DNA from: an uncultured Clostridia bacterium
GTDB lineage: Bacteria > Bacillota > Clostridia > UBA1381
Assembly (NCBI GenBank): GCA_947623955.1
Contig: CANQIP010000001.1
Span: 62,001-126,000, forward strand
Reading direction: 5' to 3'
DNA: 64,000 nt
The notes below the pieces were generated by a model. It worked only from the letters and a program-made list of their open reading frames with translations. It was not told the DNA's origin and made no database searches. The translations under genes and the position numbers were made by a program. Positions 1 to 64,000 of this stretch are shown one piece after another; positions within the stretch are counted from its first letter, which is position 1; each line of letters opens with the position of its first letter.

Positions 1-874
1 ATATATGGCGTATGTTGAGCGTTATCAAGGCGGTCGCGACGATTATAATGCCGAAGTACCAGCGGATCTCCTCGTTCGCTTTTATCTGCGCGAATTTGCG
101 CGCTATAATCAGGTAGTAAATGTTGAAGTTTATGCCGAACAGCATCATAAATATCGCGATTACGTATTCGATATACGCGCTGCCGTAATGCTCGATGGAG
201 TTGTTCCATATGCCGAAACCGCCCGTTCCCGCCGTCGAGAACGCGTGTACAACGCTGTCGTAAAGCGACATTCTGCCTATCATAAGCAGTATTATTTCCG
301 ATACGGTCAGTACGATATAAATTAAGTACAGTATGCGGAGCGAGTAACGCCATTTGCTCGAAATTTTGCCGATTACGGGTCCCGGCATTTCCGCTTTCAT
401 CATGTATGTCGTTTTTGTGTCCTTTGACGCGAATATCGCCATCGCGAACGCGAGCACTCCCAGTCCGCCGAGCCAGTGAGTAAAGCTGCGCCAGAAAAGG
501 ATACTCTTCGAGAGCTTTTCCACGTCCGCGAGTATCGTTGAACCCGTCGTCGTAAATCCCGACACCGTTTCAAAAAAGCAGTCTATAAACGACGGTATCT
601 GTCTGCTTATATAAAACGGCAGCGCGCCGATAAGCGATATTATTATCCAGCCCAGACCCACGAGCACCATACCCTCGCGCGCGTAAAAGCCCTTGTTTTT
701 CGGCGGTCTTATCGTCGCCGCCAGTCCTATTATCAGCGATACGGCTATCGGTACAATATACGCTTTAGCTATTCCCTCGCCGTAATAAATCGACAGTCCG
801 AGTGGCAAAAACATTGTTAATGCCACAACCATGACTATTCTGCCGATTGAGTATGCTAACATTCTGTAATTCAT
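1..874 (-). CDS. trkH: Trk/Ktr potassium uptake channel subunit TrkH, C-terminus beyond window
   Basis: Multi-spanning K+ channel subunit that works with the cytoplasmic gating protein TrkA encoded just upstream. The start is ATG at 874 (begins MNYRMLAYSIG) and the frame stays open to the left edge, so only about 291 residues are visible. Family signatures seen are the first P-loop SGFTTTGS, the RSFTHWLGGLG segment and a second P-loop-like STAGTGGFG. It lies 19 bp after trkA and is presumably co-transcribed with it. The missing part should carry the remaining pore repeats. Confidence 0.93.
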   Translation of the reverse strand, partial: MNYRMLAYSIGRIVMVVALTMFLPLGLSIYYGEGIAKAYIVPIAVSLIIGLAATIRPPKNKGFYAREGMVLVGLGWIIISLIGALPFYISRQIPSFIDCFFETVSGFTTTGSTILADVEKLSKSILFWRSFTHWLGGLGVLAFAMAIFASKDTKTTYMMKAEMPGPVIGKISSKWRYSLRILYLIYIVLTVSEIILLMIGRMSLYDSVVHAFSTAGTGGFGIWNNSIEHYGSAYIEYVIAIFMMLFGINFNIYYLIIARKFAQIKANEEIRWYFGIIIVATALITLNIRHI

Positions 875-892
875 ATTTATTCCCCGCTATAT

Positions 893-2245
893 TTAATCCA
901 AAATGTCGGTGAGCGCCGATATACGCTCGGTCGTAACGACTATTACCGTGTCGCCCGTTTCAATGCGGCTGTCGCCGTCTGGCAGGAACATGCTGTTGCC
1001 GCGTGCGATCGCGCCTATCAGCGTATTCTTTTTAAGGCGTATTTCGCTCAGTTTCTTTTCGGTGAGAGGGCTTTTTTTCGTGACTATAAACTCCATAGCC
1101 TCAGCCTTGTTGTTTACTATGCGGTATAAGGTCTGCATTTCGGTATCCTGCGCCGATTTCATGGCGCGGGCGTACCTTATGATTATGTCAGCCGTGATAT
1201 TCTTCGGCGTGAGTATGCTGTATACTCCCGTTTTTTCCATGAGATCGCCGAAGGATTCGCGGTTTATTTTCGTGATTATTTTACCCACGCCGCGCATTTT
1301 CGCGTACATGGAGATTATCATGTTTTCCTCGTCTATGCCGGTGAGTGAAACGATGGCGTCCATGCGGTCTATGCCTTCCTCGGTGAGCACCTGCCTGTCT
1401 GTGCCGTCGCCGTACACAATGTCGGCGTTTTGGTAAGCCTCGGCAAGCGCGCGGCATTTGTCGCGGTTCTGCTCTATTATCTTGACGCTCATGCCGCTTT
1501 CGAGAAGAAGTCCGGCAAGGTAATACGATATTCGTCCGCCGCCTATGAGCATGACGGATTTTACCTTTCTGTTTATAACGCCGGTTACGCGTATGAATTT
1601 CGCAAGCTCCTTGTGCGACGCGGTAACGTGTATCTTGTCGCCCTCGCGCAGTATAAAGTCGCCGTTCGGTATATACACGTCCTCACCGCGCTGCACGGCG
1701 CAGATTAAAACTTTTAATTTGAAATCCTTGTTGATGTCCTTCAGCGCCTTACCTTCAAGAACGCTGTCCTCGTTTACCTGGAACTCGATAAGCTCTATTC
1801 TGCCCTTCGCGAACGTTTCGGTGTTTATCGCGGCGGGGAATCGTAACATTCGCGACACCTCGCCCGCGCTCGCGTACTCGGGATTTACTATCATGCTTAT
1901 ACCGAGCGCGTCGCGCATAAAGTCAAGCTGTTTAAAATACTCGCTGTTTCTCACTCTCGCGACGCAGCGTTCCGCGCCGAGCTTTTTAGCCATTACGGCG
2001 CATAGGGCGTTAAGCTCGTCGTTCGTCGTTACGGCGATAAAAAGATCCGCCCTGCGCGTTTCCGCCTCGTCAAGCACAGCCAGATCCGCGCCGCTGCCTT
2101 CGACGCAGCGCACGTCGTACATATCCTGTATCGACTCGCACAGCTCCGGCTTTACGTCTATGAGAACAACATTGTCGCCCTCGCTTATAAAATCCTCGAC
2201 AAGCTTTCGTCCGACCTTGCCGCCGCCTACTATTACAACATTCAT
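893..2245 (-). CDS. trkA: Trk system potassium uptake regulator TrkA
   Basis: Cytoplasmic NAD(H)-binding RCK protein that gates the TrkH channel. It has the classic duplicated layout: RCK_N with GGGKVG near residue 7, an RCK_C region around 145-220, then a second RCK_N (IGGGRISYY near 235) and a second RCK_C at the end. About 450 aa is the usual length for a tandem-RCK TrkA. I chose ATG 2245 over an in-frame TTG at 2251 because GGGGAG lies 8 nt upstream of the ATG. The start nearly abuts the gpsA stop at 2248, which suggests translational coupling. Confidence 0.95.
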   Translation of the reverse strand: MNVVIVGGGKVGRKLVEDFISEGDNVVLIDVKPELCESIQDMYDVRCVEGSGADLAVLDEAETRRADLFIAVTTNDELNALCAVMAKKLGAERCVARVRNSEYFKQLDFMRDALGISMIVNPEYASAGEVSRMLRFPAAINTETFAKGRIELIEFQVNEDSVLEGKALKDINKDFKLKVLICAVQRGEDVYIPNGDFILREGDKIHVTASHKELAKFIRVTGVINRKVKSVMLIGGGRISYYLAGLLLESGMSVKIIEQNRDKCRALAEAYQNADIVYGDGTDRQVLTEEGIDRMDAIVSLTGIDEENMIISMYAKMRGVGKIITKINRESFGDLMEKTGVYSILTPKNITADIIIRYARAMKSAQDTEMQTLYRIVNNKAEAMEFIVTKKSPLTEKKLSEIRLKKNTLIGAIARGNSMFLPDGDSRIETGDTVIVVTTERISALTDILD

Positions 2246-2247
2246 AA

Positions 2248-3255
2248 TCAATTCTCCCCGCGTTTCTCTCTCGTCATAAGCTTTAATACGCTGTCACGCG
2301 CGCTTGCTCCGTTAAACAGAACGTTGTACGCCTCCTCGACTATCGGCATTTCTACGCTGTAGCGTTTCGCAAGCTCGTATGCCGCCCTTGCCGTGTTCAC
2401 GCCCTCGACCACCATGTGTACCTCTTTGAGCGTTTCGTCAAGCGTTTTGCCCTGCCCCAAAAGTATGCCGGCACGTCGGTTTCTGGAGTGCATACTCGTG
2501 CATGTCACTATGAGGTCGCCGAGTCCCGACAGTCCCATAAACGTCTCACGGTTCGCGCCCATAGCCGTTCCGAGCCGCGCAATTTCGGCAAGTCCGCGCG
2601 TCATGAGCGCGGCTTTCGTGTTGTCGCCGTAACCGAGTCCGTCCGACACGCCCGCGCACAGCGCGACTATATTTTTGAGCGCGCCGCCCATTTCCACGCC
2701 TATGATGTCGTCGGACGTGTAGATGCGGAACATATCGCTCATCATGATGTCCTGTATATATTTCGCCGTTTCAATGCTTTTCGACGCGATAACGTTCGTC
2801 GTCGGCAGCCTGCGCGACACCTCCTCGGCGTGCGACGGACCGCTCATCACGGAAATGTCCGCCTGCGGTATTTTCTCTGCGTACACCTCGCTCAGACGCA
2901 TAAGGCTGCCTTCTTCAAGCCCCTTTGATATGTTTACCATCCTCTGCCCCGCTTTTACGTGCGGTGCGAGCAGTTTCGCGGTCGTGCGCGTCGCGGGCGA
3001 AGGCGCGGCTGTGATTATAAGGTCTGCGCCGTCTACGCATAAAGCCTCGTCGTGCGTGCATGTGATGTTTTCGGGGAACGGTATGCCCGGGAGAAATTCC
3101 TTGTTTTCGCGGTCGCGGCACAATCTGTCCGTTTCCTCTTGGATCCACGACCACAGAAACACGTTATATCCGCGTTCCGCGAGCATTACGGCGTTTGCCG
3201 TACCCCACGAGCCGCTGCCTATTACGGCTATTTTCATGTCCTTTTCAGCTTTCAT
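2248..3255 (-). CDS. gpsA: NAD(P)H-dependent glycerol-3-phosphate dehydrogenase
   Basis: Reduces dihydroxyacetone phosphate to sn-glycerol 3-phosphate, the backbone for phospholipids. The N-terminal Rossmann motif is GSGSWGTANA. The catalytic-domain segments GGALKNIVALCAG and GLSGLGDLIVTCTS are typical, and 335 aa is normal length. The start at 3255 has GAAGGTG at good spacing and overlaps the plsY stop by 11 nt; an internal ATG at 3237 has its purine stretch too close. It lies directly downstream of plsY, which consumes its product after acyl-phosphate activation. Confidence 0.96.
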   Translation of the reverse strand: MKAEKDMKIAVIGSGSWGTANAVMLAERGYNVFLWSWIQEETDRLCRDRENKEFLPGIPFPENITCTHDEALCVDGADLIITAAPSPATRTTAKLLAPHVKAGQRMVNISKGLEEGSLMRLSEVYAEKIPQADISVMSGPSHAEEVSRRLPTTNVIASKSIETAKYIQDIMMSDMFRIYTSDDIIGVEMGGALKNIVALCAGVSDGLGYGDNTKAALMTRGLAEIARLGTAMGANRETFMGLSGLGDLIVTCTSMHSRNRRAGILLGQGKTLDETLKEVHMVVEGVNTARAAYELAKRYSVEMPIVEEAYNVLFNGASARDSVLKLMTREKRGEN

Positions 3256-3985
3256 CGTCCGTCACCTTCTTTTTTCCCATACCAAGCTTGTTTTCGGTTC
3301 CGTGTATTAACCGCGTTATGTTCTCGTGGTGTCTGCCGATAAGCAGCAGACCGAGAATAAACACGTATATGACCTGCGCGATACTGCATTTCCAGCCCAT
3401 TATAATATTCACGATTTCAAGGATGATAAACAGCGCGCCGCCCACGATCGAACCCAATGAAACGTATTTTGTGACGATTATTATCGTCACCGAAATAATG
3501 GTTACGATAAGTCCTATCCTCCAGTCGAGCATCATTACCACGCCGAGGCTTGTGGCAACGCCTTTGCCGCCCTTGAAACCGAAGAATATCGGGAAGTTAT
3601 GTCCGACCACGACGGCTACAGCGGCGAGGTATTTCGCCGTGTATGTAAATGTTACGGGGTTGAAGGTCATAGCTTCTACCTGGTCGAACGGGTCAACGCC
3701 CGCCCTTGTCGTGACCGACAGCCACGTCTGCACGGTGTCCTTCATAAGGTTTGCCGCGTACCACGCGAGCAGTACGGCGGCAATGCCCTTGGCAATGTCC
3801 AAAATCAGCGTCAGGGCAGCCATTTTTTTGCCGTGTGTGCGGAGCATATTAGTCGCTCCGGCGTTACCGCTGCCGCTGTTTCGTATGTCCTCGCCGCTTA
3901 CCGCCCGTGAGAGCAGTATTGAGAAGTTCACCGAACCTATAAGGTACGCCGCTACGGCTATCGCGATGTATACGAGATATTGCAT
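3245..3985 (-). CDS. plsY: Acyl-phosphate:glycerol-3-phosphate acyltransferase PlsY
   Basis: Integral membrane enzyme that makes lysophosphatidate from acyl phosphate and glycerol 3-phosphate, the first acylation step of phospholipid synthesis. Motif 1 SGNAGATNMLRT and motif 2 GHNFPIFFGFKGGKG are intact, and LGSIVGG matches motif 3. At 246 aa it is longer than the usual ~200 aa. The excess is a ~40-residue hydrophilic insert, roughly residues 80-125, between motifs 1 and 2. It starts at ATG 3985 behind GGAGG and is followed by gpsA with an overlap. Confidence 0.94.
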   Translation of the reverse strand: MQYLVYIAIAVAAYLIGSVNFSILLSRAVSGEDIRNSGSGNAGATNMLRTHGKKMAALTLILDIAKGIAAVLLAWYAANLMKDTVQTWLSVTTRAGVDPFDQVEAMTFNPVTFTYTAKYLAAVAVVVGHNFPIFFGFKGGKGVATSLGVVMMLDWRIGLIVTIISVTIIIVTKYVSLGSIVGGALFIILEIVNIIMGWKCSIAQVIYVFILGLLLIGRHHENITRLIHGTENKLGMGKKKVTDDES

Positions 3986-4001
3986 TTTTGTTTTACCTCC
4001 G

Positions 4002-5327
4002 TCACAGCTTTTTTTCGTTCTTTTCGCGTATTATGAATTTAATCGGTGTTCCGTTAAAGCCGAACGCCTCGCGGAACTGATTTTCGATAAATCTAAGATA
4101 CGAGTAATGGAACAGGTCTCTGGAGTTTGCGAACAGTACAAACGTCGGGGGCGCGGTAGACGCCTGCGTGCCGTAGTAGATTTTGAGCCGTCTGCCCTTG
4201 TCGGACGGCGGCTGCTGTTTCGCCACAGCCTCGTTTATAACGTCGTTTAAAACGCCCGTCTTTACCCTGCGCTTGTGCTGCTCGTTCACGGCTTTTATAA
4301 GCTCCAAAAGCTTTGACACTCTCTGTCCCGTTTTTGCGCTTATGAACACCGTTTCGGCATACGACATAAATGCGAATTCCTCTCTGAGTTTAAGTTCAAA
4401 ATTGCGCAGCGTCTTGTCGTCCTTATGCACCAAGTCCCACTTGTTCACGGCGAATATGCATGCTCTGCCGCTTTCGTGAGCGTAGCCCGCGATTTTTGTG
4501 TCCTGCTCGGTTATGCCCTCCGCGGCGTCAATCATTATGACGCACACGTCGCTGCGGTCAACGGCGGCGAGCGAACGGACTATGCTGTAACGCTCAACGC
4601 CCTCGTCAACCTTGCCGCGCTTTCGCATACCGGCGGTGTCTATGAAAAGAAATTTGTCGCCGTTTAGCTCGTAGCGCGAGTCTATCGCGTCGCGTGTCGT
4701 TCCGGCGATACTGCTCACTATTACTCTGTCCTCGCCGAGTATGCGATTTATGAGCGACGACTTGCCCGCGTTCGGCTTGCCGATTACCGCAACCTTTATT
4801 TCATCCTCGTCCTCGCTCGTGTCCGCGTCGTCGGGAAACAGCTTTGTTACCTCGTCGAGAAGGTCGCCTATGCCGAGACCGTGAGTTGACGATACGGCAA
4901 TCGGGTCGCCGAGACCGAGGTTGTAAAACTCGTAAAACTCCATAGGCACGTCACCCGTGTTGTCCACCTTGTTCACGGCGAGCACTATCTTCTTTTTCGC
5001 TTTAATAAGCATCTGCGCCACGTCAATATCCGTCGCCGTTACGCCGTCGCGCACGTTTACCATGAGAATTACCGCGTCTGCCATCTCTATCGCAAGCTGC
5101 GCCTGACGGCGCATCTGTACGAGTATTTCGTCCTTTGACGCGGGCTCTATGCCGCCGGTGTCAATAAGTGTAAAATGCTTTTCGAGCCAGCTTACGTCGG
5201 CGAAAATGCGGTCGCGCGTAACGCCGGGAGTGTCCTCCACTATGCTTATACGCCTACCCGCTATATAGTTGAATAACGTCGATTTGCCCACGTTGGGGCG
5301 GCCGACTATAGCTACCGTTGGTTTCAT
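4002..5327 (-). CDS. der: Ribosome assembly GTPase Der (EngA)
   Basis: Essential double-GTPase for 50S subunit maturation. It has two tandem G domains: GRPNVGKST near residue 8 with DTPG and NKVD, and GKPNAGKSS near residue 183 with DTAG and NKWD. A C-terminal KH-like domain covers about 350-441. Length is standard. It begins 3 nt after the DUF512 protein gene and precedes plsY, an arrangement shared by many Clostridia. Confidence 0.97.
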   Translation of the reverse strand: MKPTVAIVGRPNVGKSTLFNYIAGRRISIVEDTPGVTRDRIFADVSWLEKHFTLIDTGGIEPASKDEILVQMRRQAQLAIEMADAVILMVNVRDGVTATDIDVAQMLIKAKKKIVLAVNKVDNTGDVPMEFYEFYNLGLGDPIAVSSTHGLGIGDLLDEVTKLFPDDADTSEDEDEIKVAVIGKPNAGKSSLINRILGEDRVIVSSIAGTTRDAIDSRYELNGDKFLFIDTAGMRKRGKVDEGVERYSIVRSLAAVDRSDVCVIMIDAAEGITEQDTKIAGYAHESGRACIFAVNKWDLVHKDDKTLRNFELKLREEFAFMSYAETVFISAKTGQRVSKLLELIKAVNEQHKRRVKTGVLNDVINEAVAKQQPPSDKGRRLKIYYGTQASTAPPTFVLFANSRDLFHYSYLRFIENQFREAFGFNGTPIKFIIREKNEKKL

Positions 5328-5330
5328 TTC

Positions 5331-6653
5331 TTAAAACTCCAATTCTTCATTTAGTACCTTTTCTATAAATTCATACCCGTCGTTTAAAACGGGCGTTATT
5401 TTCACGTTGAGCGCCTTTTCCACGTCCTCGGTCGTAACGTCGTCAAGGAAAATGTTGTCGTCGTCGCGGAGCATACTGTGCGGTATCAAAAGCTCGTCCG
5501 TGTCTATCCTGCCGCGCAGCTGCTCAATTATGTCGCCGCCGCACACAAGCCCCGACACCGTTACGCCGCCCCCGAAAAAGTTGTTCTTTATCGGGTATAC
5601 GTTTACTGTAACACCCTCGCATTCATTTTCGATTTTCCGCGCAAGACCCGATATAAAACCGTATGCTATCTCGCCCGTCGCGACCGACACACGGCGGCTG
5701 CGCGGTTTTTTCGGCACGAGTTTCAGCGCGCTTTCAAATTCCTCTCGCATACTCGCGATAAGCCCCACGCCGTTTTCTATCTGCGGAAAACCCTCGTATT
5801 CCTCGGCGGGCGGTATCTCAATCCCCGCGTTGGCGTAAAACTCGTCGGACAGGTACACAAGGCGCGTGCCGTATTTTTCCAGAAAATCGTCCTGTATTTT
5901 GCCGACAAACTCTATCGTCTCCGCGCTCGTTTCGGGCGTGAACGGCTTTAGCGGGTACAGCCCGTCGCGGTAACGCGTAAGCCCCACCGGCACGACCGAC
6001 ACGCTGTTTACGTTCGGATAAAGCGCGGCAAGGTCGTAAAGCGTTTTTTTGAGGTGTTCGCCGTCATTTATCTCGGGACACAGAACTATCTGACAGTTCA
6101 TAACTATTCCGTTCGCGGCGAACCGTTTCATTATATCGTAGCAGTTTCCGGCGAAACGGTTGTTGAGCATTTTGCATCTCAGTTCCGGCTCGGTCGCGTG
6201 TACGCTGACGTTTATCGGCGATACGCGCATTTCGATAAGGCGGTCGATCTCGTCGCTTGCGAGGTTCGTAAGCGTGACGTAATTCCCCTGCAAAAATGAC
6301 AGACGGGTGTCGTCGTCCTTAAAGTAGACCGTCTCACGCATACCCTTGGGGAGCTGGTCGATAAAGCAGAAAATACACTTGTTCGTGCAGCTTTGCGCGT
6401 CGTCGATAAGCCCGTCCGCAAATTCGATACCGAGATCCTCGTAATCGTTTTCGACCGTTATTATCTCGGTGTCGCCGTTTTTTTTGAGGACTTCGAGCGT
6501 CACCTCGTATTCGGCGGTGAGGTAGCGGTATTCGAGAACGTCGCGGAATTCGCGCCCGTTTATCGTCACAAGCTTGTCGCCTGCCTCCAGTCCCGCGTCA
6601 TACGCTGCGGAATACGGCTCTACGTATTTAATTGTCGTGTCCGCTTTTCTCAT
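5331..6653 (-). CDS. DUF512 radical SAM protein with N-terminal PDZ domain
   Basis: The N-terminal ~70 residues look like a PDZ domain (YSAAYDAGLEAGDKLVTING). A radical SAM-type cluster CTNKCIFCF follows near residue 88, then FIDQLPKGMR and a long C-terminal DUF512 region. At 440 aa it matches the conserved Firmicutes family usually found next to der. Its biochemical role is not established. It is first in the apparent operon DUF512-der-plsY-gpsA-trkA-trkH. The ribosome site before ATG 6653 is weak. Confidence 0.88.
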   Translation of the reverse strand: MRKADTTIKYVEPYSAAYDAGLEAGDKLVTINGREFRDVLEYRYLTAEYEVTLEVLKKNGDTEIITVENDYEDLGIEFADGLIDDAQSCTNKCIFCFIDQLPKGMRETVYFKDDDTRLSFLQGNYVTLTNLASDEIDRLIEMRVSPINVSVHATEPELRCKMLNNRFAGNCYDIMKRFAANGIVMNCQIVLCPEINDGEHLKKTLYDLAALYPNVNSVSVVPVGLTRYRDGLYPLKPFTPETSAETIEFVGKIQDDFLEKYGTRLVYLSDEFYANAGIEIPPAEEYEGFPQIENGVGLIASMREEFESALKLVPKKPRSRRVSVATGEIAYGFISGLARKIENECEGVTVNVYPIKNNFFGGGVTVSGLVCGGDIIEQLRGRIDTDELLIPHSMLRDDDNIFLDDVTTEDVEKALNVKITPVLNDGYEFIEKVLNEELEF

Positions 6654-6761
6654 ATCACTATCCCTGCCGCAATATTAGTCCTATTATATTATCCCATATT
6701 TGGAAGAAATAATCAAGAGGGAATTGGGAATTTGTTGTTATTTTCGGGGCGTGAACCGCAA

Positions 6762-6906
6762 GACCCCCCTCTATGAGGGGCATACGGTGAGCCTCCCTTG
6801 TTAAAGGGAGGGGGACCGCCGTAGGCGGTGGAGGGATTCATTATTAAAATTGAAAAGGAATCCCCCAGTCACGCTACGCGTGACAGCCCCCTTTGACAAG
6901 GGGGCC
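6762..6906. repeat. Intergenic palindromic repeat element, copy 1
   Basis: The 348-bp gap between the DUF512 gene and the alcohol dehydrogenase is filled mostly by stacked inverted repeats. There is a GCCTCCCTTGTTAAAGGGAG hairpin, then GACCGCCGTAGGCGGT, a short AT spacer, then AGTCACGCTACGCGTGAC and a CCCCCTTTGACAAGGGGG hairpin. Related blocks occur at 23636-23790 and 29548-29885. No coding content is supported. Confidence 0.75.
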
Positions 6907-6934
6907 TAACGTTTGGCGTTTTTACAAATTCCTC

Positions 6935-6963
6935 TTGTAATTTTACGGCACATATAGTATAAT
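6935..6963 (+). promoter_or_regulatory. Sigma-A-type promoter of the alcohol dehydrogenase gene
   Basis: TTGTAA (6935-6940), 17-nt spacer, TATAAT (6958-6963), about 38 nt upstream of the ATG. The start codon is preceded by CGGAGGAATACATA. Confidence 0.6.
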
Positions 6964-7001
6964 ACGTTATACAGGTATACAAAATATCGGAGGAATACAT
7001 A

Positions 7002-8147
7002 ATGAAGAGTTTCGACATCAGAACAAAGATATATTTTGGCGAGGGCGCGCTTGACAGGCTCAGCGACCTGCCGTACAAAAAGGCGCTCATAATAACCGAC
7101 CCGTTCGTCGCGAAAAGCGGTCTTTTGCAGATGATTACAATGCGTCTGCACGACGCTTACACGGAATTTGAGGTGTTTTCCGACGTTGTGCCGGATGCGC
7201 CGATTGAAAAGATTTCGCTGGGCGTAAAGAAAATGCTCGAATACGACCCCGACTGCGTTATAACCGTCGGCGGCGGCAGCGCGATTGACAGTGCGAAGTC
7301 GATACGCGAGTTCGCGTCGCGCTCCACCGGCAGACACGTCGCACTTATCGCGATACCGACCACGTCCGGCACCGGTTCGGAGGTGACGTCGTTCGCGGTG
7401 GTGTCCGACCCCGAAAAGGATATAAAATACCCGCTTGTGTCCGACAGTATGCTCCCCACGGAGGCTATACTCGACGCGGCGCTCGTTAAAAGCGTTCCGG
7501 CAAACGTTACGGCGGACACGGGTATGGACGTTCTCACGCACGCGATAGAGGCGTACGTGAGCATTAACAACAACGAATTTTCCGCCGCGCTCGCGGAAAA
7601 GGCGATTGAAATATGCGGCACGTTTCTGCTGCGCTCGTACCTCGACAACAACGACGAACACGCGAGAAGGAAGATGCACGTCGCGTCGTGTCTCGCGGGT
7701 CTGGCGTTCAACAGCGCGTCGCTCGGTCTTAACCACGGTATCGCTCACGCACTCGGCGGCAAGTTCCATATTCCCCACGGCAGGGCGAACGCGATGCTGC
7801 TCCCGCACGTTATCGAGTACAACTCCGGCATAAACAAGCACTCGAAAAGCCAGAAGGAGTACCCGAAGTGCGTTGAAAAGTACGTGAACGTCGCAAAGCT
7901 TTTGGGCGTAAACAACTTCAACGAAATCACGACTATCCGCGCGCTCGTGGGCTGGATGCAGTTTATGATGAAGGAAATGAACATTCCGATTTCGATTTCG
8001 CAAATCGGCAACATCGACAAGACCGAATACTTTAACTCTATCGACTCGATGGCTGACAAGGCTCTCGCCGACGCGTGCACCGCGACAAATCCGCGCGTGC
8101 CGACAAAGCCCGAGGTCGTGCAGATTTTGGAGCATTTGTACGAGTAA
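7002..8147 (+). CDS. Iron-containing (group III) alcohol dehydrogenase
   Basis: NAD(P)-dependent interconversion of a short-chain alcohol and aldehyde. The length (381 aa) and the sequence resemble the PduQ/propanol and 1,3-propanediol dehydrogenase branch, but the true substrate cannot be read from sequence. Visible features are the nucleotide-binding GGGSAIDSAK near residue 88, TTSGTGSEVTS near 127, and metal ligands in DTGMDVLTHAIEA and in GLNHGIAHALGG...HIPHG. It stands alone on the plus strand with its own promoter and a shared terminator with niaR. Confidence 0.9.
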   Translation: MKSFDIRTKIYFGEGALDRLSDLPYKKALIITDPFVAKSGLLQMITMRLHDAYTEFEVFSDVVPDAPIEKISLGVKKMLEYDPDCVITVGGGSAIDSAKSIREFASRSTGRHVALIAIPTTSGTGSEVTSFAVVSDPEKDIKYPLVSDSMLPTEAILDAALVKSVPANVTADTGMDVLTHAIEAYVSINNNEFSAALAEKAIEICGTFLLRSYLDNNDEHARRKMHVASCLAGLAFNSASLGLNHGIAHALGGKFHIPHGRANAMLLPHVIEYNSGINKHSKSQKEYPKCVEKYVNVAKLLGVNNFNEITTIRALVGWMQFMMKEMNIPISISQIGNIDKTEYFNSIDSMADKALADACTATNPRVPTKPEVVQILEHLYE

Positions 8148-8149
8148 TA

Positions 8150-8186
8150 AAAAAACCCGAAACCGTAAACAGTTTCGGGTTTTTTC
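8150..8186. terminator. Bidirectional Rho-independent terminator (adh / niaR)
   Basis: An AACCCGAAAC...GTTTCGGGTT hairpin is flanked by A and T runs, between the convergent dehydrogenase and niaR genes. The niaR stop codon sits at its right edge. Confidence 0.85.
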
Positions 8187-8697
8187 ATATTTCCGGCGCG
8201 ATATAATTCTTTTCCTCCAGCGCCTTACCGATAAGGTCGAGCGTTTCCTCGCTGTTCGCCTTAACGGTGTGGTAATGGTAGCCGGACGTTATATTCATCA
8301 GCGCGACCGACTTGCCACTCCTGAGACCTTCCACGCACTTTTTAACGCCGAGGCGCGAGGAAATATTCAGTTTTGCCTCAATCTTGCCGTAAACCCTGTG
8401 CCACACGAACACATCCACGACAGTGCCGCCCAGGTCAACGATCGTGGTCAACTCGTCCTCGGTCTGCTCGTCGGTGTGGTACAGCTTGAAAACGCGTATG
8501 CACGCGTCGGGGTCGCTCATGATATATCCGCGACTCGTGGATATTATCTCCTGTCCCGACGCTTTCAAAAGCGCGATGTCGCCGACTATGATCTGGCGCG
8601 ACACGCCGAGCTTTTTAGCGAGCGCGCCGCCCGAAACGGGCGCGGCGCTTTCGGTTATGAGCCGCAATATTTCGTTTCTTCTTTCCTCTGTGTTCAT
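8185..8697 (-). CDS. niaR: NiaR/YrxA-type transcriptional repressor of NAD synthesis
   Basis: Niacin-responsive DNA-binding repressor. An N-terminal winged-helix HTH (APVSGGALAKKLGVSRQIIVGDI) is followed by a C-terminal 3H domain with the histidines expected for metal and ligand binding (FKLYHTDE, WHRVYG, GYHYHTV). I chose ATG 8697 because GAGG lies 8 nt upstream; a longer in-frame start would overlap nadC. It is the last gene of nadA-nadB-nadC-niaR and probably represses that operon through the site at 11795-11816. Confidence 0.9.
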   Translation of the reverse strand: MNTEERRNEILRLITESAAPVSGGALAKKLGVSRQIIVGDIALLKASGQEIISTSRGYIMSDPDACIRVFKLYHTDEQTEDELTTIVDLGGTVVDVFVWHRVYGKIEAKLNISSRLGVKKCVEGLRSGKSVALMNITSGYHYHTVKANSEETLDLIGKALEEKNYIAPEI

Positions 8698-8707
8698 TTT
8701 TAAAACC

Positions 8708-9559
8708 TCATACCACGTGAAGATTTTTAAGTGACAAGTCAAGTATCGGCGCGGAGTGCGTCAGCGCGCCCGACGAAATGTAATCCACGCCTATGTCCGC
8801 AAGATGTGCGATATTCTCTTTTGTGACGTTGCCGCTGCACTCCGTTTCGGCTCTGCCCGCCGTAAGGCGCACAGCCTCCTTCATATCCTCCGCGCTCATA
8901 TTGTCGAGCATTATTATGTCCGCGCCCGCCTCGAGAGCCTCGCGCAGCATATCGAGATTTTCAACCTCGACCTCTATCTTTCTCACAAACGGCGCGTACT
9001 CCTTCGCCATTCTGACAGCCTCCTTAACGCCGCCCGCTGCGCCGATGTGGTTGTCCTTTAACAGAATACCGTCGCTCAGATTGTAACGGTGGTTGCAGCC
9101 ACCGCCCACTCTTACGGCGTACTTCTCGAACACGCGCATATTCGGCGTTGTTTTTCTCGTGTCGAGCAGCTTGGTCTTACTGCCTTCAAGCAGCTTGGCT
9201 ACGGAACGGGTGTACGTCGCGATACCACTCATACGCTGCAGGAAGTTAAGCGCCGTTCTCTCGCCCGACAGAAGGACGCGTATGTCGCCGCGCACTATGC
9301 CGAGCCTGTCGCCGTTTTTAACCTCGTCGCCGTCCTTTACGTGGAAAACCGTTTCCGTGTCGCCGTCGAGCAGCGTGAACACGCGCTTAAACACGTCAAG
9401 TCCGGCTATGACGCCGTCCTGCTTGCATATAAGCTCGACCTCGCCCGTTTTCGGCGTGCGCATTACCGAATTTGTCGTTATATCCTCGCTCGTTATATCC
9501 TCGCGGAGCGCGTTTAAAATAAGCTCGTCCGCGTTAAGCGTCATCGTTATGTTGTTCAT
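8708..9559 (-). CDS. nadC: Nicotinate-nucleotide pyrophosphorylase (quinolinate phosphoribosyltransferase)
   Basis: Converts quinolinate and PRPP to nicotinate mononucleotide, CO2 and PPi. It shows the family signature DTRKTTPNMR and the C-terminal barrel segments DIIMLDNMS and DYISSGALTHSAP. At 283 aa it is full length. It starts at ATG 9559 after GGGAGAGG and overlaps the nadB 3' end by 26 nt. Confidence 0.97.
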   Translation of the reverse strand: MNNITMTLNADELILNALREDITSEDITTNSVMRTPKTGEVELICKQDGVIAGLDVFKRVFTLLDGDTETVFHVKDGDEVKNGDRLGIVRGDIRVLLSGERTALNFLQRMSGIATYTRSVAKLLEGSKTKLLDTRKTTPNMRVFEKYAVRVGGGCNHRYNLSDGILLKDNHIGAAGGVKEAVRMAKEYAPFVRKIEVEVENLDMLREALEAGADIIMLDNMSAEDMKEAVRLTAGRAETECSGNVTKENIAHLADIGVDYISSGALTHSAPILDLSLKNLHVV

Positions 9560-10823
9560 GCTTTTTCCTCTCCCTTTCTATCGCGTCAAGCACGGCTTTT
9601 TTGTACTCCGCCTTGTAATTTTTATAGTCGTCCGCGTTCGGAGCGTAATTTTTTTTCTCCGTCACGGAATACGTCTCGCTTATCCTTTCCGCCGCGCGGC
9701 GGGCAAACACAAGACTTTCGAGAAGTGAATTACTCGCGAGACGGTTCTTTCCGTGAACGCCGTTGCACGCCGTTTCGCCGACCGCGTAAAGTCTGTCCAT
9801 GGACGTTTTGCTGTACTCGTCAACGTCTATGCCGCCCATAAAATAGTGCTGCGACGGCACGACGGGTATCGGCTCTTTCGTTACGTCAAACCCCTCTTTG
9901 AGACAGTGACGGTAGATGTTCGGGAAATGCTTTTTTATCGTTTCCTCGGGTATCGGCTTTAACGACAGCCACACGTACGGCTTGCCGTCCTTTTCCATCT
10001 GCTTGTATATCTCGGCGGTAACAACGTCGCGCGGCGCAAGCTCGTCCGTGAAACGGTTGCCGTTATTGTCCAAAAGCAGCGCACCCTCGCCCCTTACCGA
10101 CTCCGAAATAAGGAAACGTCTGCCGTGTTTCTCGCTGTAAAGCGTCGTCGGGTGGATTTGGATATAGTCGGGATTTCTGAGCTTTACGCCGTGTTTTAAC
10201 GCAATCGCGAGCGCGTCGCCCGTAAGGTGGCGATAGTTTGTGGAATTTGTGAACAGTCCGCCTATGCCGCCCGTGGCGAGAATTGTATAGTCAGCCGCTA
10301 TACTTTCCATATTTCCGTCACGGTTAAAGCCCACCATTCCGCGGCACTCGCCGTCCGTTTCGATTATGTCCGCCACTGTGAAACGCTCTATAATAGTCAC
10401 GTTATCGAGCTTTCGCACCGCCGCCAAAAGGTGCGACGTTATCTCCCTGCCCGTTATGTCCTCGTGGAACAGTATGCGCGGCGTGGAGTGCGCGCCCTCC
10501 TTCGTGTACACAAACTCGCCGTTCTCCTTCGTAAAACGCACGCCGTAACGCTCCAAATCGGCTATTACGTCTCTCGACGAGCGTATCATTATATCGACTG
10601 ACTGCTTGTTGTTCTCGTAATGTCCGGCATGCATCGTGTCCTCGAAATAGCTGTCGTAATCGTCCTCGCTCTTTAACACGCATATGCCGCCCTGCGCGAG
10701 GTATGAGTCGCTCCTTTCAAGCTCGTCCTTCGTCACCATTATTATTTTTTTGTCACGCGGCAGATTTAACGCGGCGTAAAGTCCGCTTACACCGCTGCCC
10801 GCTATTACTATATCCGCTTTCAT
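9534..10823 (-). CDS. nadB: L-aspartate oxidase
   Basis: FAD flavoprotein that oxidises L-aspartate to iminoaspartate, the first step of de novo NAD synthesis. The FAD-binding GSGVSGLYAAL is at the N-terminus. The substrate/flavin segments SYLAQGGI, HEDITGREIT, QIHPTTL and GVHGKNRLASNSLLE are all present. It is shorter at the C-terminus (about 429 aa) than E. coli NadB, as in many Firmicutes. ATG 10823 is preceded by AAGGAG with 6-nt spacing, 10 nt after the nadA stop. Confidence 0.96.
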   Translation of the reverse strand: MKADIVIAGSGVSGLYAALNLPRDKKIIMVTKDELERSDSYLAQGGICVLKSEDDYDSYFEDTMHAGHYENNKQSVDIMIRSSRDVIADLERYGVRFTKENGEFVYTKEGAHSTPRILFHEDITGREITSHLLAAVRKLDNVTIIERFTVADIIETDGECRGMVGFNRDGNMESIAADYTILATGGIGGLFTNSTNYRHLTGDALAIALKHGVKLRNPDYIQIHPTTLYSEKHGRRFLISESVRGEGALLLDNNGNRFTDELAPRDVVTAEIYKQMEKDGKPYVWLSLKPIPEETIKKHFPNIYRHCLKEGFDVTKEPIPVVPSQHYFMGGIDVDEYSKTSMDRLYAVGETACNGVHGKNRLASNSLLESLVFARRAAERISETYSVTEKKNYAPNADDYKNYKAEYKKAVLDAIERERKKHEQHNDDA

Positions 10824-10833
10824 GTCTGTCTCC

Positions 10834-11742
10834 TTATTTCGCAAGCTCCAGCATCCTGTTAAGTGGCTTTAACGCTCCTTCCCGCACCTCGTCGCTCACG
10901 TGTACCTCGTTTTCGCCCGTCTTTAAAACGTGCAGTATTTTTTCAGCCGTGTTGAGTTTCATATTCGGGCAGAAATGCTTTGTGCCGGCGAAGTAAAATT
11001 TCTTGCCGTCGGCGGGTTTTTTGAGCATATATCCAACGCCGCTTTCGGTGCAGATTATAAATTCCCTGTTGTCCGTTTTCGCCGCGTAATCTATAATGCC
11101 CGACGTGCTGCCGATATAGTCCGCGAGCGACAGCACCTCCTCCCGACATTCGGGATGAGCCGCGACGAACGCATCCGGGTACTTTTCCTTTATCGCCTTC
11201 ACGTTCTCGGCTGTCATTGACGCGTGAACGTGGCAAAAGCCTTTGTTTAATATGACGTTCTTTTCCGGAACCTGTTTGGCGACGTAGCGTCCGAGGTTCT
11301 CGTCGGGTATGAAGAAAATATTTTTATTCGGGAGCGCCTTGACTATCTTAACGGCGTTCGACGACGTCACGCACACATCGCTGTGGCATTTCAGCTCCGC
11401 CGTCGAGTTTATATAGCAAACGACAGCCAAATCGTCATACTTTTCGCGCATTTCCTCTATTGTCTCTATGTCAGCCATATGCGCCATCGGACAGTCAGCC
11501 GACATATCGGGCATGAGGACGGTCTTGTCGGGATTTAAAATCTTCGCGCTCTCGCCCATGAACGACACGCCCGCGAAAACGATAACGTCCGCGTCGGTGT
11601 TTCGCGCCGTTTTTGCGAGGTAGTACGAGTCGCCTATATAATCGGCAATCTCCTGCACCTCGTCGTTTACGTAGTAGTGCGCGAGGATTACCGCATTCTT
11701 CTCCTTTTTGAGCCTTTCTATTTCCTTTGTGAGTTCTTCCAT
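10834..11742 (-). CDS. nadA: Quinolinate synthase (4Fe-4S enzyme)
   Basis: Condenses iminoaspartate with dihydroxyacetone phosphate to quinolinate. About 302 aa from ATG 11742. Cysteines in the expected cluster-ligand contexts are VVCYINSTAELKCHSDVC, AAHPECREEV and KHFCPNMKLN, and an AHYYVNDEVQEIAD segment lies near the N-terminus. An upstream in-frame start would place the promoter inside the gene, so it was rejected. First gene of the NAD operon. Confidence 0.95.
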   Translation of the reverse strand: MEELTKEIERLKKEKNAVILAHYYVNDEVQEIADYIGDSYYLAKTARNTDADVIVFAGVSFMGESAKILNPDKTVLMPDMSADCPMAHMADIETIEEMREKYDDLAVVCYINSTAELKCHSDVCVTSSNAVKIVKALPNKNIFFIPDENLGRYVAKQVPEKNVILNKGFCHVHASMTAENVKAIKEKYPDAFVAAHPECREEVLSLADYIGSTSGIIDYAAKTDNREFIICTESGVGYMLKKPADGKKFYFAGTKHFCPNMKLNTAEKILHVLKTGENEVHVSDEVREGALKPLNRMLELAK

Positions 11743-11777
11743 TGTGTCGTCATTACCTTTCAAGTGATATTTTGAAT

Positions 11778-11816
11778 AGTATACCACATGTAAAGTCACC
11801 TGTCAAGACACCTGAC
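11778..11816 (-). promoter_or_regulatory. nadA operon promoter with candidate NiaR operator
   Basis: On the minus strand TTGACA (11801-11806), a 17-nt spacer and TATACT (11778-11783) form a near-consensus sigma-A promoter. The -35 is embedded in GTCACCTGTCAAGACACCTGAC (11795-11816, plus orientation), which holds two CACCTG half-sites in direct repeat. Position and sequence style fit a repressor site for NiaR, the last gene of the same operon. The operator assignment is inference. Confidence 0.7.
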
Positions 11817-11819
11817 CAT

Positions 11820-11862
11820 ATAAAAAAACGAAAACCGTAAAAAGGTTTCCGCTTTTTTAAAA
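11820..11862. terminator. Putative bidirectional terminator
   Basis: An imperfect GCGGAAACC/GGTTTTCGT stem is flanked by A/T runs upstream of the nadA promoter. It probably ends transcription from the Asp23/spoIIIA side. The remaining ~245 bp up to 12107 contain no supportable gene or element. Confidence 0.55.
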
Positions 11863-12107
11863 ATTGTTCCTGTCTAAGAGCATCTTTATTATATTACCTG
11901 TAAAGCATAATTGCAATATCCATACGCAAAGTTTGGCGGACTCTTACGCAAATTCGCCGTACCGTGTCATTTTATACACGTCAAAACGCCGCAGTTATGC
12001 CGTTTTTCTTGCCGCATGACGGTACTTGTTCGCGTTTTTGATGCGGATATATCATTTTTATGCAATATGCGCAGAAGAAACCGTTCCTCACGGAACTTTT
12101 GGAATTT

Positions 12108-12629
12108 TTAATCCGTTATTTCTTCCTCGTCGCTATCGTCCGTGTCGGCAATGTTTGTCTCTACAGCCTCATTGTCTTTGGGCTGTTCCGTTTTTTCCTT
12201 GCCGAAACTCACGCCCTCGATATGTATGTTCACCTTCTGCACGTTAAGACCTGTCATTGTTTCAACGTTATTCTTGACGTTTTCCTGTATTTCCCACGCG
12301 AGTTCGGGTATTCTCACGCCGTACTGCACGACAATATAAAGGTCGATCGTCACGTTTTCGCCGTTCATGTCAACCTTAACGCCCTTCGACGGACTTCTTT
12401 TCGCGCCGAGCATTTCGGCTATGCCGCCCGCGAACGTGCCGTACATACCGGCTACGCCCTCGATCTCGCTCGTCGCTATTCCCGCGATTGTCGATACAAC
12501 ATCCAAAGATATTCTGACATTTCCGGGTTCGTCAGCCGCGTTTTCCGTTTCCGTTTTCGCCGCAGTTTCCTCGACCGTTTCAGTTTCGGTCTCCTCAACG
12601 TCTGTTATGTTCTTGATTTCTTCTTCCAT
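12108..12629 (-). CDS. Asp23/Gls24-family envelope protein
   Basis: About 173 aa from ATG 12629 (GGAGG 7 nt upstream). The N-terminal third is acidic and low complexity. The Asp23 domain follows: VRISLDVVSTIAGIATSEIEGV, GVKVDMNGENVTIDLYIVVQYG, IQENVKNNVETMTGL. In clostridial genomes a protein of this family is often encoded right after spoIIIAH. Its role is not precisely known; in staphylococci the relative Asp23 lines the membrane and affects the cell-wall stress response. Confidence 0.88.
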   Translation of the reverse strand: MEEEIKNITDVEETETETVEETAAKTETENAADEPGNVRISLDVVSTIAGIATSEIEGVAGMYGTFAGGIAEMLGAKRSPSKGVKVDMNGENVTIDLYIVVQYGVRIPELAWEIQENVKNNVETMTGLNVQKVNIHIEGVSFGKEKTEQPKDNEAVETNIADTDDSDEEEITD

Positions 12630-12694
12630 ACCGTTACCTCCATAAAGATTTTTCATCGGGTTTCTCGGGTTATATGTATATTGTATCACAGTTT

Positions 12695-13357
12695 TTATTT
12701 AACTTCAACTATTTTTACGTTTTGAGCCGAAATTTTGAGGTGATCCGTCACAAGCTCGGTCAGCTTTACAACGTCGTCGTTGTTAAAGCCGTCCTTGCGC
12801 ACTACGACGTTGGCGTCGCCGTTGTCCACATACACGCAAATCTCGCTGTAGCCCTTCGACTGCGCTATACCCTCGATTTCGGATTCTTTCTGCACGTTGT
12901 CTGCGACGGTAAGGATTTTGTCGCCCGCCTTTTTGCGTATCTCCTCGTCAAAGCTCTCGTTCTGCGCCGTCTGGTTCAGAATTTCGAGCGACTTTGAGCG
13001 CGACTCCTCACGGTCAAGCTTTGCGCGGTCGAAGTAATCCGCGCCCGCCTCCGCGCCGCCGGACGTTTCCTCCGCCTGTGTTCCTTCCGCACTATCGCCG
13101 CCGTTTTCTTCTCCGTCGCCGTTTTCCGCAGCCGTAGTCTCGGTTTCGCCGTCCTGAGTCTCACCGTCCGGCGCGGCCTCCTCAACCTCCTCGTTCGACG
13201 AAACGTACTGCGCCTCGCCGAGTTTTTTACCGGTTTCAACGTAGCTTTCGCCGTCGCGCACCTTTATCGTGTCCTGATACGACCAGTTCAGGTAACCCGC
13301 CACTCCGATAAGTACCACGAGCGACGCCGCTATAATTTCCTTCTTTTTTAAAATCAT
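12695..13357 (-). CDS. spoIIIAH: Stage III sporulation protein SpoIIIAH
   Basis: Mother-cell membrane protein whose extracellular YscJ-like domain forms the feeding-tube channel with forespore SpoIIQ. One N-terminal membrane helix (about 8-24) is followed by a long Glu/Thr/Gly-rich linker (about 50-100) and the C-terminal ring-building domain (DNVQKESEIEGIA, DGDANVVVRKDGF-like segment). 220 aa. Eighth gene of the operon. Confidence 0.92.
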   Translation of the reverse strand: MILKKKEIIAASLVVLIGVAGYLNWSYQDTIKVRDGESYVETGKKLGEAQYVSSNEEVEEAAPDGETQDGETETTAAENGDGEENGGDSAEGTQAEETSGGAEAGADYFDRAKLDREESRSKSLEILNQTAQNESFDEEIRKKAGDKILTVADNVQKESEIEGIAQSKGYSEICVYVDNGDANVVVRKDGFNNDDVVKLTELVTDHLKISAQNVKIVEVK

Positions 13358-13361
13358 TTGT

Positions 13362-13862
13362 CTATTCCTCCTTCTTGAAAATACATACTTTGTGCGCGCT
13401 TACGCCCAGGGACGCCGTGACAGCCTCGCGGATAGCCGTCTTTACCGACGCGCTGTCCGCGCCGTCAGCCGCCACTATAACCCCCTTAACCTGCGGATAC
13501 ACCTCCTTGACCACCATCGGCTCGCCTCCGGACGTCACCGCCTTGCGGTCCTCGCTCCTCTCGCCGCTGTTTTCGCGCGACGAGGTTTTTGTTTCATATG
13601 CGAGACTTTTCTCCGTGCCGGATTCATAAGTTATCATCACCGAAACACGCCCCGCGCCCTCTATCTGCGCGAGCATTCCGGCAAGACGTTCCTCCTCGTT
13701 CCGCACGGATACCGCCGAGGCGGGCGCGGATACGTTTTCGCCGCCGTATGTGTCCTTGTGGTGCTGCGCGGTCAGCACAAGTACAACTCCAATTATAAAT
13801 ATTATGAATATTATCCTGTTATTCTTATTTTTGAAGATTTTTATGATTTGTTCCTTATTCAT
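13362..13862 (-). CDS. spoIIIAG: Stage III sporulation protein SpoIIIAG
   Basis: Single-pass mother-cell protein with a ring-forming periplasmic domain, part of the SpoIIIA-SpoIIQ channel. One transmembrane helix at about 17-34. The YscJ-like pattern includes GRVSVMITYESGTEKSLAYE and GVIVAADGADSASVKTAI near the C-terminus. It overlaps spoIIIAF by 8 nt. 166 aa is slightly short but complete. Confidence 0.92.
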   Translation of the reverse strand: MNKEQIIKIFKNKNNRIIFIIFIIGVVLVLTAQHHKDTYGGENVSAPASAVSVRNEEERLAGMLAQIEGAGRVSVMITYESGTEKSLAYETKTSSRENSGERSEDRKAVTSGGEPMVVKEVYPQVKGVIVAADGADSASVKTAIREAVTASLGVSAHKVCIFKKEE

Positions 13863-14304
13863 CGTGTATTCCCCCGATATTCAGTCCGTACACCTCGCAG
13901 AGCCGCCTTTTCGCGCCGTCCGTAAGAGGGCTGCCGTATACGCGTATTTCCTTAACGCCCGTCATTTTTCCGTCGCTGTCAAAACCGAGTTCGCACTCCG
14001 CGTCGATATTCAGCCCGTACTCGTCCTTCATGCGTTTTTCTATGTCGGCGTCAATGTTTTTTTTTAGCTGCGCGGCTATTATTTCGTTCTGCGTATCGCG
14101 TGTTTCGCCGACGCTTGCGATGCTTTCATCGAGACCCTCGAAAACGCCGCTGTGAACAAGTCCCGCGGCGGGCGCGATTATGCTGCTTATGACCACAAGA
14201 CCCGTTATTATTTTCACATACCCCCGCCATTTTTCGGGCGAGATTATTTCCGCGAGCGCGCTCAAAAGAGCCGCGCCGATTACCGTTATTATATATGCTT
14301 TCAT
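13855..14304 (-). CDS. spoIIIAF: Stage III sporulation protein SpoIIIAF
   Basis: 149 aa with two N-terminal membrane helices (about 5-21 and 33-50) and a soluble C-terminal domain ending in KEIRVYGSPLTDGAKRRLCEVYG, the conserved SpoIIIAF tail. It is structurally related to the ring proteins of the channel. It follows spoIIIAE by 13 nt. Confidence 0.92.
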   Translation of the reverse strand: MKAYIITVIGAALLSALAEIISPEKWRGYVKIITGLVVISSIIAPAAGLVHSGVFEGLDESIASVGETRDTQNEIIAAQLKKNIDADIEKRMKDEYGLNIDAECELGFDSDGKMTGVKEIRVYGSPLTDGAKRRLCEVYGLNIGGIHDE

Positions 14305-14317
14305 ACCCTTTACCCCG

Positions 14318-15406
14318 TCAGACGCCGATATTTGTCGCGCCTATCATTATGCTTATGTTTATAATGAACATCACAGCCGTCATTACCACTATCGCAAAAA
14401 CCAACGTCACCGCCTCCGACACCTCCCACATCATGCCCGAAATGCGCTTATCCGTCAGCGGTTCGGCGACGGCTGACGTTATTTTGAGCATTAGCTGTAT
14501 CACGCCTATTTTAATGACCGGCAGGGCGCATATCGCTATTACGGCGATTATGCCCGCCGTTCCGACCGAGTTTTTCATAAGGCGCGTACCGCTTACGACC
14601 GTTTCGAGCGTGTCCGACACAAAGCCGCCCACCACCGGCACAAGACTGCCGACGGCAAATTTCACTGCCTTGCCGCCCACCGCGTCGAGCGACGGCGAGG
14701 AAAAGCCGTACACCGCGCTTATTGTCGTGAATACCGTTATCACAGCCGTCATGATCCATTTGCCGACCGATTTTACAAGGCGCGTAAAGCCCGAAAGTCT
14801 GACGCGCTCATTTATGTTGCCCGCCACGGCGAGTACCGCCCCGAATGACGCAAGCGGCACAAGGCACTTGTCTATCACGAGCGACGCGACGTACACCGCG
14901 CCCGACATGACGGGCTGAAACACAGCCGCGCTCACCGGCGCGCCGCTTGCCGCGAGCGACAGCATCATCAGTGGCGACAGCTTTGTTATAAAGTCGGTCA
15001 TAAGCCGAGCCGTGTCCGCACCGTAGCTGAGAGCCGTCGCAAAGCATTTGAGCGCGGCTGCCGACATCAGCGTGAAACAGGCGAAAAACGCCGCCTCACC
15101 CGACCCGCTTTTCCCGAGCGCGCCGAATTCGTTCGTTATCACGCCCGAAATCGCAGCCATTATAAATAAAATCATCACGTCCCCCGCGCACGTCCTGACC
15201 TCCCCCAGTAAATTGTCCGTCAGCATATTGAGTATTGACATCGGGTCGAGCGACAGCGTGCCGGACGATACCTTGTCCACCGCCTCGTTATACATGTCCT
15301 CGCCCGAAAGCGTCAGATCCGTGCCGTACATTTCCGTATCGGCGTAAGCCGTTACCGGCATTACAAGCACAAACACGATAAGCAGCTTAAACAGCAGAGA
15401 GCGCAT
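14318..15406 (-). CDS. spoIIIAE: Stage III sporulation protein SpoIIIAE
   Basis: 362-aa polytopic membrane protein with a cleavable-looking N-terminal signal (LLFKLLIVFVLVMPVTAYAD) and about seven hydrophobic helices. It is the largest membrane component of the SpoIIIA complex and resembles permease-type proteins. The segments GSLVPVVGGFVSDTLETVV and KNSVGTAGII are typical. It overlaps spoIIIAD by 20 nt. Confidence 0.94.
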   Translation of the reverse strand: MRSLLFKLLIVFVLVMPVTAYADTEMYGTDLTLSGEDMYNEAVDKVSSGTLSLDPMSILNMLTDNLLGEVRTCAGDVMILFIMAAISGVITNEFGALGKSGSGEAAFFACFTLMSAAALKCFATALSYGADTARLMTDFITKLSPLMMLSLAASGAPVSAAVFQPVMSGAVYVASLVIDKCLVPLASFGAVLAVAGNINERVRLSGFTRLVKSVGKWIMTAVITVFTTISAVYGFSSPSLDAVGGKAVKFAVGSLVPVVGGFVSDTLETVVSGTRLMKNSVGTAGIIAVIAICALPVIKIGVIQLMLKITSAVAEPLTDKRISGMMWEVSEAVTLVFAIVVMTAVMFIINISIMIGATNIGV

Positions 15407-15788
15407 TTATGCACACCTCCAGAAATTCCCTCACTATCGGGAGCGTCAAGCCTAAAATTACCACCTTCCCCGCAAGCTCCACCTTTGACGCTATCGCGTT
15501 TTCGCCGCTGTCGCGCAGCACCTCCGCGCCGAACTGCGACACGTACGCTATGCCTACCACCTTCACCACCGCCGCGACGTATTTCGCGTCGACGCCCGCG
15601 CGGTCTGTTATTTCGGTTATGCCGTTTATCGCGGGAACGACCGCGTCGAGCGTCATAAAGAGCATAACCGCGACCGTTATAAGTCCCGTAAGAACGCCGT
15701 ATTCGGGCTTGCAGTGCCGCACCGTCACGGTGAGTATGCCGCCCGCGAGACCTATCCCGATTATCCTGAATATATCCACGGCGCGCAC
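15387..15788 (-). CDS. spoIIIAD: Stage III sporulation protein SpoIIIAD
   Basis: 133-aa protein with about four membrane helices, paralogous to SpoIIIAC. It contains the conserved YVAAVVKVVGIAYVSQFGAE segment and GENAIASKVELAGKVVIL. It starts two bases before the spoIIIAC stop context and belongs to the same operon. Confidence 0.93.
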   Translation of the reverse strand: MRAVDIFRIIGIGLAGGILTVTVRHCKPEYGVLTGLITVAVMLFMTLDAVVPAINGITEITDRAGVDAKYVAAVVKVVGIAYVSQFGAEVLRDSGENAIASKVELAGKVVILGLTLPIVREFLEVCINALSAV

Positions 15789-15789
15789 C

Positions 15790-15984
15790 TCATAAGTTGA
15801 AAATGCTCTTTACCGAGCTGAACAGCTCCCCTATCTGCTGCGTCACTATAAACAGCACCACCACAAGTCCCGCTATTGTGGTAAGGAGCGCCTGTTCCTC
15901 GCGTCCGGCGCGGGTAAGTAGCTGGTTCAGCACCGCGACTATTATACCCACGCCCGCTATCTGGAATATTAAATCTATGTTCAT
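15790..15984 (-). CDS. spoIIIAC: Stage III sporulation protein SpoIIIAC
   Basis: Small 64-aa protein with two membrane helices (IFQIAGVGIIVAVLNQLL and LTTIAGLVVVLFIVTQQIG), the normal SpoIIIAC size and pattern. Confidence 0.93.
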   Translation of the reverse strand: MNIDLIFQIAGVGIIVAVLNQLLTRAGREEQALLTTIAGLVVVLFIVTQQIGELFSSVKSIFNL

Positions 15985-16009
15985 TTCATTCTCCTTTTGT
16001 TATCCGCGG

Positions 16010-16501
16010 CTACATGAGCACAATCACGATAAACGCGCCGACAAGCACGCCGCCGGAGGAATACAGCTTTCCGTATTTCGCGTACTCCGTTTCCGCAGCG
16101 CGCCGCTGCGCGTCGGCAAGGCTTTTAACGTAACGGATATTCTTTATCTGGTCGCCGCGGTCGGTTTTGCCGAGGCTCCTGCCGAGTAAATTCAGCGCGT
16201 CACAGTCCGCGCCCGTAAGGCACAGCTTACCCGACATTTCGCGCACCGCCTCGCTCCACGCCTTTTCCGCGCCGAGCACGTCCATTTTTTCGGCTGCGAG
16301 CGCGAGCAGTCCGTTTGTGTCGGCACGCGTGAGCGCCTTTTTCAGCTTGTTTACGCTGAAATTGATTTCACTTTCGAGCGTTTCGAGCGACGTTACTATA
16401 TTTGCAAGACTTACCATTCGTGTTTTAAGCGTCATACGCAGCCTGAACCCGAAATATCCGCACGCGAAACCCGTCATTACCGCGCCGATAAGCTTTACCA
16501 C
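16010..16501 (-). CDS. spoIIIAB: Stage III sporulation protein SpoIIIAB
   Basis: 163 aa from a GTG start at 16501 that overlaps the spoIIIAA stop (the GTG straddles its last TGG TAA codons). AGGAGG lies 10 nt upstream. A longer in-frame ATG at 16570 would add 23 basic residues lying wholly inside spoIIIAA, so I rejected it. It has N- and C-terminal membrane helices around a helical GspF-like domain (SLETLESEINFSVNKLKKAL; GRSLGKTDRGDQI). Mother-cell component of the SpoIIIA machine. Confidence 0.92.
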   Translation of the reverse strand: MVKLIGAVMTGFACGYFGFRLRMTLKTRMVSLANIVTSLETLESEINFSVNKLKKALTRADTNGLLALAAEKMDVLGAEKAWSEAVREMSGKLCLTGADCDALNLLGRSLGKTDRGDQIKNIRYVKSLADAQRRAAETEYAKYGKLYSSGGVLVGAFIVIVLM

Positions 16502-17421
16502 TCCGTCCGTACCTCCTCGATCGTACCTGCTCCGTCTCGGCGGCTGAGCGTCACGGCGAGGTCGAAACAATCGAGCATGTCCGCGAGGTCGCGCCGCCTT
16601 TTAATCATATCCACGCCGCTGCCGTGAACTGTCGCGATCACAGCCGCGCCACTCATTGTTATCTTCTTTACCGCCTCTATGTCGCATGCGCCGCCAAGCT
16701 CGTCCGTCACTATAACGTCGGGACTAAGCGACCTAAGAACCATAAGCATACCCTCCGCCTTGTCCGCGCCTTCGAGTACGTCGGTGTTAGTGCCGAGGTC
16801 GAACGCGCTCACTCCGTCGCACATCGCCGCTATTTCGCGACGCTCGTCCACCACGCTGACGCGGTACATATCGTACGACAGACGGCGCGTTATGTCGCGC
16901 AGCATCGTCGTTTTGCCCGCGCCGGGCGGCGAGATTATGAGCGTGTTTTTAACCCTTCCGTCCTTTAGAATAAGCGGCATAACCTTGTCTGCCGCGCCGA
17001 TTACCTCAGACGCTATGCGGTAGTTGAGAGCCGACACGTCCTTTAGAAACGATACCTTGTCCCCCTCCAAAACAGCCGTTCCGGCTATGCCTATCCTGTG
17101 ACCGCCGCGAACTGTTATGTAACCGTTTTTTATCTCGTCCTTTACCGAGTAGACCGACGACGCGGTAGCCGTTTCGAGAGCCTCCTCGATGTGCGCGCGC
17201 GTCACGCGCACTGCCGACGCGGGAACGGTCGTAAGATTGCCGCGCCTGCTTATGTAGCGGCAGCCGTCGGAGAAATGGATTGCCGCCGGTTTACCGAGAC
17301 GCAGCCTTATCTCGCTCGCGCCGTCGAGATTTATGTTGTAAAGAAACTTACGTATATCACGCGGCATGAAAGATGTTATGCCGCTTGTCTTTCGCACCGC
17401 CGCGCTTGTTGCTATGTACAT
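16495..17421 (-). CDS. spoIIIAA: Stage III sporulation ATPase SpoIIIAA
   Basis: Cytosolic secretion-type ATPase that powers the SpoIIIA-SpoIIQ complex. Walker A SPPGAGKTTMLRD near residue 165; Walker B region SPDVIVTDELGG. 308 aa. It is the first of eight consecutive genes. The start has AAAGGAGG 8 nt upstream. A mother-cell sigma-E promoter is expected. The AT-rich stretch CATATACAAAAC just before the ribosome site is only a weak candidate -10. Confidence 0.95.
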   Translation of the reverse strand: MYIATSAAVRKTSGITSFMPRDIRKFLYNINLDGASEIRLRLGKPAAIHFSDGCRYISRRGNLTTVPASAVRVTRAHIEEALETATASSVYSVKDEIKNGYITVRGGHRIGIAGTAVLEGDKVSFLKDVSALNYRIASEVIGAADKVMPLILKDGRVKNTLIISPPGAGKTTMLRDITRRLSYDMYRVSVVDERREIAAMCDGVSAFDLGTNTDVLEGADKAEGMLMVLRSLSPDVIVTDELGGACDIEAVKKITMSGAAVIATVHGSGVDMIKRRRDLADMLDCFDLAVTLSRRDGAGTIEEVRTEW

Positions 17422-17461
17422 ATGCCTGTCCTCCTTTTGTTTTGTATATGATATATATTAT

Positions 17462-17740
17462 TTTTCGGCGGAGTTTAGAACAGAAAAAGACGCGGCGTGA
17501 AACGAGGAAAGCCAAAAAGCCGTAACGGATAAGCTGTCGGCTCTCACGAAGGACAATATTAAATACGAAATAGGAGAAATAGCGATTGACGGCGACGGTA
17601 TGGTCGATATGCTAGGCAGCTCGCTGAAAAACGCAGAGCAGACGGATTACCCCACTACCGTGACGCTCGAAAAACAGCCCGACGGCACGTGGCTCGTTTC
17701 CGATATGGATCGATTTTTCGCAATACAAAAGACCCGACTT
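17462..17740 (+). pseudogene. Decayed gene fragment, C-terminal part of an uncharacterised (lipoprotein-like) protein
   Basis: The plus strand of this gap translates in one frame to a protein-like stretch (KDNIKYEIGEIAIDGDGM... LEKQPDGTWLVSDMD). The frame is broken by a TGA at 17498-17500, has no start, and runs into the terminator without its own stop. The style (helical part then a strand-rich PDGTWLV end) resembles small NTF2-like/DUF4878-type secreted proteins, but this is not certain. Probably a remnant of a deleted gene. Confidence 0.55.
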
Positions 17741-17760
17741 TCAATGTCGGGTCTTTTTAC
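17725..17760. terminator. Rho-independent terminator
   Basis: An AAAAGACCCGAC...GTCGGGTCTTTTT hairpin with A and T flanks. It sits after the decayed plus-strand fragment and just beyond the GerMN stop, so it can serve both directions. Confidence 0.85.
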
Positions 17761-17764
17761 GTGT

Positions 17765-18274
17765 TTAGACAAAATAGTCCGGCACAAATGTCTCGCGCAT
17801 ATCTATGTAGCCCATGAAATCGCGCTGCGTCACACCGTCAATCGTGAAACGAACCGTTTTCACGCCGTCAAGTTCGGTCAGCGAGTTCACGATTTGGTAA
17901 ATCGTAAGCACCTCCAAATCGCGCCCTTCGGGGTGGTTGTCGGCAAGGGTGCGGCTTATATTCACGTACACCGTCGAGCCGTCGACACGCGCCTTCAGCC
18001 CGCCCTTGATTTTCGGGATAACGCGGCGGATTTTGTAGTTTTTGTCGCGCCCCTCCACAAGTTCATCGAGTACACGCTGCGCCATACGCTCCGTGCTGCC
18101 CTGCGGGATCGACGTTTTGACAGGCACAAGCCGCAGCATTTCCGCATCCACAAAATACAGCCGCGTCTCCGTTACCGGCACATGCACGGCGCGAGCCTGC
18201 GCCACAGCCGCAATCGTCAGCGCAAAAATCAAAAAATATGTAAAATACCCTATGCAGCCTGCTTTTTTCTTCAA
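17765..18274 (-). CDS. GerMN-domain (sporulation/germination-type) secreted protein
   Basis: About 169 aa. One N-terminal hydrophobic segment (IGYFTYFLIFALTIAAVAQA) is followed by a single GerMN domain (TERMAQRVLDELVEG, RVDGSTVYVNISRTLADN, LTELDGVKTVRFTIDG). I placed the start at TTG 18274 because GGAGG is 8 nt upstream; the in-frame ATG at 18289 contains that GGAGG in its own codons. GerMN domains occur in GerM and Gram-positive lipoproteins that bind wall or partner proteins. The exact role here is unknown. Confidence 0.82.
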   Translation of the reverse strand: MKKKAGCIGYFTYFLIFALTIAAVAQARAVHVPVTETRLYFVDAEMLRLVPVKTSIPQGSTERMAQRVLDELVEGRDKNYKIRRVIPKIKGGLKARVDGSTVYVNISRTLADNHPEGRDLEVLTIYQIVNSLTELDGVKTVRFTIDGVTQRDFMGYIDMRETFVPDYFV

Positions 18275-18330
18275 CGTAAAAACCTCCATAGTAATGCTAT
18301 AAACATTATATGAAGGCTTTTTCGTAAATA

Positions 18331-18582
18331 TTACTGATTTTTCGCAAGCTCCAACGCTCTCGCAAGCTGGTCGGGGCATGACGTACCCTTACCGTTGCAG
18401 TTTGTACCTTTAAGCCGCATAATCACGTCGTCGATGTTCATGCCCTCGACAAGGCGGCTTATACCCTGCGTGTTACCGTTGCAGCCGCGTGTAAACTGCA
18501 CGTTCCTCACAATGCCGTCGTCCACCTCGAACGTTATCAGCGCGCTGCACACGCCACTCGGCTCGTATGAAAATTTAGCCAT
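18331..18582 (-). CDS. TSCPD-domain protein (TIGR03905 type)
   Basis: 83-aa single-domain protein with conserved cysteines and the name-giving TSCPDQLARAL motif near the C-terminus; CNGNTQGISRLVEG is also typical. The same domain occurs at the C-terminus of some class II ribonucleotide reductases. The stand-alone form has no proven function. Start ATG 18582 behind AGGAGG. Confidence 0.88.
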   Translation of the reverse strand: MAKFSYEPSGVCSALITFEVDDGIVRNVQFTRGCNGNTQGISRLVEGMNIDDVIMRLKGTNCNGKGTSCPDQLARALELAKNQ

Positions 18583-18639
18583 TGTCCGTTCCTCCTTTTC
18601 TCAATTATACAACATAAAATCGCTTTTTTCAATATGGTA

Positions 18640-18668
18640 TTGACTATATCGAAAAAAAATTATATAAT
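18640..18668 (+). promoter_or_regulatory. Promoter of fsa
   Basis: TTGACT (18640-18645), 17-nt spacer, TATAAT (18663-18668), with transcription starting about 25 nt before the ATG. Confidence 0.75.
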
Positions 18669-18698
18669 GAAATAAACCAATTTATAGGAGGAATTAAA

Positions 18699-19349
18699 AT
18701 GAAACTGTTTCTGGACACCGCTAACGTCGATGAAATCAGACAGGCAAATGACATGGGCGTTATCTGCGGCGTTACGACAAACCCGTCGCTCATAGCGAAG
18801 GAAGGCAGAGATTTTGTCGAGGTAGTAAAGGAAATTACGACGATTGTTGACGGGCCGATAAGCGCGGAGGTTATTTCGCTGGAGGCTGACAAGATGGTCG
18901 AGGAGGCGAAACCTCTCGCGGCTATCCACAAAAACATCATAATCAAGATAGCGATGTGCGCGGCAGGTCTTAAAGCCGTAAAGCAGCTCACAAAGCTCGG
19001 TATAAAGACGAACGTAACGCTCATATTCTCGGCTGCACAGGCGCTTTTGGCAGCGCGTGCGGGCGCGACGTATGTAAGCCCGTTCCTCGGCAGACTTGAC
19101 GACATCGGCACGAACGGTATGATTTTAATCGAGGAAATCTCGGATATATTCAAGCTGCACAACATCAAGACGGAGATAATTGCGGCAAGCATCAGACATC
19201 CCATTCACGTTATCGACGCGGCAAGGGCCGGTTGCGACATCGCGACCGTGCCGTACAAGGTTATTTCGCAGATGATCAACCACCCGCTCACCGACAAGGG
19301 TATCGAAAAATTCCTGAAGGACTGGGAAACCGTTCCGAAAAGTGAATAA
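18699..19349 (+). CDS. fsa: Transaldolase-like fructose-6-phosphate aldolase
   Basis: 216-aa small transaldolase-family barrel. It may act as transaldolase or as fructose-6-phosphate aldolase in sugar-phosphate interconversion. The N-terminus [13 protein letters not shown], the [11 protein letters not shown] loop and the Schiff-base Lys83 in NIIIKIAMC are present; [23 protein letters not shown] and [13 protein letters not shown] are family signatures. It has its own promoter and a GGAGG site. Its last codons lie inside the first unit of the downstream 358-bp tandem duplication. Confidence 0.92.
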
Positions 19350-19354
19350 AACTG

Positions 19355-19383
19355 TTGACATTTCGGCAAACGTGTGATATTAT
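19355..19383 (+). promoter_or_regulatory. Antisense RNA promoter, unit 1
   Basis: TTGACA (19355-19360), 17-nt spacer, TATTAT (19378-19383). The equivalent in unit 2 is 19713-19741. Confidence 0.7.
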
Positions 19384-19389
19384 AATTAC

Positions 19390-19473
19390 GTGAAACGGTG
19401 CTATAATAAAAAGCAATTAACTCACAAAACGGCAAACCCCTCAGAGAATGGTGCTCTCTGAGGGGTTCTTTTT
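19390..19473 (+). ncRNA. Putative antisense (antitoxin) RNA, unit 1
   Basis: Short RNA inferred from the promoter at 19355-19383 to the terminator at 19435-19473. Positions 19397-19425 match 24 of 29 bases of the plus strand at 19588-19616. The RNA can therefore pair with the toxin mRNA across its ribosome site and start codon. It also shares the bidirectional terminator hairpin with the toxin mRNA, so the two RNAs are complementary there. This is the layout of the par RNAII/Fst system of plasmid pAD1. Ends are predicted, not measured. Confidence 0.68.
19435..19473. terminator. Bidirectional terminator, unit 1 (loop ATGGTGC)
   Basis: Stem CCCCTCAGAGA/TCTCTGAGGGG with a 7-nt loop, followed by T5. 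It ends both the antisense RNA and the convergent toxin mRNA. Unit 2 (19793-19831) has the same stem but loop GGACCAG. Confidence 0.85.
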
Positions 19474-19505
19474 GAGATTATGTATATAATCAAAGCCGGG
19501 GCTGT

Positions 19506-19607
19506 TTACTTCTTATTGGCAAACTTTCTGTCCAACCACTTGCAGAAATAATGTGAAATTATGTCTGCCGCGACAGATATTATAAGCGGTACTATAATAT
19601 TATGCAA
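19506..19607 (-). CDS. Fst/par-like type I toxin peptide, unit 1 (33 aa)
   Basis: Very short ORF with TTG start at 19607 and AGGAGG 8 nt upstream (19616-19621). The peptide opens with a hydrophobic membrane helix (HNIIVPLIISVAADIISHYF) and ends in a basic tail containing KWLDRKF. Size, helix plus charged C-terminus, and the convergent antisense RNA fit Fst-family type I toxins, which damage the membrane. Its promoter is TTGACA-18-TATAAT at 19649-19678. Toxicity is inferred. Confidence 0.72.
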   Translation of the reverse strand: MHNIIVPLIISVAADIISHYFCKWLDRKFANKK

Positions 19608-19648
19608 TTACCTCACCTCCTTTCGGAGATTTGTTTGCCAATACACTA

Positions 19649-19678
19649 ATTATACCCCACCATGTCGCATTTTGTCAA
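19649..19678 (-). promoter_or_regulatory. Toxin promoter, unit 1
   Basis: Minus strand TTGACA (19673-19678), 18-nt spacer, TATAAT (19649-19654). The identical copy in unit 2 is at 20007-20036. Confidence 0.75.
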
Positions 19679-19747
19679 TAAATCCCGAAACGGCGAAAAG
19701 TGAATAAAACTGTTGACATTTCGGTAAAGGTGTGATATTATAATCAT

Positions 19748-19831
19748 GTGAAATGAGATTATAACAAAAAGCAATTGTCTCACCAAACGGCAAACCCCTC
19801 AGAGAGGACCAGTCTCTGAGGGGTTCTTTTT
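19748..19831 (+). ncRNA. Putative antisense (antitoxin) RNA, unit 2
   Basis: Counterpart of the unit 1 antisense RNA, from the TTGACA promoter at 19713 to the terminator at 19793-19831. Its block matching the toxin start region is poorer (about 20 of 29) and its terminator loop is GGACCAG rather than ATGGTGC. Confidence 0.65.
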
Positions 19832-19863
19832 GAGATTATGTATATAATCAAAGCCGGGGCTGT

Positions 19864-19965
19864 TTACTTCTTATTGGCAAACTTTCTGTCCAACCACTTG
19901 CAGAAATAATGTGAAATTATGTCTGCCGCGACAGATATTATAAGCGGTACTATAATATTATGCAA
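19864..19965 (-). CDS. Fst/par-like type I toxin peptide, unit 2 (33 aa)
   Basis: Identical at nucleotide level to the unit 1 toxin, including TTG start, AGGAGG site and promoter (20007-20036). The two toxin mRNAs should differ only in their 3' terminator loop. Confidence 0.72.
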   Translation of the reverse strand: MHNIIVPLIISVAADIISHYFCKWLDRKFANKK

Positions 19966-20052
19966 TTACCTCACCTCCTTTCGGAGATTTGTTTGCCAAT
20001 ACACTAATTATACCCCACCATGTCGCATTTTGTCAATAAAGCACACAAACGC

Positions 20053-20090
20053 AAAAAAAAAGAACGGTTCAAATGAACCGTTCTTTTATA
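20053..20090. terminator. Terminator downstream of the SLH gene
   Basis: AAAAAAGAACGGTTC...GAACCGTTCTTTT perfect hairpin with A/T flanks, 30 bp beyond the SLH stop. Confidence 0.88.
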
Positions 20091-20119
20091 ATCACTGTCA
20101 AATCAATCTCAATCTTCGA

Positions 20120-22687
20120 TTACTTTACGAATGTATTGAAGATGATTACCGCAGCCTGAGCTCTTGTAGCGTTAGCCTTAGGAGCAAACGTACCGTCGCC
20201 CATACCGTTTATGATACCTGCGTTAGCAAGCTCGTAAACAGCAGCCTTCGACCAATCAGCTATATCCGCATCATCCGTGAACGATGCCGCAATCGAACCA
20301 ACAAGCGCCTTGTTCATAACTACAGCAGCTTTCTGGGTCATAAGAGCCATCTGCTCTCTTGTGATAAGGTCATACGGACCGAAGTTACCGTCGCCGTAAC
20401 CCGATACGATACCGAGCTGTGCAGCAACCGCTACATTGTGATAGAACCACGAATCGGTCGGTACATCGTTGAAGGTTGTGTCAGCATAGTCGCTCGACTT
20501 ACCAATCGCATTGATAAGCATCTGCGCATATTCAGCTCTTGTAATCTGACCCGCCGGATCAAATGTACCGTCGCCTCTACCGCTGATGATGTGCTTGAGC
20601 GAGAGAGCCGTTACAGCCTGCTGTGCCCAATCATATCCTGCCATATCGGTGAACGCGCCTATATATCCGCTTGCGTTACCGCTCTGGTTTCCGCTTGCAA
20701 TTACGCCGGTTCCCTTACCGCTCGATGATGTCGAACTACTGCTGCTGCTACTGTCATTATCGTTATCGTTGGTGCCCTTTTCCTTAATTGTAATCTTAGA
20801 GGTAGCAGACTTGTTAGCAGTCTCCTTCTTCTCGTTGGCGCCTTCGTACTCAGCCGTAATTTCCAAAGCCTTTGAAGTCTTTAACGCAGCCTTGAATGTA
20901 ACCGTTACGCTACCCTTCGCAGCCATGTCGGTGATTACCTTCTCACCGTCAAACTCGCCGCTTACAAGAGCCTTCGGAGTTGTCTCCTTATTGTCCGCAG
21001 CAGCCGTATAGCTTACCTTTACGCCGCTTGCAGCCGCACTGTCAAGGATATCCGACGGAACGTTAAGTGTGATCTTACCGTCCTTAGCAGCATAATCCTT
21101 CGCGTCATATGAGAACTTAATCGATACATCGTCGCCTACATAGGCTGTCTTCGACGTGGGGCTTACCGACATTGTCGGTTTCGAGTATGTCGGAGGAGGT
21201 CCTTGGTTAACATCCTGGTTCTCGTTCTTGTTCAAGAGCGAAGTAGGCTTCTGCTCAGCGTAGAGCTCTGTCTCAATCTTTACGCCCTTAGCGCTGTCAT
21301 ATACCTCGAACTGAAGTCCCTCGATTACTTCGGACATCTTCTTATCGGTGTTACCCGAAACAAGGTTCTTATACTGAGTCTCTGTCAGCTTTTCCTTCGT
21401 GCCGTCGCCGTCCATGTCAAACCATGCAACGAAGTCGTCACCGTACTTAGCCGGTTCTCTGCCGCCGCTACCGTTGTCCTTCGTGATCTGAACGTCAATC
21501 CAGAGGTCGCCGTACTCATCCTTATGTTCGTCAGACTCAGCTTCCTTTGCTACCTCTGCAGCAGTCTTATTGCCGTTAGCCTTATCAACGCCCATGTAGT
21601 CCTCAAGGTCTACAGTCGTCGAATCACGCTTAGCCTCGTTCGGCTTTGCAACAGCAGACGTCTTCGTCATATCATTCGGACCCGTGCCGACACCTGCCTC
21701 GGATGTATCCTGAAGAGTTGCCTCATCGTCCAAGGTTATGGCAGTAGCCGTTGTTATAGGTGTATGCAGCTTGATTGTTATTGTTGCGAGAATGTTATCC
21801 TTGAAGTTGTGTTTGGCACCCGTTTGTGTATCTCCAAAGAACATTTTCAGCACATGCTTGGTTGTCACATTAGGCGCTGCCCATGCTGTTGCCGCTGAAC
21901 CGTCATCGTAGAATGAAGTATACGATACGTCTGCCTTTGTAATATCTTCGGGTACATTAAACGCTATCAGTGCAGACTTTACACCCTCTGCATCAAGGTT
22001 GACAGCCGTTGCAACAACTGTAAGAGTCATATTGTCGTCAGAAAGCGACGCGTCAAGCTTAATACCCTTCTTGTTTGCATCCGGAAGTACAGGCTCGGGA
22101 TCCGAGTCCGCCGGGGGTTCAACCTTTTCCGGCTTATTGCCCGGTTTCTGCGTCTTGGCGCTCGGGTTCTTAGCTATTGACGATGTCTTTTCCATATCAT
22201 TCGGACCCGTGCCGACACTCGCCTCGGATGTATCCTGAAGAGTTGCCTCATCGTCAAGCGTAACCGTGTAATCTGTCTCTAACGGCTGACTAAGCTTTAT
22301 CGTTATTGTTGCGAGAATGTTATCCTTGAAGTTGTGTTTGGCACCCGTTTGTGTATCTCCAAAGAACATTTTCAGCACATGCTTGGTTGTTACATTAGGC
22401 GCTGCCCATGCTGTTGCCACTGAACCGTCATCGTAGAATGAAGTATACGATACGTCTGCCTTTGTAACAAAGTCGGGCACGTTAAACGCTAACAACGTAG
22501 ACTTTACACCGTCTGCATCGAGACCGACAGCCTTTGCAACAACTGTAAGCTCTGTAGCATCATCATTTAACGTGGCTTCCAGGGTGATTCCCTTGGTTCC
22601 CGCTGCGCTTACCGTGGTAAAGCCCGCGAATACGGACATAATCATAGCAATCGCGCAGATAAATGAAATAATCTTTCTGTTTTTCAT
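20120..22687 (-). CDS. S-layer-homology (SLH) surface protein with duplicated beta-sandwich domains
   Basis: 855-aa secreted protein. Signal peptide about 1-29; two near-identical ~140-aa domains (about 31-174 and 208-350; both contain SYTSFYDDGS and KMFFGDTQTGAKHNFKDN) split by a Pro-rich linker; a region with an EF-hand-like DMDGDGTKEKLTE near 430-445; an Ig-like domain about 505-645; a Ser-rich linker; and three C-terminal SLH repeats (ITRAEYAQML, ITREQMALMT, ATRAQAAVII), which bind pyruvylated wall polymer. The repeated domain ends in an LATITIKL strand, as cohesins do, but I cannot prove a cohesin fold. Probably co-transcribed after the dockerin gene. Confidence 0.88.
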   Translation of the reverse strand: MKNRKIISFICAIAMIMSVFAGFTTVSAAGTKGITLEATLNDDATELTVVAKAVGLDADGVKSTLLAFNVPDFVTKADVSYTSFYDDGSVATAWAAPNVTTKHVLKMFFGDTQTGAKHNFKDNILATITIKLSQPLETDYTVTLDDEATLQDTSEASVGTGPNDMEKTSSIAKNPSAKTQKPGNKPEKVEPPADSDPEPVLPDANKKGIKLDASLSDDNMTLTVVATAVNLDAEGVKSALIAFNVPEDITKADVSYTSFYDDGSAATAWAAPNVTTKHVLKMFFGDTQTGAKHNFKDNILATITIKLHTPITTATAITLDDEATLQDTSEAGVGTGPNDMTKTSAVAKPNEAKRDSTTVDLEDYMGVDKANGNKTAAEVAKEAESDEHKDEYGDLWIDVQITKDNGSGGREPAKYGDDFVAWFDMDGDGTKEKLTETQYKNLVSGNTDKKMSEVIEGLQFEVYDSAKGVKIETELYAEQKPTSLLNKNENQDVNQGPPPTYSKPTMSVSPTSKTAYVGDDVSIKFSYDAKDYAAKDGKITLNVPSDILDSAAASGVKVSYTAAADNKETTPKALVSGEFDGEKVITDMAAKGSVTVTFKAALKTSKALEITAEYEGANEKKETANKSATSKITIKEKGTNDNDNDSSSSSSSTSSSGKGTGVIASGNQSGNASGYIGAFTDMAGYDWAQQAVTALSLKHIISGRGDGTFDPAGQITRAEYAQMLINAIGKSSDYADTTFNDVPTDSWFYHNVAVAAQLGIVSGYGDGNFGPYDLITREQMALMTQKAAVVMNKALVGSIAASFTDDADIADWSKAAVYELANAGIINGMGDGTFAPKANATRAQAAVIIFNTFVK
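21700..22470 (-). repeat. Internal duplication within the SLH gene
   Basis: Blocks around 21700-21930 and 22220-22460 are almost identical in DNA, pointing to a recent domain duplication or ongoing gene conversion. Confidence 0.8.
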
Positions 22688-22766
22688 TACTAATTATCTC
22701 CCCTTTTAATTTCTATACAATTATCTACTTTGTGTAGCTAATTATCTTGGTTGATTGATTTACGAA

Positions 22767-23438
22767 TTACGCAACCGGAGGCTTGCCGATAGGCGATGAC
22801 TCTCTGTTTACATTTTCCACAACCCAGTCGATAATATCCATTGCCTCAGAACCCGTGAGTTTACCGCTTGAATCAAGGTCGGCTGCCTTGAAATTCGTGC
22901 TACCCGGCTCTATTATTGTAATCTCCATGATAGAATCAATAATAGCCATTGCATCCGCACCGGATATCTTTCCGCTTCCATCTGCGTCACCAACGATATA
23001 TGCAGCCTCGCCTACGGTGAATGTACCTTCAGCAACCGTGAACTGACCGCCCGCGGGAGTATATCCAACCTTAACAACATACGTTGTCGGCGTTCCCGCG
23101 GTCTCTGTTACGGAGCCGTCCTTTAAACCCTTGTTTGTCGGCTGAATCGTCGTTCCCTGGTCGATACCGATAACGTCTTCAGCCTTAACCTCTGTCGCGT
23201 CAGCGCCCTTCTTGTAAACAAGGAACGTTACCTGACTGTCTGCCTGAAGTTCAACAGTTTGACCGCCAACCTGAAGACTGGTAATGTCGTTTGACGATGT
23301 TGTGTATGTACCCGTAAGACCGCCTGTAATGTCATACTTGTCTTTTGACGGTGCGTCTGCGAAAGCAGATGCCGCGGCTGTCACAGCCATTGCGGATACA
23401 AGAGCACATGAGAGAAATAGTTTTGTGAATTTCTTCAT
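22767..23438 (-). CDS. Secreted dockerin-domain protein
   Basis: 223 aa. Signal peptide about 1-27 (LSCALVSAMAVTAAASAFA), a small strand-rich middle domain (about 30-145), and a C-terminal type I dockerin of two EF-hand-like repeats: GDADGSGKISGADAMAIID and ADLDSSGKLTGSEAMDIID, each with Ca2+-ligand Asp/Ser positions and following helix. Dockerins bind cohesins. No catalytic domain is visible, so this may be a structural or adaptor subunit. It has its own promoter (23530-23558) and AGGGG site and is followed by the SLH gene 80 nt later. Confidence 0.87.
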   Translation of the reverse strand: MKKFTKLFLSCALVSAMAVTAAASAFADAPSKDKYDITGGLTGTYTTSSNDITSLQVGGQTVELQADSQVTFLVYKKGADATEVKAEDVIGIDQGTTIQPTNKGLKDGSVTETAGTPTTYVVKVGYTPAGGQFTVAEGTFTVGEAAYIVGDADGSGKISGADAMAIIDSIMEITIIEPGSTNFKAADLDSSGKLTGSEAMDIIDWVVENVNRESSPIGKPPVA

Positions 23439-23529
23439 TTTTTTTACCCCTTTTCTTGATAAATTTTTGTTCTGTTTGAGCGCTTATATTTTCGCACAGC
23501 GCACATACAAGTTACATTCATATAGTTAC

Positions 23530-23558
23530 ATTATAAACGATATTGACGCAAATTTCAA
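23530..23558 (-). promoter_or_regulatory. Promoter of the dockerin/SLH transcription unit
   Basis: Minus strand TTGAAA (23553-23558), 17-nt spacer, TATAAT (23530-23535), giving a leader of about 85 nt. Confidence 0.65.
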
Positions 23559-23635
23559 TCCTTTTTTTTATTTTGTTCGATTTCGTCATTTTGCATAGTT
23601 TGTCGGGGTGTGGTTTGGTGATTTTGACAATGGGC

Positions 23636-23790
23636 GGGGCGTGAGCCTCCCCTATTAGGGGAGGTGTCGGCAAAGCCGACGGAGGGGTTTTGAAATTATT
23701 GTAAAATAAACCCCTCAGTCACACTGCGTGTGACAGCTCCCCTAGTAGGGGAGCCTTGCGGGCGGCGGGTCGCCGCCCCTACGGGGTAGG
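23636..23790. repeat. Intergenic palindromic repeat element, copy 2
   Basis: In the 460-bp gap between the divergent dockerin and cohesin-type genes. It contains a GCCTCCCCTATTAGGGGAGG hairpin, GTCGGCAAAGCCGAC, an AT spacer, CAGTCACACTGCGTGTGAC, a CTCCCCTAGTAGGGGAG hairpin and a GGGCGGCGGGTCGCCGCCC hairpin. Same architecture as copies at 6762 and 29548. No gene. Confidence 0.75.
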
Positions 23791-23835
23791 CGGCAGGGCA
23801 TTTATGCGAAATTTTTGTCAAAAGCAAATTTTATG

Positions 23836-23864
23836 TTGTATATTTTAAATTTTTATGTTACAAT
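23836..23864 (+). promoter_or_regulatory. Promoter of the cohesin-type gene
   Basis: TTGTAT (23836-23841), 17-nt spacer, TACAAT (23859-23864), 34 nt before the ATG. Confidence 0.6.
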
Positions 23865-23898
23865 GTGAAATGAATTCAATAGGAAAGGATGAATTTAT

Positions 23899-24906
23899 AT
23901 GAAGAAAACAGTAAGCATTATCGCGGCGGCAGCCATGATATGCGCGGCGGCAAGTTCGGCTTTCGCGGCAAATACCGAAAGCGGAAATCCCGACGTAATC
24001 GTAAACGGCTCAAAAATATTATTTTCAGACCAAGAAGCCGTTATCGTTGACGGACGCACGCTCGTTCCCGCAAGAGGCGTGTTCGAGGCTATGGGTATGA
24101 GCGTTGACTGGGACGAGGAAAAGCGTCAGGTCGAGATTGAAAGCGCAGACAAAAATACCATAATAAGGCTCGTTATTGACGACGCAAACATGAAAACATA
24201 CGATATGACCGGTCTTTTCGCCACTCTTCTGTCGGGTCAGGATTTTAAGGCTCCCGAAACGGTTGTAACGCTTGACGTTGAGCCTCAAATCATAAACGAC
24301 AGAACGATGGTTCCGCTGCGCGCGGTCAGCGAGGCTACAAAAGCGGACGTTAAGTGGGACGAGGACGCTTATACGGTAAGCATAACGACAGCGGACGCTC
24401 CGACAGCCGATAAGAAGGCGGAAATGCTCACATGCTCGCTGAGCGCGGATGCGGAAACGGTTAACGAGGGCGAAACGGTCGATGTATTTGTCAACGTTTC
24501 AAAACTTCCCGCCGATTACGGCGTTTCCACCGTTACGGCATCAGTGGGATATAATAAAGAAAACTTCTCGTTTGAAAACGCGGTATTGGTAAACGGCGAC
24601 ACGGAGGTTGACGCCATAGTAGGAGGCAGCAATCCCGATTATAAGGGAAATTCGGTTAAGACCATGCTTATTACAGCCGATACCGACGTGATGGCAAAGG
24701 CGGACGGAAAAGTTTTAAAACTTACATTCAAGTCGCTGAACGGTAAGGAAGGTTCGTTCACGCTGCTGAACACCTATGACACAACTGTCGGATATGACAC
24801 ATCGCTAATTCTTAAAGACTTGAACGATGCCGCGAACTCTTCGACATACGAGGGCGACAGTCTCAATGTTGACGCAACGCCCGTTACGGTAAACGCGGGT
24901 AAATAA
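23899..24906 (+). CDS. Secreted stalk-domain protein with C-terminal cohesin-type domain
   Basis: 335 aa. Signal peptide about 1-24. A copper-amine-oxidase N-terminal (stalk) domain covers about 30-170 in two halves (VDGRTLVPARGVFEAMGMSV; INDRTMVPLRAVSEATKA). A cohesin-like beta-sandwich covers about 178-315 (VNEGETVDVFVNVSKLP, VTASVGYNKENFSFENA, GKVLKLTFKSLNG). It has no SLH or sortase signal, so it may be released or held non-covalently. Divergent from the dockerin gene, with which it could form a pair. Cohesin assignment is by pattern only. Confidence 0.82.
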   Translation: MKKTVSIIAAAAMICAAASSAFAANTESGNPDVIVNGSKILFSDQEAVIVDGRTLVPARGVFEAMGMSVDWDEEKRQVEIESADKNTIIRLVIDDANMKTYDMTGLFATLLSGQDFKAPETVVTLDVEPQIINDRTMVPLRAVSEATKADVKWDEDAYTVSITTADAPTADKKAEMLTCSLSADAETVNEGETVDVFVNVSKLPADYGVSTVTASVGYNKENFSFENAVLVNGDTEVDAIVGGSNPDYKGNSVKTMLITADTDVMAKADGKVLKLTFKSLNGKEGSFTLLNTYDTTVGYDTSLILKDLNDAANSSTYEGDSLNVDATPVTVNAGK

Positions 24907-24916
24907 TTACATAAAG

Positions 24917-24953
24917 TAAAAAAGTGTTCTCAGTTTGAGAACACTTTTTTTAA
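24917..24953. terminator. Bidirectional terminator overlapping the rsuA stop
   Basis: AAAAAAGTGTTCTCA...TGAGAACACTTTTTTT perfect hairpin. The last codons and the TGA of the pseudouridine synthase gene are inside the stem and loop. Confidence 0.88.
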
Positions 24954-25628
24954 TTCCTCGTCCGTAAGCTCGCGCATGTCGCCGACGGCGAGGTTTTCGT
25001 CAAGTTTTAGCCCGCCTATCGCGACGCGGCGCAGGTAGAGGACATTCTTCCCCACCTTCGCGCACATACGGCGTACCTGGTGGTACTTGCCTTCGGTGAT
25101 TTCGACGTAGACCTCGCAGGGGTCGTCGGTTATTTCGAGACGCGCGGGTTTGGTGCGGAAGTCTTTAAGCTCCATTCCCTCCGCGAATGTCGCTATGTCC
25201 TCCTCCTGCATCGGCGCATCGAGCCGCGCAAAGTAGCGTTTGTAGACGTTTTTGTTCGGCGATGTCAGGCGGTGGGCAAAGTCGCCGTCGTTCGTAAGGA
25301 GCAGCAGTCCCTCGGTGTTGCGGTCGAGCCGTCCGGCGGGGTACGCCTTCATGCCCGCAAACTCCGGCGGTATCAGGTCGGTGACGGGCGGGTAGCGGCG
25401 GTCGCGTACCGCGCTCACGTAGCCCGCCGGCTTGTTCAGCATGAGGTAGAGATGAACGCGGTAGATTAGCGGTACGCCGCTGAGTCTTATGTCGTCGGTT
25501 TCGCTGATTTTTTCGTTGCCGTAGGGGCAGACCGTGCCGTTGACGGTGACAACGCCGGTTTTTAAAAGCTCCCTCGCCTCGCGGCGCGTGCATGCTCGGC
25601 ACGCGGCAATGTATTTGTCAAGCCGCAT
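24930..25628 (-). CDS. Small-subunit rRNA pseudouridine synthase, RsuA family
   Basis: 232 aa. An N-terminal S4 RNA-binding domain (MRLDKYIAACRACTRREARELL) precedes the catalytic domain with the Asp motif AGRLDRNTEGLLLLTNDG and GKYHQVRRMCAKVG. It probably makes pseudouridine at the RsuA position of 16S rRNA; the RluB/E/F alternatives are less likely by length. GGAGG precedes ATG 25628. Confidence 0.92.
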   Translation of the reverse strand: MRLDKYIAACRACTRREARELLKTGVVTVNGTVCPYGNEKISETDDIRLSGVPLIYRVHLYLMLNKPAGYVSAVRDRRYPPVTDLIPPEFAGMKAYPAGRLDRNTEGLLLLTNDGDFAHRLTSPNKNVYKRYFARLDAPMQEEDIATFAEGMELKDFRTKPARLEITDDPCEVYVEITEGKYHQVRRMCAKVGKNVLYLRRVAIGGLKLDENLAVGDMRELTDEELKKVFSN

Positions 25629-25642
25629 TGCTTGTCCTCCTT

Positions 25643-25673
25643 GTAAAAAAGGCTGCCGTAAGCAGCCTTTTTC
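25643..25673. terminator. Terminator of the ABC importer operon
   Basis: AAAAAGGCTGC..GCAGCCTTTTT hairpin 17 bp past the binding-protein stop. On the minus strand it also lies just before the rsuA ribosome site. Confidence 0.85.
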
Positions 25674-25689
25674 GGTATATGTATCGTAA

Positions 25690-26517
25690 TTATTCCTCTA
25701 TGCCGACCTCGCTGTTGTATTTAACCGCGAGTTCCTCGATTTCGCCGTTTGCCTTCATTTCGGCGAGTACGCTGTTGATTTGGTCGAGAAGTTCGGTGTT
25801 GCCCTTCTTTACGGCTATAGCGTATTCCTCGCTCTCGAACGCAGCGGGGTCTTCAACGACCTTTAAGCCGTTCGCCTCGGCAAGAGCTTTACCCGTAGCG
25901 GAGTCGATTACAACCGCGTCGAGCTTGCCGTTCTTTACGTCCTGAACGATGTCGATACCTCTGTTCGCGCGGGTGATGTTCTCCTCGCTTACGCCGAGCG
26001 TGTCGGTTACGATGTTGTCGCCCGTGTAGCCGAGTACAACGCCGACGAGTTTACCGTTCTTCAAATCCTCGGCGGACTGTATGTCCTCGTTGTCCGCGGG
26101 TACTACCATTACCTGCGACGCGGTGTAGTATGTGTCGGAGAAGTCAACGTTCTGCTTTCTTTCCTCCGTAACGGTCATGCCCGCTACAGCCATGTCGATT
26201 TTACCGGTGCTTACCGCCGCGATAAGTCCGTCGAATTCCATGTCCTCGATTTTAAGCGTCTTGCCGCTTTCGTCCGCGATTTTCTTCGCGATTGCAACGT
26301 CGATACCGTCGTAAATGTCAACAAGACCGTTCTCGGTAACGTACTCGAACGGCTGGAATGCCGCGTTCGTACCCATTATGAGTTCGTCGCCGTTCGTTGA
26401 CGGGGCGGACGTGGTTTCGGGTGCGGGCGCGTCGGAGCCGCCGCACGATGCGAGCGCAGCCGTCGATAATACCGCTGCGGCTAAGATTGCCGTGATTTTT
26501 TTGAAGTTTGTTTTCAT
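25690..26517 (-). CDS. Amino-acid ABC transporter substrate-binding lipoprotein
   Basis: 275 aa. Lipoprotein signal with lipobox LASCGG (Cys about 25), then a periplasmic-binding-protein family 3 fold (FQPFEYVTENGLVDIYDGIDVAIAKKIAD; GKIDMAVAGMTVTEERKQNVDFS). Such proteins bind polar amino acids or cystine. The ligand cannot be assigned. Third gene of permease-ATPase-binding protein. Confidence 0.93.
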   Translation of the reverse strand: MKTNFKKITAILAAAVLSTAALASCGGSDAPAPETTSAPSTNGDELIMGTNAAFQPFEYVTENGLVDIYDGIDVAIAKKIADESGKTLKIEDMEFDGLIAAVSTGKIDMAVAGMTVTEERKQNVDFSDTYYTASQVMVVPADNEDIQSAEDLKNGKLVGVVLGYTGDNIVTDTLGVSEENITRANRGIDIVQDVKNGKLDAVVIDSATGKALAEANGLKVVEDPAAFESEEYAIAVKKGNTELLDQINSVLAEMKANGEIEELAVKYNSEVGIEE

Positions 26518-26571
26518 GGTTTTTCCTCTTTTCTTTTATATTTCCATCGCCGTCGGCGATTGAATTCGTTT

Positions 26572-27294
26572 TTAAAGTACCTTGCTCAAAAATTCTTTGG
26601 TACGCTCGTTCTGCGGGTTCGAGAATACCTCGTCGGGCGTGCCTTCCTCGACTATGTATCCGCCGTCCATGAACAGTACGCGTGAGCCGACCTCGCGCGC
26701 AAAGCCCATTTCGTGCGTTACGACGACCATCGTCATGCCGTCGTCCGCAAGCTTTTTCATTACCGCGAGTACCTCGCCGACCATTTCGGGGTCAAGCGCG
26801 GACGTGGGTTCGTCGAAAAGCATTATGTCGGGTTTCATCGCGAGTGCACGGGCTATTGCTATTCGCTGCTGCTGTCCGCCCGACAGCTGCGCGGGGTAGG
26901 AGTTCGCCTTGTCGGCAAGTCCGACCGTTTCCAAGAGTTCCATCGCGAGTTTTTCCGCGTCGGCTTTCGGCATTTTCTTTACCTTTATCGGCGCGAGCGT
27001 GATGTTGCCGAGTACGGTGAGGTGAGGGAACAGGTTGAACTGCTGGAACACCATGCCCATTTTCTCGCGTATCGCGTTTACGTTCGTATTGCGAGCCGTT
27101 ATGCTTTCGCCTTCGATAAGTATTTCGCCCTCGGTCGGTATTTCGAGCAGGTTAAGGCAGCGCAGAAACGTTGATTTGCCGCTGCCGGACGGCCCGATTA
27201 TAACGACCTTCTCGCCCTGCTTTATATGCTGGTCTATGCCCTTTAACACCTCTAAATCACCGAAGTGCTTTTTAAGTCCCGTTACCTTTATCAT
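26572..27294 (-). CDS. Amino-acid ABC transporter ATP-binding protein
   Basis: 240-aa ATPase of the GlnQ/HisP type. Walker [15 protein letters not shown]-loop [15 protein letters not shown], signature [16 protein letters not shown], Walker [15 protein letters not shown]-loop [10 protein letters not shown]. It overlaps the permease stop by 4 nt. Confidence 0.95.
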
Positions 27295-28046
27295 CGTTTG
27301 TCCGCCTTTCTCATAGCCTTTTCAATCTGCGCGAGCAGTTGGCTTATGACTTTTATTACCACATAGTATATGACGGCGATTGCCAAAAGCGGCACAAGAT
27401 AGTCATACGTTCTGCCCTGTACCCTTCGCGCCGCGCCGACGAGGTCGATGTTTGAGATCATACCCACGACAGCCGTTTCCTTGATAAGCACGACAAACTC
27501 GTTGCCGAGCGCGGGAAGTATGTTCTTTATCGCCTGCGGCAGGACTATGTGCCAGAGCGTCTGACCCGACGTCATGCCGAGCGAGCGTCCGGCCTCGGTC
27601 TGACCGGCGTTAATCGACAGTATGCCGCCCCTGACTATTTCCGCTATGTACGCGCCGCTGTTAATGCCGAACGCTATCGAGCCGACTATCCAGCGGTTGA
27701 TATTTACCGACGCGAATATTATGTAGTTTATAATAAGAAGCTGTACCATTGTCGGCGTACCTCTTATTATGTCTATGTACGTGCCGGAAATAACCCTCAG
27801 CAGTCTGCTTTTCGATATACGCATAATAGCCATAATAACACCTATTATACATCCGAGTATTACCGACACGAGCGAAATCAAAAGCGTGTAGCCGAGACCG
27901 CTTAAAAACCATTCCCATCTGTTACCGGTCACAAACGTCGCCGCAACTCTCGACGAAAACGACGCCCAGAACGCCGGAAAGCCCGCTATACAGTCATTTA
28001 TCCATTCTGTTACCAATGACCCGAGCTGCGTTACTCCAATAACCAT
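27291..28046 (-). CDS. Amino-acid ABC transporter permease
   Basis: 251-aa inner-membrane permease of the HisM/GlnP type with about 5-6 helices and the EAA loop ([35 protein letters not shown]). The N-terminal ~45 residues form a longer soluble extension than usual. First gene of the importer operon; GGGGAG lies 11 nt before the ATG. Confidence 0.94.
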
Positions 28047-28158
28047 ACCGTAATCATCTCCCCAGTTTTGTCTTACCTTATATAATACCAGAGTTTTCCA
28101 AAAATAGCAATAGATAAATTAAATTTTCATTGTATTTGAATATTTATTCATTGCGCGG

Positions 28159-29523
28159 TTATTTTCCGACGCAGAATTCGTGGAATATCGCGTTTACAAT
28201 GTCGTCCGACACCGTTTCGCCCGTAATCTCGCCGAGCGCGTGTATAGCGTCGTTTATGTCTATCGACGCGATGTCGGCGGGCATACCGTTATCTATCGCG
28301 GACGCTGCGTTTTTGAGCGCGTCCGACGCTTTTATGAGGGCTGTTTTGTGGCGCATATTCGTTATGACCGCGCTGCCCGAAAGCGCTATCTCGCCGAGAC
28401 GGTACACGTTTTTGATTTCAGCCGCGAGCTTGTCGAGACCGAGACCCGTTTTCGCGCTTATTTCGAGCACGGGACTTCCCGCAGCGCGGCTTTTCACGGC
28501 TTCGATATACTTGCTCTGACCGAGGTCAGTCTTGTTTATCAGCACAATGCGCTTTTTGTCTTTCGTGGCGCGCAGCACCTCTATATCCCCGTCGTCAAAA
28601 AAGCTGCTGCCGTCTATCAGCACCATCACGAAGTCAGCCGTATCTATAGATTTTAACGACTTTTCAACGCCTATGCGCTCAACGGTGTCGTCCGTTCTGC
28701 GTATACCGGCGGTGTCTATAAGTATGATGGGTATGCCGTCGAGATTTATATATTCCTCTATGACGTCGCGCGTCGTGCCGGCTATGTCGGTGACGATCGC
28801 GCGTTCCTCACGCGCAAGCTTGTTGAGGAGCGACGACTTGCCGACGTTCGGCTTGCCGACAATGGCTGTGCGTATGCCGCTGCGGAGTATTTTGCCGCTG
28901 TCGGCGGTCGAGAGCAGCCTGTCCGTCTCGGCGGCACATTCGAGCGCGGCGGCGCGTATATCGTCCGTCGTCACGTCCTCCAAATCCTCGTCGGGGTAGT
29001 CTATAAGCACCTGCATCTTCGCCGCGAGATGAACAAGCTTGTCCCTCACCGCTTTAATTTCTGACGACAGCGCGCCTTCAAGCTGCGAAACAGCCGCGCG
29101 TCGCGCGAGGTCGTTCGAGGAATTTATTACGTCTATTACCGCCTCAGCCTGCGACAGGTCTATCCTGCCACTTAAAAAAGCGCGTTTAGTGAACTCGCCC
29201 GGCTCGGCGTGACGCGCTCCCGCGCGTATGAGCGCGTCAAGAACGGCTCTCGGCGCGGAAAAGCCGCCGTGAGTGCTTATCTCAACCACGTCCTCACGCG
29301 TAAACGTTTTCGGGGCGCGCATTACCGTTAAAAGCACCTCGTCCGCCGTTTCGCCGCGCTCGTTTTTAACATAGCCGTAATGTACCGTGTGCGACGGCGC
29401 GTCGATAATATCCGCGGAAAACACCTTGTCCGCGATCTCTATCGCGTCCGCGCCGCTTACGCGCACAACGGCTATGCCGCCCGCGCCCTCCGGCGTGGAT
29501 ATCGCAGCTATCGTGTCGTCCAT
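28159..29523 (-). CDS. mnmE: tRNA uridine-5-carboxymethylaminomethyl modification GTPase MnmE
   Basis: 454 aa. N-terminal folate-binding domain (DTIAAISTPEGAGGIAVVRVSG), a helical domain with the inserted G domain (GKPNVGKSSLLNKL, DTAGIRRT, NKTD), and the C-terminal catalytic motif FCVGK. It works with MnmG on wobble uridines. GGAG lies 8-9 nt before ATG 29523. Confidence 0.97.
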   Translation of the reverse strand: MDDTIAAISTPEGAGGIAVVRVSGADAIEIADKVFSADIIDAPSHTVHYGYVKNERGETADEVLLTVMRAPKTFTREDVVEISTHGGFSAPRAVLDALIRAGARHAEPGEFTKRAFLSGRIDLSQAEAVIDVINSSNDLARRAAVSQLEGALSSEIKAVRDKLVHLAAKMQVLIDYPDEDLEDVTTDDIRAAALECAAETDRLLSTADSGKILRSGIRTAIVGKPNVGKSSLLNKLAREERAIVTDIAGTTRDVIEEYINLDGIPIILIDTAGIRRTDDTVERIGVEKSLKSIDTADFVMVLIDGSSFFDDGDIEVLRATKDKKRIVLINKTDLGQSKYIEAVKSRAAGSPVLEISAKTGLGLDKLAAEIKNVYRLGEIALSGSAVITNMRHKTALIKASDALKNAASAIDNGMPADIASIDINDAIHALGEITGETVSDDIVNAIFHEFCVGK

Positions 29524-29547
29524 GTGATCATCTCCTGTGTAATATCG

Positions 29548-29885
29548 GTAGACCCCCTCTATGAGGGGGTCAAAAGCCGTTTACGGCTTTTGGGGGATGT
29601 TGTTTGCGGGCGAACACGGTTCGCCCCTACGGTATGGCCCCCTTGTTAAAGTGGACAACACGCATGGCGTGTTGTAGGCGTGTTCGTTTGCGAACAAACG
29701 CCGTAGCAAGGGGGCTGTCACGCGCAGCGTGACTGGGGGATTCCTTCTATATTTTTACAATGAATCCCTCCACCGCCTACGGCGGTCCCCCTCCCTTTGA
29801 CAAGGGAGGCTTACGGGCGGCTGATAGCCGCCCCTACACCCGTAATTTTGAAATTTGCCGTATGACCCCCTCAGAGGGGGGTCAT
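29548..29885. repeat. Intergenic palindromic repeat cluster, copy 3 with nested hairpins
   Basis: This fills the 381-bp gap between mnmE and the PHP gene. It includes a CCCCCTCTATGAGGGGG hairpin, AAAGCCGTTTACGGCTTT, GGGCGAACACGGTTCGCCC, then the main element (GCCCCCTTG... GTCACGCGCAGCGTGAC ... GACCGCCGTAGGCGGT-type palindrome ... CCTCCCTTTGACAAGGGAGG) and GGGCGGCTGATAGCCGCCC. The left hairpin is interrupted by extra palindromes (ACAACACGCATGGCGTGTTGT and CGTTTGCGAACAAACG). No coding content. Confidence 0.75.
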
Positions 29886-29904
29886 GCGAACACCGCGCTC
29901 TCTC

Positions 29905-30756
29905 TTATCTTCCAACCCTCTTTTTAATCCCCTCCAGCACGCTATACGGCACAAAGCCGGTACTGACGGTTCCTATCTTAACGTCGGGCTTATTCGCGCC
30001 GTGGAAGTCGCTGCCGCCGGACGGCAAAAGTCCGAACTCGGCGCACAAATCAAAACACACGCCCCGGAATTCGGGCGTATAGTTATTGTAATAGCACTCC
30101 ATGCCGTCGAGACCGACAGCTTTAAGCTCACTAATCACGGGGCGCAGCGCGGCGTAATCGTCCGAAATCAGTATCGGGTGCGCCAAAACCGCTATGCCGC
30201 CCGCCGCGTGTATCATGTCTATACTCTCTTCGGGCGAATACGTAAAACGTTTCACATAACAGCTCCTGCCGCGCTTTAAATATTTTTCAAACGCGCCGCT
30301 TATTGTTTCGGCGTAGCCTTTCTTCACCAGTGCGGCGGCGATATGCGCTCTGCCTGTGTTCGCCATCGTCGCGCCGTCCTTTTGAGAGATTATATCGTCC
30401 TTGGTTATATCCATACCGTTTTCACGCAGCAGCGCGAGCATTTTACGGTTCCTCTCCTCCCTGCCGCCGCGAAGCTGCGCGAGTTTTTCGTTAAGCCGCG
30501 TGTTTTCATGGTCGATATACAAGCCGACAATGTGCATCGTCTTGTCGTGCTGCGCGCTTATCTCCACGCCCGCAACGCCTTCAAGACCGATTTTGTCACA
30601 TTCAGCCATAAACTCCGCGACGCCATCCACCGTGTCGTGGTCGGTTATCGCCGCGGCTGCGAGACCCTCTTTTTTCGCGTAACGCGCAAGTTCGGACGGC
30701 GCAAAAGTGCCGTCCGAAGCGGTTGAATGTGTATGCAAGTCGATTTTATCTGTCAT
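29905..30756 (-). CDS. PHP-domain phosphoesterase
   Basis: 283 aa. Metal-binding PHP motifs [13 protein letters not shown] at the N-terminus and [10 protein letters not shown] near residue 38; later VLAHPILIS and [10 protein letters not shown] complete the site. This branch (YciV/TrpH-like) includes 3',5'-nucleotide bisphosphate phosphatases. The substrate here is not shown. Start overlaps the nrdR stop by 11 nt. Confidence 0.88.
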
Positions 30757-31201
30757 TTTTAAGTTCCTGAAGTTCCTTCATAAATGTGTCAACGTTGTCA
30801 AAGCTCTTGTAAACGGACGCGAAACGAACGTAAGCCACCTCGTCGAGCGCCTTCAGCTTTTCCATTACCTTCTCGCCTATAAGCGTGCTGTCAAACTCAC
30901 GCGACATGGACTGGTAAAGCTCGCTCTCTATGTCGTCCGCAATCTGCTCCATCTGCGAAAGAGAAATCGGACGTTTTTCGCAAGCCGTTATTATACCCTT
31001 TAAAATTTTGCCGCGGTCGTAGGGCTGGCGCGACTGATCCTTTTTCACCACAACGAGCGATATAGCCTCTAACTTTTCGTATGTGGTAAAGCGTTTCTGA
31101 CATTTTAAACATTCGCGTCTGCGCCTTATAGACGTAAATTCATCGGTCGGACGTGAGTCGATTACCTTGCTTTCGGTAAAACCGCAATATGGACATCTCA
31201 T
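30746..31201 (-). CDS. nrdR: Transcriptional repressor NrdR
   Basis: 151 aa from ATG 31201 (GGGGGT 6 nt upstream). N-terminal zinc ribbon MRCPYCGF...[12 protein letters not shown] and an ATP-cone domain ([20 protein letters not shown]). It represses ribonucleotide reductase genes according to dNTP/ATP state. No NrdR box or nrd gene is in the window. Confidence 0.96.
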
Positions 31202-31268
31202 TTGTTTACCCCCAAATTTTTCTATATTTTGTTTACATAACAAAGTATACTATAAATTTCCCGTTTTT

Positions 31269-31526
31269 TCAAGTCAATTTTTCATGTTCCTGCGCAAAAA
31301 ACCGCACAAGTATAATTTCATCCCCGACGACCTCCACCGCGCTCCACGGAATAACGAGTTCCCCGCCGCCGAACAACCGCTGCCAGAACGCACCGCGGCG
31401 GCGCACCACCATAGCCTCTATATTGCCACTGCGCTCGTCTATCTCCACATCGCACATATACCCGAGCCTTTCGGCTGTCTTTACGTTTATTATCTCCTTT
31501 TGACGCAAATTATAACTGCGGAACAT
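31269..31526 (-). CDS. YlmC/YmxH-family sporulation protein
   Basis: 85-aa PRC-barrel protein (LRQKEIINVKTAERLGYMCDVEID; ELVIPWSAVEVVGDEIILV). The family is confined to spore formers. The molecular role is undefined. GGGGGTG before ATG 31526. Confidence 0.87.
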   Translation of the reverse strand: MFRSYNLRQKEIINVKTAERLGYMCDVEIDERSGNIEAMVVRRRGAFWQRLFGGGELVIPWSAVEVVGDEIILVRFFAQEHEKLT

Positions 31527-31576
31527 AAAATCACCCCCGCAATTATTCTATTACCGAGACGATAAGAATAGTATCT

Positions 31577-33070
31577 CTACTTTCTTCGCTTACTTTTTAA
31601 AATGTCAATCAAAACCTTGTGCTGCTTGAATATGATAAGACCCGCAAGGTACGCCGCGCCCATAATGCAGCCCTTTACGAACGCGCTCGCGACAAGGCTC
31701 AAAAGCGAGGTCGCCGCGTATGTAAGACCCATGCTTACGAGTATTTGTTCCACCGGTATGAGGCAGGACACAAATCCCGCCGCCGCCACCATAGCGGCTA
31801 TTATGACGTCGGGTATGAACCGCTTTAAAAAATCGCGGTAGCTCATGCCGAGCGTGTATTTTATAAGTATGTAATACGTCACGAAGAAGTTTACGTTAAA
31901 CGCAATCATAAGGAAGAACGAGATTTTCACTATTCCGCCCATCAGCGCACCCGCCGTGATTGCGCCGACCGTCATGGCAAGCGAGAACAATCCCGATACA
32001 AACATATGTTTCGTGTTGCCCGCGCTTTGGAAAATAGCCTGCGCGCTCGCCGTTATGACCTGCGCCCAGATCGAGAGCGCGAGCCACGTAAGGCACGGCA
32101 CGGACAGCGCGAACTTGTCGCTGAACATTATCGTGATTATCTCCCTCGACGCGAAACAGAAATAAAACCCTATGAACATGCCGAGCAGCGACAGCACCTT
32201 TACTACGTTCATGTATTTTTCGTATATGTACTTTTTATCGTCCTGATGCTCCGACAAAATCGGGTGGAGCGTCGGGGTTATCACGTTCGTGAGATTATTC
32301 TGCGGGTAGAGCGTCAGCTTGTACGCCTTGTCGTAGATACCCAAGCCGTCCTCGCCGATAAACTTGCCTATTATAACGTTGTCGATGCTCTTTGACAGGT
32401 AGTTTATTATGCTGTAGCCCATCTGGAACACGGAAAACGAGAATATCTTTTTTATCGAATTGATTTTAAATACAGGCTTTAAGCGTATTCTCGTCGTGGC
32501 ATAATTCCATACGAACGACACGAACGCGAACAGTATCGCCTGCCACACAAGAGCCTGATACGTAAAACCCATGTACACCATCGCTATCGCCACGCCGTAG
32601 CTTGCCACGGTGACGATTATCATTCTAAGACCTATCAGCACGAACTTCTTTTCTTTGAGCAGCATCGAGTGTGGAATAATGTTCATCGTGTGGAAGAACA
32701 GCGATATTGACAGCATACGGCATATTCCTATGTACACGGGGTTGTTGAGGAACGCCGCTATCGGTTCGCCGAGCAGGAAAAAGAGCGCGGAAACGGCTAT
32801 CGCGACGTAAAAGTTGAAGGAAAATATGTCGCTTATCTCGTCCTTTGTTATGGTCTTGTCCTGTATTATGGCAGGCCCTATGCCCATGTTTGACACAACG
32901 GTAAAGAAGGTCGTGAAAAAAGTGACCTCGGCTATTATACCGAAATCGGAGGTCGTAAGACCCGGCAGCCACGCGAGCCAACTGTTTGCTATAAGCTGCA
33001 GTATGACACACGAGTAGCTTGCCGCCGCGTTTATAAACGCCGCTTTCTTTATTGAAATTTCTTTTTTCAT
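31577..33070 (-). CDS. Polysaccharide/oligosaccharide flippase (Wzx-type, MATE-like fold)
   Basis: 497-aa protein with about 12-14 membrane helices and the N-terminal LTTSDFGIIAEV and SNMGIGPAIIQDK segments typical of lipid-linked glycan flippases. No glycosyltransferase cluster lies beside it. The gene directly upstream encodes a wall-degrading membrane protein, so cell-envelope glycan export is a reasonable guess. Confidence 0.88.
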   Translation of the reverse strand: MKKEISIKKAAFINAAASYSCVILQLIANSWLAWLPGLTTSDFGIIAEVTFFTTFFTVVSNMGIGPAIIQDKTITKDEISDIFSFNFYVAIAVSALFFLLGEPIAAFLNNPVYIGICRMLSISLFFHTMNIIPHSMLLKEKKFVLIGLRMIIVTVASYGVAIAMVYMGFTYQALVWQAILFAFVSFVWNYATTRIRLKPVFKINSIKKIFSFSVFQMGYSIINYLSKSIDNVIIGKFIGEDGLGIYDKAYKLTLYPQNNLTNVITPTLHPILSEHQDDKKYIYEKYMNVVKVLSLLGMFIGFYFCFASREIITIMFSDKFALSVPCLTWLALSIWAQVITASAQAIFQSAGNTKHMFVSGLFSLAMTVGAITAGALMGGIVKISFFLMIAFNVNFFVTYYILIKYTLGMSYRDFLKRFIPDVIIAAMVAAAGFVSCLIPVEQILVSMGLTYAATSLLSLVASAFVKGCIMGAAYLAGLIIFKQHKVLIDILKSKRRK

Positions 33071-33106
33071 ACAGCGTCCTCCTTCCCGTCTTATTTTCTT
33101 CCGTAT

Positions 33107-35038
33107 TTAATACGTTATCGTCGGCGGTATCATTCCGTTGTAGACCGGCACGTCGTATGCCTGTGCGTCAATGCCCATTTCAGCCATTACATCGCCTATC
33201 GCCGCCGCCTGCTTTACAGCCCAGCCCACGTCTGTCGCGTACTGGTGCTCCGTTGGATTTTCTGGATTCCAGAGCATTTTGTAAAGTGTATTCTGGCGCG
33301 TGTAAGGACTGTGAACATAGCTTTCGCTTATATACTGCGCGCCGCCCTTTATCGCCTCGTCCACGCTCGTCCAGTTTTCGCGGTACGCTCTCGCCGCGCC
33401 CGACGACAGCGCGCTGTTATCGTAAGCGCCTATGCCGAACACGTTAAATACCGTCACGCCGTCCACCTCCTGACCGCGCGACAGCGCGGAAGTACCGTTG
33501 CCCGTTTCAAGACACGAGTGTACGACGAGGTATATCTCGTTTAATCCGTAGGTGTTTGCCGCCTCGATAAACGCCGCCGCGTGACCGCTTAAAACGCCCT
33601 TGTCGGCGAGGTAGGCGTTAAGCTCGTCCTCGCTTACGCCGCACGGCGTCGACAAATCCATGAACTGGTACTTGTACGCGCCTTCACAGTAGTTGTTGGG
33701 ATCCATATACTCGGACGCGTCAGCCTCGGACGCGTTTACCGTGCCGCCGCGCACCCATATTTTAAGCGGCGGGTTCTGCGCCATTTGTATGCTTACCGCC
33801 TGCGGGAACGTGAGATTGTACGGCGTGTATATAACACCTCTCCGCTGCGGCTCGGCGGTCGTTTCATCCTCGGGCGCAGCCGTTACCTCCACGGGGAAAC
33901 TCTCGCTTACGCCGTTTACGCTGCTCACCGTGATATAAGCCGTGCCTGCCGATATTGCGCGTATACGACCCGTGCCGCTTACCGCCGCGACGCTTTCGTC
34001 GTCGCTCGACCATTTGAGCGTTTTGTTGCGTGCGTTCGACGGCGATACCGTAACGACCGCATTTACGCTTTCTCCCGCGGTAAGGCGCATATCGTCCGCG
34101 TTTTGCAGCGTTATTTCGCTCACGTCCACAGAGGGGTTTACGACCGTGACAAAGCAGTTTGCCTTAAAACCGCCGTCAGCGGTCGTTGCCGTTATCTGCG
34201 TCATACCCGTTCCTACGGGCTTTACCGTGCCGTTACTGTCTACAACCGCTATTTTCGGGTCTTTTGAACTCCATTCCACGCTCTTGTCGGACGCGTCCTC
34301 GGGGAATACGCGCGCGTTTATGTGCTGCGCGCTGCCGCCCTTGTAGAGCGTCAGTGTGCTTGTGGGAAGTATTATACTCGTCACGGGCTGACGGATCAAA
34401 AGCTTTGCCTCAGCCGTTACGCCGTAATTTACAAGATTTGCAAAAATACGAACTCTGCCCGGCGCTTTCGCCGTTATTTTACCGTCGCCGTCTGTTTCGG
34501 CGTATTCCTCGTCGGACACCGACCATTCCACCTGCGTATCGTTCATGGTTTTCGGGTTTACGTCCGCCTTTATCCGTACAACCGTTTCACCGCCGGTGAG
34601 ATTGACAACGCCGTCCGTCCAGCTTAAACTGATCGAGCCGCGCTTTATATCGCTTTTGTCAAAAGTCGAATATGTAAACGCCCTCATTCCGTAATTGACG
34701 CTCGGATCGCCCTCGGGGTAATAGTCGGAGCTTACCGTGTAAATAACCGACGCGCACAGCATTACGGCAAGACACGACGCGCCCACAAGCGCGGGTACTA
34801 TAATTTTTGCTTTCTTACGCGCGACAAATTTTGTAAAGCGGTTGTTTTTTACAAATTCAGCCGCTTTTTTGCGCCAATGCGGGAACGTCACGTAAGCGAA
34901 ACGCGCAAAACGCTTGCTGCGGCACATAAATTGCCAAACGGCGTGCGCTGTACGCGAAAAAAACCCTCCGATGCTCTTTAACGCGCTTTTGAAGGGCGCG
35001 AAAAGCTTTATTGCCGTTTCACGCAGCTTTATTTTCAC
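33107..35038 (-). CDS. Membrane-anchored glucosaminidase with Ig-like (BIG2) repeats
   Basis: 643 aa. Basic cytoplasmic N-terminus, one membrane helix at about 80-100, three BIG2 Ig-like domains (about 130-390; e.g. SSKDPKIAVVDSNGTVKPVGTG and SSDDESVAAVSGTGRIRAISAG) and a C-terminal endo-beta-N-acetylglucosaminidase domain (about 440-640) with VVHSCLETGNGTSALSRG holding the expected catalytic Glu. Type II topology puts the enzyme outside, cutting peptidoglycan. The start is GTG 35038, with AAGGAA about 11 nt upstream. Confidence 0.88.
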   Translation of the reverse strand: MKIKLRETAIKLFAPFKSALKSIGGFFSRTAHAVWQFMCRSKRFARFAYVTFPHWRKKAAEFVKNNRFTKFVARKKAKIIVPALVGASCLAVMLCASVIYTVSSDYYPEGDPSVNYGMRAFTYSTFDKSDIKRGSISLSWTDGVVNLTGGETVVRIKADVNPKTMNDTQVEWSVSDEEYAETDGDGKITAKAPGRVRIFANLVNYGVTAEAKLLIRQPVTSIILPTSTLTLYKGGSAQHINARVFPEDASDKSVEWSSKDPKIAVVDSNGTVKPVGTGMTQITATTADGGFKANCFVTVVNPSVDVSEITLQNADDMRLTAGESVNAVVTVSPSNARNKTLKWSSDDESVAAVSGTGRIRAISAGTAYITVSSVNGVSESFPVEVTAAPEDETTAEPQRRGVIYTPYNLTFPQAVSIQMAQNPPLKIWVRGGTVNASEADASEYMDPNNYCEGAYKYQFMDLSTPCGVSEDELNAYLADKGVLSGHAAAFIEAANTYGLNEIYLVVHSCLETGNGTSALSRGQEVDGVTVFNVFGIGAYDNSALSSGAARAYRENWTSVDEAIKGGAQYISESYVHSPYTRQNTLYKMLWNPENPTEHQYATDVGWAVKQAAAIGDVMAEMGIDAQAYDVPVYNGMIPPTITY

Positions 35039-35068
35039 ATCAAATCATTTCCTTTGATAAACTGTTTG

Positions 35069-35794
35069 TCACTTGTTCTTGAACCGCTTTACAATGTAAT
35101 CGTTCGCCGTGTTTTCAAGTTCGTCGTCGAGAGGCGCAAGACCCTTGAAATCGGGATAGCGTCTCTTTACGGCGTTCGTCAGTATATAGTCGCACAGCCC
35201 CGGATTTTTCGGGAGCAGAGGCCCGTGAAGGTACGTCGCGACGACGTTTTTGTAAATTACGCCCTCCGCGCCGCTTTTGCCGTCATTGCCGTAGCCGTAC
35301 ACGACTTTTCCGAGAGGCTTGTGTATGCCGATGTCGGTTCTGCCGCCGTGGTTCTCAAAGCCCACGATTTCACCTTCGATAAAGTCGGGCTTTAATATTA
35401 TGTTGCTTATGAGCCGTCTTTTACCCTGCTCTGTCTTTATATTTAAAATGCCGAGACCCTCTATAGTCTCGTCGGCAAGCTTATAGTATTTGCCGAGCAG
35501 CTGGTAGCCGCCGCACACGGCGACTAGCGCGCCGCCGTCCTCGACGTAATTCTTTATTTCGTCCTTGTGTTCGAGGAGCTTGTCGCACACTATTTTCTGC
35601 TCCCTGTCACTGCCGCCGCCGAGGAACAGTATATCCACGTCCGACAGGTCAAAGCCCGTGTCGTCCACGGTATACGATTTAACCTCCGCGTCAATGCCGC
35701 GCCACATAAGGCGTTTTCTCATGCACTCTATATTTCCCTTGTCGCCATACAGATTTAAAAGGTCGGGGTACAGGTGTAAAATCTTAATCCTCAT
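35069..35794 (-). CDS. gatD: Lipid II isoglutaminyl synthase, glutaminase subunit GatD
   Basis: About 241 aa class I glutamine amidotransferase. Catalytic Cys in VAVCGGYQLLGKYY and His in ATYLHGPLLPKNP. It supplies ammonia to MurT for amidation of D-Glu in lipid II. ATG 35794 overlaps the murT stop (TGATG); an in-frame GTG at 35797 is equally placed. Confidence 0.95.
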   Translation of the reverse strand: MRIKILHLYPDLLNLYGDKGNIECMRKRLMWRGIDAEVKSYTVDDTGFDLSDVDILFLGGGSDREQKIVCDKLLEHKDEIKNYVEDGGALVAVCGGYQLLGKYYKLADETIEGLGILNIKTEQGKRRLISNIILKPDFIEGEIVGFENHGGRTDIGIHKPLGKVVYGYGNDGKSGAEGVIYKNVVATYLHGPLLPKNPGLCDYILTNAVKRRYPDFKGLAPLDDELENTANDYIVKRFKNK

Positions 35795-37119
35795 CACGCC
35801 TTACCTCCCAGCTTTTTAAGTACCGACTCGGTGGAATAGAGCGCGGTGTAGTTTACGAGCACGTACACGACTTCGCTGTCGGTCGTGAGCGCGGCGGTCA
35901 CCGCGTCAGCCATGCTGTGCGTTATCATATCGACCTTCACGTCCGCGTATTTGAAACGCAGACTTATGTCGTACACGCGTATGCCTGTCGTGGTGAGCGT
36001 CAGAAGGTTTTCGTCCGCTATCTTGTCGAAATCCACATCCCACAGCCACGACACGTCGCGCCCGTCGTTCGCCTTGTCGTTTATCGCGATTATTACGTCC
36101 TTTTTGCGCTTGTCGGTGTTGACCGTCGCGATTGCCTGGTTAAAGCCCGCGGGATTTTTTGAAAGGCTCAGTATTACGGGCTTGTTGAATTTGTACTCCT
36201 GCATGCGCCCTATCTGCGGCTTGTACGCCTCCAGCAGCTTTTCAAAATCGTCCGTGCTTTCGCCGAGCGCGCTCAGCGCGCCGTACACCGCGACAAGGTT
36301 ATATATATTGTAGAAACCCTTGTAATTTATCTTCATCGGCTGACCGTTTATCGTGAATTTCATCGGTGTGCCGAGCGACACGTTCTTTACCTCAAAGTCG
36401 ATCTTCGGACGCTTAAAGCCGCATTTCGGGCAGTAGAAATCGCCGAGCTGGCTGTAGTGGTAGTAATTGTACTTCTGCTCCGCGCCGCACGCCGGACAGA
36501 ACCGCCCCTCCTTAGTGTCGTCAAGCTGCGGCAGCACCTTTTCGGATATGCCGTAGTAGAGCGCGTCGCTGTGTCTGCCCTGACCGAACTGCACGCACAA
36601 GGGGTCGTCGCCGCACAGAACAAGCTGCACGTTCGGCGTTTTCTTTATCGCGCGGCTGATTATTTCCGATGTTATGTCTATCTCGCCGTAACGGTCGAGC
36701 TGGTCGCGGAACAGGTTCGTTATAACCATGACGTCGGGCTTTATATAGTCGAACACGATCGGCGTGTACGCCTCGTCGATTTCAAGACACGCGTAATCGG
36801 CGGTGACCTTGCCGAATATGTTCATCTCCTGTATAAGCGTCGTCGCGACGCCCGAGAGCATATTCGCGCCGAGACGGTTGCAGATGACCTTGTAGCCCTT
36901 CGCCTCGAGAGCGGTAGCCATGAGGTTGTTCGTCGTCGTCTTGCCGTTCGTGCCGCACGTTACAACGATGCCCTTCCTGACGCACTTTCCGAGTTCAGCC
37001 ACGAGGTTCGGGCAGATTTTGAGCGCGTAGTGTCCCGGTGAGGACGAGGATTTTTTACCGATTATTTTGCCCAGCACGGTCAGCGCTTTGCCGAACCATA
37101 CCGCAAGAAGTTTCCGCAT
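35794..37119 (-). CDS. murT: Lipid II isoglutaminyl synthase, Mur-ligase subunit MurT
   Basis: 441-aa Mur-ligase-like ATPase. P-loop TCGTNGKTTTNNLMA near residue 53. A Cys4 zinc ribbon is inserted in the middle domain (FCPACGAEQ...FYCPKCGFKRP), as in characterised MurT, followed by the C-terminal DUF1727 region. With GatD it converts D-Glu to D-iGln in the peptidoglycan stem. AAAGGA precedes ATG 37119. Confidence 0.96.
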   Translation of the reverse strand: MRKLLAVWFGKALTVLGKIIGKKSSSSPGHYALKICPNLVAELGKCVRKGIVVTCGTNGKTTTNNLMATALEAKGYKVICNRLGANMLSGVATTLIQEMNIFGKVTADYACLEIDEAYTPIVFDYIKPDVMVITNLFRDQLDRYGEIDITSEIISRAIKKTPNVQLVLCGDDPLCVQFGQGRHSDALYYGISEKVLPQLDDTKEGRFCPACGAEQKYNYYHYSQLGDFYCPKCGFKRPKIDFEVKNVSLGTPMKFTINGQPMKINYKGFYNIYNLVAVYGALSALGESTDDFEKLLEAYKPQIGRMQEYKFNKPVILSLSKNPAGFNQAIATVNTDKRKKDVIIAINDKANDGRDVSWLWDVDFDKIADENLLTLTTTGIRVYDISLRFKYADVKVDMITHSMADAVTAALTTDSEVVYVLVNYTALYSTESVLKKLGGKA

Positions 37120-37240
37120 AACAACAATTTCCTTTCAAATCAGTATACGATATAGTATTATTATACCATAAATTCGCCGATTTTGCAATATCGGTTTACT
37201 TTTTTACGGATATATGATAAAATGTAACGGGTGATTTATA

Positions 37241-37882
37241 ATGAACGAGAATTATCAGCTTACGCTCGACCGCACTCTCGATACCGTAGTAAATAGCGGG
37301 CGCGTGCCGTCTTTGCTTTTGCACAGCTGCTGCGCGCCATGTTCAAGCTATGTTTTAGAGTATTTGTCGCGTTACTTTAATATAACGGTTTTTTATTATA
37401 ATCCCAACCTTGACACGCACGAGGAATACGAAAGGCGCGTCGGCGAGCAGGATCGGCTCATACGCGAGATGCCGTTCGGGCATGAGGTCAGGCTGATTGT
37501 CGGAGATTACGATACGGATAAATTTCATGAGATAAGCAAAGGGCTTGAAGACGTGCCGGAGGGCGGTGAGAGGTGCTTTAAATGCTACCGCCTGCGCCTT
37601 GAAGAGGCGGCGCGCATGGCGAAAAAGGGCGGCTATGACTATTTCACGACCACGCTTTCAATAAGTCCTTTAAAGAACGCGAAAAAACTCAACGAGATAG
37701 GCGCGGAGCTTGCCGAAAAGTACGGCGTAAACTACCTTTTCAGCGACTTTAAAAAGCGCGATGGCTACAAACGCTCGTGCGAATTGTCGGCTGTTTACTC
37801 GCTCTACCGCCAGAATTACTGCGGGTGCGAGTATTCAAAGACAGAGGCGCAAAGGCGCGAGGCGGCGAAACGCGGTTGTTAA
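37241..37882 (+). CDS. queH: Epoxyqueuosine reductase QueH
   Basis: 213 aa. Last step of queuosine synthesis in tRNA. The DUF208 signatures are present: LHSCCAPCSSYVLEYL, YYNPNLDTHEEYERR, ERCFKCYRLRLEE, TTTLSISPLKNAKKLNEIG and a C-terminal YCGCEYSK. Paired cysteines are the Fe-S and metal ligands. It is the non-orthologous replacement of QueG. It lies directly upstream of the tRNA gene used by the prophage. Confidence 0.95.
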   Translation: MNENYQLTLDRTLDTVVNSGRVPSLLLHSCCAPCSSYVLEYLSRYFNITVFYYNPNLDTHEEYERRVGEQDRLIREMPFGHEVRLIVGDYDTDKFHEISKGLEDVPEGGERCFKCYRLRLEEAARMAKKGGYDYFTTTLSISPLKNAKKLNEIGAELAEKYGVNYLFSDFKKRDGYKRSCELSAVYSLYRQNYCGCEYSKTEAQRREAAKRGC

Positions 37883-37906
37883 GGGGTGTGCCGTTTTATA
37901 AAAAAC

Positions 37907-37935
37907 TTGACTTTGCGTTTGTAATGTGGTATAGT
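37907..37935 (+). promoter_or_regulatory. tRNA-Leu promoter
   Basis: TTGACT (37907-37912), 17-nt spacer, TATAGT (37930-37935), 17 nt before the tRNA. Confidence 0.75.
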
Positions 37936-37952
37936 ATAAAAGCTGTGAAAAT

Positions 37953-38041
37953 GCCGATGTGGCGGAACTGGCAGACGCCCGGGACTTAAAATCCCGTGGG
38001 AAGTGATTCCCGTACCGGTTCGACCCCGGTCATCGGCACCA
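37953..38041 (+). tRNA. tRNA-Leu (anticodon UAA), prophage attachment site
   Basis: 89 nt with the acceptor stem GCCGATG/CATCGGC, an encoded 3' CCA, an anticodon arm CGGGA-CTTAAAA-TCCCG giving TAA, a long class II variable arm (GTGGGAAGTGATTCCCGT region) and the T arm GGTTCGACCCC. The prophage integrase gene begins 116 bp away, so the 3' end of this gene is the likely attL core. Confidence 0.95.
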
Positions 38042-38113
38042 GTAAAAATGGCTTGAAACTGCGGGTTTCGGGTCATTTTTAACTTTTATCAAAATTCGCA
38101 AAAGTTTGTTTTT

Positions 38114-38151
38114 TCGAATTTTACCACCACTTTTACCACCACTTTCGAATT
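38114..38151. repeat. Tandem 12-bp repeats between attL and the integrase gene
   Basis: TTTTACCACCAC occurs twice back to back (38120-38131, 38132-38143), bracketed by two TTCGAAT copies (38114-38120, 38145-38151). The position suits integrase arm-type or excisionase binding sites. Confidence 0.55.
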
Positions 38152-38156
38152 GAAAT

Positions 38157-39299
38157 CTATTCTGTAAATAGCGCATCCATAACCCCAACAGCCTTTTTCT
38201 TCAATTCTAAATTAGGATGCAAATATAAATTGGCAGTGGTTGATATGACAGAGTGTCCTATATATTCTTGGATTATTTTCAAATCAATGCCCTGCTCCAG
38301 CAGTAACGTTGCACACGAATGTCTTAAATCATGAAAGCGTATATGCGGTAAATTATTACGTTTTAACAAGTCAGCAAATGCGTGTGATATGTAGCTTACT
38401 TTCAATGGCTCTCCATTATCCCAACAACAAACAAAATCTGTATCTATGTATGCTTTGCCAAAATATTCCCGATTTTTTTGTTGTTTTTCCTTCAAATTGC
38501 ACAAATAATCGTATATGTCATCGGAAATAGGAAGTGTTCTACAACTGCTTGCTGTCTTCGCCGATGCTTGGAAAATTTCATGATTTGATGTTACTTTGGT
38601 ATTAGCTATATGAATAAGTCTGTTATCCAAATCGATCTCTTTCCAAGTCAAACCGCCAATTTCTCCGCGTCTGAGTCCGTAATACACGGCTAAACGTACC
38701 GCACATTCGATAGGTGTACCGATCGATATTCTGAGAAGATGCTCCAGCTGTTCTTTATTATAGATCGTCACTTGGTGCTTTGTGTTTTTCGGCAGCTTGG
38801 TTCTGTCGGCAATGTTATATGGTATCATATTCATTTCAACCGCTTCTTGAAGAGCTTTTCTGATGTTCGCATGATGTCTTTTAACAGTCGAAGAGCTTAA
38901 ACCTTTGCGCAGCATACTGTTGTAGTATTCTTGAAGATTTTTAGGAGTAATATCGACCAACTTTATTCTTTTATCCTCAAAATATGGCACTATACGATTT
39001 TTTATGACCATTTCATAGCCATAAGCGGTAGTTGGTTTCCATGTGTATCGATTTTGCTCTAACCAGTCTAACAAATAATCCGTAAACAAAATATCTGTTA
39101 CTTCTATTTTATTTATTTCATACTTTAATTCGTACTCGCGACGGATTTCTTCGCACTTTTTCTCTGCTTTTCGCCTGTTATTTCCTTTTATAGGAATTCC
39201 TGTACTCACCTCTTTTGTTTTGCGCTTTCCGTTTTCTTGCCACCTCAATAAGCAATAATACGTTCTAGCGTTATCTCGTTTTCGTAAATATGCGTTCAT
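38157..39299 (-). CDS. int: Tyrosine-type phage integrase
   Basis: 380 aa from ATG 39299 (AAGGAG 8 nt upstream; a longer in-frame start at 39338 lacks support). N-terminal arm-binding domain, SAM-like core-binding domain (about 75-160), and a catalytic domain with the first Arg in YYGLRRGEIGGLTW, the HDLRHS box, GHSVISTT and the Tyr in TANLYLHPN. It catalyses integration at tRNA-Leu. Confidence 0.95.
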   Translation of the reverse strand: MNAYLRKRDNARTYYCLLRWQENGKRKTKEVSTGIPIKGNNRRKAEKKCEEIRREYELKYEINKIEVTDILFTDYLLDWLEQNRYTWKPTTAYGYEMVIKNRIVPYFEDKRIKLVDITPKNLQEYYNSMLRKGLSSSTVKRHHANIRKALQEAVEMNMIPYNIADRTKLPKNTKHQVTIYNKEQLEHLLRISIGTPIECAVRLAVYYGLRRGEIGGLTWKEIDLDNRLIHIANTKVTSNHEIFQASAKTASSCRTLPISDDIYDYLCNLKEKQQKNREYFGKAYIDTDFVCCWDNGEPLKVSYISHAFADLLKRNNLPHIRFHDLRHSCATLLLEQGIDLKIIQEYIGHSVISTTANLYLHPNLELKKKAVGVMDALFTE

Positions 39300-39388
39300 G
39301 GACAAGACTCCTTTCTTTCTATCGAGCTCTTGTTCCATGATTAGATAGCATATTTATTATATCATAGAATAAGAGTGTTTTCAATAGC

Positions 39389-39592
39389 TTATACTATCCG
39401 ACGACCGATATTTTCTATATATTGTTCGAGACTTCGCCGAGGTATAATGTATTTACGTTTCATTCTTTTGTTACCTATGTCTTGATTTTGCAACAACTTA
39501 TACGCTGTGTTGCGTCCTATGCCAAGGACAGCGCATATGTCGTCAACGCTTATAATATCGCCAAGCGATGATAGCTTTTTTCGTGGACGCAT
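39389..39592 (-). CDS. Excisionase-like HTH protein
   Basis: 67-aa MerR/HTH_17-type DNA-binding protein (SVDDICAVLGIGRNTAYKLLQ, then the wing KYIIPRRSLEQYIE). Position directly upstream of int suggests an Xis that controls directionality. A regulator role is also possible. Confidence 0.82.
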   Translation of the reverse strand: MRPRKKLSSLGDIISVDDICAVLGIGRNTAYKLLQNQDIGNKRMKRKYIIPRRSLEQYIENIGRRIV

Positions 39593-39665
39593 TTAAATCA
39601 TCTCCTAAATTAAAATTATTTTATTCTAAAATAGCACCGTTTTATGTAATGTGCATGCTGAAAAA

Positions 39666-39700
39666 AATAAAAGGCGAAGTTTCCCTCGCCTTTTGTCTTG
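39666..39700 (-). terminator. Terminator of the lysis module
   Basis: A minus-strand AAGGCGAGGGAAACTTCGCCTT hairpin followed by a T-rich stretch, 12 bp after the amidase stop. Confidence 0.8.
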
Positions 39701-39711
39701 TTCATCGTATA

Positions 39712-40476
39712 TTAATCGTACAGTTTCGCACGATCATTCGCTACGAATATGCGCAGCATATCCATTGTCAGCCCAAGCCGACCCTTATCGTCGCCGACTA
39801 AAATATGCTTGTCCATGAGTTTTTGCACTGTCGGCTTCGCCCACTCCGGCATATTGTCGTCCATATAGTCATAAATCATCGGTTTTAATCCGTCGATTTC
39901 ACTTTTGAGCTCTTCATATTGTGTCACCGTTAATTCCTCACTTTCCGTATTTATTACCGTCTGCCCCGTTATCGCCTCGGCGATTGCCGCCGCGACCGTC
40001 TCCGCGCCCAGCTTGTGATACAGGTCTACGTCCGACGCGCTGTCCACAAAACACACCTCAACGAGCATAGCCTTAGCATCTGTGTGACGTATAACATAAA
40101 GCGACGACCCGTACTTTACGCCGCGATTGGCAAATCCCAGCGCATGGAGTTTGTCACACACCGCGACCGCCTCGGCGTGTTTTGTACCGCCGTATGTAAA
40201 TACTTCCGTGCCTTTACCACCGCCGGAATTGAAATGTATTGAAACGAACAAATCCAAAGGCTGCGCATTTGCCATACGTACTATTGCAGAGAGGTTTGCG
40301 CTCGTGCTGTTCGCATAATCATTTGTGCAGTCGTACACCGTATGACCTGCGTCTGCTAAAATCTTTTCAAGCTTTAAGCCAACATTGCGCGTCTCTTCGC
40401 TCTCGTCGATGATACCGACTGCGCCGCACCCGGGTATGCCGCTTACTGTATGACCGCAGTTAATACCTATTTTCAT
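39712..40476 (-). CDS. Phage endolysin, N-acetylmuramoyl-L-alanine amidase
   Basis: 254 aa. Amidase_3 domain at about 1-170, with zinc-ligand contexts NCGHT, DESEE, VSIHFNSG and a catalytic Glu in MLVEVCFVDS. A C-terminal ~55-residue module (PEWAKPTVQKLMDKHILVGD...MLRIFVANDRAKLYD) resembles an SLH-like wall-binding repeat. No signal peptide, so holin-dependent release is expected. Confidence 0.92.
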   Translation of the reverse strand: MKIGINCGHTVSGIPGCGAVGIIDESEETRNVGLKLEKILADAGHTVYDCTNDYANSTSANLSAIVRMANAQPLDLFVSIHFNSGGGKGTEVFTYGGTKHAEAVAVCDKLHALGFANRGVKYGSSLYVIRHTDAKAMLVEVCFVDSASDVDLYHKLGAETVAAAIAEAITGQTVINTESEELTVTQYEELKSEIDGLKPMIYDYMDDNMPEWAKPTVQKLMDKHILVGDDKGRLGLTMDMLRIFVANDRAKLYD

Positions 40477-40477
40477 G

Positions 40478-40717
40478 TCATTTATCTCCTTTCAGCTCGT
40501 GCATGAAATCATCCGCCTTAATCGCCGCATCGGTAAAGCTGTTGTTCTTCCACCACGCAATCACCGCCGCGATAATCGTCCACGCCGTTGAAATGATCGT
40601 CGAAATATCGTCGTCGGCAATATTCAGCGGACTTATACCGAGCATCGCAAGCACCTGATTTATCAGTGCCAGCGCGAGAATTATTGTTCTGATTAACGTA
40701 CCCTTTGAGATTTTCAT
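40478..40717 (-). CDS. Phage holin (phi LC3-like)
   Basis: 79 aa with two hydrophobic stretches (IRTIILALALINQVLAMLG and STIISTAWTIIAAVIAWW), a short turn and a charged tail. It overlaps no gene but ends two bases from the amidase start. Forms the membrane lesion at lysis. Confidence 0.9.
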   Translation of the reverse strand: MKISKGTLIRTIILALALINQVLAMLGISPLNIADDDISTIISTAWTIIAAVIAWWKNNSFTDAAIKADDFMHELKGDK

Positions 40718-40738
40718 ATTAAATCACTCCTTCCGTTA

Positions 40739-41029
40739 TTACATACCTTTAATGTTATCCGGCATATGAGCTCCGACATTCAGATGCCGATTAAGCTTAT
40801 CGAGCGCGTCCTTACATGGTCCATTACAACCATGTTCGATCAGTCCTTCAAGTGCGCCTTTTAACCCATAGCATATTACTGTCAGTTCCTCATTCTGCCG
40901 TTTGTTAATTTCAACCTGCTGCTTATTTAACATGATTTGCTTATGGCAGAAAAAAGTAGCCCCGACAAGAGCTGTTACCGCTGTGAGCAGAGATGCCATT
41001 TTGATAATTGTGTCAACAGTTATATACAC
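40739..41029 (-). CDS. Small phage membrane protein, lysis-module hypothetical
   Basis: 96 aa from GTG 41029 (GGAGG 8 nt upstream). One N-terminal membrane helix (MASLLTAVTALVGATFF), then a helical/coiled segment and a conserved-looking tail, LKGALEGLIEHGCNGPCKDALDKLNRHLN. Similar small proteins accompany holins in clostridial phages. The function is unknown; a spanin-like or holin-modulating role would be speculative. Confidence 0.75.
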   Translation of the reverse strand: MYITVDTIIKMASLLTAVTALVGATFFCHKQIMLNKQQVEINKRQNEELTVICYGLKGALEGLIEHGCNGPCKDALDKLNRHLNVGAHMPDNIKGM

Positions 41030-41032
41030 TGT

Positions 41033-41200
41033 TTACTCCTCCCTACCGATTTCTGCCGTAACCTCGGCGTAGTCCTCTGCGGTCAGTCCGCCCGCCGCGA
41101 ATATGACGTCAACCTTTTCGAGCAGCGTGTCTTTGTCCATCTTACCCGCTGCTATGATTTTCTTTATCAGCCCATAAGAGCGTCCGTGTTTCTGTTCCAT
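41033..41200 (-). CDS. Small phage protein, XkdX-like (55 aa)
   Basis: ATG 41200 with AGGAGG 9 nt upstream. The sequence is helical (LIKKIIAAGKMDKDTLLEKV, then GGLTAEDYAEVTAEI), matching the small proteins encoded between tail fibres and holins in many Firmicutes phages (XkdX group and relatives). Its stop region contains the ribosome site of the next gene. Function unknown. Confidence 0.72.
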   Translation of the reverse strand: MEQKHGRSYGLIKKIIAAGKMDKDTLLEKVDVIFAAGGLTAEDYAEVTAEIGREE

Positions 41201-41217
41201 TGTGCTTTACCTCCTTC

Positions 41218-41607
41218 TTAAATTCCCAACTCAACCGCCGAAATGCGGCAGTCGAGGTCAAGCAAATATTCGTCTCTCGCCTCATCGAGTGACGCAATAT
41301 ACGCCTCCAAACTGCCGTACGCGGCAATCCGTGCAATCTCTTTCGCATGGTTGTCCGATGTAAGCTTTATGCCGTCCATCCAAGCGTACTTTGACGTATC
41401 GAGCGGCTCGTCCGAGATAAGCTCGTTAAGCTGATGTTTCGGGATAAGCTGCTCCGTCCACTCCTTGTAACTGTCGTCGTTGACGTAATACGTGTTCTCG
41501 TCGTAATCGGTTTTCTCCACGGTTTTATAATCGCGCACCACGATAACGCGCTTGTTCAGCCGAATACGGTTGTCGTTGTCTATCCAAAAATGATTTAAAA
41601 TATCCAT
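41218..41607 (-). CDS. Phage hypothetical protein downstream of the tail fibre
   Basis: 129 aa, GGAGG before ATG 41607. Compact N-terminal part (HFWIDNDNRIRLNKRVIVV) and helical C-terminus. Position just after a tail-fibre gene suggests a fibre-assembly or accessory protein. No family recognised. Confidence 0.7.
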   Translation of the reverse strand: MDILNHFWIDNDNRIRLNKRVIVVRDYKTVEKTDYDENTYYVNDDSYKEWTEQLIPKHQLNELISDEPLDTSKYAWMDGIKLTSDNHAKEIARIAAYGSLEAYIASLDEARDEYLLDLDCRISAVELGI

Positions 41608-41619
41608 CTCGCGTCCTCC

Positions 41620-43137
41620 TTAATACTGCAGATTGCTTGTGTTGATGCTGCCCGACGCTGCATTCATAACAGTCAAGCCGTTGTCATGCAGATTACGGTC
41701 AATGATGTGTTTCTTGTTCTGACCGTCAATATACACCGCCTGACCCGTAAACGTGTTGCCGGTCATATTTGTCGGGCACTGTAATATAATTTGACCCGCC
41801 GACGACGAACCTGACTCTTTGTGATTAAATTGGTTACCGGATATAGTACCCGCACGTAAGTACATCTTGTAATATTCGACATAATTACCTGTAAACGTGC
41901 CGCCGGGAACGGTTGTTGTTCCCGTATGATAAATAGTTGCAAATGCCTGTTCGTCAATATGTTTCATAATGATATGATTGTTGCTGATATTATAAATACC
42001 CTCGTAAACCAGATTGGCACGCCCATTCGCGTCCACATCATCGCCCATGGTAATATAACAATTACAAATTTGACCATAAGCACATTTATAAATGAAAGTA
42101 ACGTCCGAACCTGAAGAATCTGTATAGGCATTATTTATATTAAGGCGACAACTATCCACCAGCACATTTCCGTCAGCAATAATTCCTGTTACACAACCGT
42201 CAGAGACTACATGAGGAGCCATATCAACGGTACAGTTTATAAGGGTAACGTTATTTGTTGTTCGCCAAATTTCACTGTTATCTATGTATCCATTGCTATA
42301 ACCATTCATACGGAGGGTGCAATTGATGAAGATGGCACTCATACCTGTTTTTTGTGCCGTGGCAGTCCCGTATTTGAAATCAATACACAGATTTTTAAAT
42401 ACAACGGTGCCTCCATATCCATCTGATTGTGACTGACTATCCTTATGCTCAAATATTATAGCTGTGTCAGCTGATTGGTCGCTACCCTGCAATATTAAAA
42501 CTTTATTTGTTCTCACATCCGAATAGCTTATATGGTTAGTGCCCCTAAACAAATACGCTCCGCTCTCTGATGAAGAGAATTTTGCTACGGAACCCCACTT
42601 ATTCGCCGACACAATACGCCATGGCAACCCCGAGGTGATAGCTTTGTTCTGCACAGGATTTGTACTTGATTCGGATAGTACACTGTCTATGGTTGGGGTA
42701 GTGCCATCCTTACCCGCCGGTCCCTGATCGCCTTTCACGCCTTGTGCTCCTGCCGGTCCAGCGGGTCCTGCGGGACCTGTCGGTCCCTGTGGTCCGGCCG
42801 CTCCCTGTGCGCCTGTCGCACCCTTTATGCAGCCCTTGTACATCCATTTCGCGGTTGTGCCGCTGCCTGCCGTGGTACACTCATAAACGTTGCCGTTTGA
42901 TGTATTAAGGTACATATCACCGACCTTGACAAGCGGACAGCCGCTGTAACTGTTATTACTACCGCTTGTTGCCGTCATATCGGTACCGGAATACCATTTA
43001 CTTCCGTTCATGTTCACGTTGCCGGTACCGGTACCGACAAATAACTCGTTCGTATCAGTCGTATATCCCGGTTCACCCGAAGAAAGTGTCGGAAGTTTGG
43101 ATTTAACACCACGTCTTAACTGTATTCTATTAGCCAT
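41620..43137 (-). CDS. Tail fibre/appendage protein with collagen-like stalk and beta-helix
   Basis: 505 aa. The N-terminal ~45 residues resemble the tail-attachment domain found in phage receptor-binding proteins ([29 protein letters not shown]). A collagen-like Gly-X-Y stretch covers about 106-146 ([13 protein letters not shown]). The C-terminal ~300 residues have the short, Asn/Gly/Ile-rich repeated strands of a right-handed beta-helix, such as host glycan-binding or depolymerising fibres. No catalytic residues can be identified by eye. Confidence 0.82.
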
Positions 43138-43151
43138 ATGTAACTCCCTCC

Positions 43152-43724
43152 TTAAAACGTGCCGCCGTCAACCGTGCTGTTTGAGTCGAGCTTCGCGTTC
43201 CACTTGGTCTTTTCCGCGTCGGTCACAAAACGGTGCGTCGTGTCCTCGGCTATGATTGACGCGTCATGCTTTGCGGGGTGCGTGTAGTTATTGGCGTTCT
43301 CCGCAATGCCGGAGAGCTTTTCTTTTTCTTCATTTGTGAAATCAGCCTCGGACAAGCCTTTGCCCGCTATCTTGTCGACCTTGTTTCCGATTGCGGTATT
43401 TAGCGTATTAACAATGCCCTCGTTCTTTTGCAGCTCGTCCGCCAACTCCTTGAGCGTGTCGAGCGTCGTCGGAGCGCCGTTTACGAGTTCGCCAATTTTC
43501 TCTGCTATGTGCTCATCTGCATAACGATTCGCCTGTTCAAGCGCATTCTGCACAGCACTCGCAACGTCAGCCGTTACGAGTATCTTGGCACCTTCTGCGC
43601 CGCCTACATAAAGCTGCGCAGACTTCTTTTCAGCGTCATAAGCAATAGCAATTTCGCCTTCCTGAAGTGATAGACTGCCTAAGTCAGTTGCCAGTCCTCT
43701 TTTTAATAAAATTACATTTGCCAT
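43152..43724 (-). CDS. Tail fibre-associated phage structural protein
   Basis: 190 aa from ATG 43724 (AGGAGG 7 nt upstream). The N-terminal MANVILLKRGLATDLGSLSLQEGEIAIAYD parallels the start of the neighbouring fibre, so it probably docks at the same site. A helical section (TLDTLKELADELQKNEGIVNTLN) and a C-terminal fibre-like YTHPAKHDASII...TKWNAKLDS follow. Confidence 0.8.
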   Translation of the reverse strand: MANVILLKRGLATDLGSLSLQEGEIAIAYDAEKKSAQLYVGGAEGAKILVTADVASAVQNALEQANRYADEHIAEKIGELVNGAPTTLDTLKELADELQKNEGIVNTLNTAIGNKVDKIAGKGLSEADFTNEEKEKLSGIAENANNYTHPAKHDASIIAEDTTHRFVTDAEKTKWNAKLDSNSTVDGGTF

Positions 43725-43764
43725 TCTTCTACCTCCTAAATGCAAATATTTTATTGTTAGCGTT

Positions 43765-44520
43765 TTATGTGTTACTCAAAGATACTATATACGATTCAAA
43801 TCCTCCACAATCGAACGGTTCGAGTTCCGTCGCGTCAAAGCCTCCGCCATCAAGAGGAGGACCGTCCTGTGCCACACCGAACCATCCACCGTCATATATA
43901 TGCAAGCCGATCAGTTCCCACAGCATACTGAATTGTTGTTCCGAGTCACGAAGATGTTCAAGATATTCTTCGAGCGTAACCGCACCTTCTGAGCCATCAT
44001 CCCATTTTCGGACACAGTCAGCGTCAATGCCGTCGAGTATGTCCTTGTTTTCATGCTCGTGCGCCTTTTCCTCGACCGGTTTAAAACGCTCGTCAAGCTC
44101 TTCTCTTGCAGCGGTTTCATCATCGATTCGTGTACCGAGTTTCGTATCACCGTCGATACGAGCGCGCCCTTCTTCGTTGATTCGAGTTCCTAACGCATCG
44201 TCATCGGCTTTCCTTGTCTCTGCCTCATCGTCAATACGCTTGCCAAGAGCAGTATCGGCGTCAGTTCGGGCAGTCGTCTCGTTCGTTATACGCGTCGAAA
44301 GAGCGGCGTCCGCTGAAGAACGATCGCTTACTTCCCGTTTCAGTCGTGTATCAAGATCGGTAAGCGACCGATCGTGACTTTCGTCCTTAGCAGTGCTGCG
44401 GTTTACTTCCGACTCGAGAGCGTCGTTTACGGCTCTAATTGAATCGTGCAGGGCGCTGCGCATATCTCGTCCGTATATGGCAGTTTTTATCGTATTTAGA
44501 AACGAAGTAATGTCAGCCAT
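43765..44520 (-). CDS. Coiled-coil tail fibre protein
   Basis: 251 aa from ATG 44520 (AGGAGG 9 nt upstream). After a short N-terminal domain, residues about 50-160 form a charged repeat with a period near 19 residues (DADTALGKRIDDEAETRK / DDDALGTRINEEGRAR / DGDTKLGTRIDDETAAR), a predicted trimeric coiled coil. The C-terminus is Gly/Asp/Phe-rich. A tail or baseplate fibre stalk is likely. Confidence 0.8.
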   Translation of the reverse strand: MADITSFLNTIKTAIYGRDMRSALHDSIRAVNDALESEVNRSTAKDESHDRSLTDLDTRLKREVSDRSSADAALSTRITNETTARTDADTALGKRIDDEAETRKADDDALGTRINEEGRARIDGDTKLGTRIDDETAAREELDERFKPVEEKAHEHENKDILDGIDADCVRKWDDGSEGAVTLEEYLEHLRDSEQQFSMLWELIGLHIYDGGWFGVAQDGPPLDGGGFDATELEPFDCGGFESYIVSLSNT

Positions 44521-44917
44521 TTTGATTTTCCTCCTCGTTTTCGGTGAGCATCCAGTCATTTTCGAGGATTTCTTCACCGCTTAATTCGCCCATGACGTCT
44601 CGGTAGTTGAGTGTCATTATACGGATTTCGTTCGTAACCGCCCCTATCGGCTTTAATTCACGCATAAATTCATCGAATCGCGGGGAATCGGGCTTTACCG
44701 ATATGGTGCCTAAGTCTTTCCCATTGGTCCCGATGTCCGGCTCTCCGTACTTTTCGATAAGTTTATGCCTAAAGTCGAAATATTCGGTTAGAGCATCGCT
44801 GATTATCCGCGTATTGCGCGCGGCAACATAGCCGATTTTGTCACATCGTTTAAGCAGCGGTTTGAGTCCGCTTAACCTGTACTCCCACTCGGTGTTTTCC
44901 AGTTTTACATTCTTCAT
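44513..44917 (-). CDS. Phage protein, DUF1617-like
   Basis: 134 aa from ATG 44917 (GGAGG 8 nt upstream). Largely helical (LKPLLKRCDKIGYVAARNTRII, YFDFRHKLIEKYGEPD). It resembles small DUF1617-type proteins found between tail tip and fibres in Firmicutes phages, but the match is by style only. It overlaps the next gene by 8 nt. Confidence 0.65.
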   Translation of the reverse strand: MKNVKLENTEWEYRLSGLKPLLKRCDKIGYVAARNTRIISDALTEYFDFRHKLIEKYGEPDIGTNGKDLGTISVKPDSPRFDEFMRELKPIGAVTNEIRIMTLNYRDVMGELSGEEILENDWMLTENEEENQNG

Positions 44918-45160
44918 AGACTTCACCTCCTGAACATTTTGGCATGAAATGATGTATCTTAAAAAGAGAAAACAGCTGAATATGAACGGAAAGAGGGACA
45001 CTACGGTGATGGGGTAAAGACGGGGTAACCAATATGCCGCGTCAAGTGAAGACGATTTTTAAGTCACCATAATCCAAACCGTTCGATTCGTCCTTTCGAG
45101 CGGTTTTCTCTTTTCCGCTCATGTTCAGCGGTTTTCTCCTTATAAAGTATTTACTGCACG

Positions 45161-45191
45161 AAAAAAGAGCCCTAATTCAAGAGCTCTTAGC
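45161..45191 (-). terminator. Terminator of small membrane-protein unit A
   Basis: Minus-strand AAGAGCTCTTGAATTAGGGCTCTTTTTT. The 243 bp from here to the next gene (44918-45160) contain a further hairpin (around 45076-45106) and no convincing gene. Confidence 0.75.
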
Positions 45192-45204
45192 GGTACTTAA
45201 TATT

Positions 45205-45519
45205 TCATTGTTTTGCCGAACACTTTGCAACACAATTACAAATCACAATGGAGCATATAACGAGTGTTGCCGCACCAACTGTAATGTAGACAATTCTCTG
45301 TCTCTGTCTTTGTCTTTGTCTTTTGTTGTATTCATTGAGTGCTTGCTCACATCGTTCATCAGAAATATCGGTGTTACAGATAATCTTTACAAAGTTATCA
45401 TCTGCGTTTCTTATATTGGAGCATATTTCGGCACAAATATTACTTGCCGCCTCTGCGACCGAACCGATATATGTCTCGTTTTCTTTCTTTGCAACCGCGA
45501 TCATTTTATCCTTTGACAT
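45205..45519 (-). CDS. Small single-pass membrane protein, moron unit A
   Basis: 104 aa from ATG 45519, GGAGG 7 nt upstream. Soluble N-terminus, then an Arg/Gln repeat (KRQRQRQRQRIVY) and one C-terminal membrane helix (VGAATLVICSIVICNCVA) ending in Cys/Lys, i.e. a tail-anchored layout. The frame extends upstream to ATG 45630, also with a ribosome site. That extension contains a consensus promoter at 45544-45572, so I prefer the internal start. No family recognised. Confidence 0.6.
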   Translation of the reverse strand: MSKDKMIAVAKKENETYIGSVAEAASNICAEICSNIRNADDNFVKIICNTDISDERCEQALNEYNKRQRQRQRQRIVYITVGAATLVICSIVICNCVAKCSAKQ

Positions 45520-45543
45520 ATTAACACCTCCGTATACGTCCAG

Positions 45544-45586
45544 ATTATACCACGGAAGATGTATGCTGTCAAGTTCAAACGATACT
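45544..45586 (-). promoter_or_regulatory. Consensus promoter of unit A with upstream element
   Basis: Minus strand TTGACA (45567-45572), 17-nt spacer, TATAAT (45544-45549). GGAGG follows the -10 after 12 nt. The element CAAACGATACT (plus orientation, 45576-45586) lies 3 bp beyond the -35, exactly as in unit B. Confidence 0.8.
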
Positions 45587-45652
45587 CTGTTCGGGAGTAA
45601 CATCCTCAATTTCTCTCTCCAGTTAGCCATTTTCTTATCTCCTTTCATACAT

Positions 45653-45678
45653 AAAAAGAGCCCTTGTTAGGACTCCTT
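45653..45678 (-). terminator. Terminator of unit B
   Basis: Minus-strand AAGGAGTCCTAACAAGGGCTCTTTTT hairpin just past the unit B stop. Confidence 0.7.
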
Positions 45679-45696
45679 ATAGCTGATTTTATTTAG

Positions 45697-46056
45697 TTAT
45701 GCAGCCTTTTTAGCGTTATAAATTCCGTAACAGGCGATTCCGGATGATAACGCCGCAACGCCTAAAATAACAACTGTGATATATGGCGCTAACCTTATTA
45801 TGGTATCTTGACGAGCCATAAATCTCGCCTGACGATAATCCATCGACTTGTTGATCGCGGCAAGCGCCGCTGCACGGTCTTCGGGCGAAATCCCGTCAAT
45901 TTGTGCAATACTCGAAAGCTCCTTGAATTCTTCACGCTGAGTTGTTTCCGGCTCGCTGATTACAGCCTTTATGGTTGTTGATAATTCGCCGGCAGTCGTA
46001 ATGACCGCATCGGCTGTGCTGGTCTGTTTCTTTATAAGTTCATTTTTCTTACCCAT
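45697..46056 (-). CDS. Small single-pass membrane protein, moron unit B
   Basis: 119 aa from ATG 46056 with GGAGG upstream. Helical, Thr/Glu-rich N-terminal domain and one C-terminal membrane helix (YITVVILGVAALSSGIACYG) followed by KKAA. Same topology as unit A but no clear sequence identity in the body. The longer frame to ATG 46164 would run through its promoter (46081-46109). Function unknown; superinfection exclusion or toxin-like action are only guesses. Confidence 0.6.
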   Translation of the reverse strand: MGKKNELIKKQTSTADAVITTAGELSTTIKAVISEPETTQREEFKELSSIAQIDGISPEDRAAALAAINKSMDYRQARFMARQDTIIRLAPYITVVILGVAALSSGIACYGIYNAKKAA

Positions 46057-46070
46057 AAAAGCACCTCCTT

Positions 46071-46123
46071 CTATACTAACAGTATAGTGCGGTTCTTCGA
46101 CGTTGTCAACCCCAAGCGATACT
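46071..46123 (-). promoter_or_regulatory. Consensus promoter of unit B with perfect dyad on the -10
   Basis: Minus strand TTGACA (46104-46109), 17-nt spacer, TATACT (46081-46086). CTATACTAACAGTATAG (46071-46087) is a perfect 7-3-7 palindrome covering the -10 and probable start point, a likely repressor site. CAAGCGATACT (46113-46123) lies 3 bp beyond the -35, matching unit A. Confidence 0.8.
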
Positions 46124-46180
46124 TTCTTTGGCATAAGAAATGATAATAACCTCTTTGCTTTCATATTTATCTCCTTTCTA

Positions 46181-46212
46181 AAAACAAAAGAGTCCTTGAA
46201 ATTAGGACTCTT
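46181..46212 (-). terminator. Terminator overlapping the end of the 49-aa gene
   Basis: Minus-strand GAGTCCTAATTTCAAGGACTC followed by TTTTGTTTTT. The stem starts in the last two codons. Confidence 0.8.
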
Positions 46213-46351
46213 CCTTTGATTGGTTTTTGGATAACGAGTTTATCCTATTTAAGTTTTCTATCATTATACGTTCCGCACGCTTTAAGTATAAGTATATACC
46301 CACTGCACTCGTGAACGCTCCTAATAAAAACGCTAATATAATCTCCGCCAT
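46202..46351 (-). CDS. Tiny membrane protein (49 aa) downstream of the XRE regulator
   Basis: ATG 46351, AAGGAG 9 nt upstream. One N-terminal helix (EIILAFLLGAFTSAVGIYLYL), then a basic/polar tail ending KEES. It lies 35 bp after the XRE gene and shares with the 47359-47553 gene both the preceding spacer (AAAATCACATTTCC TTTTATGAAAGGAG) and the last codons plus terminator. Function unknown. Confidence 0.65.
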   Translation of the reverse strand: MAEIILAFLLGAFTSAVGIYLYLKRAERIMIENLNRINSLSKNQSKEES

Positions 46352-46386
46352 CTAAATCCTCTCCTTTCATAAAAGGAAATGTGATT

Positions 46387-46842
46387 TTAGCGTGACTTAA
46401 ATTCTTTTTCCGTCCAGAATTTTAAGGATTCAACATTTTTTGATACACTCCGCAATTCTTCTTGAATCTTTAGAAAATCCCGAATCTCATGTTCATCTAC
46501 AACACCATCCGAACTTATTTCAATTAACCGCTCCTGCTTTTTTTGCATAGAATTGAGTGATGCTATCATTGATAATACAATCTTTTCCAACTCGGTCTTA
46601 TCCACAGGCGATGCGTAGCGCATACCTATAGGGCATTCCTGCGTACAATACGAATTACATATCATCGGCTCATTATAAACTTCCGATAAGAGTAATACTT
46701 CTTCCGGATGAATAGGGAATTTGCCGTTTTCTATTCTTTCCAGTCTTGCCGGGTCAAGAGCGCTCCCTCTTTCAGATATAATATCGCATACGTGTTCTCT
46801 GGTTAAGCCTTTATCTTTTCTTAAGGATTTGAAAATGTTCAT
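46387..46842 (-). CDS. XRE-family HTH regulator with Cys-rich CPIG motif
   Basis: 151 aa. N-terminal Cro/CI-type HTH (FKSLRKDKGLTREHVCDII...LERIENGK), then the segment CNSYCTQECPIGMRY and a helical C-terminus (SMIASLNSMQKKQERLIEI). The Cys/ECPIG motif recurs in clostridial phage-type regulators and could bind a metal. Promoter TTTACA-17-TATAAT at 46883-46911. Divergent from the 47037 gene, with direct repeats between them. Probably the local switch of the cassette. Confidence 0.8.
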   Translation of the reverse strand: MNIFKSLRKDKGLTREHVCDIISERGSALDPARLERIENGKFPIHPEEVLLLSEVYNEPMICNSYCTQECPIGMRYASPVDKTELEKIVLSMIASLNSMQKKQERLIEISSDGVVDEHEIRDFLKIQEELRSVSKNVESLKFWTEKEFKSR

Positions 46843-46882
46843 GACTTGCGCGTATCCTCCACTTTAGTGCTTGATACTAACG

Positions 46883-46988
46883 ATTATACCATACCGTAAA
46901 TGCTTTGTAAAGATATGGCATTAGCATTTTGCACTTATTGTGAAAAACATCGCTTCATTTTGCACTTATTGCTATGGAGTATTACAAT
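46883..46988. promoter_or_regulatory. Divergent promoter region with 16-bp direct repeats
   Basis: Minus-strand promoter TTTACA (46906-46911)-17-TATAAT (46883-46888) for the XRE gene. Plus-strand promoter TTGCAC (46960-46965)-17-TACAAT (46983-46988) for the small gene. CATTTTGCACTTATTG occurs at 46925-46940 and 46956-46971, the second covering the plus -35: candidate XRE operators. Confidence 0.65.
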
Positions 46989-47036
46989 ATAATGGTATAT
47001 ACTCATATTAACCTAAAAGAGAAAGGAGGAATAAAA

Positions 47037-47237
47037 ATGAGAAAAGGTAATTACTCAGTAGAAGCCATAGTGTTAAAAGGTTCCTACAAAGCTGCTAAAG
47101 CAATCGCTAATCGAATAAAAGACGGTAAATTGAAAGTCAATTTATTTAAATCATCAATACATATTGTTGATAAAGATTATGGAACTATCACTTTAAACAT
47201 TAGCAGATTATTAAAAGCTTTGTGTGAACCCTCTTAA
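47037..47237 (+). CDS. Small basic protein divergent from the XRE regulator (66 aa)
   Basis: The only plus-strand gene in the prophage part. ATG 47037 with AAAGGAGG upstream. Lys-rich (SVEAIVLKGSYKAAKAIANR, DGKLKVNLFK), with a strand-rich second half. No family recognised. As the divergent partner of a Cro/CI-type gene it may be its antagonist or target. Confidence 0.62.
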   Translation: MRKGNYSVEAIVLKGSYKAAKAIANRIKDGKLKVNLFKSSIHIVDKDYGTITLNISRLLKALCEPS

Positions 47238-47278
47238 ACCTCATTTTTGTTTCTTTCATTCTCCTTTCAAAAAATATA

Positions 47279-47314
47279 GAAGCCCGTAACCGATATTCAA
47301 GTGTTGCGGGCTTC
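47279..47314 (-). terminator. Hairpin terminator
   Basis: A 12-bp GAAGCCCGTAAC/GTTGCGGGCTTC stem. On the minus strand it is followed by TATATTTTTT. It insulates the small plus-strand gene from minus-strand transcription. Confidence 0.6.
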
Positions 47315-47344
47315 GCTTTATATAATACACCTTATTCGAAAAGT

Positions 47345-47370
47345 AAAAGAGTCCATGTTTAGGACTCTTC
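47345..47370 (-). terminator. Terminator overlapping the end of the 64-aa gene
   Basis: Minus-strand GAAGAGTCCTAAACATGGACTCTTTTAC. It uses the same GAAGAGTCCTAA end as the 46202 gene. Confidence 0.75.
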
Positions 47371-47553
47371 TTCGAAATCATCATATGAATTTCCAACTCG
47401 TCGATTTCCCGCTCCGATGCCTACTTTGATTTTACCGTCTTTTCCGCCTATAGTTAATGTAGGATGTGCAAGTATTCCTATCCAATAACAAGCTGTTGCG
47501 ATAAACCACATAGAAATAGTTATTGCTTTACGACGAATTATTTTTTCTTTCAC
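47359..47553 (-). CDS. Small membrane protein (64 aa) downstream of the stalk protein
   Basis: GTG 47553 with AGGAG 10 nt upstream. A basic N-terminus (KEKIIRRKAITIS) precedes a membrane helix (MWFIATACYWIGILAH) and a Gly-rich then acidic tail ending FEEES. The spacer before it and its last codons plus terminator are copies of those around the 49-aa gene. Function unknown. Confidence 0.6.
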   Translation of the reverse strand: MKEKIIRRKAITISMWFIATACYWIGILAHPTLTIGGKDGKIKVGIGAGNRRVGNSYDDFEEES

Positions 47554-47596
47554 ATGAATCACACTCCTTTCATAAAAGGAAATGTGATTTTCGCGT

Positions 47597-48184
47597 TTAG
47601 TACACAGTGGGACCGGGAATGGGCGCAGAAGGAACGGCTATACCAAATAAATCGTCACCTTCTTCGACTCTTTTTATGGAAATATTCTCATCTGTATCAT
47701 TGGTGCTCAACCTAACCGATTGTGTAGCCTCATCGTAATCTACTCCGAAATCGAATTTTTCACCGAGTTCACGAAGTTTAAAATAATTATTTCCGTCGAT
47801 GTTATAAGCTGCCATTTCTATTTCAACTCCATCCTTAATGATTTTAGAGCTTGTCGCCGACGTTTCCTTCATGTCTGAACCAACTGCCGTCATTTCTCCG
47901 CCAACCGGTGTATAAGACTGTCTGCTCGTCAAAACTATAGAATCAAGGGCGCCATTATAAGTAACATCAAACTGCTTTTCAGTTCCGTTCAGCATATAAG
48001 CTATATCACGGAGCTTAAAATAGTTGTATCCGTCGATATTATAAGTAGTAACTTTTACTTCTGTGCCATCCACCAAAATGATTGATGCGGTCGGAGTCGC
48101 GTTAATCGCAAATGTAGTAACAGTTGGAACTGCCATAAGCATAATTGCTGTCATAAACGCAAACATTTTTTTCATAATAATCAC
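47597..48184 (-). CDS. Secreted copper-amine-oxidase-like stalk-domain protein
   Basis: 195 aa. Signal peptide about 1-25, then two related stalk halves: VDGTEVKVTTYNIDGYNYFKL and KDGVEIEMAAYNIDGNNYFKL, each followed by RDIAYML/RELGEKF. Such domains are common on clostridial surfaces and are not expected in a phage tail operon. Likely a lysogenic-conversion gene. Own promoter upstream. Confidence 0.8.
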   Translation of the reverse strand: MIIMKKMFAFMTAIMLMAVPTVTTFAINATPTASIILVDGTEVKVTTYNIDGYNYFKLRDIAYMLNGTEKQFDVTYNGALDSIVLTSRQSYTPVGGEMTAVGSDMKETSATSSKIIKDGVEIEMAAYNIDGNNYFKLRELGEKFDFGVDYDEATQSVRLSTNDTDENISIKRVEEGDDLFGIAVPSAPIPGPTVY

Positions 48185-48204
48185 TCCTTTATCTAATTAA
48201 TTTT

Positions 48205-48233
48205 ATTATATCACAAATGATATGTTAATACAA
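48205..48233 (-). promoter_or_regulatory. Promoter of the stalk-protein gene with overlapping palindrome
   Basis: Minus strand TTGTAT (48228-48233), 17-nt spacer, TATAAT (48205-48210). ATATCACAAATGATAT (48208-48223) is a 6-4-6 palindrome touching the -10. Confidence 0.6.
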
Positions 48234-48244
48234 GACAGAATTTC

Positions 48245-50869
48245 TTAAGAATAAGAAACTATAAACCCTTTTTTTATCATTACGCGTCTGACCATACTCG
48301 TATCGATGGTTCCATCCGATTTTATAGAACCGGACGACAACAATATACAATCACCGATAATACCATTAATGACACCTACTGTATCAGAATCTATCCAAGC
48401 ATTAACTAAGTTAAATCCGCTCAAATCAGTATTACCGTGTATGGTAAGTGTATCCTTTTTATATATATCGTGCGTTTTGGTTGAGTACACCAATAAAGCC
48501 TTATATGTATCACTTGTTTTGTTCTCTTTCGCCGCCCAAACAATAGCCGATGCATCCGGTTCAAGTCTGATAGCAAGATTTTTTAAATCTGAATCCTCTT
48601 TCCACTCTGAGGTTCCTATATAACCCACATTGGTCAGAACTCCCGAAATAGTATCTTTCAAATGGAGTCCCCATCCGTCAAGAGTCATCTTATCGTTATG
48701 AATGTCGCTTGCTGTGATTGTAAATCCACCGATATTACCCTTTTCAGCATGAAGATTACCGCTATCATCAACGTAAAAAGCACTGTCCCAGAATCTATCA
48801 GATGCTTTCGAACTCGTAGTACCGAGTGAAATCGAGCCGTTTCTTATCATAAGACTTCCGCCTTCACAGTATTCAGTCTTTGTCACATAATACTCTTTGC
48901 CTTTTTCATCTTCATACCTTTTATCGTATGTTACATCGCATCCCTTATAGTTCAGGTTCCATATAACGTTTCCGTCTTGTGATACAAGTACGCCCGTCCT
49001 TACCCTGTCGGCGCTCATATGCCCGACAGTTATACGGTTCGCTACGATTTGCCCGTCCATGGTCATTCCGACATTCAGGCTGTATTTGTTCAGCCAATTC
49101 CCTATCACATCGTCTTTTTCGGGAGGGTCGGGGTTTTCTGTCTCATGTCCGTCATCGTCCACATACTTCGTATAATGTCCGAGACCGTTCGCGTTCCATA
49201 TCCAGAAATGGTCGGAATGTTTATAGTCTCTGCCCGATGATACCACAAGTGCCTCGGAATGTCTGCCACCTTCCGTATCGGTTACGTAAGTAACATAGCC
49301 GTTCGTTTTCTCGCGCAGGATTTTATCCGCGTCCGAACGAGCTTGTAAAAGTACGGAAGACTGCGGCGACTGGAGCTCTGCCGTAACCGAGCTTATAGCC
49401 CCCGACAGCAACGATGTCTGCTTTGGAGTAAATGACACCGTCTTTTGAAGCGTGTATTTCGCGCTCTCCGGTTTGTCAAGCTCTATGCTCAGTTCCATAA
49501 CCGTAAACAGCGTATTCATACCGTGAGGGTACGATATACACCGCATACGGTCAAGAATTTTTACCGGCTCTGCGTATTCGGACAAATATCTCAAGTCCAC
49601 AGCCGAAATCTCAAGCACCATCTTGTCAAACTGCTGCTCCTGTATATAATCGCGGACATTTTTGATGAGCTCGATAGAGTCCACAGCGTCGCTGAAATCG
49701 ACAACCTGTTCCGAATGACCGTAAATATCTTTAAGACAGTAAAGCTCGCCTTGCTCGTTTGACAGATAGACAACAGCGTATGCTCCGTCCGTCTCTATTT
49801 TGGACACAACAACTCCATTTTGATTTTCCGAGTAATCGAGAAATTCAACAACAATTTTCTTTATTTTGTTGTCCTCGGTAAATTCGTTTTGGTTCGTATC
49901 AACGCGAATTGTTACCTTGCCGTCCACCGTTTCGAGCGGGATATAGCCGTTATTATCCTTCTTGTATTTGTATACGGGATTTCCTTCCTCATCATGTTCT
50001 ATGTCGTAAACATATATGAGGTTATTGTTCTCATCATGCTCGAGATTACCCGCCTTGTCTCGGAGATAATGTCCCCATTCGCTTTCTTCGAGCATATCCT
50101 CGTAAGGTATGTCCGAAAGGGTCACGTACTTGTTAAACGCGTCCGAATTTTCGTCCGCCTCGGTTTCAAGCTGCATTCCGCGCGGTATCAGAACCGTTGC
50201 TAATTCGCTTAAGTCCCAGTTCTTAGTAAAATCAAGAAGATTTGTGCCAAATCGTATCGTTTGAGTGTTTTCGCTAAGCTCGGCATCTTCCTTAACAAAA
50301 CCTATGTACTTCTTGCCGTTAATCTTCTCGATCCGTATATGACACTGGAATCGCTCGATAATGTTTTTATTTATACAATCAAGTGTTGTTTCGTAATCGG
50401 TAACGATTTCCGGCAGAATTTCGTCGTAATTGTATATGCGCGTTTCTCCGATATGGAATTTATACCTTTCGTTATCAAACCGCTTGTTGTGCTCGTCCAA
50501 GACAGCCTCAAGAAATTTCCCGACGGTTATTCCTTCCTCATGCTCATCGTCGAAGTATTTGTGCTGCGGTTGGATAGTGTCATTCAGATACGCGAGCTCG
50601 CCCTCGCAGGTCAGGACGCGGTTTTTCCAGAAGTCCAGCTTCTCGGATATAATACGTCCCGACCATACCTCAACATTATCGCGGTACACCACTATTTCCG
50701 AGGTGCGCCGCTCCAGTATGTCATATCCGGCGTTTCCTGAGGGAAGTGTTATTTCAAGCGAACCGGCGGAATTGTCGCCTATGGTAAGCTTCGGGCTTGC
50801 TGCTTTTCGGCTTTCGGTTGGAGACACGTCACTGTAAATTACAATGCCGTCGCCTTTTATGCTGTACAT
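48245..50869 (-). CDS. Phage tail tip protein (Tal/prophage endopeptidase-tail type)
   Basis: 874 aa. N-terminal gp27-like hub domains (SLEITLPSGNAGYDILERRTSEI, VWSGRIISEKLDFW), middle PRGMQLE region, then a long C-terminal extension with short fibre-like repeats (GNIGGFTITASDIH, LTIHGNTDLSGFNL). It directly follows Dit, the standard order Tmp-Dit-Tal. It probably forms the tail tip hub; no peptidase residues identified. Confidence 0.87.
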   Translation of the reverse strand: MYSIKGDGIVIYSDVSPTESRKAASPKLTIGDNSAGSLEITLPSGNAGYDILERRTSEIVVYRDNVEVWSGRIISEKLDFWKNRVLTCEGELAYLNDTIQPQHKYFDDEHEEGITVGKFLEAVLDEHNKRFDNERYKFHIGETRIYNYDEILPEIVTDYETTLDCINKNIIERFQCHIRIEKINGKKYIGFVKEDAELSENTQTIRFGTNLLDFTKNWDLSELATVLIPRGMQLETEADENSDAFNKYVTLSDIPYEDMLEESEWGHYLRDKAGNLEHDENNNLIYVYDIEHDEEGNPVYKYKKDNNGYIPLETVDGKVTIRVDTNQNEFTEDNKIKKIVVEFLDYSENQNGVVVSKIETDGAYAVVYLSNEQGELYCLKDIYGHSEQVVDFSDAVDSIELIKNVRDYIQEQQFDKMVLEISAVDLRYLSEYAEPVKILDRMRCISYPHGMNTLFTVMELSIELDKPESAKYTLQKTVSFTPKQTSLLSGAISSVTAELQSPQSSVLLQARSDADKILREKTNGYVTYVTDTEGGRHSEALVVSSGRDYKHSDHFWIWNANGLGHYTKYVDDDGHETENPDPPEKDDVIGNWLNKYSLNVGMTMDGQIVANRITVGHMSADRVRTGVLVSQDGNVIWNLNYKGCDVTYDKRYEDEKGKEYYVTKTEYCEGGSLMIRNGSISLGTTSSKASDRFWDSAFYVDDSGNLHAEKGNIGGFTITASDIHNDKMTLDGWGLHLKDTISGVLTNVGYIGTSEWKEDSDLKNLAIRLEPDASAIVWAAKENKTSDTYKALLVYSTKTHDIYKKDTLTIHGNTDLSGFNLVNAWIDSDTVGVINGIIGDCILLSSGSIKSDGTIDTSMVRRVMIKKGFIVSYS

Positions 50870-50872
50870 GTC

Positions 50873-51742
50873 TTACAACCTCCCTATCCTAAAATCTATC
50901 GAAACCTTACCAACACCTTGGAAATACAATTTATACGGCGTCGTCTGACCGTAAAATATGAAATCAGGCGCAAAAGTTGTTCCGGTTTTGAATATCTGAG
51001 ATATGTCGATGCCGAGATACTCATTCACAAAGCGTATTTCTATGCCTTTCTCCGACTCAACGGTTATGGTCGGTGAAATCGGGACTCCGCCCCAGAATTG
51101 TTTCATGGAATTCTCGTCACGTACATATGGCGGAAACATCATCTCGGTAAAGCCGTTCGGACTGTTTATAACAATATCACTGCAAGTAGCATCCCAAATA
51201 ATGCCTGTTTCGAAGTTGAACGGGTCCCATAACCACGGTCCCGTCGACGATGTTATACTCCATTTAAACGGATTTACTTTGTATCCGATAATAATAACTG
51301 ACCATGTATCGTCGGATTTCCATTCGTCAACGGAAAAACGTCCTTGATAGAACCATAACGGATCATCATCGAGAACGGCGCATAAGCATCTCCCGTGCAG
51401 ATACTCCATGATTTCGGAATATCTTTCAGCCCAACGCTCAACTCGCTTATTTTCCAGCACAAGCTTACCGTTTTTTTCGTAATGGTTCATAACCCGAAAC
51501 TCGAAAGAACCGGTGCGGTTATTATATGTGGGGTACTTTGTAAGCGCCTCTGACAGGTCAAGAGCGCCGTTTCCTCCCGGAATATCAATATAATTTTCCT
51601 TAACCTCCGGGGGAACAAACACGGGGCGTGAAGTGGGGAGTATGTGCCAGTTATCCCACGTGTTCGTATGCTCTACTTGCGGATTAGCATACGATTTTAC
51701 AATATCCTCCGGATTATTATAAAACGTTATCGACTGCCTCAT
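50873..51742 (-). CDS. Distal tail protein (Dit)
   Basis: 289 aa. Siphovirus tail-component family: N-terminal ring-forming domain (YNNRTGSFEFRVMNHYEK, YLHGRCLCAVLDDDPLWFYQGRF) and a C-terminal galectin-like domain (LYFQGVGKVSIDFRIGRL). Lies between tape measure and tail tip; its ATG overlaps the tape-measure stop. Confidence 0.9.
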   Translation of the reverse strand: MRQSITFYNNPEDIVKSYANPQVEHTNTWDNWHILPTSRPVFVPPEVKENYIDIPGGNGALDLSEALTKYPTYNNRTGSFEFRVMNHYEKNGKLVLENKRVERWAERYSEIMEYLHGRCLCAVLDDDPLWFYQGRFSVDEWKSDDTWSVIIIGYKVNPFKWSITSSTGPWLWDPFNFETGIIWDATCSDIVINSPNGFTEMMFPPYVRDENSMKQFWGGVPISPTITVESEKGIEIRFVNEYLGIDISQIFKTGTTFAPDFIFYGQTTPYKLYFQGVGKVSIDFRIGRL

Positions 51743-54700
51743 TAAACTCCCCTCCTGCTCATATTTGCTCTGATTCCCAAACTTCTGTCCATTTCCGGCG
51801 TGATTTCTCCCACCAGCACTCCGGTATCCATAACAACCTGTAATCTGGTCACCTTGTCAACCAAGTCGCTGAAATCTCGTTTAAGTCCGTCTATGGCGTC
51901 TGCCACTTTCTCATTTGACGCCAAATTAGAATCTCTAAGCCCTATAATGGCGTCGTTAATCTGTGCGTATTTTTCATTTTGATTTTTATTCGCAAAGCTT
52001 TCGCCCAACCGCAGACTTCGTTGTGCGGCAAACGCTCCGTCCATGTAATGTAAGCCTTCGTTTACATCCGTAAGGTCGAGAACGGGTCTTATTGTGGGGT
52101 TTGAATCCGGATTGTCGTCTAAAGCCTTGTAAATACGTCCTATGGTGTCTCCTATGGTGTCTATCGCGCTTTGTCCCAACGATTCCGTAGTATCTTCGAC
52201 TGCGTTTATACAGCCTCCGATACCAACAATCAAGCCCTCACCGATATATCCGCCTATTACAGCGAACACCTTTGAAGGCGAGTGGATACCTAAGGCTTCT
52301 TTAAGTGCGTTTATCGCCTCAGAGCTAAGACCTATAATTTCTTCTACAAATCTCGGTTTTGCCTCGCTCACGCCTTCGGTTAATCCGTCAACCATTTGCT
52401 GACCGACTTCATTATAGCCCGCTTGCTTAAGAATGCCTTTAACTTCGGTATCCATTTCGCGAAACTCTCCGACAGTGTCTGTTCTTATGATGCCGACTTT
52501 TTTTTCGAAGTTCGTCTTAAGCGTGCCGAGTTGTTCGTCTATATCGGCATTCATTTCCACGAGTTCTTGCTTCATATCGTCTTTGAGACCCTGTATCTCG
52601 TTATCGCATTTTATTCGCATATCTTCGAGCTCATTCGTTGCCCTGTCGGATGCTAATTCATGTTTATCCGACCATAGATTTGCATATTGCGACAGCTGCG
52701 AATCCGTCATGGAATTAAGGGCTTTTATCTCGGCGTATGCGGAGGGACCCATTTCCTGAAGTTCCGCGATAAGTGCTTCGTTCAAGCCACGTCCGGCAAG
52801 CTTATTGATTTCGTTGTTCCAATCCTCAAAATATGCGACTTGATCTTGGAGATTTCTCATAAGAGAGGACGCCTTTACGCTTTTATCGCGGTCGACCTCA
52901 TCAAACAATCCGTATGCGTCATAAAGAGCCTGCGCCCTTGATTCAAGTGCGTTTTCGTATTCGTCGTTTACTTCCTTGATTTTATCTTCATACTTTTCCT
53001 CAATCTCTAAGCGCTTATCGGCTCTTTCTTTCTCGAGGTCCTCGCAATCTTTGATATATTGCTGCTGGGCGTCGTATATATTTTTTTCTATCTCGTATAC
53101 TTTTTTATCCCATTCTATACGTTCCTTCGAGCCCTTTTCATAGCGCTGCTGAACACGTATAGCCTCCGATAATTCTTCTGCCAATCCGCGCTCACGACCA
53201 AATGTGTCACGGAGCGAAATCCACTGTTCGGAATCGGCAAGCTGCGCATCTCTGAGCATCGAATACAAATATGCATTCTCTTTAACCGCTTTTTCATATA
53301 TGTCAGACCCATATTGTGAATTGGCAAGGATTGATACGTTAGCCTTTATTGCATTTTGGATAAGATCCGTATTGCCTTCCATCTGCTTATGGATGCTGTC
53401 TTCCAACTCAAACCATTTAGCCAATTCTTCTCGCCATGTTCCGTATAATTCCAGAGCTTTCGGTGAATCCTCACCATAAATCTTAGCTATTTCTCTGTAT
53501 GCAACTCCCGCATTCCATGCGATCTCGTTTTGCTTTTTATATTGCTCGTTAAGCATTTTCAACGTTGCAACACTTTTGTCCGTTTCCGTTATATCGGACC
53601 GCTTTTCGAGTAAGCTTATTTCTTTTTCGAGAAGATCGATACCATTTTGATAAAGCTCATTTTTCTCGATTATAGGGTCAATGATGTTCGCTTGAGCAGC
53701 CTCAAGTAATGAAGCGGAAAGCTCCTCAAATTCAATTTCTTCCTCAAGTAATTTCTTTTGAGCTTCATATGCGTATTCACTGCTCTCTCCAAGATACTTG
53801 ACCGTCTGCTGATATTCAGCGGTAGCAAGCTCTATTCGCTGTGTTTGCCGTTCAACTTGACTTTGCATAAGCTCGAGATTTTTTGTGCTTTTCTCAAGCG
53901 CTCCGGCATTCGGATTGCGCAGACCCCACAGTTTATTGGTCAATTCGGCTATATTGTTTGTAAGTTCGATCTTGTCCAGCTCTTTTTTAAAGGCGTCGAC
54001 GATGTTTTGAGCTTTTTTCTCTGCGGCTTCTTCCGCGCTCATATCCGATTTTATACCTTCCGCCACACCTTTTACAATGTACTGTCCAACTTCGTCACGC
54101 ATGACCTTGGACGGTGACTGTATACCAAGAGCATCCTTAGCCGCATTAAGCGCGCTCGTAGCCATTTCCACAGCGGCGTTGATAACTGACGACTGACCGC
54201 CGGATATTCCGGATGCCACACCAGAGGCAATATTGGCGCCAACGCTCTCGAACCCACTGACTTGACTCTCAACTCCACTTTTAGCAGCGTTAGCCAAATC
54301 AGTACCGGCTGTTTGAATTTCGCTATTCTTATTGCGAAGACCATTAAGCACTGCCGATGCCACAAGTTCTCCCGCTTCGGTAGCTTGCGGTGCATAACCT
54401 TCTACAGACGATATAAAATTCGCCACCATGTCCTTACCGACTGTTTCCATACCGCTCATATCTATCTTAGATAAGTCGGATAGGCTATCTTTTATGGACT
54501 GTATAACACCTGATAGAGATTCGGTTGATAAACCTGATACGCCATCAATAAAATCTTTCAATGAGTTTTTAAGCGTATCCAGTCCGAATGCTACATCGGA
54601 AAGATTGCCTCCGTCCCCAATGTTTTCACCGTCAAATTCCGCCAGTGACCTGATAATTTCGGTTAGTTTTTGTATTCGTGTAACGGCGGATTCATCTATA

Positions 54701-57700
54701 TCCGAAGTGTCGGAAACAAAGTCTTTTATTTTTTCAGAAAGTGTTTTTAAATTTTCAAAGAGCGAAGTTATATTAGCCGACTCTTGAAGATTTACAAAGG
54801 CATCTTTGCCAGCCGCGCTTCCGCCTAATGATATAGATGCAAATGCGGCTAAAGCCTGCTTTACTTTTACCGCTTGCTGTATTCGTGTAACGGCGGTTTC
54901 ATCTATATCCGAGGTGTTTGCTACAAACTCGGCTATTTTAATAACAAACGCCTTTACGTCTTCGAATATAGTTGACGAATTCTGTTGTCCCGAGAACTTC
55001 GTAGGCACTCCAACACCGTCTCCGTTATCACCCAAGAACACAGACGCAAAGCTTGCCAAAGCCTGTTTTACTTTTACCGCTTGCTGTATTCGTGTAACGG
55101 CGGTTTCATCTATGTCGGAAGTGTTGTTCACAAAATCGGCAATAGACTTGGAAAACGTCTCAATACTGTTGAGAATTCGACTAAGATTATTTCCTCCGGA
55201 AAAACTTGTAAATGAGCCAATGCCTACTGGATGAACTATAGATGCGAACTCGGCTAAAGATTTACCAATTCCGATTAGCTTGTTTATTTTTTCAATGCCC
55301 GAATCATCTATATCCGTCTCCGATAATGACGCGAGTGCTTGCGGTAACGAATCGGCAAAAGATTTTATTCCTTCGGAAAGTTGAGAGAATTTGCTTTCCA
55401 TACTGCTATAGGCGTCAGATTCGGGTAAACTATTAGCCATTTCGACAAGAGAAGTTCCTATTTCCGTAATGTTTTGAAACTTTTCTATCGAATCATCCGT
55501 AACACCACCTAAACTATTTGCGCAGTCGACCATTGCTTTTCCGAATTCTTTGATATGCCCCGCAAAAGTCGTAAGGCTATTGTCTCCCACAAATACTGAT
55601 GCAAAGCTAACACCTTCATTCGGAATCTCCGATGCAAATTCAGCCAACGCTTTTCCGACTTCTGCCGTTTTTTTTATTCTCTCTATCGAGTCATCCGAGA
55701 CATCGCTTAAACTGTTTGCACAGTCAACTATCGCCTTTCCGAATTCCTTAATATGCCCCGCAAAAGTCGTAAGGCTATTGTCTCCCACAAATACTGATGC
55801 AAAACTAACACCTTCATTCGGAATCTCCGATGCAAACTCAGCTACTGCTTTACCGGCTTCTGCTGTTTTCTTTATTCTCTCTATCGAATCATCCGTAACA
55901 CCGCTTAAACTGTTTGAGCAGTCAGCTATCGCCTTTCCGAATTCCTTAATATGTCCAGCGAAAGTTGTAAGACTGTTGTTTCCTGCAAACCACGAAGCAA
56001 CCCCGCCATCATTAGGTATCTCTGAGGCAAACTCGGCTAACACCTTTCCTACTTCTGCTGTTTTCTTAATTTTCTCTACCGAATCGGCGGGAATATCGCT
56101 TAATTTTTTAGTGCAGTCAATTATTGCCTTTCCGAATTCCTTGATATGTTCCGAAAAGGTTATGAGCGTATTGCCGTCTATATTAGGTATTGAAGTTATA
56201 AACTCTACTAACGCTTTTCCAGCTTCCGAAATCGTTTTAATTTTTGACACGGTTTCCGGAGAGATGTTCTTTGCTCCCTCGATAAACGGTTGGAAATTGG
56301 TCATAAATTCGGACAAGCTCGTTCCTACTTGGGCTATTCCGCTTGACATTCCTCCTAAAAACCCACCGACAATATTACCAAAAAAGGAACCGATAGCATT
56401 ACCTATACGTTCTAAAATAGGGATTCCCGTATTTAAGAAGTTCTCAAGTACTGGGAATTTCTGTACCAATGCGCCGATGCTTACAATTAATGCGCCGATG
56501 CCCGCTATTAGTGTCGCAAGTACACCAATTCCTATAAAACCGGCTGGTCCTGTTGCTCCAACAGCACTTAAAATAGCGCATGCAGCCGATAATGATAATA
56601 AAAGTATCGACAAAGATGCTGCATTAGCAATTGTAGATTCTACGGGCAAACCGGAAAGTAAGTATAAGATTCCACCAAGAGCCGCTACGATCAGAGTCAT
56701 CACAGTAACGCTCGCAAGGGCTGTGGGAGCTATATTTCCAAATTTTCCTATAATAGCGCACGCTGCTGATAATGATAATAAAAGTCCTGACAACGATACT
56801 GCTGCGCCCATTGTAGATTCCACAGGCAAGCCGGAAAGTAAGTATAAGATTCCGCCGAGAGCCGCTACAATCAGAGTCATTGCCGCAACGCTCGCAAGTG
56901 CCGTTGGAGCTATATTCCCAAACTTTCCTATAATAGCACATGCCGCCGATAATGATAATAAAAGTATTGACAAAGATGCCGCTGCGCCCATTGTAGATTC
57001 TATGGGTAATCCTGAAAGCAAATATAAAATCCCGCCAAGCTCCGCAACTATAGCACCAAGTATCAATAAGGTTCCTGTTGCATTTTTCATCAAAGAAGTT
57101 GATGCTACCAAAAGCGCAAACATAGCTATTACGCCCGAAAGACATGCCGAAGCAGTTATAAGATTTCCCGGATCGAGCATCGAAAGCAATCCCAGAGAGG
57201 CTGCCAAAATTCCTATAGCAACCGTTAATGTTATCAGCGTTCCTTTGCAATTCTCGGCAAGCTTTGTAACTCCTATAAGCAGAGCAAAACATACTTCCAC
57301 AACTGCAATAGCCGCTACTGCCTGTTTAAGACCATCTGAATCAAGTTGGCTTAAAAGCATCATGCAGACCGACAATACCATTATTGCTCCCGACATAGCG
57401 AGAAGCATCACGCCTGCTTTTGCGGCATTAGCACCTGCAAATTTCGATAATGCCATAACACCGGTGAATATCGCCATTAATACAGTTACACATGCCAAGC
57501 CTTTAGTCAGATCCTTTGGCTTCATACCGGCTATAATCTTCATAGCAATCGATAATACAAGAATTGCACTGGTCATACCGAGAATCCCAGCTCCGGCTTT
57601 TCCCGCATTCTCTCCTGCAAATTTCGATAATGCCATAACACCGGTGAATACTGCCATCAATACAGTTACGCATCCTAAGCCTTTTGACAAATCCCCCTGA

Positions 57701-60342
57701 CTCATTCCCGCGATAATCTTCATAGCAGCGGAAATTGCAAGTAGTCCAACGGACATAGCTAATATACCTTTTCCAAAGCCCAAGACATTACTATTTGCAT
57801 AACTACTCAGATGCATTATTGCGATGAAAATAGCCATTAACTTAGTAATGCACTCCATGCCTCGATCCAGTCCGGATGGGTCTAATTTGGAAATTTGCTC
57901 AATCGCTTTGGTTATGAGTAATATCGCAGCTGACATCGCTAATATGGATTTGCCTGCACCTGACTGTTTGGGGATTGCGGATACGATTGTGAGGAAAACT
58001 ATAAGGGCAGCGACACATCCCGATCCTTTGAGTAACGCCTCGGTATCCATTTTTCCAAGTTGTTTTATCGCGGCTGACAGAATAAGAATTGATGCCGTCA
58101 TAGCTAAAAGCGATTTCGTAGATGTCCCTTTAAAATCGAGTTTTCCCAATGCACCGAGCGCCGCCGAAAAAGCAATCAAACCCGCTGCGATTACACCGAG
58201 AACTCCAACAGATGTCCATACCTTTCCGGAATCCAATGTAGTTAGCAATGCTATCGAACCTACTAATATTGCTATAGCTTTTGCTATATTAACAATCGCC
58301 TCGGTTTTTATTTTTTTAGCCTGCGCGTCGAAAACACCGCTTATCGATTCGAAAATTCCAGCAAAATTTTCTATAACATCGCTGATTCCATCAGTAATTT
58401 TACCAATGCCATCAAAAATTTTTCTGAAAGAGCCAATAGCATCTGATAATCTCTTTACAAATAGAATCAAACTGGCGCCCATCGCAACAGTGAGTATGTT
58501 TCCAATATTAATGCTACTTAATTTGTCTTTAATGAATGCTACAAATTCAGAAATTTTTTCCTTAATTCCGCCAAAAACATTCCCTATTTGACTTGTCACG
58601 CCACCAATGCCGCCTAATAATTGCTTGATATTGGAAACAATTGTCGATTTAGCATTTCCGATAGCTCCGCCAATATTTGATAAATACTTATTTATTCCGG
58701 ATTTAACGCTATTTAATAATCCTTCTATCGACAGAGAATCCATAGATTTTATTTTTTCTATAAAATCTCCAAATACAGATATGCCTCCTGTTAATTTAGC
58801 ATAAATGCTGCTTAGTACATTCAGCATTTTACTTTTAAAACTGGTAAGTGCTTGTTGAACTTGAGGCAATGAGTAAAGTTGCTTTATAAAATTATAAATA
58901 GCCTTAACGCTGGTTTGTAAGCCCGATATAAGCTTACTTAGTCCATCATGAAGTATGTTATTTGTTGATAACCATTCTTTAAATCTGGCTATTAGATTGC
59001 CAACTACCGCAGTAATGCGTAGTACAACACTTCCTAAAGGTGTCAAAAATTTTAAGATTTGCAGCAAAGCGCTTCCCAACGTTTTAAGCACCTGTATGCC
59101 AATATTAAGTATCGAGAACACACCTTTAAATACGCTCTTGAGATTATTCGCTGTTGTTTCACTCATTTTGAAATTTGCCGTTAAATCTCTAAAACGTTCG
59201 GCAACGGAAGTTACTTGTTCGGCTGTTATCGGCGAAAATACTTCCGAAAACGCCTCTCTGATAGGCTGAAATACGGTCAAAAGGTTTTTGAAAATATTCT
59301 CTATACCTTCGATTGCCGGAGTCATCCAATCGAGATTAAGACCTTCGATTTTGCTTACAGCAAAATTACCGATTACTTCCATTGCTTTGGAAACGTCTGC
59401 TATAAGCGGGGAAAGCTTTTCATGAACTGTATCTATTACCGGAATTAAAGCGTTAAAAACGTTTTTAATGTTATCATAAGCCGGCGTGGCAAAATCAGCG
59501 CCTATTCTCGATAAGGCTGCTCTCACATTTGACATGGCGCCGGAAAACAGCTTATTCGCGTCTTTTGCATGTTCTCCGAACGCGGAGTCCATCGCTGCGG
59601 CAAACGTGGCAAAATCTATCTCACCATGGCTTACCATTTCGCGAACTTCGGATTCTGTTTTACCGAGGTATTTTCCAAGAGTCGCCGCCGCGTTTACGCC
59701 TCTGCTGCCGATAGAATTCAATTCAGTGGCGAACATTCGTCCGTTTCCTGCGACGGTAGTGAAAATTCTGCCTATATCCTCGTAAGAACTTCCTGTCATT
59801 GCCGCGAGACCGGATATGCCTCGCAGTGAGGTTCTCATTGCCTCGCCCGTCTCTATTCCGGATGCCGTTAACTGTGCAGCCACTTTAGCAGCGGCGTCAA
59901 GTCCGTACGCCGTATCTTTTACGCCATAATTTATGTCATCTTTTATATCGTCCCAAGCTACGCCCAATCCTTCAAGTTGAAACTTAGCCTGTTCGATATT
60001 CTGAGATCTTGTTTTACCGCCTTCAATCAAAGGATCTGTTAAGGCTGAGGCAATTCTTTTGCCCGCATCGAGAGCAGAATTGGTTATTTTAGAAAGAGCG
60101 GTCACGCCCATAACCTGCAGTGCGGAAAATTTAACGCCTACGCTTTCAACCGCACGTCCAAGACCGGACATATCTACTTTTTTAGTTACATCACCTATAC
60201 TTTCAAGTCCCTTTCCAGCGCCTTTAAAGTTTAGGCTTTGCTTAAGCTTGTCCAATGTCGAAAGGCTCGTGCTTACTCCGCTTTCGAACTGCTGGTTATC
60301 GAAGTACATTCCAAGAACACGCTCGTCAATAGACCTACTCAT
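51742..60342 (-). CDS. Tail tape measure protein (2866 aa)
   Basis: N-terminal tape-measure domain (LKQSLNFKGAGKGLESIGD; GKRIASALTDPLIEGGKTRSQNIEQAKFQLEGL), then long helical stretches, a central hydrophobic block (about 700-1330, many ALGGILYLLSGLP-type segments), ~66-residue repeats (about 1380-1900) and a charged coiled-coil C-terminus. It sets tail length and is expelled on DNA injection. At ~0.15 nm per residue it predicts a tail of roughly 400 nm, unusually long. GGAGG precedes ATG 60342. Confidence 0.93.
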   Translation of the reverse strand: MSRSIDERVLGMYFDNQQFESGVSTSLSTLDKLKQSLNFKGAGKGLESIGDVTKKVDMSGLGRAVESVGVKFSALQVMGVTALSKITNSALDAGKRIASALTDPLIEGGKTRSQNIEQAKFQLEGLGVAWDDIKDDINYGVKDTAYGLDAAAKVAAQLTASGIETGEAMRTSLRGISGLAAMTGSSYEDIGRIFTTVAGNGRMFATELNSIGSRGVNAAATLGKYLGKTESEVREMVSHGEIDFATFAAAMDSAFGEHAKDANKLFSGAMSNVRAALSRIGADFATPAYDNIKNVFNALIPVIDTVHEKLSPLIADVSKAMEVIGNFAVSKIEGLNLDWMTPAIEGIENIFKNLLTVFQPIREAFSEVFSPITAEQVTSVAERFRDLTANFKMSETTANNLKSVFKGVFSILNIGIQVLKTLGSALLQILKFLTPLGSVVLRITAVVGNLIARFKEWLSTNNILHDGLSKLISGLQTSVKAIYNFIKQLYSLPQVQQALTSFKSKMLNVLSSIYAKLTGGISVFGDFIEKIKSMDSLSIEGLLNSVKSGINKYLSNIGGAIGNAKSTIVSNIKQLLGGIGGVTSQIGNVFGGIKEKISEFVAFIKDKLSSINIGNILTVAMGASLILFVKRLSDAIGSFRKIFDGIGKITDGISDVIENFAGIFESISGVFDAQAKKIKTEAIVNIAKAIAILVGSIALLTTLDSGKVWTSVGVLGVIAAGLIAFSAALGALGKLDFKGTSTKSLLAMTASILILSAAIKQLGKMDTEALLKGSGCVAALIVFLTIVSAIPKQSGAGKSILAMSAAILLITKAIEQISKLDPSGLDRGMECITKLMAIFIAIMHLSSYANSNVLGFGKGILAMSVGLLAISAAMKIIAGMSQGDLSKGLGCVTVLMAVFTGVMALSKFAGENAGKAGAGILGMTSAILVLSIAMKIIAGMKPKDLTKGLACVTVLMAIFTGVMALSKFAGANAAKAGVMLLAMSGAIMVLSVCMMLLSQLDSDGLKQAVAAIAVVEVCFALLIGVTKLAENCKGTLITLTVAIGILAASLGLLSMLDPGNLITASACLSGVIAMFALLVASTSLMKNATGTLLILGAIVAELGGILYLLSGLPIESTMGAAASLSILLLSLSAACAIIGKFGNIAPTALASVAAMTLIVAALGGILYLLSGLPVESTMGAAVSLSGLLLSLSAACAIIGKFGNIAPTALASVTVMTLIVAALGGILYLLSGLPVESTIANAASLSILLLSLSAACAILSAVGATGPAGFIGIGVLATLIAGIGALIVSIGALVQKFPVLENFLNTGIPILERIGNAIGSFFGNIVGGFLGGMSSGIAQVGTSLSEFMTNFQPFIEGAKNISPETVSKIKTISEAGKALVEFITSIPNIDGNTLITFSEHIKEFGKAIIDCTKKLSDIPADSVEKIKKTAEVGKVLAEFASEIPNDGGVASWFAGNNSLTTFAGHIKEFGKAIADCSNSLSGVTDDSIERIKKTAEAGKAVAEFASEIPNEGVSFASVFVGDNSLTTFAGHIKEFGKAIVDCANSLSDVSDDSIERIKKTAEVGKALAEFASEIPNEGVSFASVFVGDNSLTTFAGHIKEFGKAMVDCANSLGGVTDDSIEKFQNITEIGTSLVEMANSLPESDAYSSMESKFSQLSEGIKSFADSLPQALASLSETDIDDSGIEKINKLIGIGKSLAEFASIVHPVGIGSFTSFSGGNNLSRILNSIETFSKSIADFVNNTSDIDETAVTRIQQAVKVKQALASFASVFLGDNGDGVGVPTKFSGQQNSSTIFEDVKAFVIKIAEFVANTSDIDETAVTRIQQAVKVKQALAAFASISLGGSAAGKDAFVNLQESANITSLFENLKTLSEKIKDFVSDTSDIDESAVTRIQKLTEIIRSLAEFDGENIGDGGNLSDVAFGLDTLKNSLKDFIDGVSGLSTESLSGVIQSIKDSLSDLSKIDMSGMETVGKDMVANFISSVEGYAPQATEAGELVASAVLNGLRNKNSEIQTAGTDLANAAKSGVESQVSGFESVGANIASGVASGISGGQSSVINAAVEMATSALNAAKDALGIQSPSKVMRDEVGQYIVKGVAEGIKSDMSAEEAAEKKAQNIVDAFKKELDKIELTNNIAELTNKLWGLRNPNAGALEKSTKNLELMQSQVERQTQRIELATAEYQQTVKYLGESSEYAYEAQKKLLEEEIEFEELSASLLEAAQANIIDPIIEKNELYQNGIDLLEKEISLLEKRSDITETDKSVATLKMLNEQYKKQNEIAWNAGVAYREIAKIYGEDSPKALELYGTWREELAKWFELEDSIHKQMEGNTDLIQNAIKANVSILANSQYGSDIYEKAVKENAYLYSMLRDAQLADSEQWISLRDTFGRERGLAEELSEAIRVQQRYEKGSKERIEWDKKVYEIEKNIYDAQQQYIKDCEDLEKERADKRLEIEEKYEDKIKEVNDEYENALESRAQALYDAYGLFDEVDRDKSVKASSLMRNLQDQVAYFEDWNNEINKLAGRGLNEALIAELQEMGPSAYAEIKALNSMTDSQLSQYANLWSDKHELASDRATNELEDMRIKCDNEIQGLKDDMKQELVEMNADIDEQLGTLKTNFEKKVGIIRTDTVGEFREMDTEVKGILKQAGYNEVGQQMVDGLTEGVSEAKPRFVEEIIGLSSEAINALKEALGIHSPSKVFAVIGGYIGEGLIVGIGGCINAVEDTTESLGQSAIDTIGDTIGRIYKALDDNPDSNPTIRPVLDLTDVNEGLHYMDGAFAAQRSLRLGESFANKNQNEKYAQINDAIIGLRDSNLASNEKVADAIDGLKRDFSDLVDKVTRLQVVMDTGVLVGEITPEMDRSLGIRANMSRRGV
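54600..56250 (-). repeat. Repeats of ~198 bp in the tape measure gene
   Basis: Near-identical units spaced 198 bp (e.g. 55553 and 55751) encode TTFAGHIKEFGKAI...ERIKKTAEVGKALAEFAS. Diverged copies extend toward 54600 (TRIQQAVKVKQALA). Helical repeats of 66 residues. Confidence 0.8.
56630..57060 (-). repeat. Three 180-bp repeats in the tape measure hydrophobic block
   Basis: Units at about 56635, 56815 and 56995 encode ALGGILYLLSGLPVEST followed by SLLLSLSAACAIIGKFGNIAPTALAS-like segments; 60 residues each. Confidence 0.82.
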
Positions 60343-60737
60343 ATCCTAATAACCTCCTCCCACAGTTTTTTTGCGATTTCATCGAATATAGGACGCAAGG
60401 CAGGATTTATGTAATCTTGTCCTTGAACATAGCCGCCTGTTCCGGTTCCGTGTCCATACTGCAAAATAATAGCAATAGAAACTCCTTGATTGATATTCGA
60501 GTTGCAAAATATTAGCTCCGCGCTGTTTTCACCCTCTTTTATCTCATAATACCAAGATGAGGCTGTTTTCCCCGAATCAATCGGCGTTGCGGCTGCCAAC
60601 GCGGTTACTCCTTCTTGCCCATATTTATTCAAAATTTTTAGTTTTATTGCTTTCCTTAATTTTTCGAAATATTTTGTAGCTTTGGAGAAGTCGCCTTTAT
60701 GCCTGAAACTAATTGTGCAGCTTAGTGTAGGTTTCAT
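60339..60737 (-). CDS. HK97 gp10-like tail completion protein
   Basis: 132 aa from ATG 60737 (AAGGAG 7 nt upstream). Typical gp10 pattern: ALAAATPIDSGKTASSWYYEI and a C-terminal IILQYGHGTGTGGYV...INPALRPIFDEI. Usually encoded nearer the head-tail connectors; here it sits between the chaperones and the tape measure. Confidence 0.82.
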   Translation of the reverse strand: MKPTLSCTISFRHKGDFSKATKYFEKLRKAIKLKILNKYGQEGVTALAAATPIDSGKTASSWYYEIKEGENSAELIFCNSNINQGVSIAIILQYGHGTGTGGYVQGQDYINPALRPIFDEIAKKLWEEVIRI

Positions 60738-60756
60738 GTTAAATCTCCTTCCATAG

Positions 60757-61299
60757 CTATCCTCTTGTTTTATATTTATTTCGGCGTGCCGCATTCAAAG
60801 CCGCACGCTCTCTTGCCGCCTCAGACGCGGACATTTTTTTCGGTTTTCTGCTTTTTATATCGCAAATCCTTATTAGTGTCATAAGCCTGTTTAAATGCCA
60901 CTTTTGGAACTCAACGGGGATACCGTGTTCTATCATGTAATAATATATAAGCTCACTCGTAAGCAACTGCCCATTGGTATTGCCTTTTCGACGCTCCTTA
61001 ATTACCGTAGCGGTCATTGGAGACTCGATGTAATCGTTTATAGCCGCAATATTCTCGTTAGTAAGCGAAAAATATACATTCGGATCAACATTTTGCGTAA
61101 GAGTCATACATCTTACATAATCAATATTTTCTTCCACCGTTTTCTTTTTGGGCGAGAGAAACGGCTTATGCCACTTGGATTCCCATTTTGAAAGAGAGAC
61201 GAGAGAATGCTCCAGTGCGAGATGCTGTTCTTTGATGTAAACGAATTCATTGTGTTTTTCGTCCCACAGCTCTGAAGCCGGTACTGTTATATGAAGCAT
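60757..61299 (-). CDS. Phage protein following the tail chaperone (gpGT-position)
   Basis: 180 aa with its own AGGAGG before ATG 61299. Begins LHITVPASELWDEKHNEFVYI and includes LALEHSLVSLSKWESKWHKPF, a signature of a conserved Firmicutes tail-assembly protein. Basic C-terminus (RNKYKTRG). It fills the second-chaperone slot but is separately initiated, so no frameshift fusion is needed. Confidence 0.75.
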   Translation of the reverse strand: MLHITVPASELWDEKHNEFVYIKEQHLALEHSLVSLSKWESKWHKPFLSPKKKTVEENIDYVRCMTLTQNVDPNVYFSLTNENIAAINDYIESPMTATVIKERRKGNTNGQLLTSELIYYYMIEHGIPVEFQKWHLNRLMTLIRICDIKSRKPKKMSASEAARERAALNAARRNKYKTRG

Positions 61300-61323
61300 T
61301 TTCTCTCCCTCCTCATTTTCAAT

Positions 61324-61740
61324 TTAATTCTGGCTCTCCTTAAGCGCCGGATGGTTCGGATTTTTCATCGCTTCTTCTGCAATATCAGAAGGCATAACCT
61401 TTCTGATAAATTCAGCGGCGACTTCAGGATGCTGTATGAAGTCGACAATCATTTCCGAATAAGCCTCTGTCTGCTCGAATTCCTTGGACAATTCTTCCGA
61501 TTTGATGAATCGTCTGCCGTCATCGGTTTTCTTGCCGTATGCCTTGAGAATTATCTCCTTAAAGCATTTCATAATCGACGGCGTATCGTTTGAATCAACG
61601 ATTTTCTTGATTGCTTCCGAATAACCGCCGTATACGCCGAACTCCATATCTATAAGCTCGGCTTTGGATAAATTGAAGAAAAAGTCTTCTGTTCTTTTAA
61701 ACCCGTTATAATCGGTATAAGTGATTGTTTTCTTAATCAT
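61324..61740 (-). CDS. Tail assembly chaperone (gpG-like)
   Basis: 138 aa: TITYTDYNGFKRTEDFFFNLSKAELIDME...LKAYGKKTDDGRRFIKSEEL...YSEMIVDFIQHPEVAAEFI. This is the common tail-assembly chaperone of Firmicutes siphophages, binding the tape measure before tube polymerisation. Confidence 0.87.
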   Translation of the reverse strand: MIKKTITYTDYNGFKRTEDFFFNLSKAELIDMEFGVYGGYSEAIKKIVDSNDTPSIMKCFKEIILKAYGKKTDDGRRFIKSEELSKEFEQTEAYSEMIVDFIQHPEVAAEFIRKVMPSDIAEEAMKNPNHPALKESQN

Positions 61741-61814
61741 GATTAATTTTCTCCTTTCAAAAGTAAAAAGGGGCGAAAACCATGCTTGGAAATCGCCCCC
61801 TATCGCTTATTGCA

Positions 61815-62213
61815 TTATTCTTCGTTGAGCGTCAAGCCGGTAAGGCTATATACGCTGACTTTTGATTCCTCATTTTTGGAAACGGTAAATTTAATCTGCT
61901 GGGTGTCTTTATCAGTAATACGATAAACACAGAACTTATCGGCAGTCAAATCCACCGCGCCCTTTTTGCCATTAACGAGCTCTGTAGTTACATTCGCTCC
62001 TTCGGGAACATCAACTTTCAAGGCGAGATAGTTTCCCGACTGCTCCGATACATCCGAACCGTTGAATCCGGGATATTCGGAAACATACAAAAGCGTTCCC
62101 GAAATATCGAATTCTCCGATAACTATACCGGACTGAAGGTCACTTACGTTAAGCCCATATACATCCGTCTCTCCGTCCATGGCGTTTACGGAGAGACTAA
62201 TTATTCCCCCGCC
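61815..62213 (-). CDS. Ig-like C-terminal extension of the tail tube protein, reached by -1 frameshift
   Basis: An open frame covers this block. Its first ATG (62180) has no ribosome site, and it starts 20 nt after the tail tube stop. The frame stays open upstream through the end of the tube gene, in the -1 register. About 130 aa, strand-rich (GIVIGEFDISGTLLYVSEY, VYRITDKDTQQIKFTV), ending VYSLTGLTLNEE: an Ig-like decoration domain. Read-through would occur on the GGGGG run at 62207-62211 directly before TAA. An independent gene is the alternative. Confidence 0.65.
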   Translation of the reverse strand, partial: GGGIISLSVNAMDGETDVYGLNVSDLQSGIVIGEFDISGTLLYVSEYPGFNGSDVSEQSGNYLALKVDVPEGANVTTELVNGKKGAVDLTADKFCVYRITDKDTQQIKFTVSKNEESKVSVYSLTGLTLNEE

Positions 62214-62869
62214 GAGGTTTTAAAAATCTTTACAAGATCTTCCGGCATCGGGAACTTCGGCTCTGTATCTTCGGAACCGTAAAGCATCTTTTCGAGTTCT
62301 TCAAGCTCGCTCTTAACGCAATCCGTGCTGTTGATTTTTATATGTGCGGTAGGATCGCAGCCCTCCCAAGGCACGTCCACCGGAGTAGCTGTAGTCTCCC
62401 ATGAGAAAGTAATTGCCTCCGGATCTTCGTTTATTGTTCCGTATTCCTTGCCGCTCGGCGAAGCCTGCAAACCGTAAACAAGGTGAATCGTATAGCCATG
62501 CTTGCTGCCTTCCGTGTCATTGCCTATCTCTGTTCTGTAACAAAGTCCGAACGGAAGTCTTCTCTGCTGTCCGACGGTTACACCTTTTCCGACTTTAACC
62601 GCGCCGTCACATTCCTCAAATTCCGGCGGATATGTATATGCCTCGATTGTCGCGCCGAACTGTTCAGCCGACATAAGGTTGAGGTATTTGATATTATCCG
62701 CATAAAGCGGCGTAGGTTCTCCGCCGGACGGGTTTTCATTAACGGCAGTCAAACCGTTCCACGCAACGCCGCTGGCATACTGTCCGTCCTTGTAAGGAAA
62801 CAATACGCCTTTAGAAACGCCTGTTTCGTACAAGCGTTCGCCAATCTGATCCCATTTAATCTTAGCCAT
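62201..62869 (-). CDS. Major tail (tube) protein
   Basis: 222 aa. Phage tail tube family: start AKIKWDQIGERLYETGVSKGVLFPY, LNLMSAEQFGATIEAYTYPPEF, GLCYRTEIGNDTEGSKHGYTIHLVYGL. GGAGG before ATG 62869. The gene ends GCG GGG GAA TAA, a plausible slippery end (see the Ig-like extension). Confidence 0.92.
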   Translation of the reverse strand: MAKIKWDQIGERLYETGVSKGVLFPYKDGQYASGVAWNGLTAVNENPSGGEPTPLYADNIKYLNLMSAEQFGATIEAYTYPPEFEECDGAVKVGKGVTVGQQRRLPFGLCYRTEIGNDTEGSKHGYTIHLVYGLQASPSGKEYGTINEDPEAITFSWETTATPVDVPWEGCDPTAHIKINSTDCVKSELEELEKMLYGSEDTEPKFPMPEDLVKIFKTSAGE

Positions 62870-62883
62870 GTTATTTGTCCTCC

Positions 62884-63189
62884 TTAATAATAAATTGTAA
62901 AAACATCATGATTGAGATTGTCCGCGACATAGTGCCTGTCAAATTTACACTTCGGAAGAAGTGATACTTTCTGAACTATCGCGCTGTCCGGATCTTTATC
63001 AATCACGATAACTTGGTACATATAGTGCTGTAAATACACATCGTTATCGGCAAAGTTATTCCGAATATCGTCTCTGGAATAAACTATTGCCGGATACCGC
63101 ATACTGACATTTGTGGGAGGCTGAAAATATACTTGCCTGCTTCCGAGTGCTTCACATAATAACTCGTGCAGTTCAAGTCGTCTGTTCAT
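62884..63189 (-). CDS. Tail completion/terminator-type phage protein
   Basis: 101 aa between head-closure and tail tube genes. Compact alpha/beta sequence (LHELLCEALGSRQVYFQPP; MRYPAIVYSRDDI; YMYQVIVIDKDPDS) resembling the tail terminator/Gp-17-like group. ATG 63189 has GGGAGG and overlaps the previous gene by 17 nt. Confidence 0.72.
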   Translation of the reverse strand: MNRRLELHELLCEALGSRQVYFQPPTNVSMRYPAIVYSRDDIRNNFADNDVYLQHYMYQVIVIDKDPDSAIVQKVSLLPKCKFDRHYVADNLNHDVFTIYY

Positions 63190-63496
63190 TGTACTCGCCT
63201 CCCAAAGTCAGAATTAACCTCGGATACTGGACGTCAACCGAAGAAATCTTCCATTTGGCGCCCATATACCGAACGTATCTCATAGAATGGAAATTCTCAT
63301 TGGCGTACGGATCGGCTACTATGCTGATTTCGTTATTAACGTTAATATCGTCGTTAAGTCCGATTCCGTCTTGAAGTCTTCGAATATTGCGGTTCACGTC
63401 TCCGTAATATTCTCTCTCCGTGATGTTCTCGACCCAGACTCCCGGAGCGGTTTCTGCCATTTCGGAAAAGCCGATTTTTCCGTAAAATTTCGCCAT
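63173..63496 (-). CDS. Head closure/connector-type phage protein
   Basis: 107 aa; strand-rich (YGKIGFSEMAETAPGVWVENITEREYYGD; SMRYVRYMGAKWKISSVDVQYPRLILTLGGEYN), matching the family encoded between capsid and tail genes (DUF7253-like). Probable head-tail joining protein. Confidence 0.75.
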   Translation of the reverse strand: MAKFYGKIGFSEMAETAPGVWVENITEREYYGDVNRNIRRLQDGIGLNDDINVNNEISIVADPYANENFHSMRYVRYMGAKWKISSVDVQYPRLILTLGGEYNEQTT

Positions 63497-63511
63497 TTTG
63501 AATTTTCCTCC

Positions 63512-63676
63512 TTAAACAGGCGTAGGACCATTGTCTCCATTTGCCAACTCACCTTCGGGCATTGTCGGGATATTTATATCTTTGCCTCGCCTGATAGTAA
63601 TCTTTGCCGTTTTATCGTCAGCCTCGCTGACCTCTTCTGTCTCAACGCTCACGGCGCTTGCGATGAGACTACTCAT
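63512..63676 (-). CDS. Small phage protein following the capsid gene (54 aa)
   Basis: ATG 63676 overlaps the capsid TGA (ATGA). Acidic N-terminus (VSVETEEVSEADDKTAKITIRR) and a Pro/Gly-rich C-terminus. Too short for a head-tail adaptor; translationally coupled to the capsid gene. Function unknown. Confidence 0.65.
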   Translation of the reverse strand: MSSLIASAVSVETEEVSEADDKTAKITIRRGKDINIPTMPEGELANGDNGPTPV

Positions 63677-64000
63677 TCCCCCGCGACAGGCTCCTCCAGA
63701 GCGATAGCCGAATAAACGCGTGTAAGCGCACCGGAAAGTCTTGTTTCCATGAGGTACTTGTACTGGTTGAAGTCAATGTCGAAATCATCGAATGTCGTGA
63801 TTTCTCCGCCCTTTGTCGCGCCCGCATGATAATCATCGAGATTTACGAATATGCCGAGAAGCTTATGTTTCTTCTGATTCTTGTCTGTACGCTCCAGTCC
63901 CTCGAACTGCTCTACAGTGTGGATTTCGCCGACATTCAGCGCCGCTGCCAAGTCGCTCTTTGAATCGTAAATGCGTCTGCCGTTCATATCGCGCGCGAGA
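63673..64000 (-). CDS. Major capsid protein, C-terminal part (gene continues beyond window)
   Basis: The frame is open to the right edge (upstream codons LARD precede MNGRRIYDSKSDL). The visible ~108 residues (LLGIFVNLDDYHAGATKGGEITTFDDFDIDFNQYKYLMETRLSGALT) match the C-terminal A-domain of HK97-fold capsid proteins; ALTRVYSAIALE near the end is typical. Confidence 0.82.
   Translation of the reverse strand, partial: LARDMNGRRIYDSKSDLAAALNVGEIHTVEQFEGLERTDKNQKKHKLLGIFVNLDDYHAGATKGGEITTFDDFDIDFNQYKYLMETRLSGALTRVYSAIALEEPVAGE

Follow-up and report, generated by a model that had tools for sequence, protein, structure and literature searches.

A probable moron array of small membrane-protein cassettes with reused control parts in the tail operon of a Clostridia prophage

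Introduction

Morons are exemplified by gp15 of the temperate phage HK97, and the classic example is one gene. In lambdoid phages, lom, and cor of phi80 and N15, lie between the tail-tip gene J and the side-fibre gene. Clostridia are Gram-positive-type bacteria. Promoter early stem loops (PeSLs) of T4-like phages were reportedly treated by Arbiol in 2010 and Comeau in 2014. Taken partly from general knowledge and partly from passages of three papers (PMC6469090, PMC7067206, PMC3952083), morons are extra genes between neighbours, with their own promoter and terminator and a differing G+C content; in passages of other papers, Cor of phi80 and N15 is described as inactivating FhuA (PMC11436027), PeSLs are said to mediate gene shuffling (PMC4503421), and Ltp of TP-J34 is given as a superinfection-exclusion lipoprotein coded in the lysogeny module (PMC3952083).

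The locus described below shares with moron elements the insertion between neighbours, the promoter and terminator signals of its own, the differing G+C content and the expected expression in the lysogen; it differs from the classic single gene in comprising five units, reused control parts and tandem paralogues. It occupies the same relative place as lambdoid lom and cor, after the tail tip and before the fibres, and the known products of these act at the host envelope; the likeness is one of position, and the host here is of Gram-positive type, without an outer membrane. As with PeSLs, so far as the cited passages describe them, repeated promoter or terminator parts stand beside small genes, and the same control part was found beside different genes (a 33-nt junction; a terminator family at four places). 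The block differs from PeSLs in belonging to a temperate phage with host-type promoters, in the nature of its repeated parts (a terminator family accompanied by Shine-Dalgarno blocks, plus a hairpin junction), and in that one type of module (W, below) has its promoter inside the reading frame. Ltp, as portrayed in the passages cited, is likewise a small envelope protein of a prophage; it is a lipoprotein of the lysogeny module, whereas the island proteins are single-pass, lie in the tail operon and matched no exclusion-protein family. No array of such kind was found in an open-access part of the literature, as judged by titles and some passages.

Results and Discussion

Insertion site: Seven additional genes, grouped into five transcription units, were located in the window (the whole 64,000-nt stretch analysed; genome 87.6% complete) between Tal, a tail-tip/endopeptidase tail protein (48245..50869, minus strand; Prophage_tail 1.9e-8; phrog_3558, tail, 4.4e-60), upstream, and a phrog_1401-like tail-operon protein (44513..44917, minus strand; phrog_1401 3.9e-4 and alignment), downstream; a 26-codon ORF (45042..45122, minus strand) lies between the island and the latter gene. 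The island encodes a stalk-domain protein, an XRE-type regulator, a plus-strand basic protein and four small membrane proteins, each of these four with one clear hydrophobic segment (19-residue Kyte-Doolittle maximum 1.75–2.52); the seven genes named in the original prediction were all recovered by ORF and sequence reading. Each unit is followed by a hairpin resembling a terminator; the promoter-like sites are good in four units and weak in the plus-strand one. The gap between Tal and the phrog_1401-like gene was −10 to 119 nt in 26 of the 28 distinct records in which both flanking genes are kept (redundant loci merged by hand); the junction was occupied in two, with a gap of 3328 nt in the window and of 2437 nt in a MAG of an uncultured Clostridia bacterium. 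The island has a G+C content of 37.5%; its flanks have 46.5% (39400–45160) and 42.8% (48240–62000). By sequence, the block is thus an insertion between genes that are adjacent in relatives, with its own promoter and terminator signals and a differing G+C content.

Counterpart block: Inspection of the same place in other prophages, proposed along with the original prediction, revealed that this junction also holds a homologous block in another genus of the same family (genome G020; locus L021, G020:C65, CANQYQ010000065.1); a two-row Tal alignment, searched against genome contigs, found this contig only. Identities to the window are 65% (Tal), 68% (stalk protein, L021:2485-3048) and 45% (phrog_1401-like protein). 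The L021 block comprises a stalk gene, a gene for a small membrane protein preceded by a Shine-Dalgarno hairpin, a gene on the plus strand and membrane-protein modules in tandem; its G+C content is 37.9% vs 47.3%, and it carries four members of the terminator family of the window. Since the block of the relative has the same architecture at the same junction, the island is very probably a moron array, that is, small cassettes inserted at one tail-operon site; the moron island originally proposed is borne out by the empty site in most records, the lower G+C content, the signals of its own and the homologous block in another genus. As the array has one relative only, its conservation rests on two loci.

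Control parts: Six terminator-like sites were listed by pattern scan vs 2.4 ± 1.5 in shuffles. Four terminators have one form, AAGAGYCC-loop-GGRCTCTT (at 45165, 45656, 46188 and 47347), three of which are listed in the minus-strand pattern scan; the fourth, that of the membrane-protein gene TM67, was missed there and recovered by folding. Together with a terminator-like hairpin after the plus-strand gene (47279..47314, plus strand; MFE −21.2, z −4.7) they make up the five terminators predicted. Promoter-like sites at the loose cut-off of 9/12 numbered 25 vs 13.4 ± 3.6 expected (44800–48600). At 11/12 or better there were three (45572, 46109, 46911) vs 0.155 expected (0.1% of 1000 Markov island simulations); these three lie in 3.07 kb (P 0.001), whereas 19.5 kb of the late region on the flanks has a single such site, which is antisense. 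The excess in the island at 10/12 was not significant (4 vs 1.7 expected, P 0.1). The claim of at least five consensus promoters was slightly overstated: four are good, and the fifth, on the plus strand, is weak (9/12). A 33-nt hairpin junction, 97% identical between its copies, adjoins two different gene pairs; Shine-Dalgarno hairpins were found at all three stalk- or XRE-to-membrane-gene junctions, with arms that are altered yet still pair in L021. A search of Rfam across 44800–48600 gave no match up to E 0.1. At the level of sequence, the modules share control parts (the terminator family and the copied 33-nt junction) more than protein sequence, and the signals support expression of the units in the lysogen.

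Database searches: The membrane modules gave no match above cut-off in Pfam or NCBIfam and weak ones in PHROGs and PADLOC, no tblastn match at E up to 1 among 50,697 phage records, and none in two viral-contig scans, which were weak because they were pattern-based. In the order search (A6), 25 of 95 genomes reached E 1; the window genome and G020 alone were below 1e-8, the remaining 23 falling at 7.5e-4 to 1. In a class sample of 391 genomes the window genome alone matched confidently; five others matched at E 3.6e-4 to 7.1e-4, and in one of these, G242, no like architecture was seen around the match. G020 was absent from the class-search matches and was thus presumably not drawn in the sample. 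Single-sequence scans of viral contigs gave no relatives, whether the query was the regulator, Tal or the phrog_1401-like protein; the Tal and phrog_1401 alignments did find relatives there (for Tal, the best 80 of 99). A PADLOC scan of 10 proteins (seven from the island and three from L021) gave no convincing match, the best being LmuA at E 0.015; PADLOC is not a catalogue of exclusion proteins.

Stalk gene and TM67: The promoter region of the stalk gene (48199..48233, minus strand) contains TTAACA-17-TAAAAT (48228–48200; 10/12) and an extended −10, TGATATAAT (48213–48205), that matches the consensus; the corresponding gap before the L021 counterpart contains TGTTATAAT. The gene (47597..48184, minus strand) encodes a secreted stalk-domain protein, 195 aa long if translation begins at GTG and 192 aa if it begins at the ATG of 48175, with a signal-peptide-like start (Cu_amine_oxidN1, Pfam 2.6e-6; 27.8 bits, above the curated cut-off of 24.2). 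PDB sequences gave no match to the stalk profile at E 0.01; a stalk alignment against viral contigs gave two loci, both of other context. The stalk protein has matches at twelve further places in the host genome, one of them at 9.1e-26 and the other eleven between 3.3e-5 and 8.1e-4 across some 50 residues; because stalk-type domains occur elsewhere in the host genome, the stalk gene looks taken from host stock. Copy 1 of the 33-nt junction with its Shine-Dalgarno hairpin (47564..47596, minus strand; MFE −16.6, z −4.0) leads to the small single-pass membrane protein TM67 (47359..47562, minus strand; ORF and hydrophobicity), the last codons of which fall within its terminator (47347–47369); no BLAST similarity was detected between TM67 and its positional counterpart in L021.

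The host matches of the stalk protein bear on the rather unlikely alternative that the array serves host fitness, the stalk and membrane proteins altering adhesion, stress response or cell wall with no anti-phage role. These matches and the absence of a convincing defence match speak for it; against it, the membrane modules are without host relatives, and their sole confident match among the 95 order genomes apart from the window genome, G020, lies in the homologous prophage; in the class sample of 391 the window genome was alone in matching confidently.

XRE-type regulator, TM49 and basic protein: The regulator with a Cys cluster (CNSYCTQECPIG; 46387..46842, minus strand) matched phrog_6499 (3.8e-33) over residues 2–147 of its 151, and its gene is preceded by a promoter TTTACA-17-TATAAT with TG (46883..46911, minus strand; 11/12). 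The prediction that none of the genes matches a known family thus fails for the regulator and the stalk protein; it stands for the other five, with weak matches or none. As regulators of the phrog_6499 type lie near genes for repressors, recombinases or replication at 10 of the 14 loci examined, that of the island may serve lysogeny control. Copy 2 of the 33-nt junction (46361..46393, minus strand; MFE −9.7, z −2.6) joins the regulator to the small single-pass membrane protein TM49 (46202..46351, minus strand; ORF and hydrophobicity), which ends KEES-stop within a terminator (46214–46186) and has weak matches to phrog_12535 (0.0036) and PetL (0.011). Two exact copies of CATTTTGCACTTATTG (46925–46940 and 46956–46971), between the divergent promoters, are candidate operators; exact copies in the genome are confined to the island, and one further site has 1 mismatch.

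The divergent gene (47037..47237, plus strand) encodes a basic 66-aa protein (net charge +8), predicted as alpha-beta-beta-beta-alpha (AF2, single sequence; of five models the best has pLDDT 72 and the rest 47–63). Structure searches gave no confident fold match; HicA-like entries of the viral library matched weakly (Foldseek E 0.24–0.26), no Pfam match above cut-off was obtained, HicA-type toxins included, and PDB sequences gave nothing below E 0.26. It is quite improbable that the regulator and this protein form a toxin-antitoxin pair or a lysogeny switch, that is, a regulatory or addiction module with the membrane genes as passengers.

Modules W1 and W2: Membrane protein W2 (45697..46164, minus strand; leader start 46164, in-frame second start 46056; terminator 45655..45678, minus strand, by pattern scan) has inside its leader a promoter TTGACA-17-TATACT (46081..46109, minus strand; 11/12); W1 (45205..45630, minus strand; leader start 45630, in-frame second start 45519; terminator 45165..45188, minus strand, by pattern scan) has TTGACA-17-TATAAT with TG (45544..45572, minus strand; 12/12) and matches L021:768-1214 at 3.8e-12. 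A strong promoter is thus present within the open leaders of W1, W2 and one L021 module (G1), together with a second Shine-Dalgarno and a further start codon in frame. In all three, each of the two start codons has a strong Shine-Dalgarno site and both lie in the same frame, and the leader is open in the phase of the gene, both other forward frames carrying 1–5 stops. As regards selection on the leader as a protein, differences by codon position (W1/W2 19, 15, 19; W1/G1 15, 10, 18; W2/G1 17, 15, 14) have no clear third-position skew; the −35, −10 and Shine-Dalgarno of the leader encode conserved extension residues (D, Y, GG). The shortened L021 modules G2 and G3 are without the inner promoter, yet in both a leader-type start is fused in frame with the core; this and the open phase of the three leaders speak for such selection. 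The inner promoter, second Shine-Dalgarno and in-frame second start suggest two-form expression, in which the lysogen would make a short form and read-through would yield a long one. That the W-type module is a life-cycle switch, with a late form whose 36–37-residue N-terminal extension confers a different activity, is doubtful. W2 weakly matches the tail-protein PHROG phrog_76 (E 0.01), which, if real, would fit a virion part; its AF2 model from three sequences was poor (pLDDT 50).

The paired starts recall two-start holin/antiholin pairs, and W1 and W2 might be late-stage proteins that arise chiefly when transcription reads through the tail operon and that tune lysis. Both starts with strong Shine-Dalgarno sites in one frame in each of the three leaders, and small single-pass membrane proteins oriented with late transcription, would fit. 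Lysis tuning is improbable; against it, a terminator precedes each window leader, a strong promoter lies inside it, and holin and endolysin candidates (read from the ORF list) lie elsewhere, at 39712–41029.

Proposed role: The best explanation, given about an even chance, is a moron array acting at the envelope and hindering DNA entry of other phages. Its units would be transcribed from their own promoters in the lysogen while the remaining tail operon is silent; the stalk protein would be placed on the outside of the cell, translation of TM67 and TM49 would be opened by the ribosome ending on the preceding gene, and the local regulator would work with its own candidate operators. A single C-terminal segment would hold the short forms of W1 and W2 in the cell membrane. 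The envelope proteins would most likely hinder DNA entry of other phages, and duplication and divergence of modules would shift which phages are blocked. Superinfection exclusion or surface change by the island proteins, as originally suggested, is plausible; the genes probably alter the surface of the host bacterium, and superinfection exclusion as the function of the array is a best guess, held tentatively.

Conclusion

It is difficult to recognise from sequence which genes of a prophage are active in the lysogen. In this group of Clostridia phages, the site between tail tip and fibres carries in two of 28 records an array with reused control parts and fast-changing membrane proteins; new, as read from the DNA, are the reuse of control parts among modules and the putative promoter and second start inside the leaders. 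If expressed in the lysogen, the array would supply a set of candidates for exclusion proteins, and it would offer a natural means of testing whether a single gene can give two proteins for the two life cycles of a phage.

Position and gene content of the island

The window contains the late end of a prophage, oriented leftward. Profile matches assigned only Tal, the tail-tip gene (48245-50869), and a phrog_1401-like gene of the tail operon (44513-44917); the tape measure (51742-60342), the distal tail protein (50873-51742), the integrase (38157-39338) and, beyond the phrog_1401-like gene, the fibre proteins and the holin and endolysin candidates were read from protein sequences and gene order. 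On the strand opposite the tape-measure gene runs an open frame of 716 codons (55550-57700), probably a by-product of that gene's repeats and codon use.

The seven-gene island that the original prediction had placed inside the tail operon (45161-48233) is real: between Tal and the phrog_1401-like gene were found the genes of a secreted stalk-domain protein, the small membrane protein TM67, a divergent plus-strand basic protein, an XRE-type regulator, the small membrane protein TM49, and the membrane modules W2 and W1. The last two are paralogous (E 0.001), and a single protein of locus L021, the homologous block of the relative genome G020, matches both. The phrog_1401-like gene is adjoined by a 26-codon minus-strand ORF (45042-45122); within it, in the interval between island and phrog_1401-like gene, lies a strong plus-strand hairpin followed by a T-rich stretch (45075-45125; z -4.1).

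The empty site and the homologous block in G020

Many viral contigs have a Tal gene next to a phrog_1401-like gene. Junctions were counted in 28 distinct records that carry the two genes on the same strand, same-record loci being merged and loci with one gene only left out; spacing was -10 to 119 nt in 26, some of them close relatives of one another, the exceptions being the window (3328 nt) and G020 (2437 nt). Four empty junctions of 102-119 nt were examined (L041, L049, L051, L057); in these an ATG-initiated frame of at least 36 codons is still open at the end of the stretch read.

G020 (contig CANQYQ010000065.1, uncultured Clostridia bacterium, isolate Lapin-015__bin64) shares the family of the window genome and differs in genus, according to the genome search. 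Its block runs stalk gene (68% identical to that of the window), the 70-residue membrane gene TM70 preceded by a Shine-Dalgarno hairpin, a plus-strand gene differing from the window's and carrying a strong promoter, then tandem W-type modules G3, G2 and G1; the XRE gene was not found in this block. G+C of the G020 block is low, as in the window island (37.9% vs 47.3% beside the block). The label of moron fits on the three features tested. As judged from sequence at the two loci from which it is known, window and G020, the island goes beyond ordinary morons in being an array built from shared control parts and in having in-frame promoters.

Predicted transcription units and promoters

The seven genes form five units, each with a terminator-like hairpin 3' of it. 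Four of these hairpins belong to one family, AAGAGYCC-loop-GGRCTCTT; that of the plus-strand gene is strong and unrelated. Three family members were found on the minus strand by the terminator scan, the TM67 one, overlooked there, being folded separately. Searching the window plus strand for four 8-base arm forms of the family gave seven matches, six inside the island; the TM49 form, with up to 3 mismatches, matched only its own site in the whole genome.

Promoter-like sites scoring 11 or 12 of 12 number three in the island vs 0.155 expected (P 0.001, 1000 simulations), and the 19.5 kb of late region flanking the island to left and right hold one, antisense. A cut-off of 10 of 12 gives no significant excess (4 vs 1.7, P 0.1); at 9 of 12 one is seen again (25 vs 13.4 ± 3.6). 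In both genomes a consensus extended -10 precedes the stalk gene. Elsewhere in the window, a tandem repeat of period 358 nt (19336-20057; 245 nt at 97%, 112 nt at 88%), flanked by genes read from sequence as transaldolase-like and large SLH-domain surface-protein-like, carries promoter-like sites on both strands of every copy (plus 11/12; minus 12/12 with 18-nt spacer).

Leaders with inner promoters

W1, W2 and G1 begin with a leader of 36-37 codons, having its own Shine-Dalgarno and ATG and continuing in frame to a second Shine-Dalgarno and ATG, with a promoter inside it (12/12, 11/12 and 11/12, respectively). Residues common to the three leaders include D, Y and GG, which translate the -35, the -10 and the Shine-Dalgarno, respectively, and P12, V15 and P25, outside these signals. 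The leader frame is open in all three, the remaining two forward frames being closed; differences by codon position do not clearly favour third positions. The inner promoter has been lost from G2 and G3, each of which retains a short leader start that shares the frame of its core. Because a terminator lies ahead of each window leader, we infer that uninduced cells would mostly make the short form.

Gene junctions

The XRE-TM49 and stalk-TM67 junctions have 33 nt in common (97% identity), although the flanking genes differ. There, and at the G020 stalk-TM70 junction, the second gene has its Shine-Dalgarno base-paired within a hairpin: stalk-TM67, MFE -16.6 kcal/mol, z -4.0, 0/200 shuffles folding as well; XRE-TM49, -9.7 kcal/mol, z -2.6, 3/200; stalk-TM70, -14.8 kcal/mol, z -2.6, 2/200. 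Arm sequences differ between window and G020, with pairing retained. The hairpins start at the first gene's stop codon or directly 3' of it. The arrangement is read as probable translational coupling. TM67, TM49 and TM70 end in a common EES because their 3' ends are written inside the terminator.

XRE regulator

Two exact repeats lie between the divergent promoters at the XRE gene. The protein most likely acts locally, because the rest of the genome holds no further exact copy and a single one-mismatch site. XRE relatives lie near repressor, recombinase or replication genes at 10 of 14 loci examined (L006, L007, L008, L011, L012, L013, L015, L016, L017, L018; without such neighbours: L004, L005, L009, L014). 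A 92-94% identical copy of the island gene, from a congeneric host (L022, G013:C31, 1773-2217), directly follows a serine recombinase gene; it is broken across two frames and has no match to the first 11 residues of the island protein.

Likely role

By sequence, the parts of the island suggest envelope proteins that the lysogen would produce. Island proteins gave no convincing match to defence models, and W2 matched a tail-protein PHROG weakly (E 0.01); the genes may serve host fitness or regulation. Superinfection exclusion is described as an established role of prophage envelope proteins (PMC3952083, PMC10883804, PMC6832061), and those of the island may mediate it.
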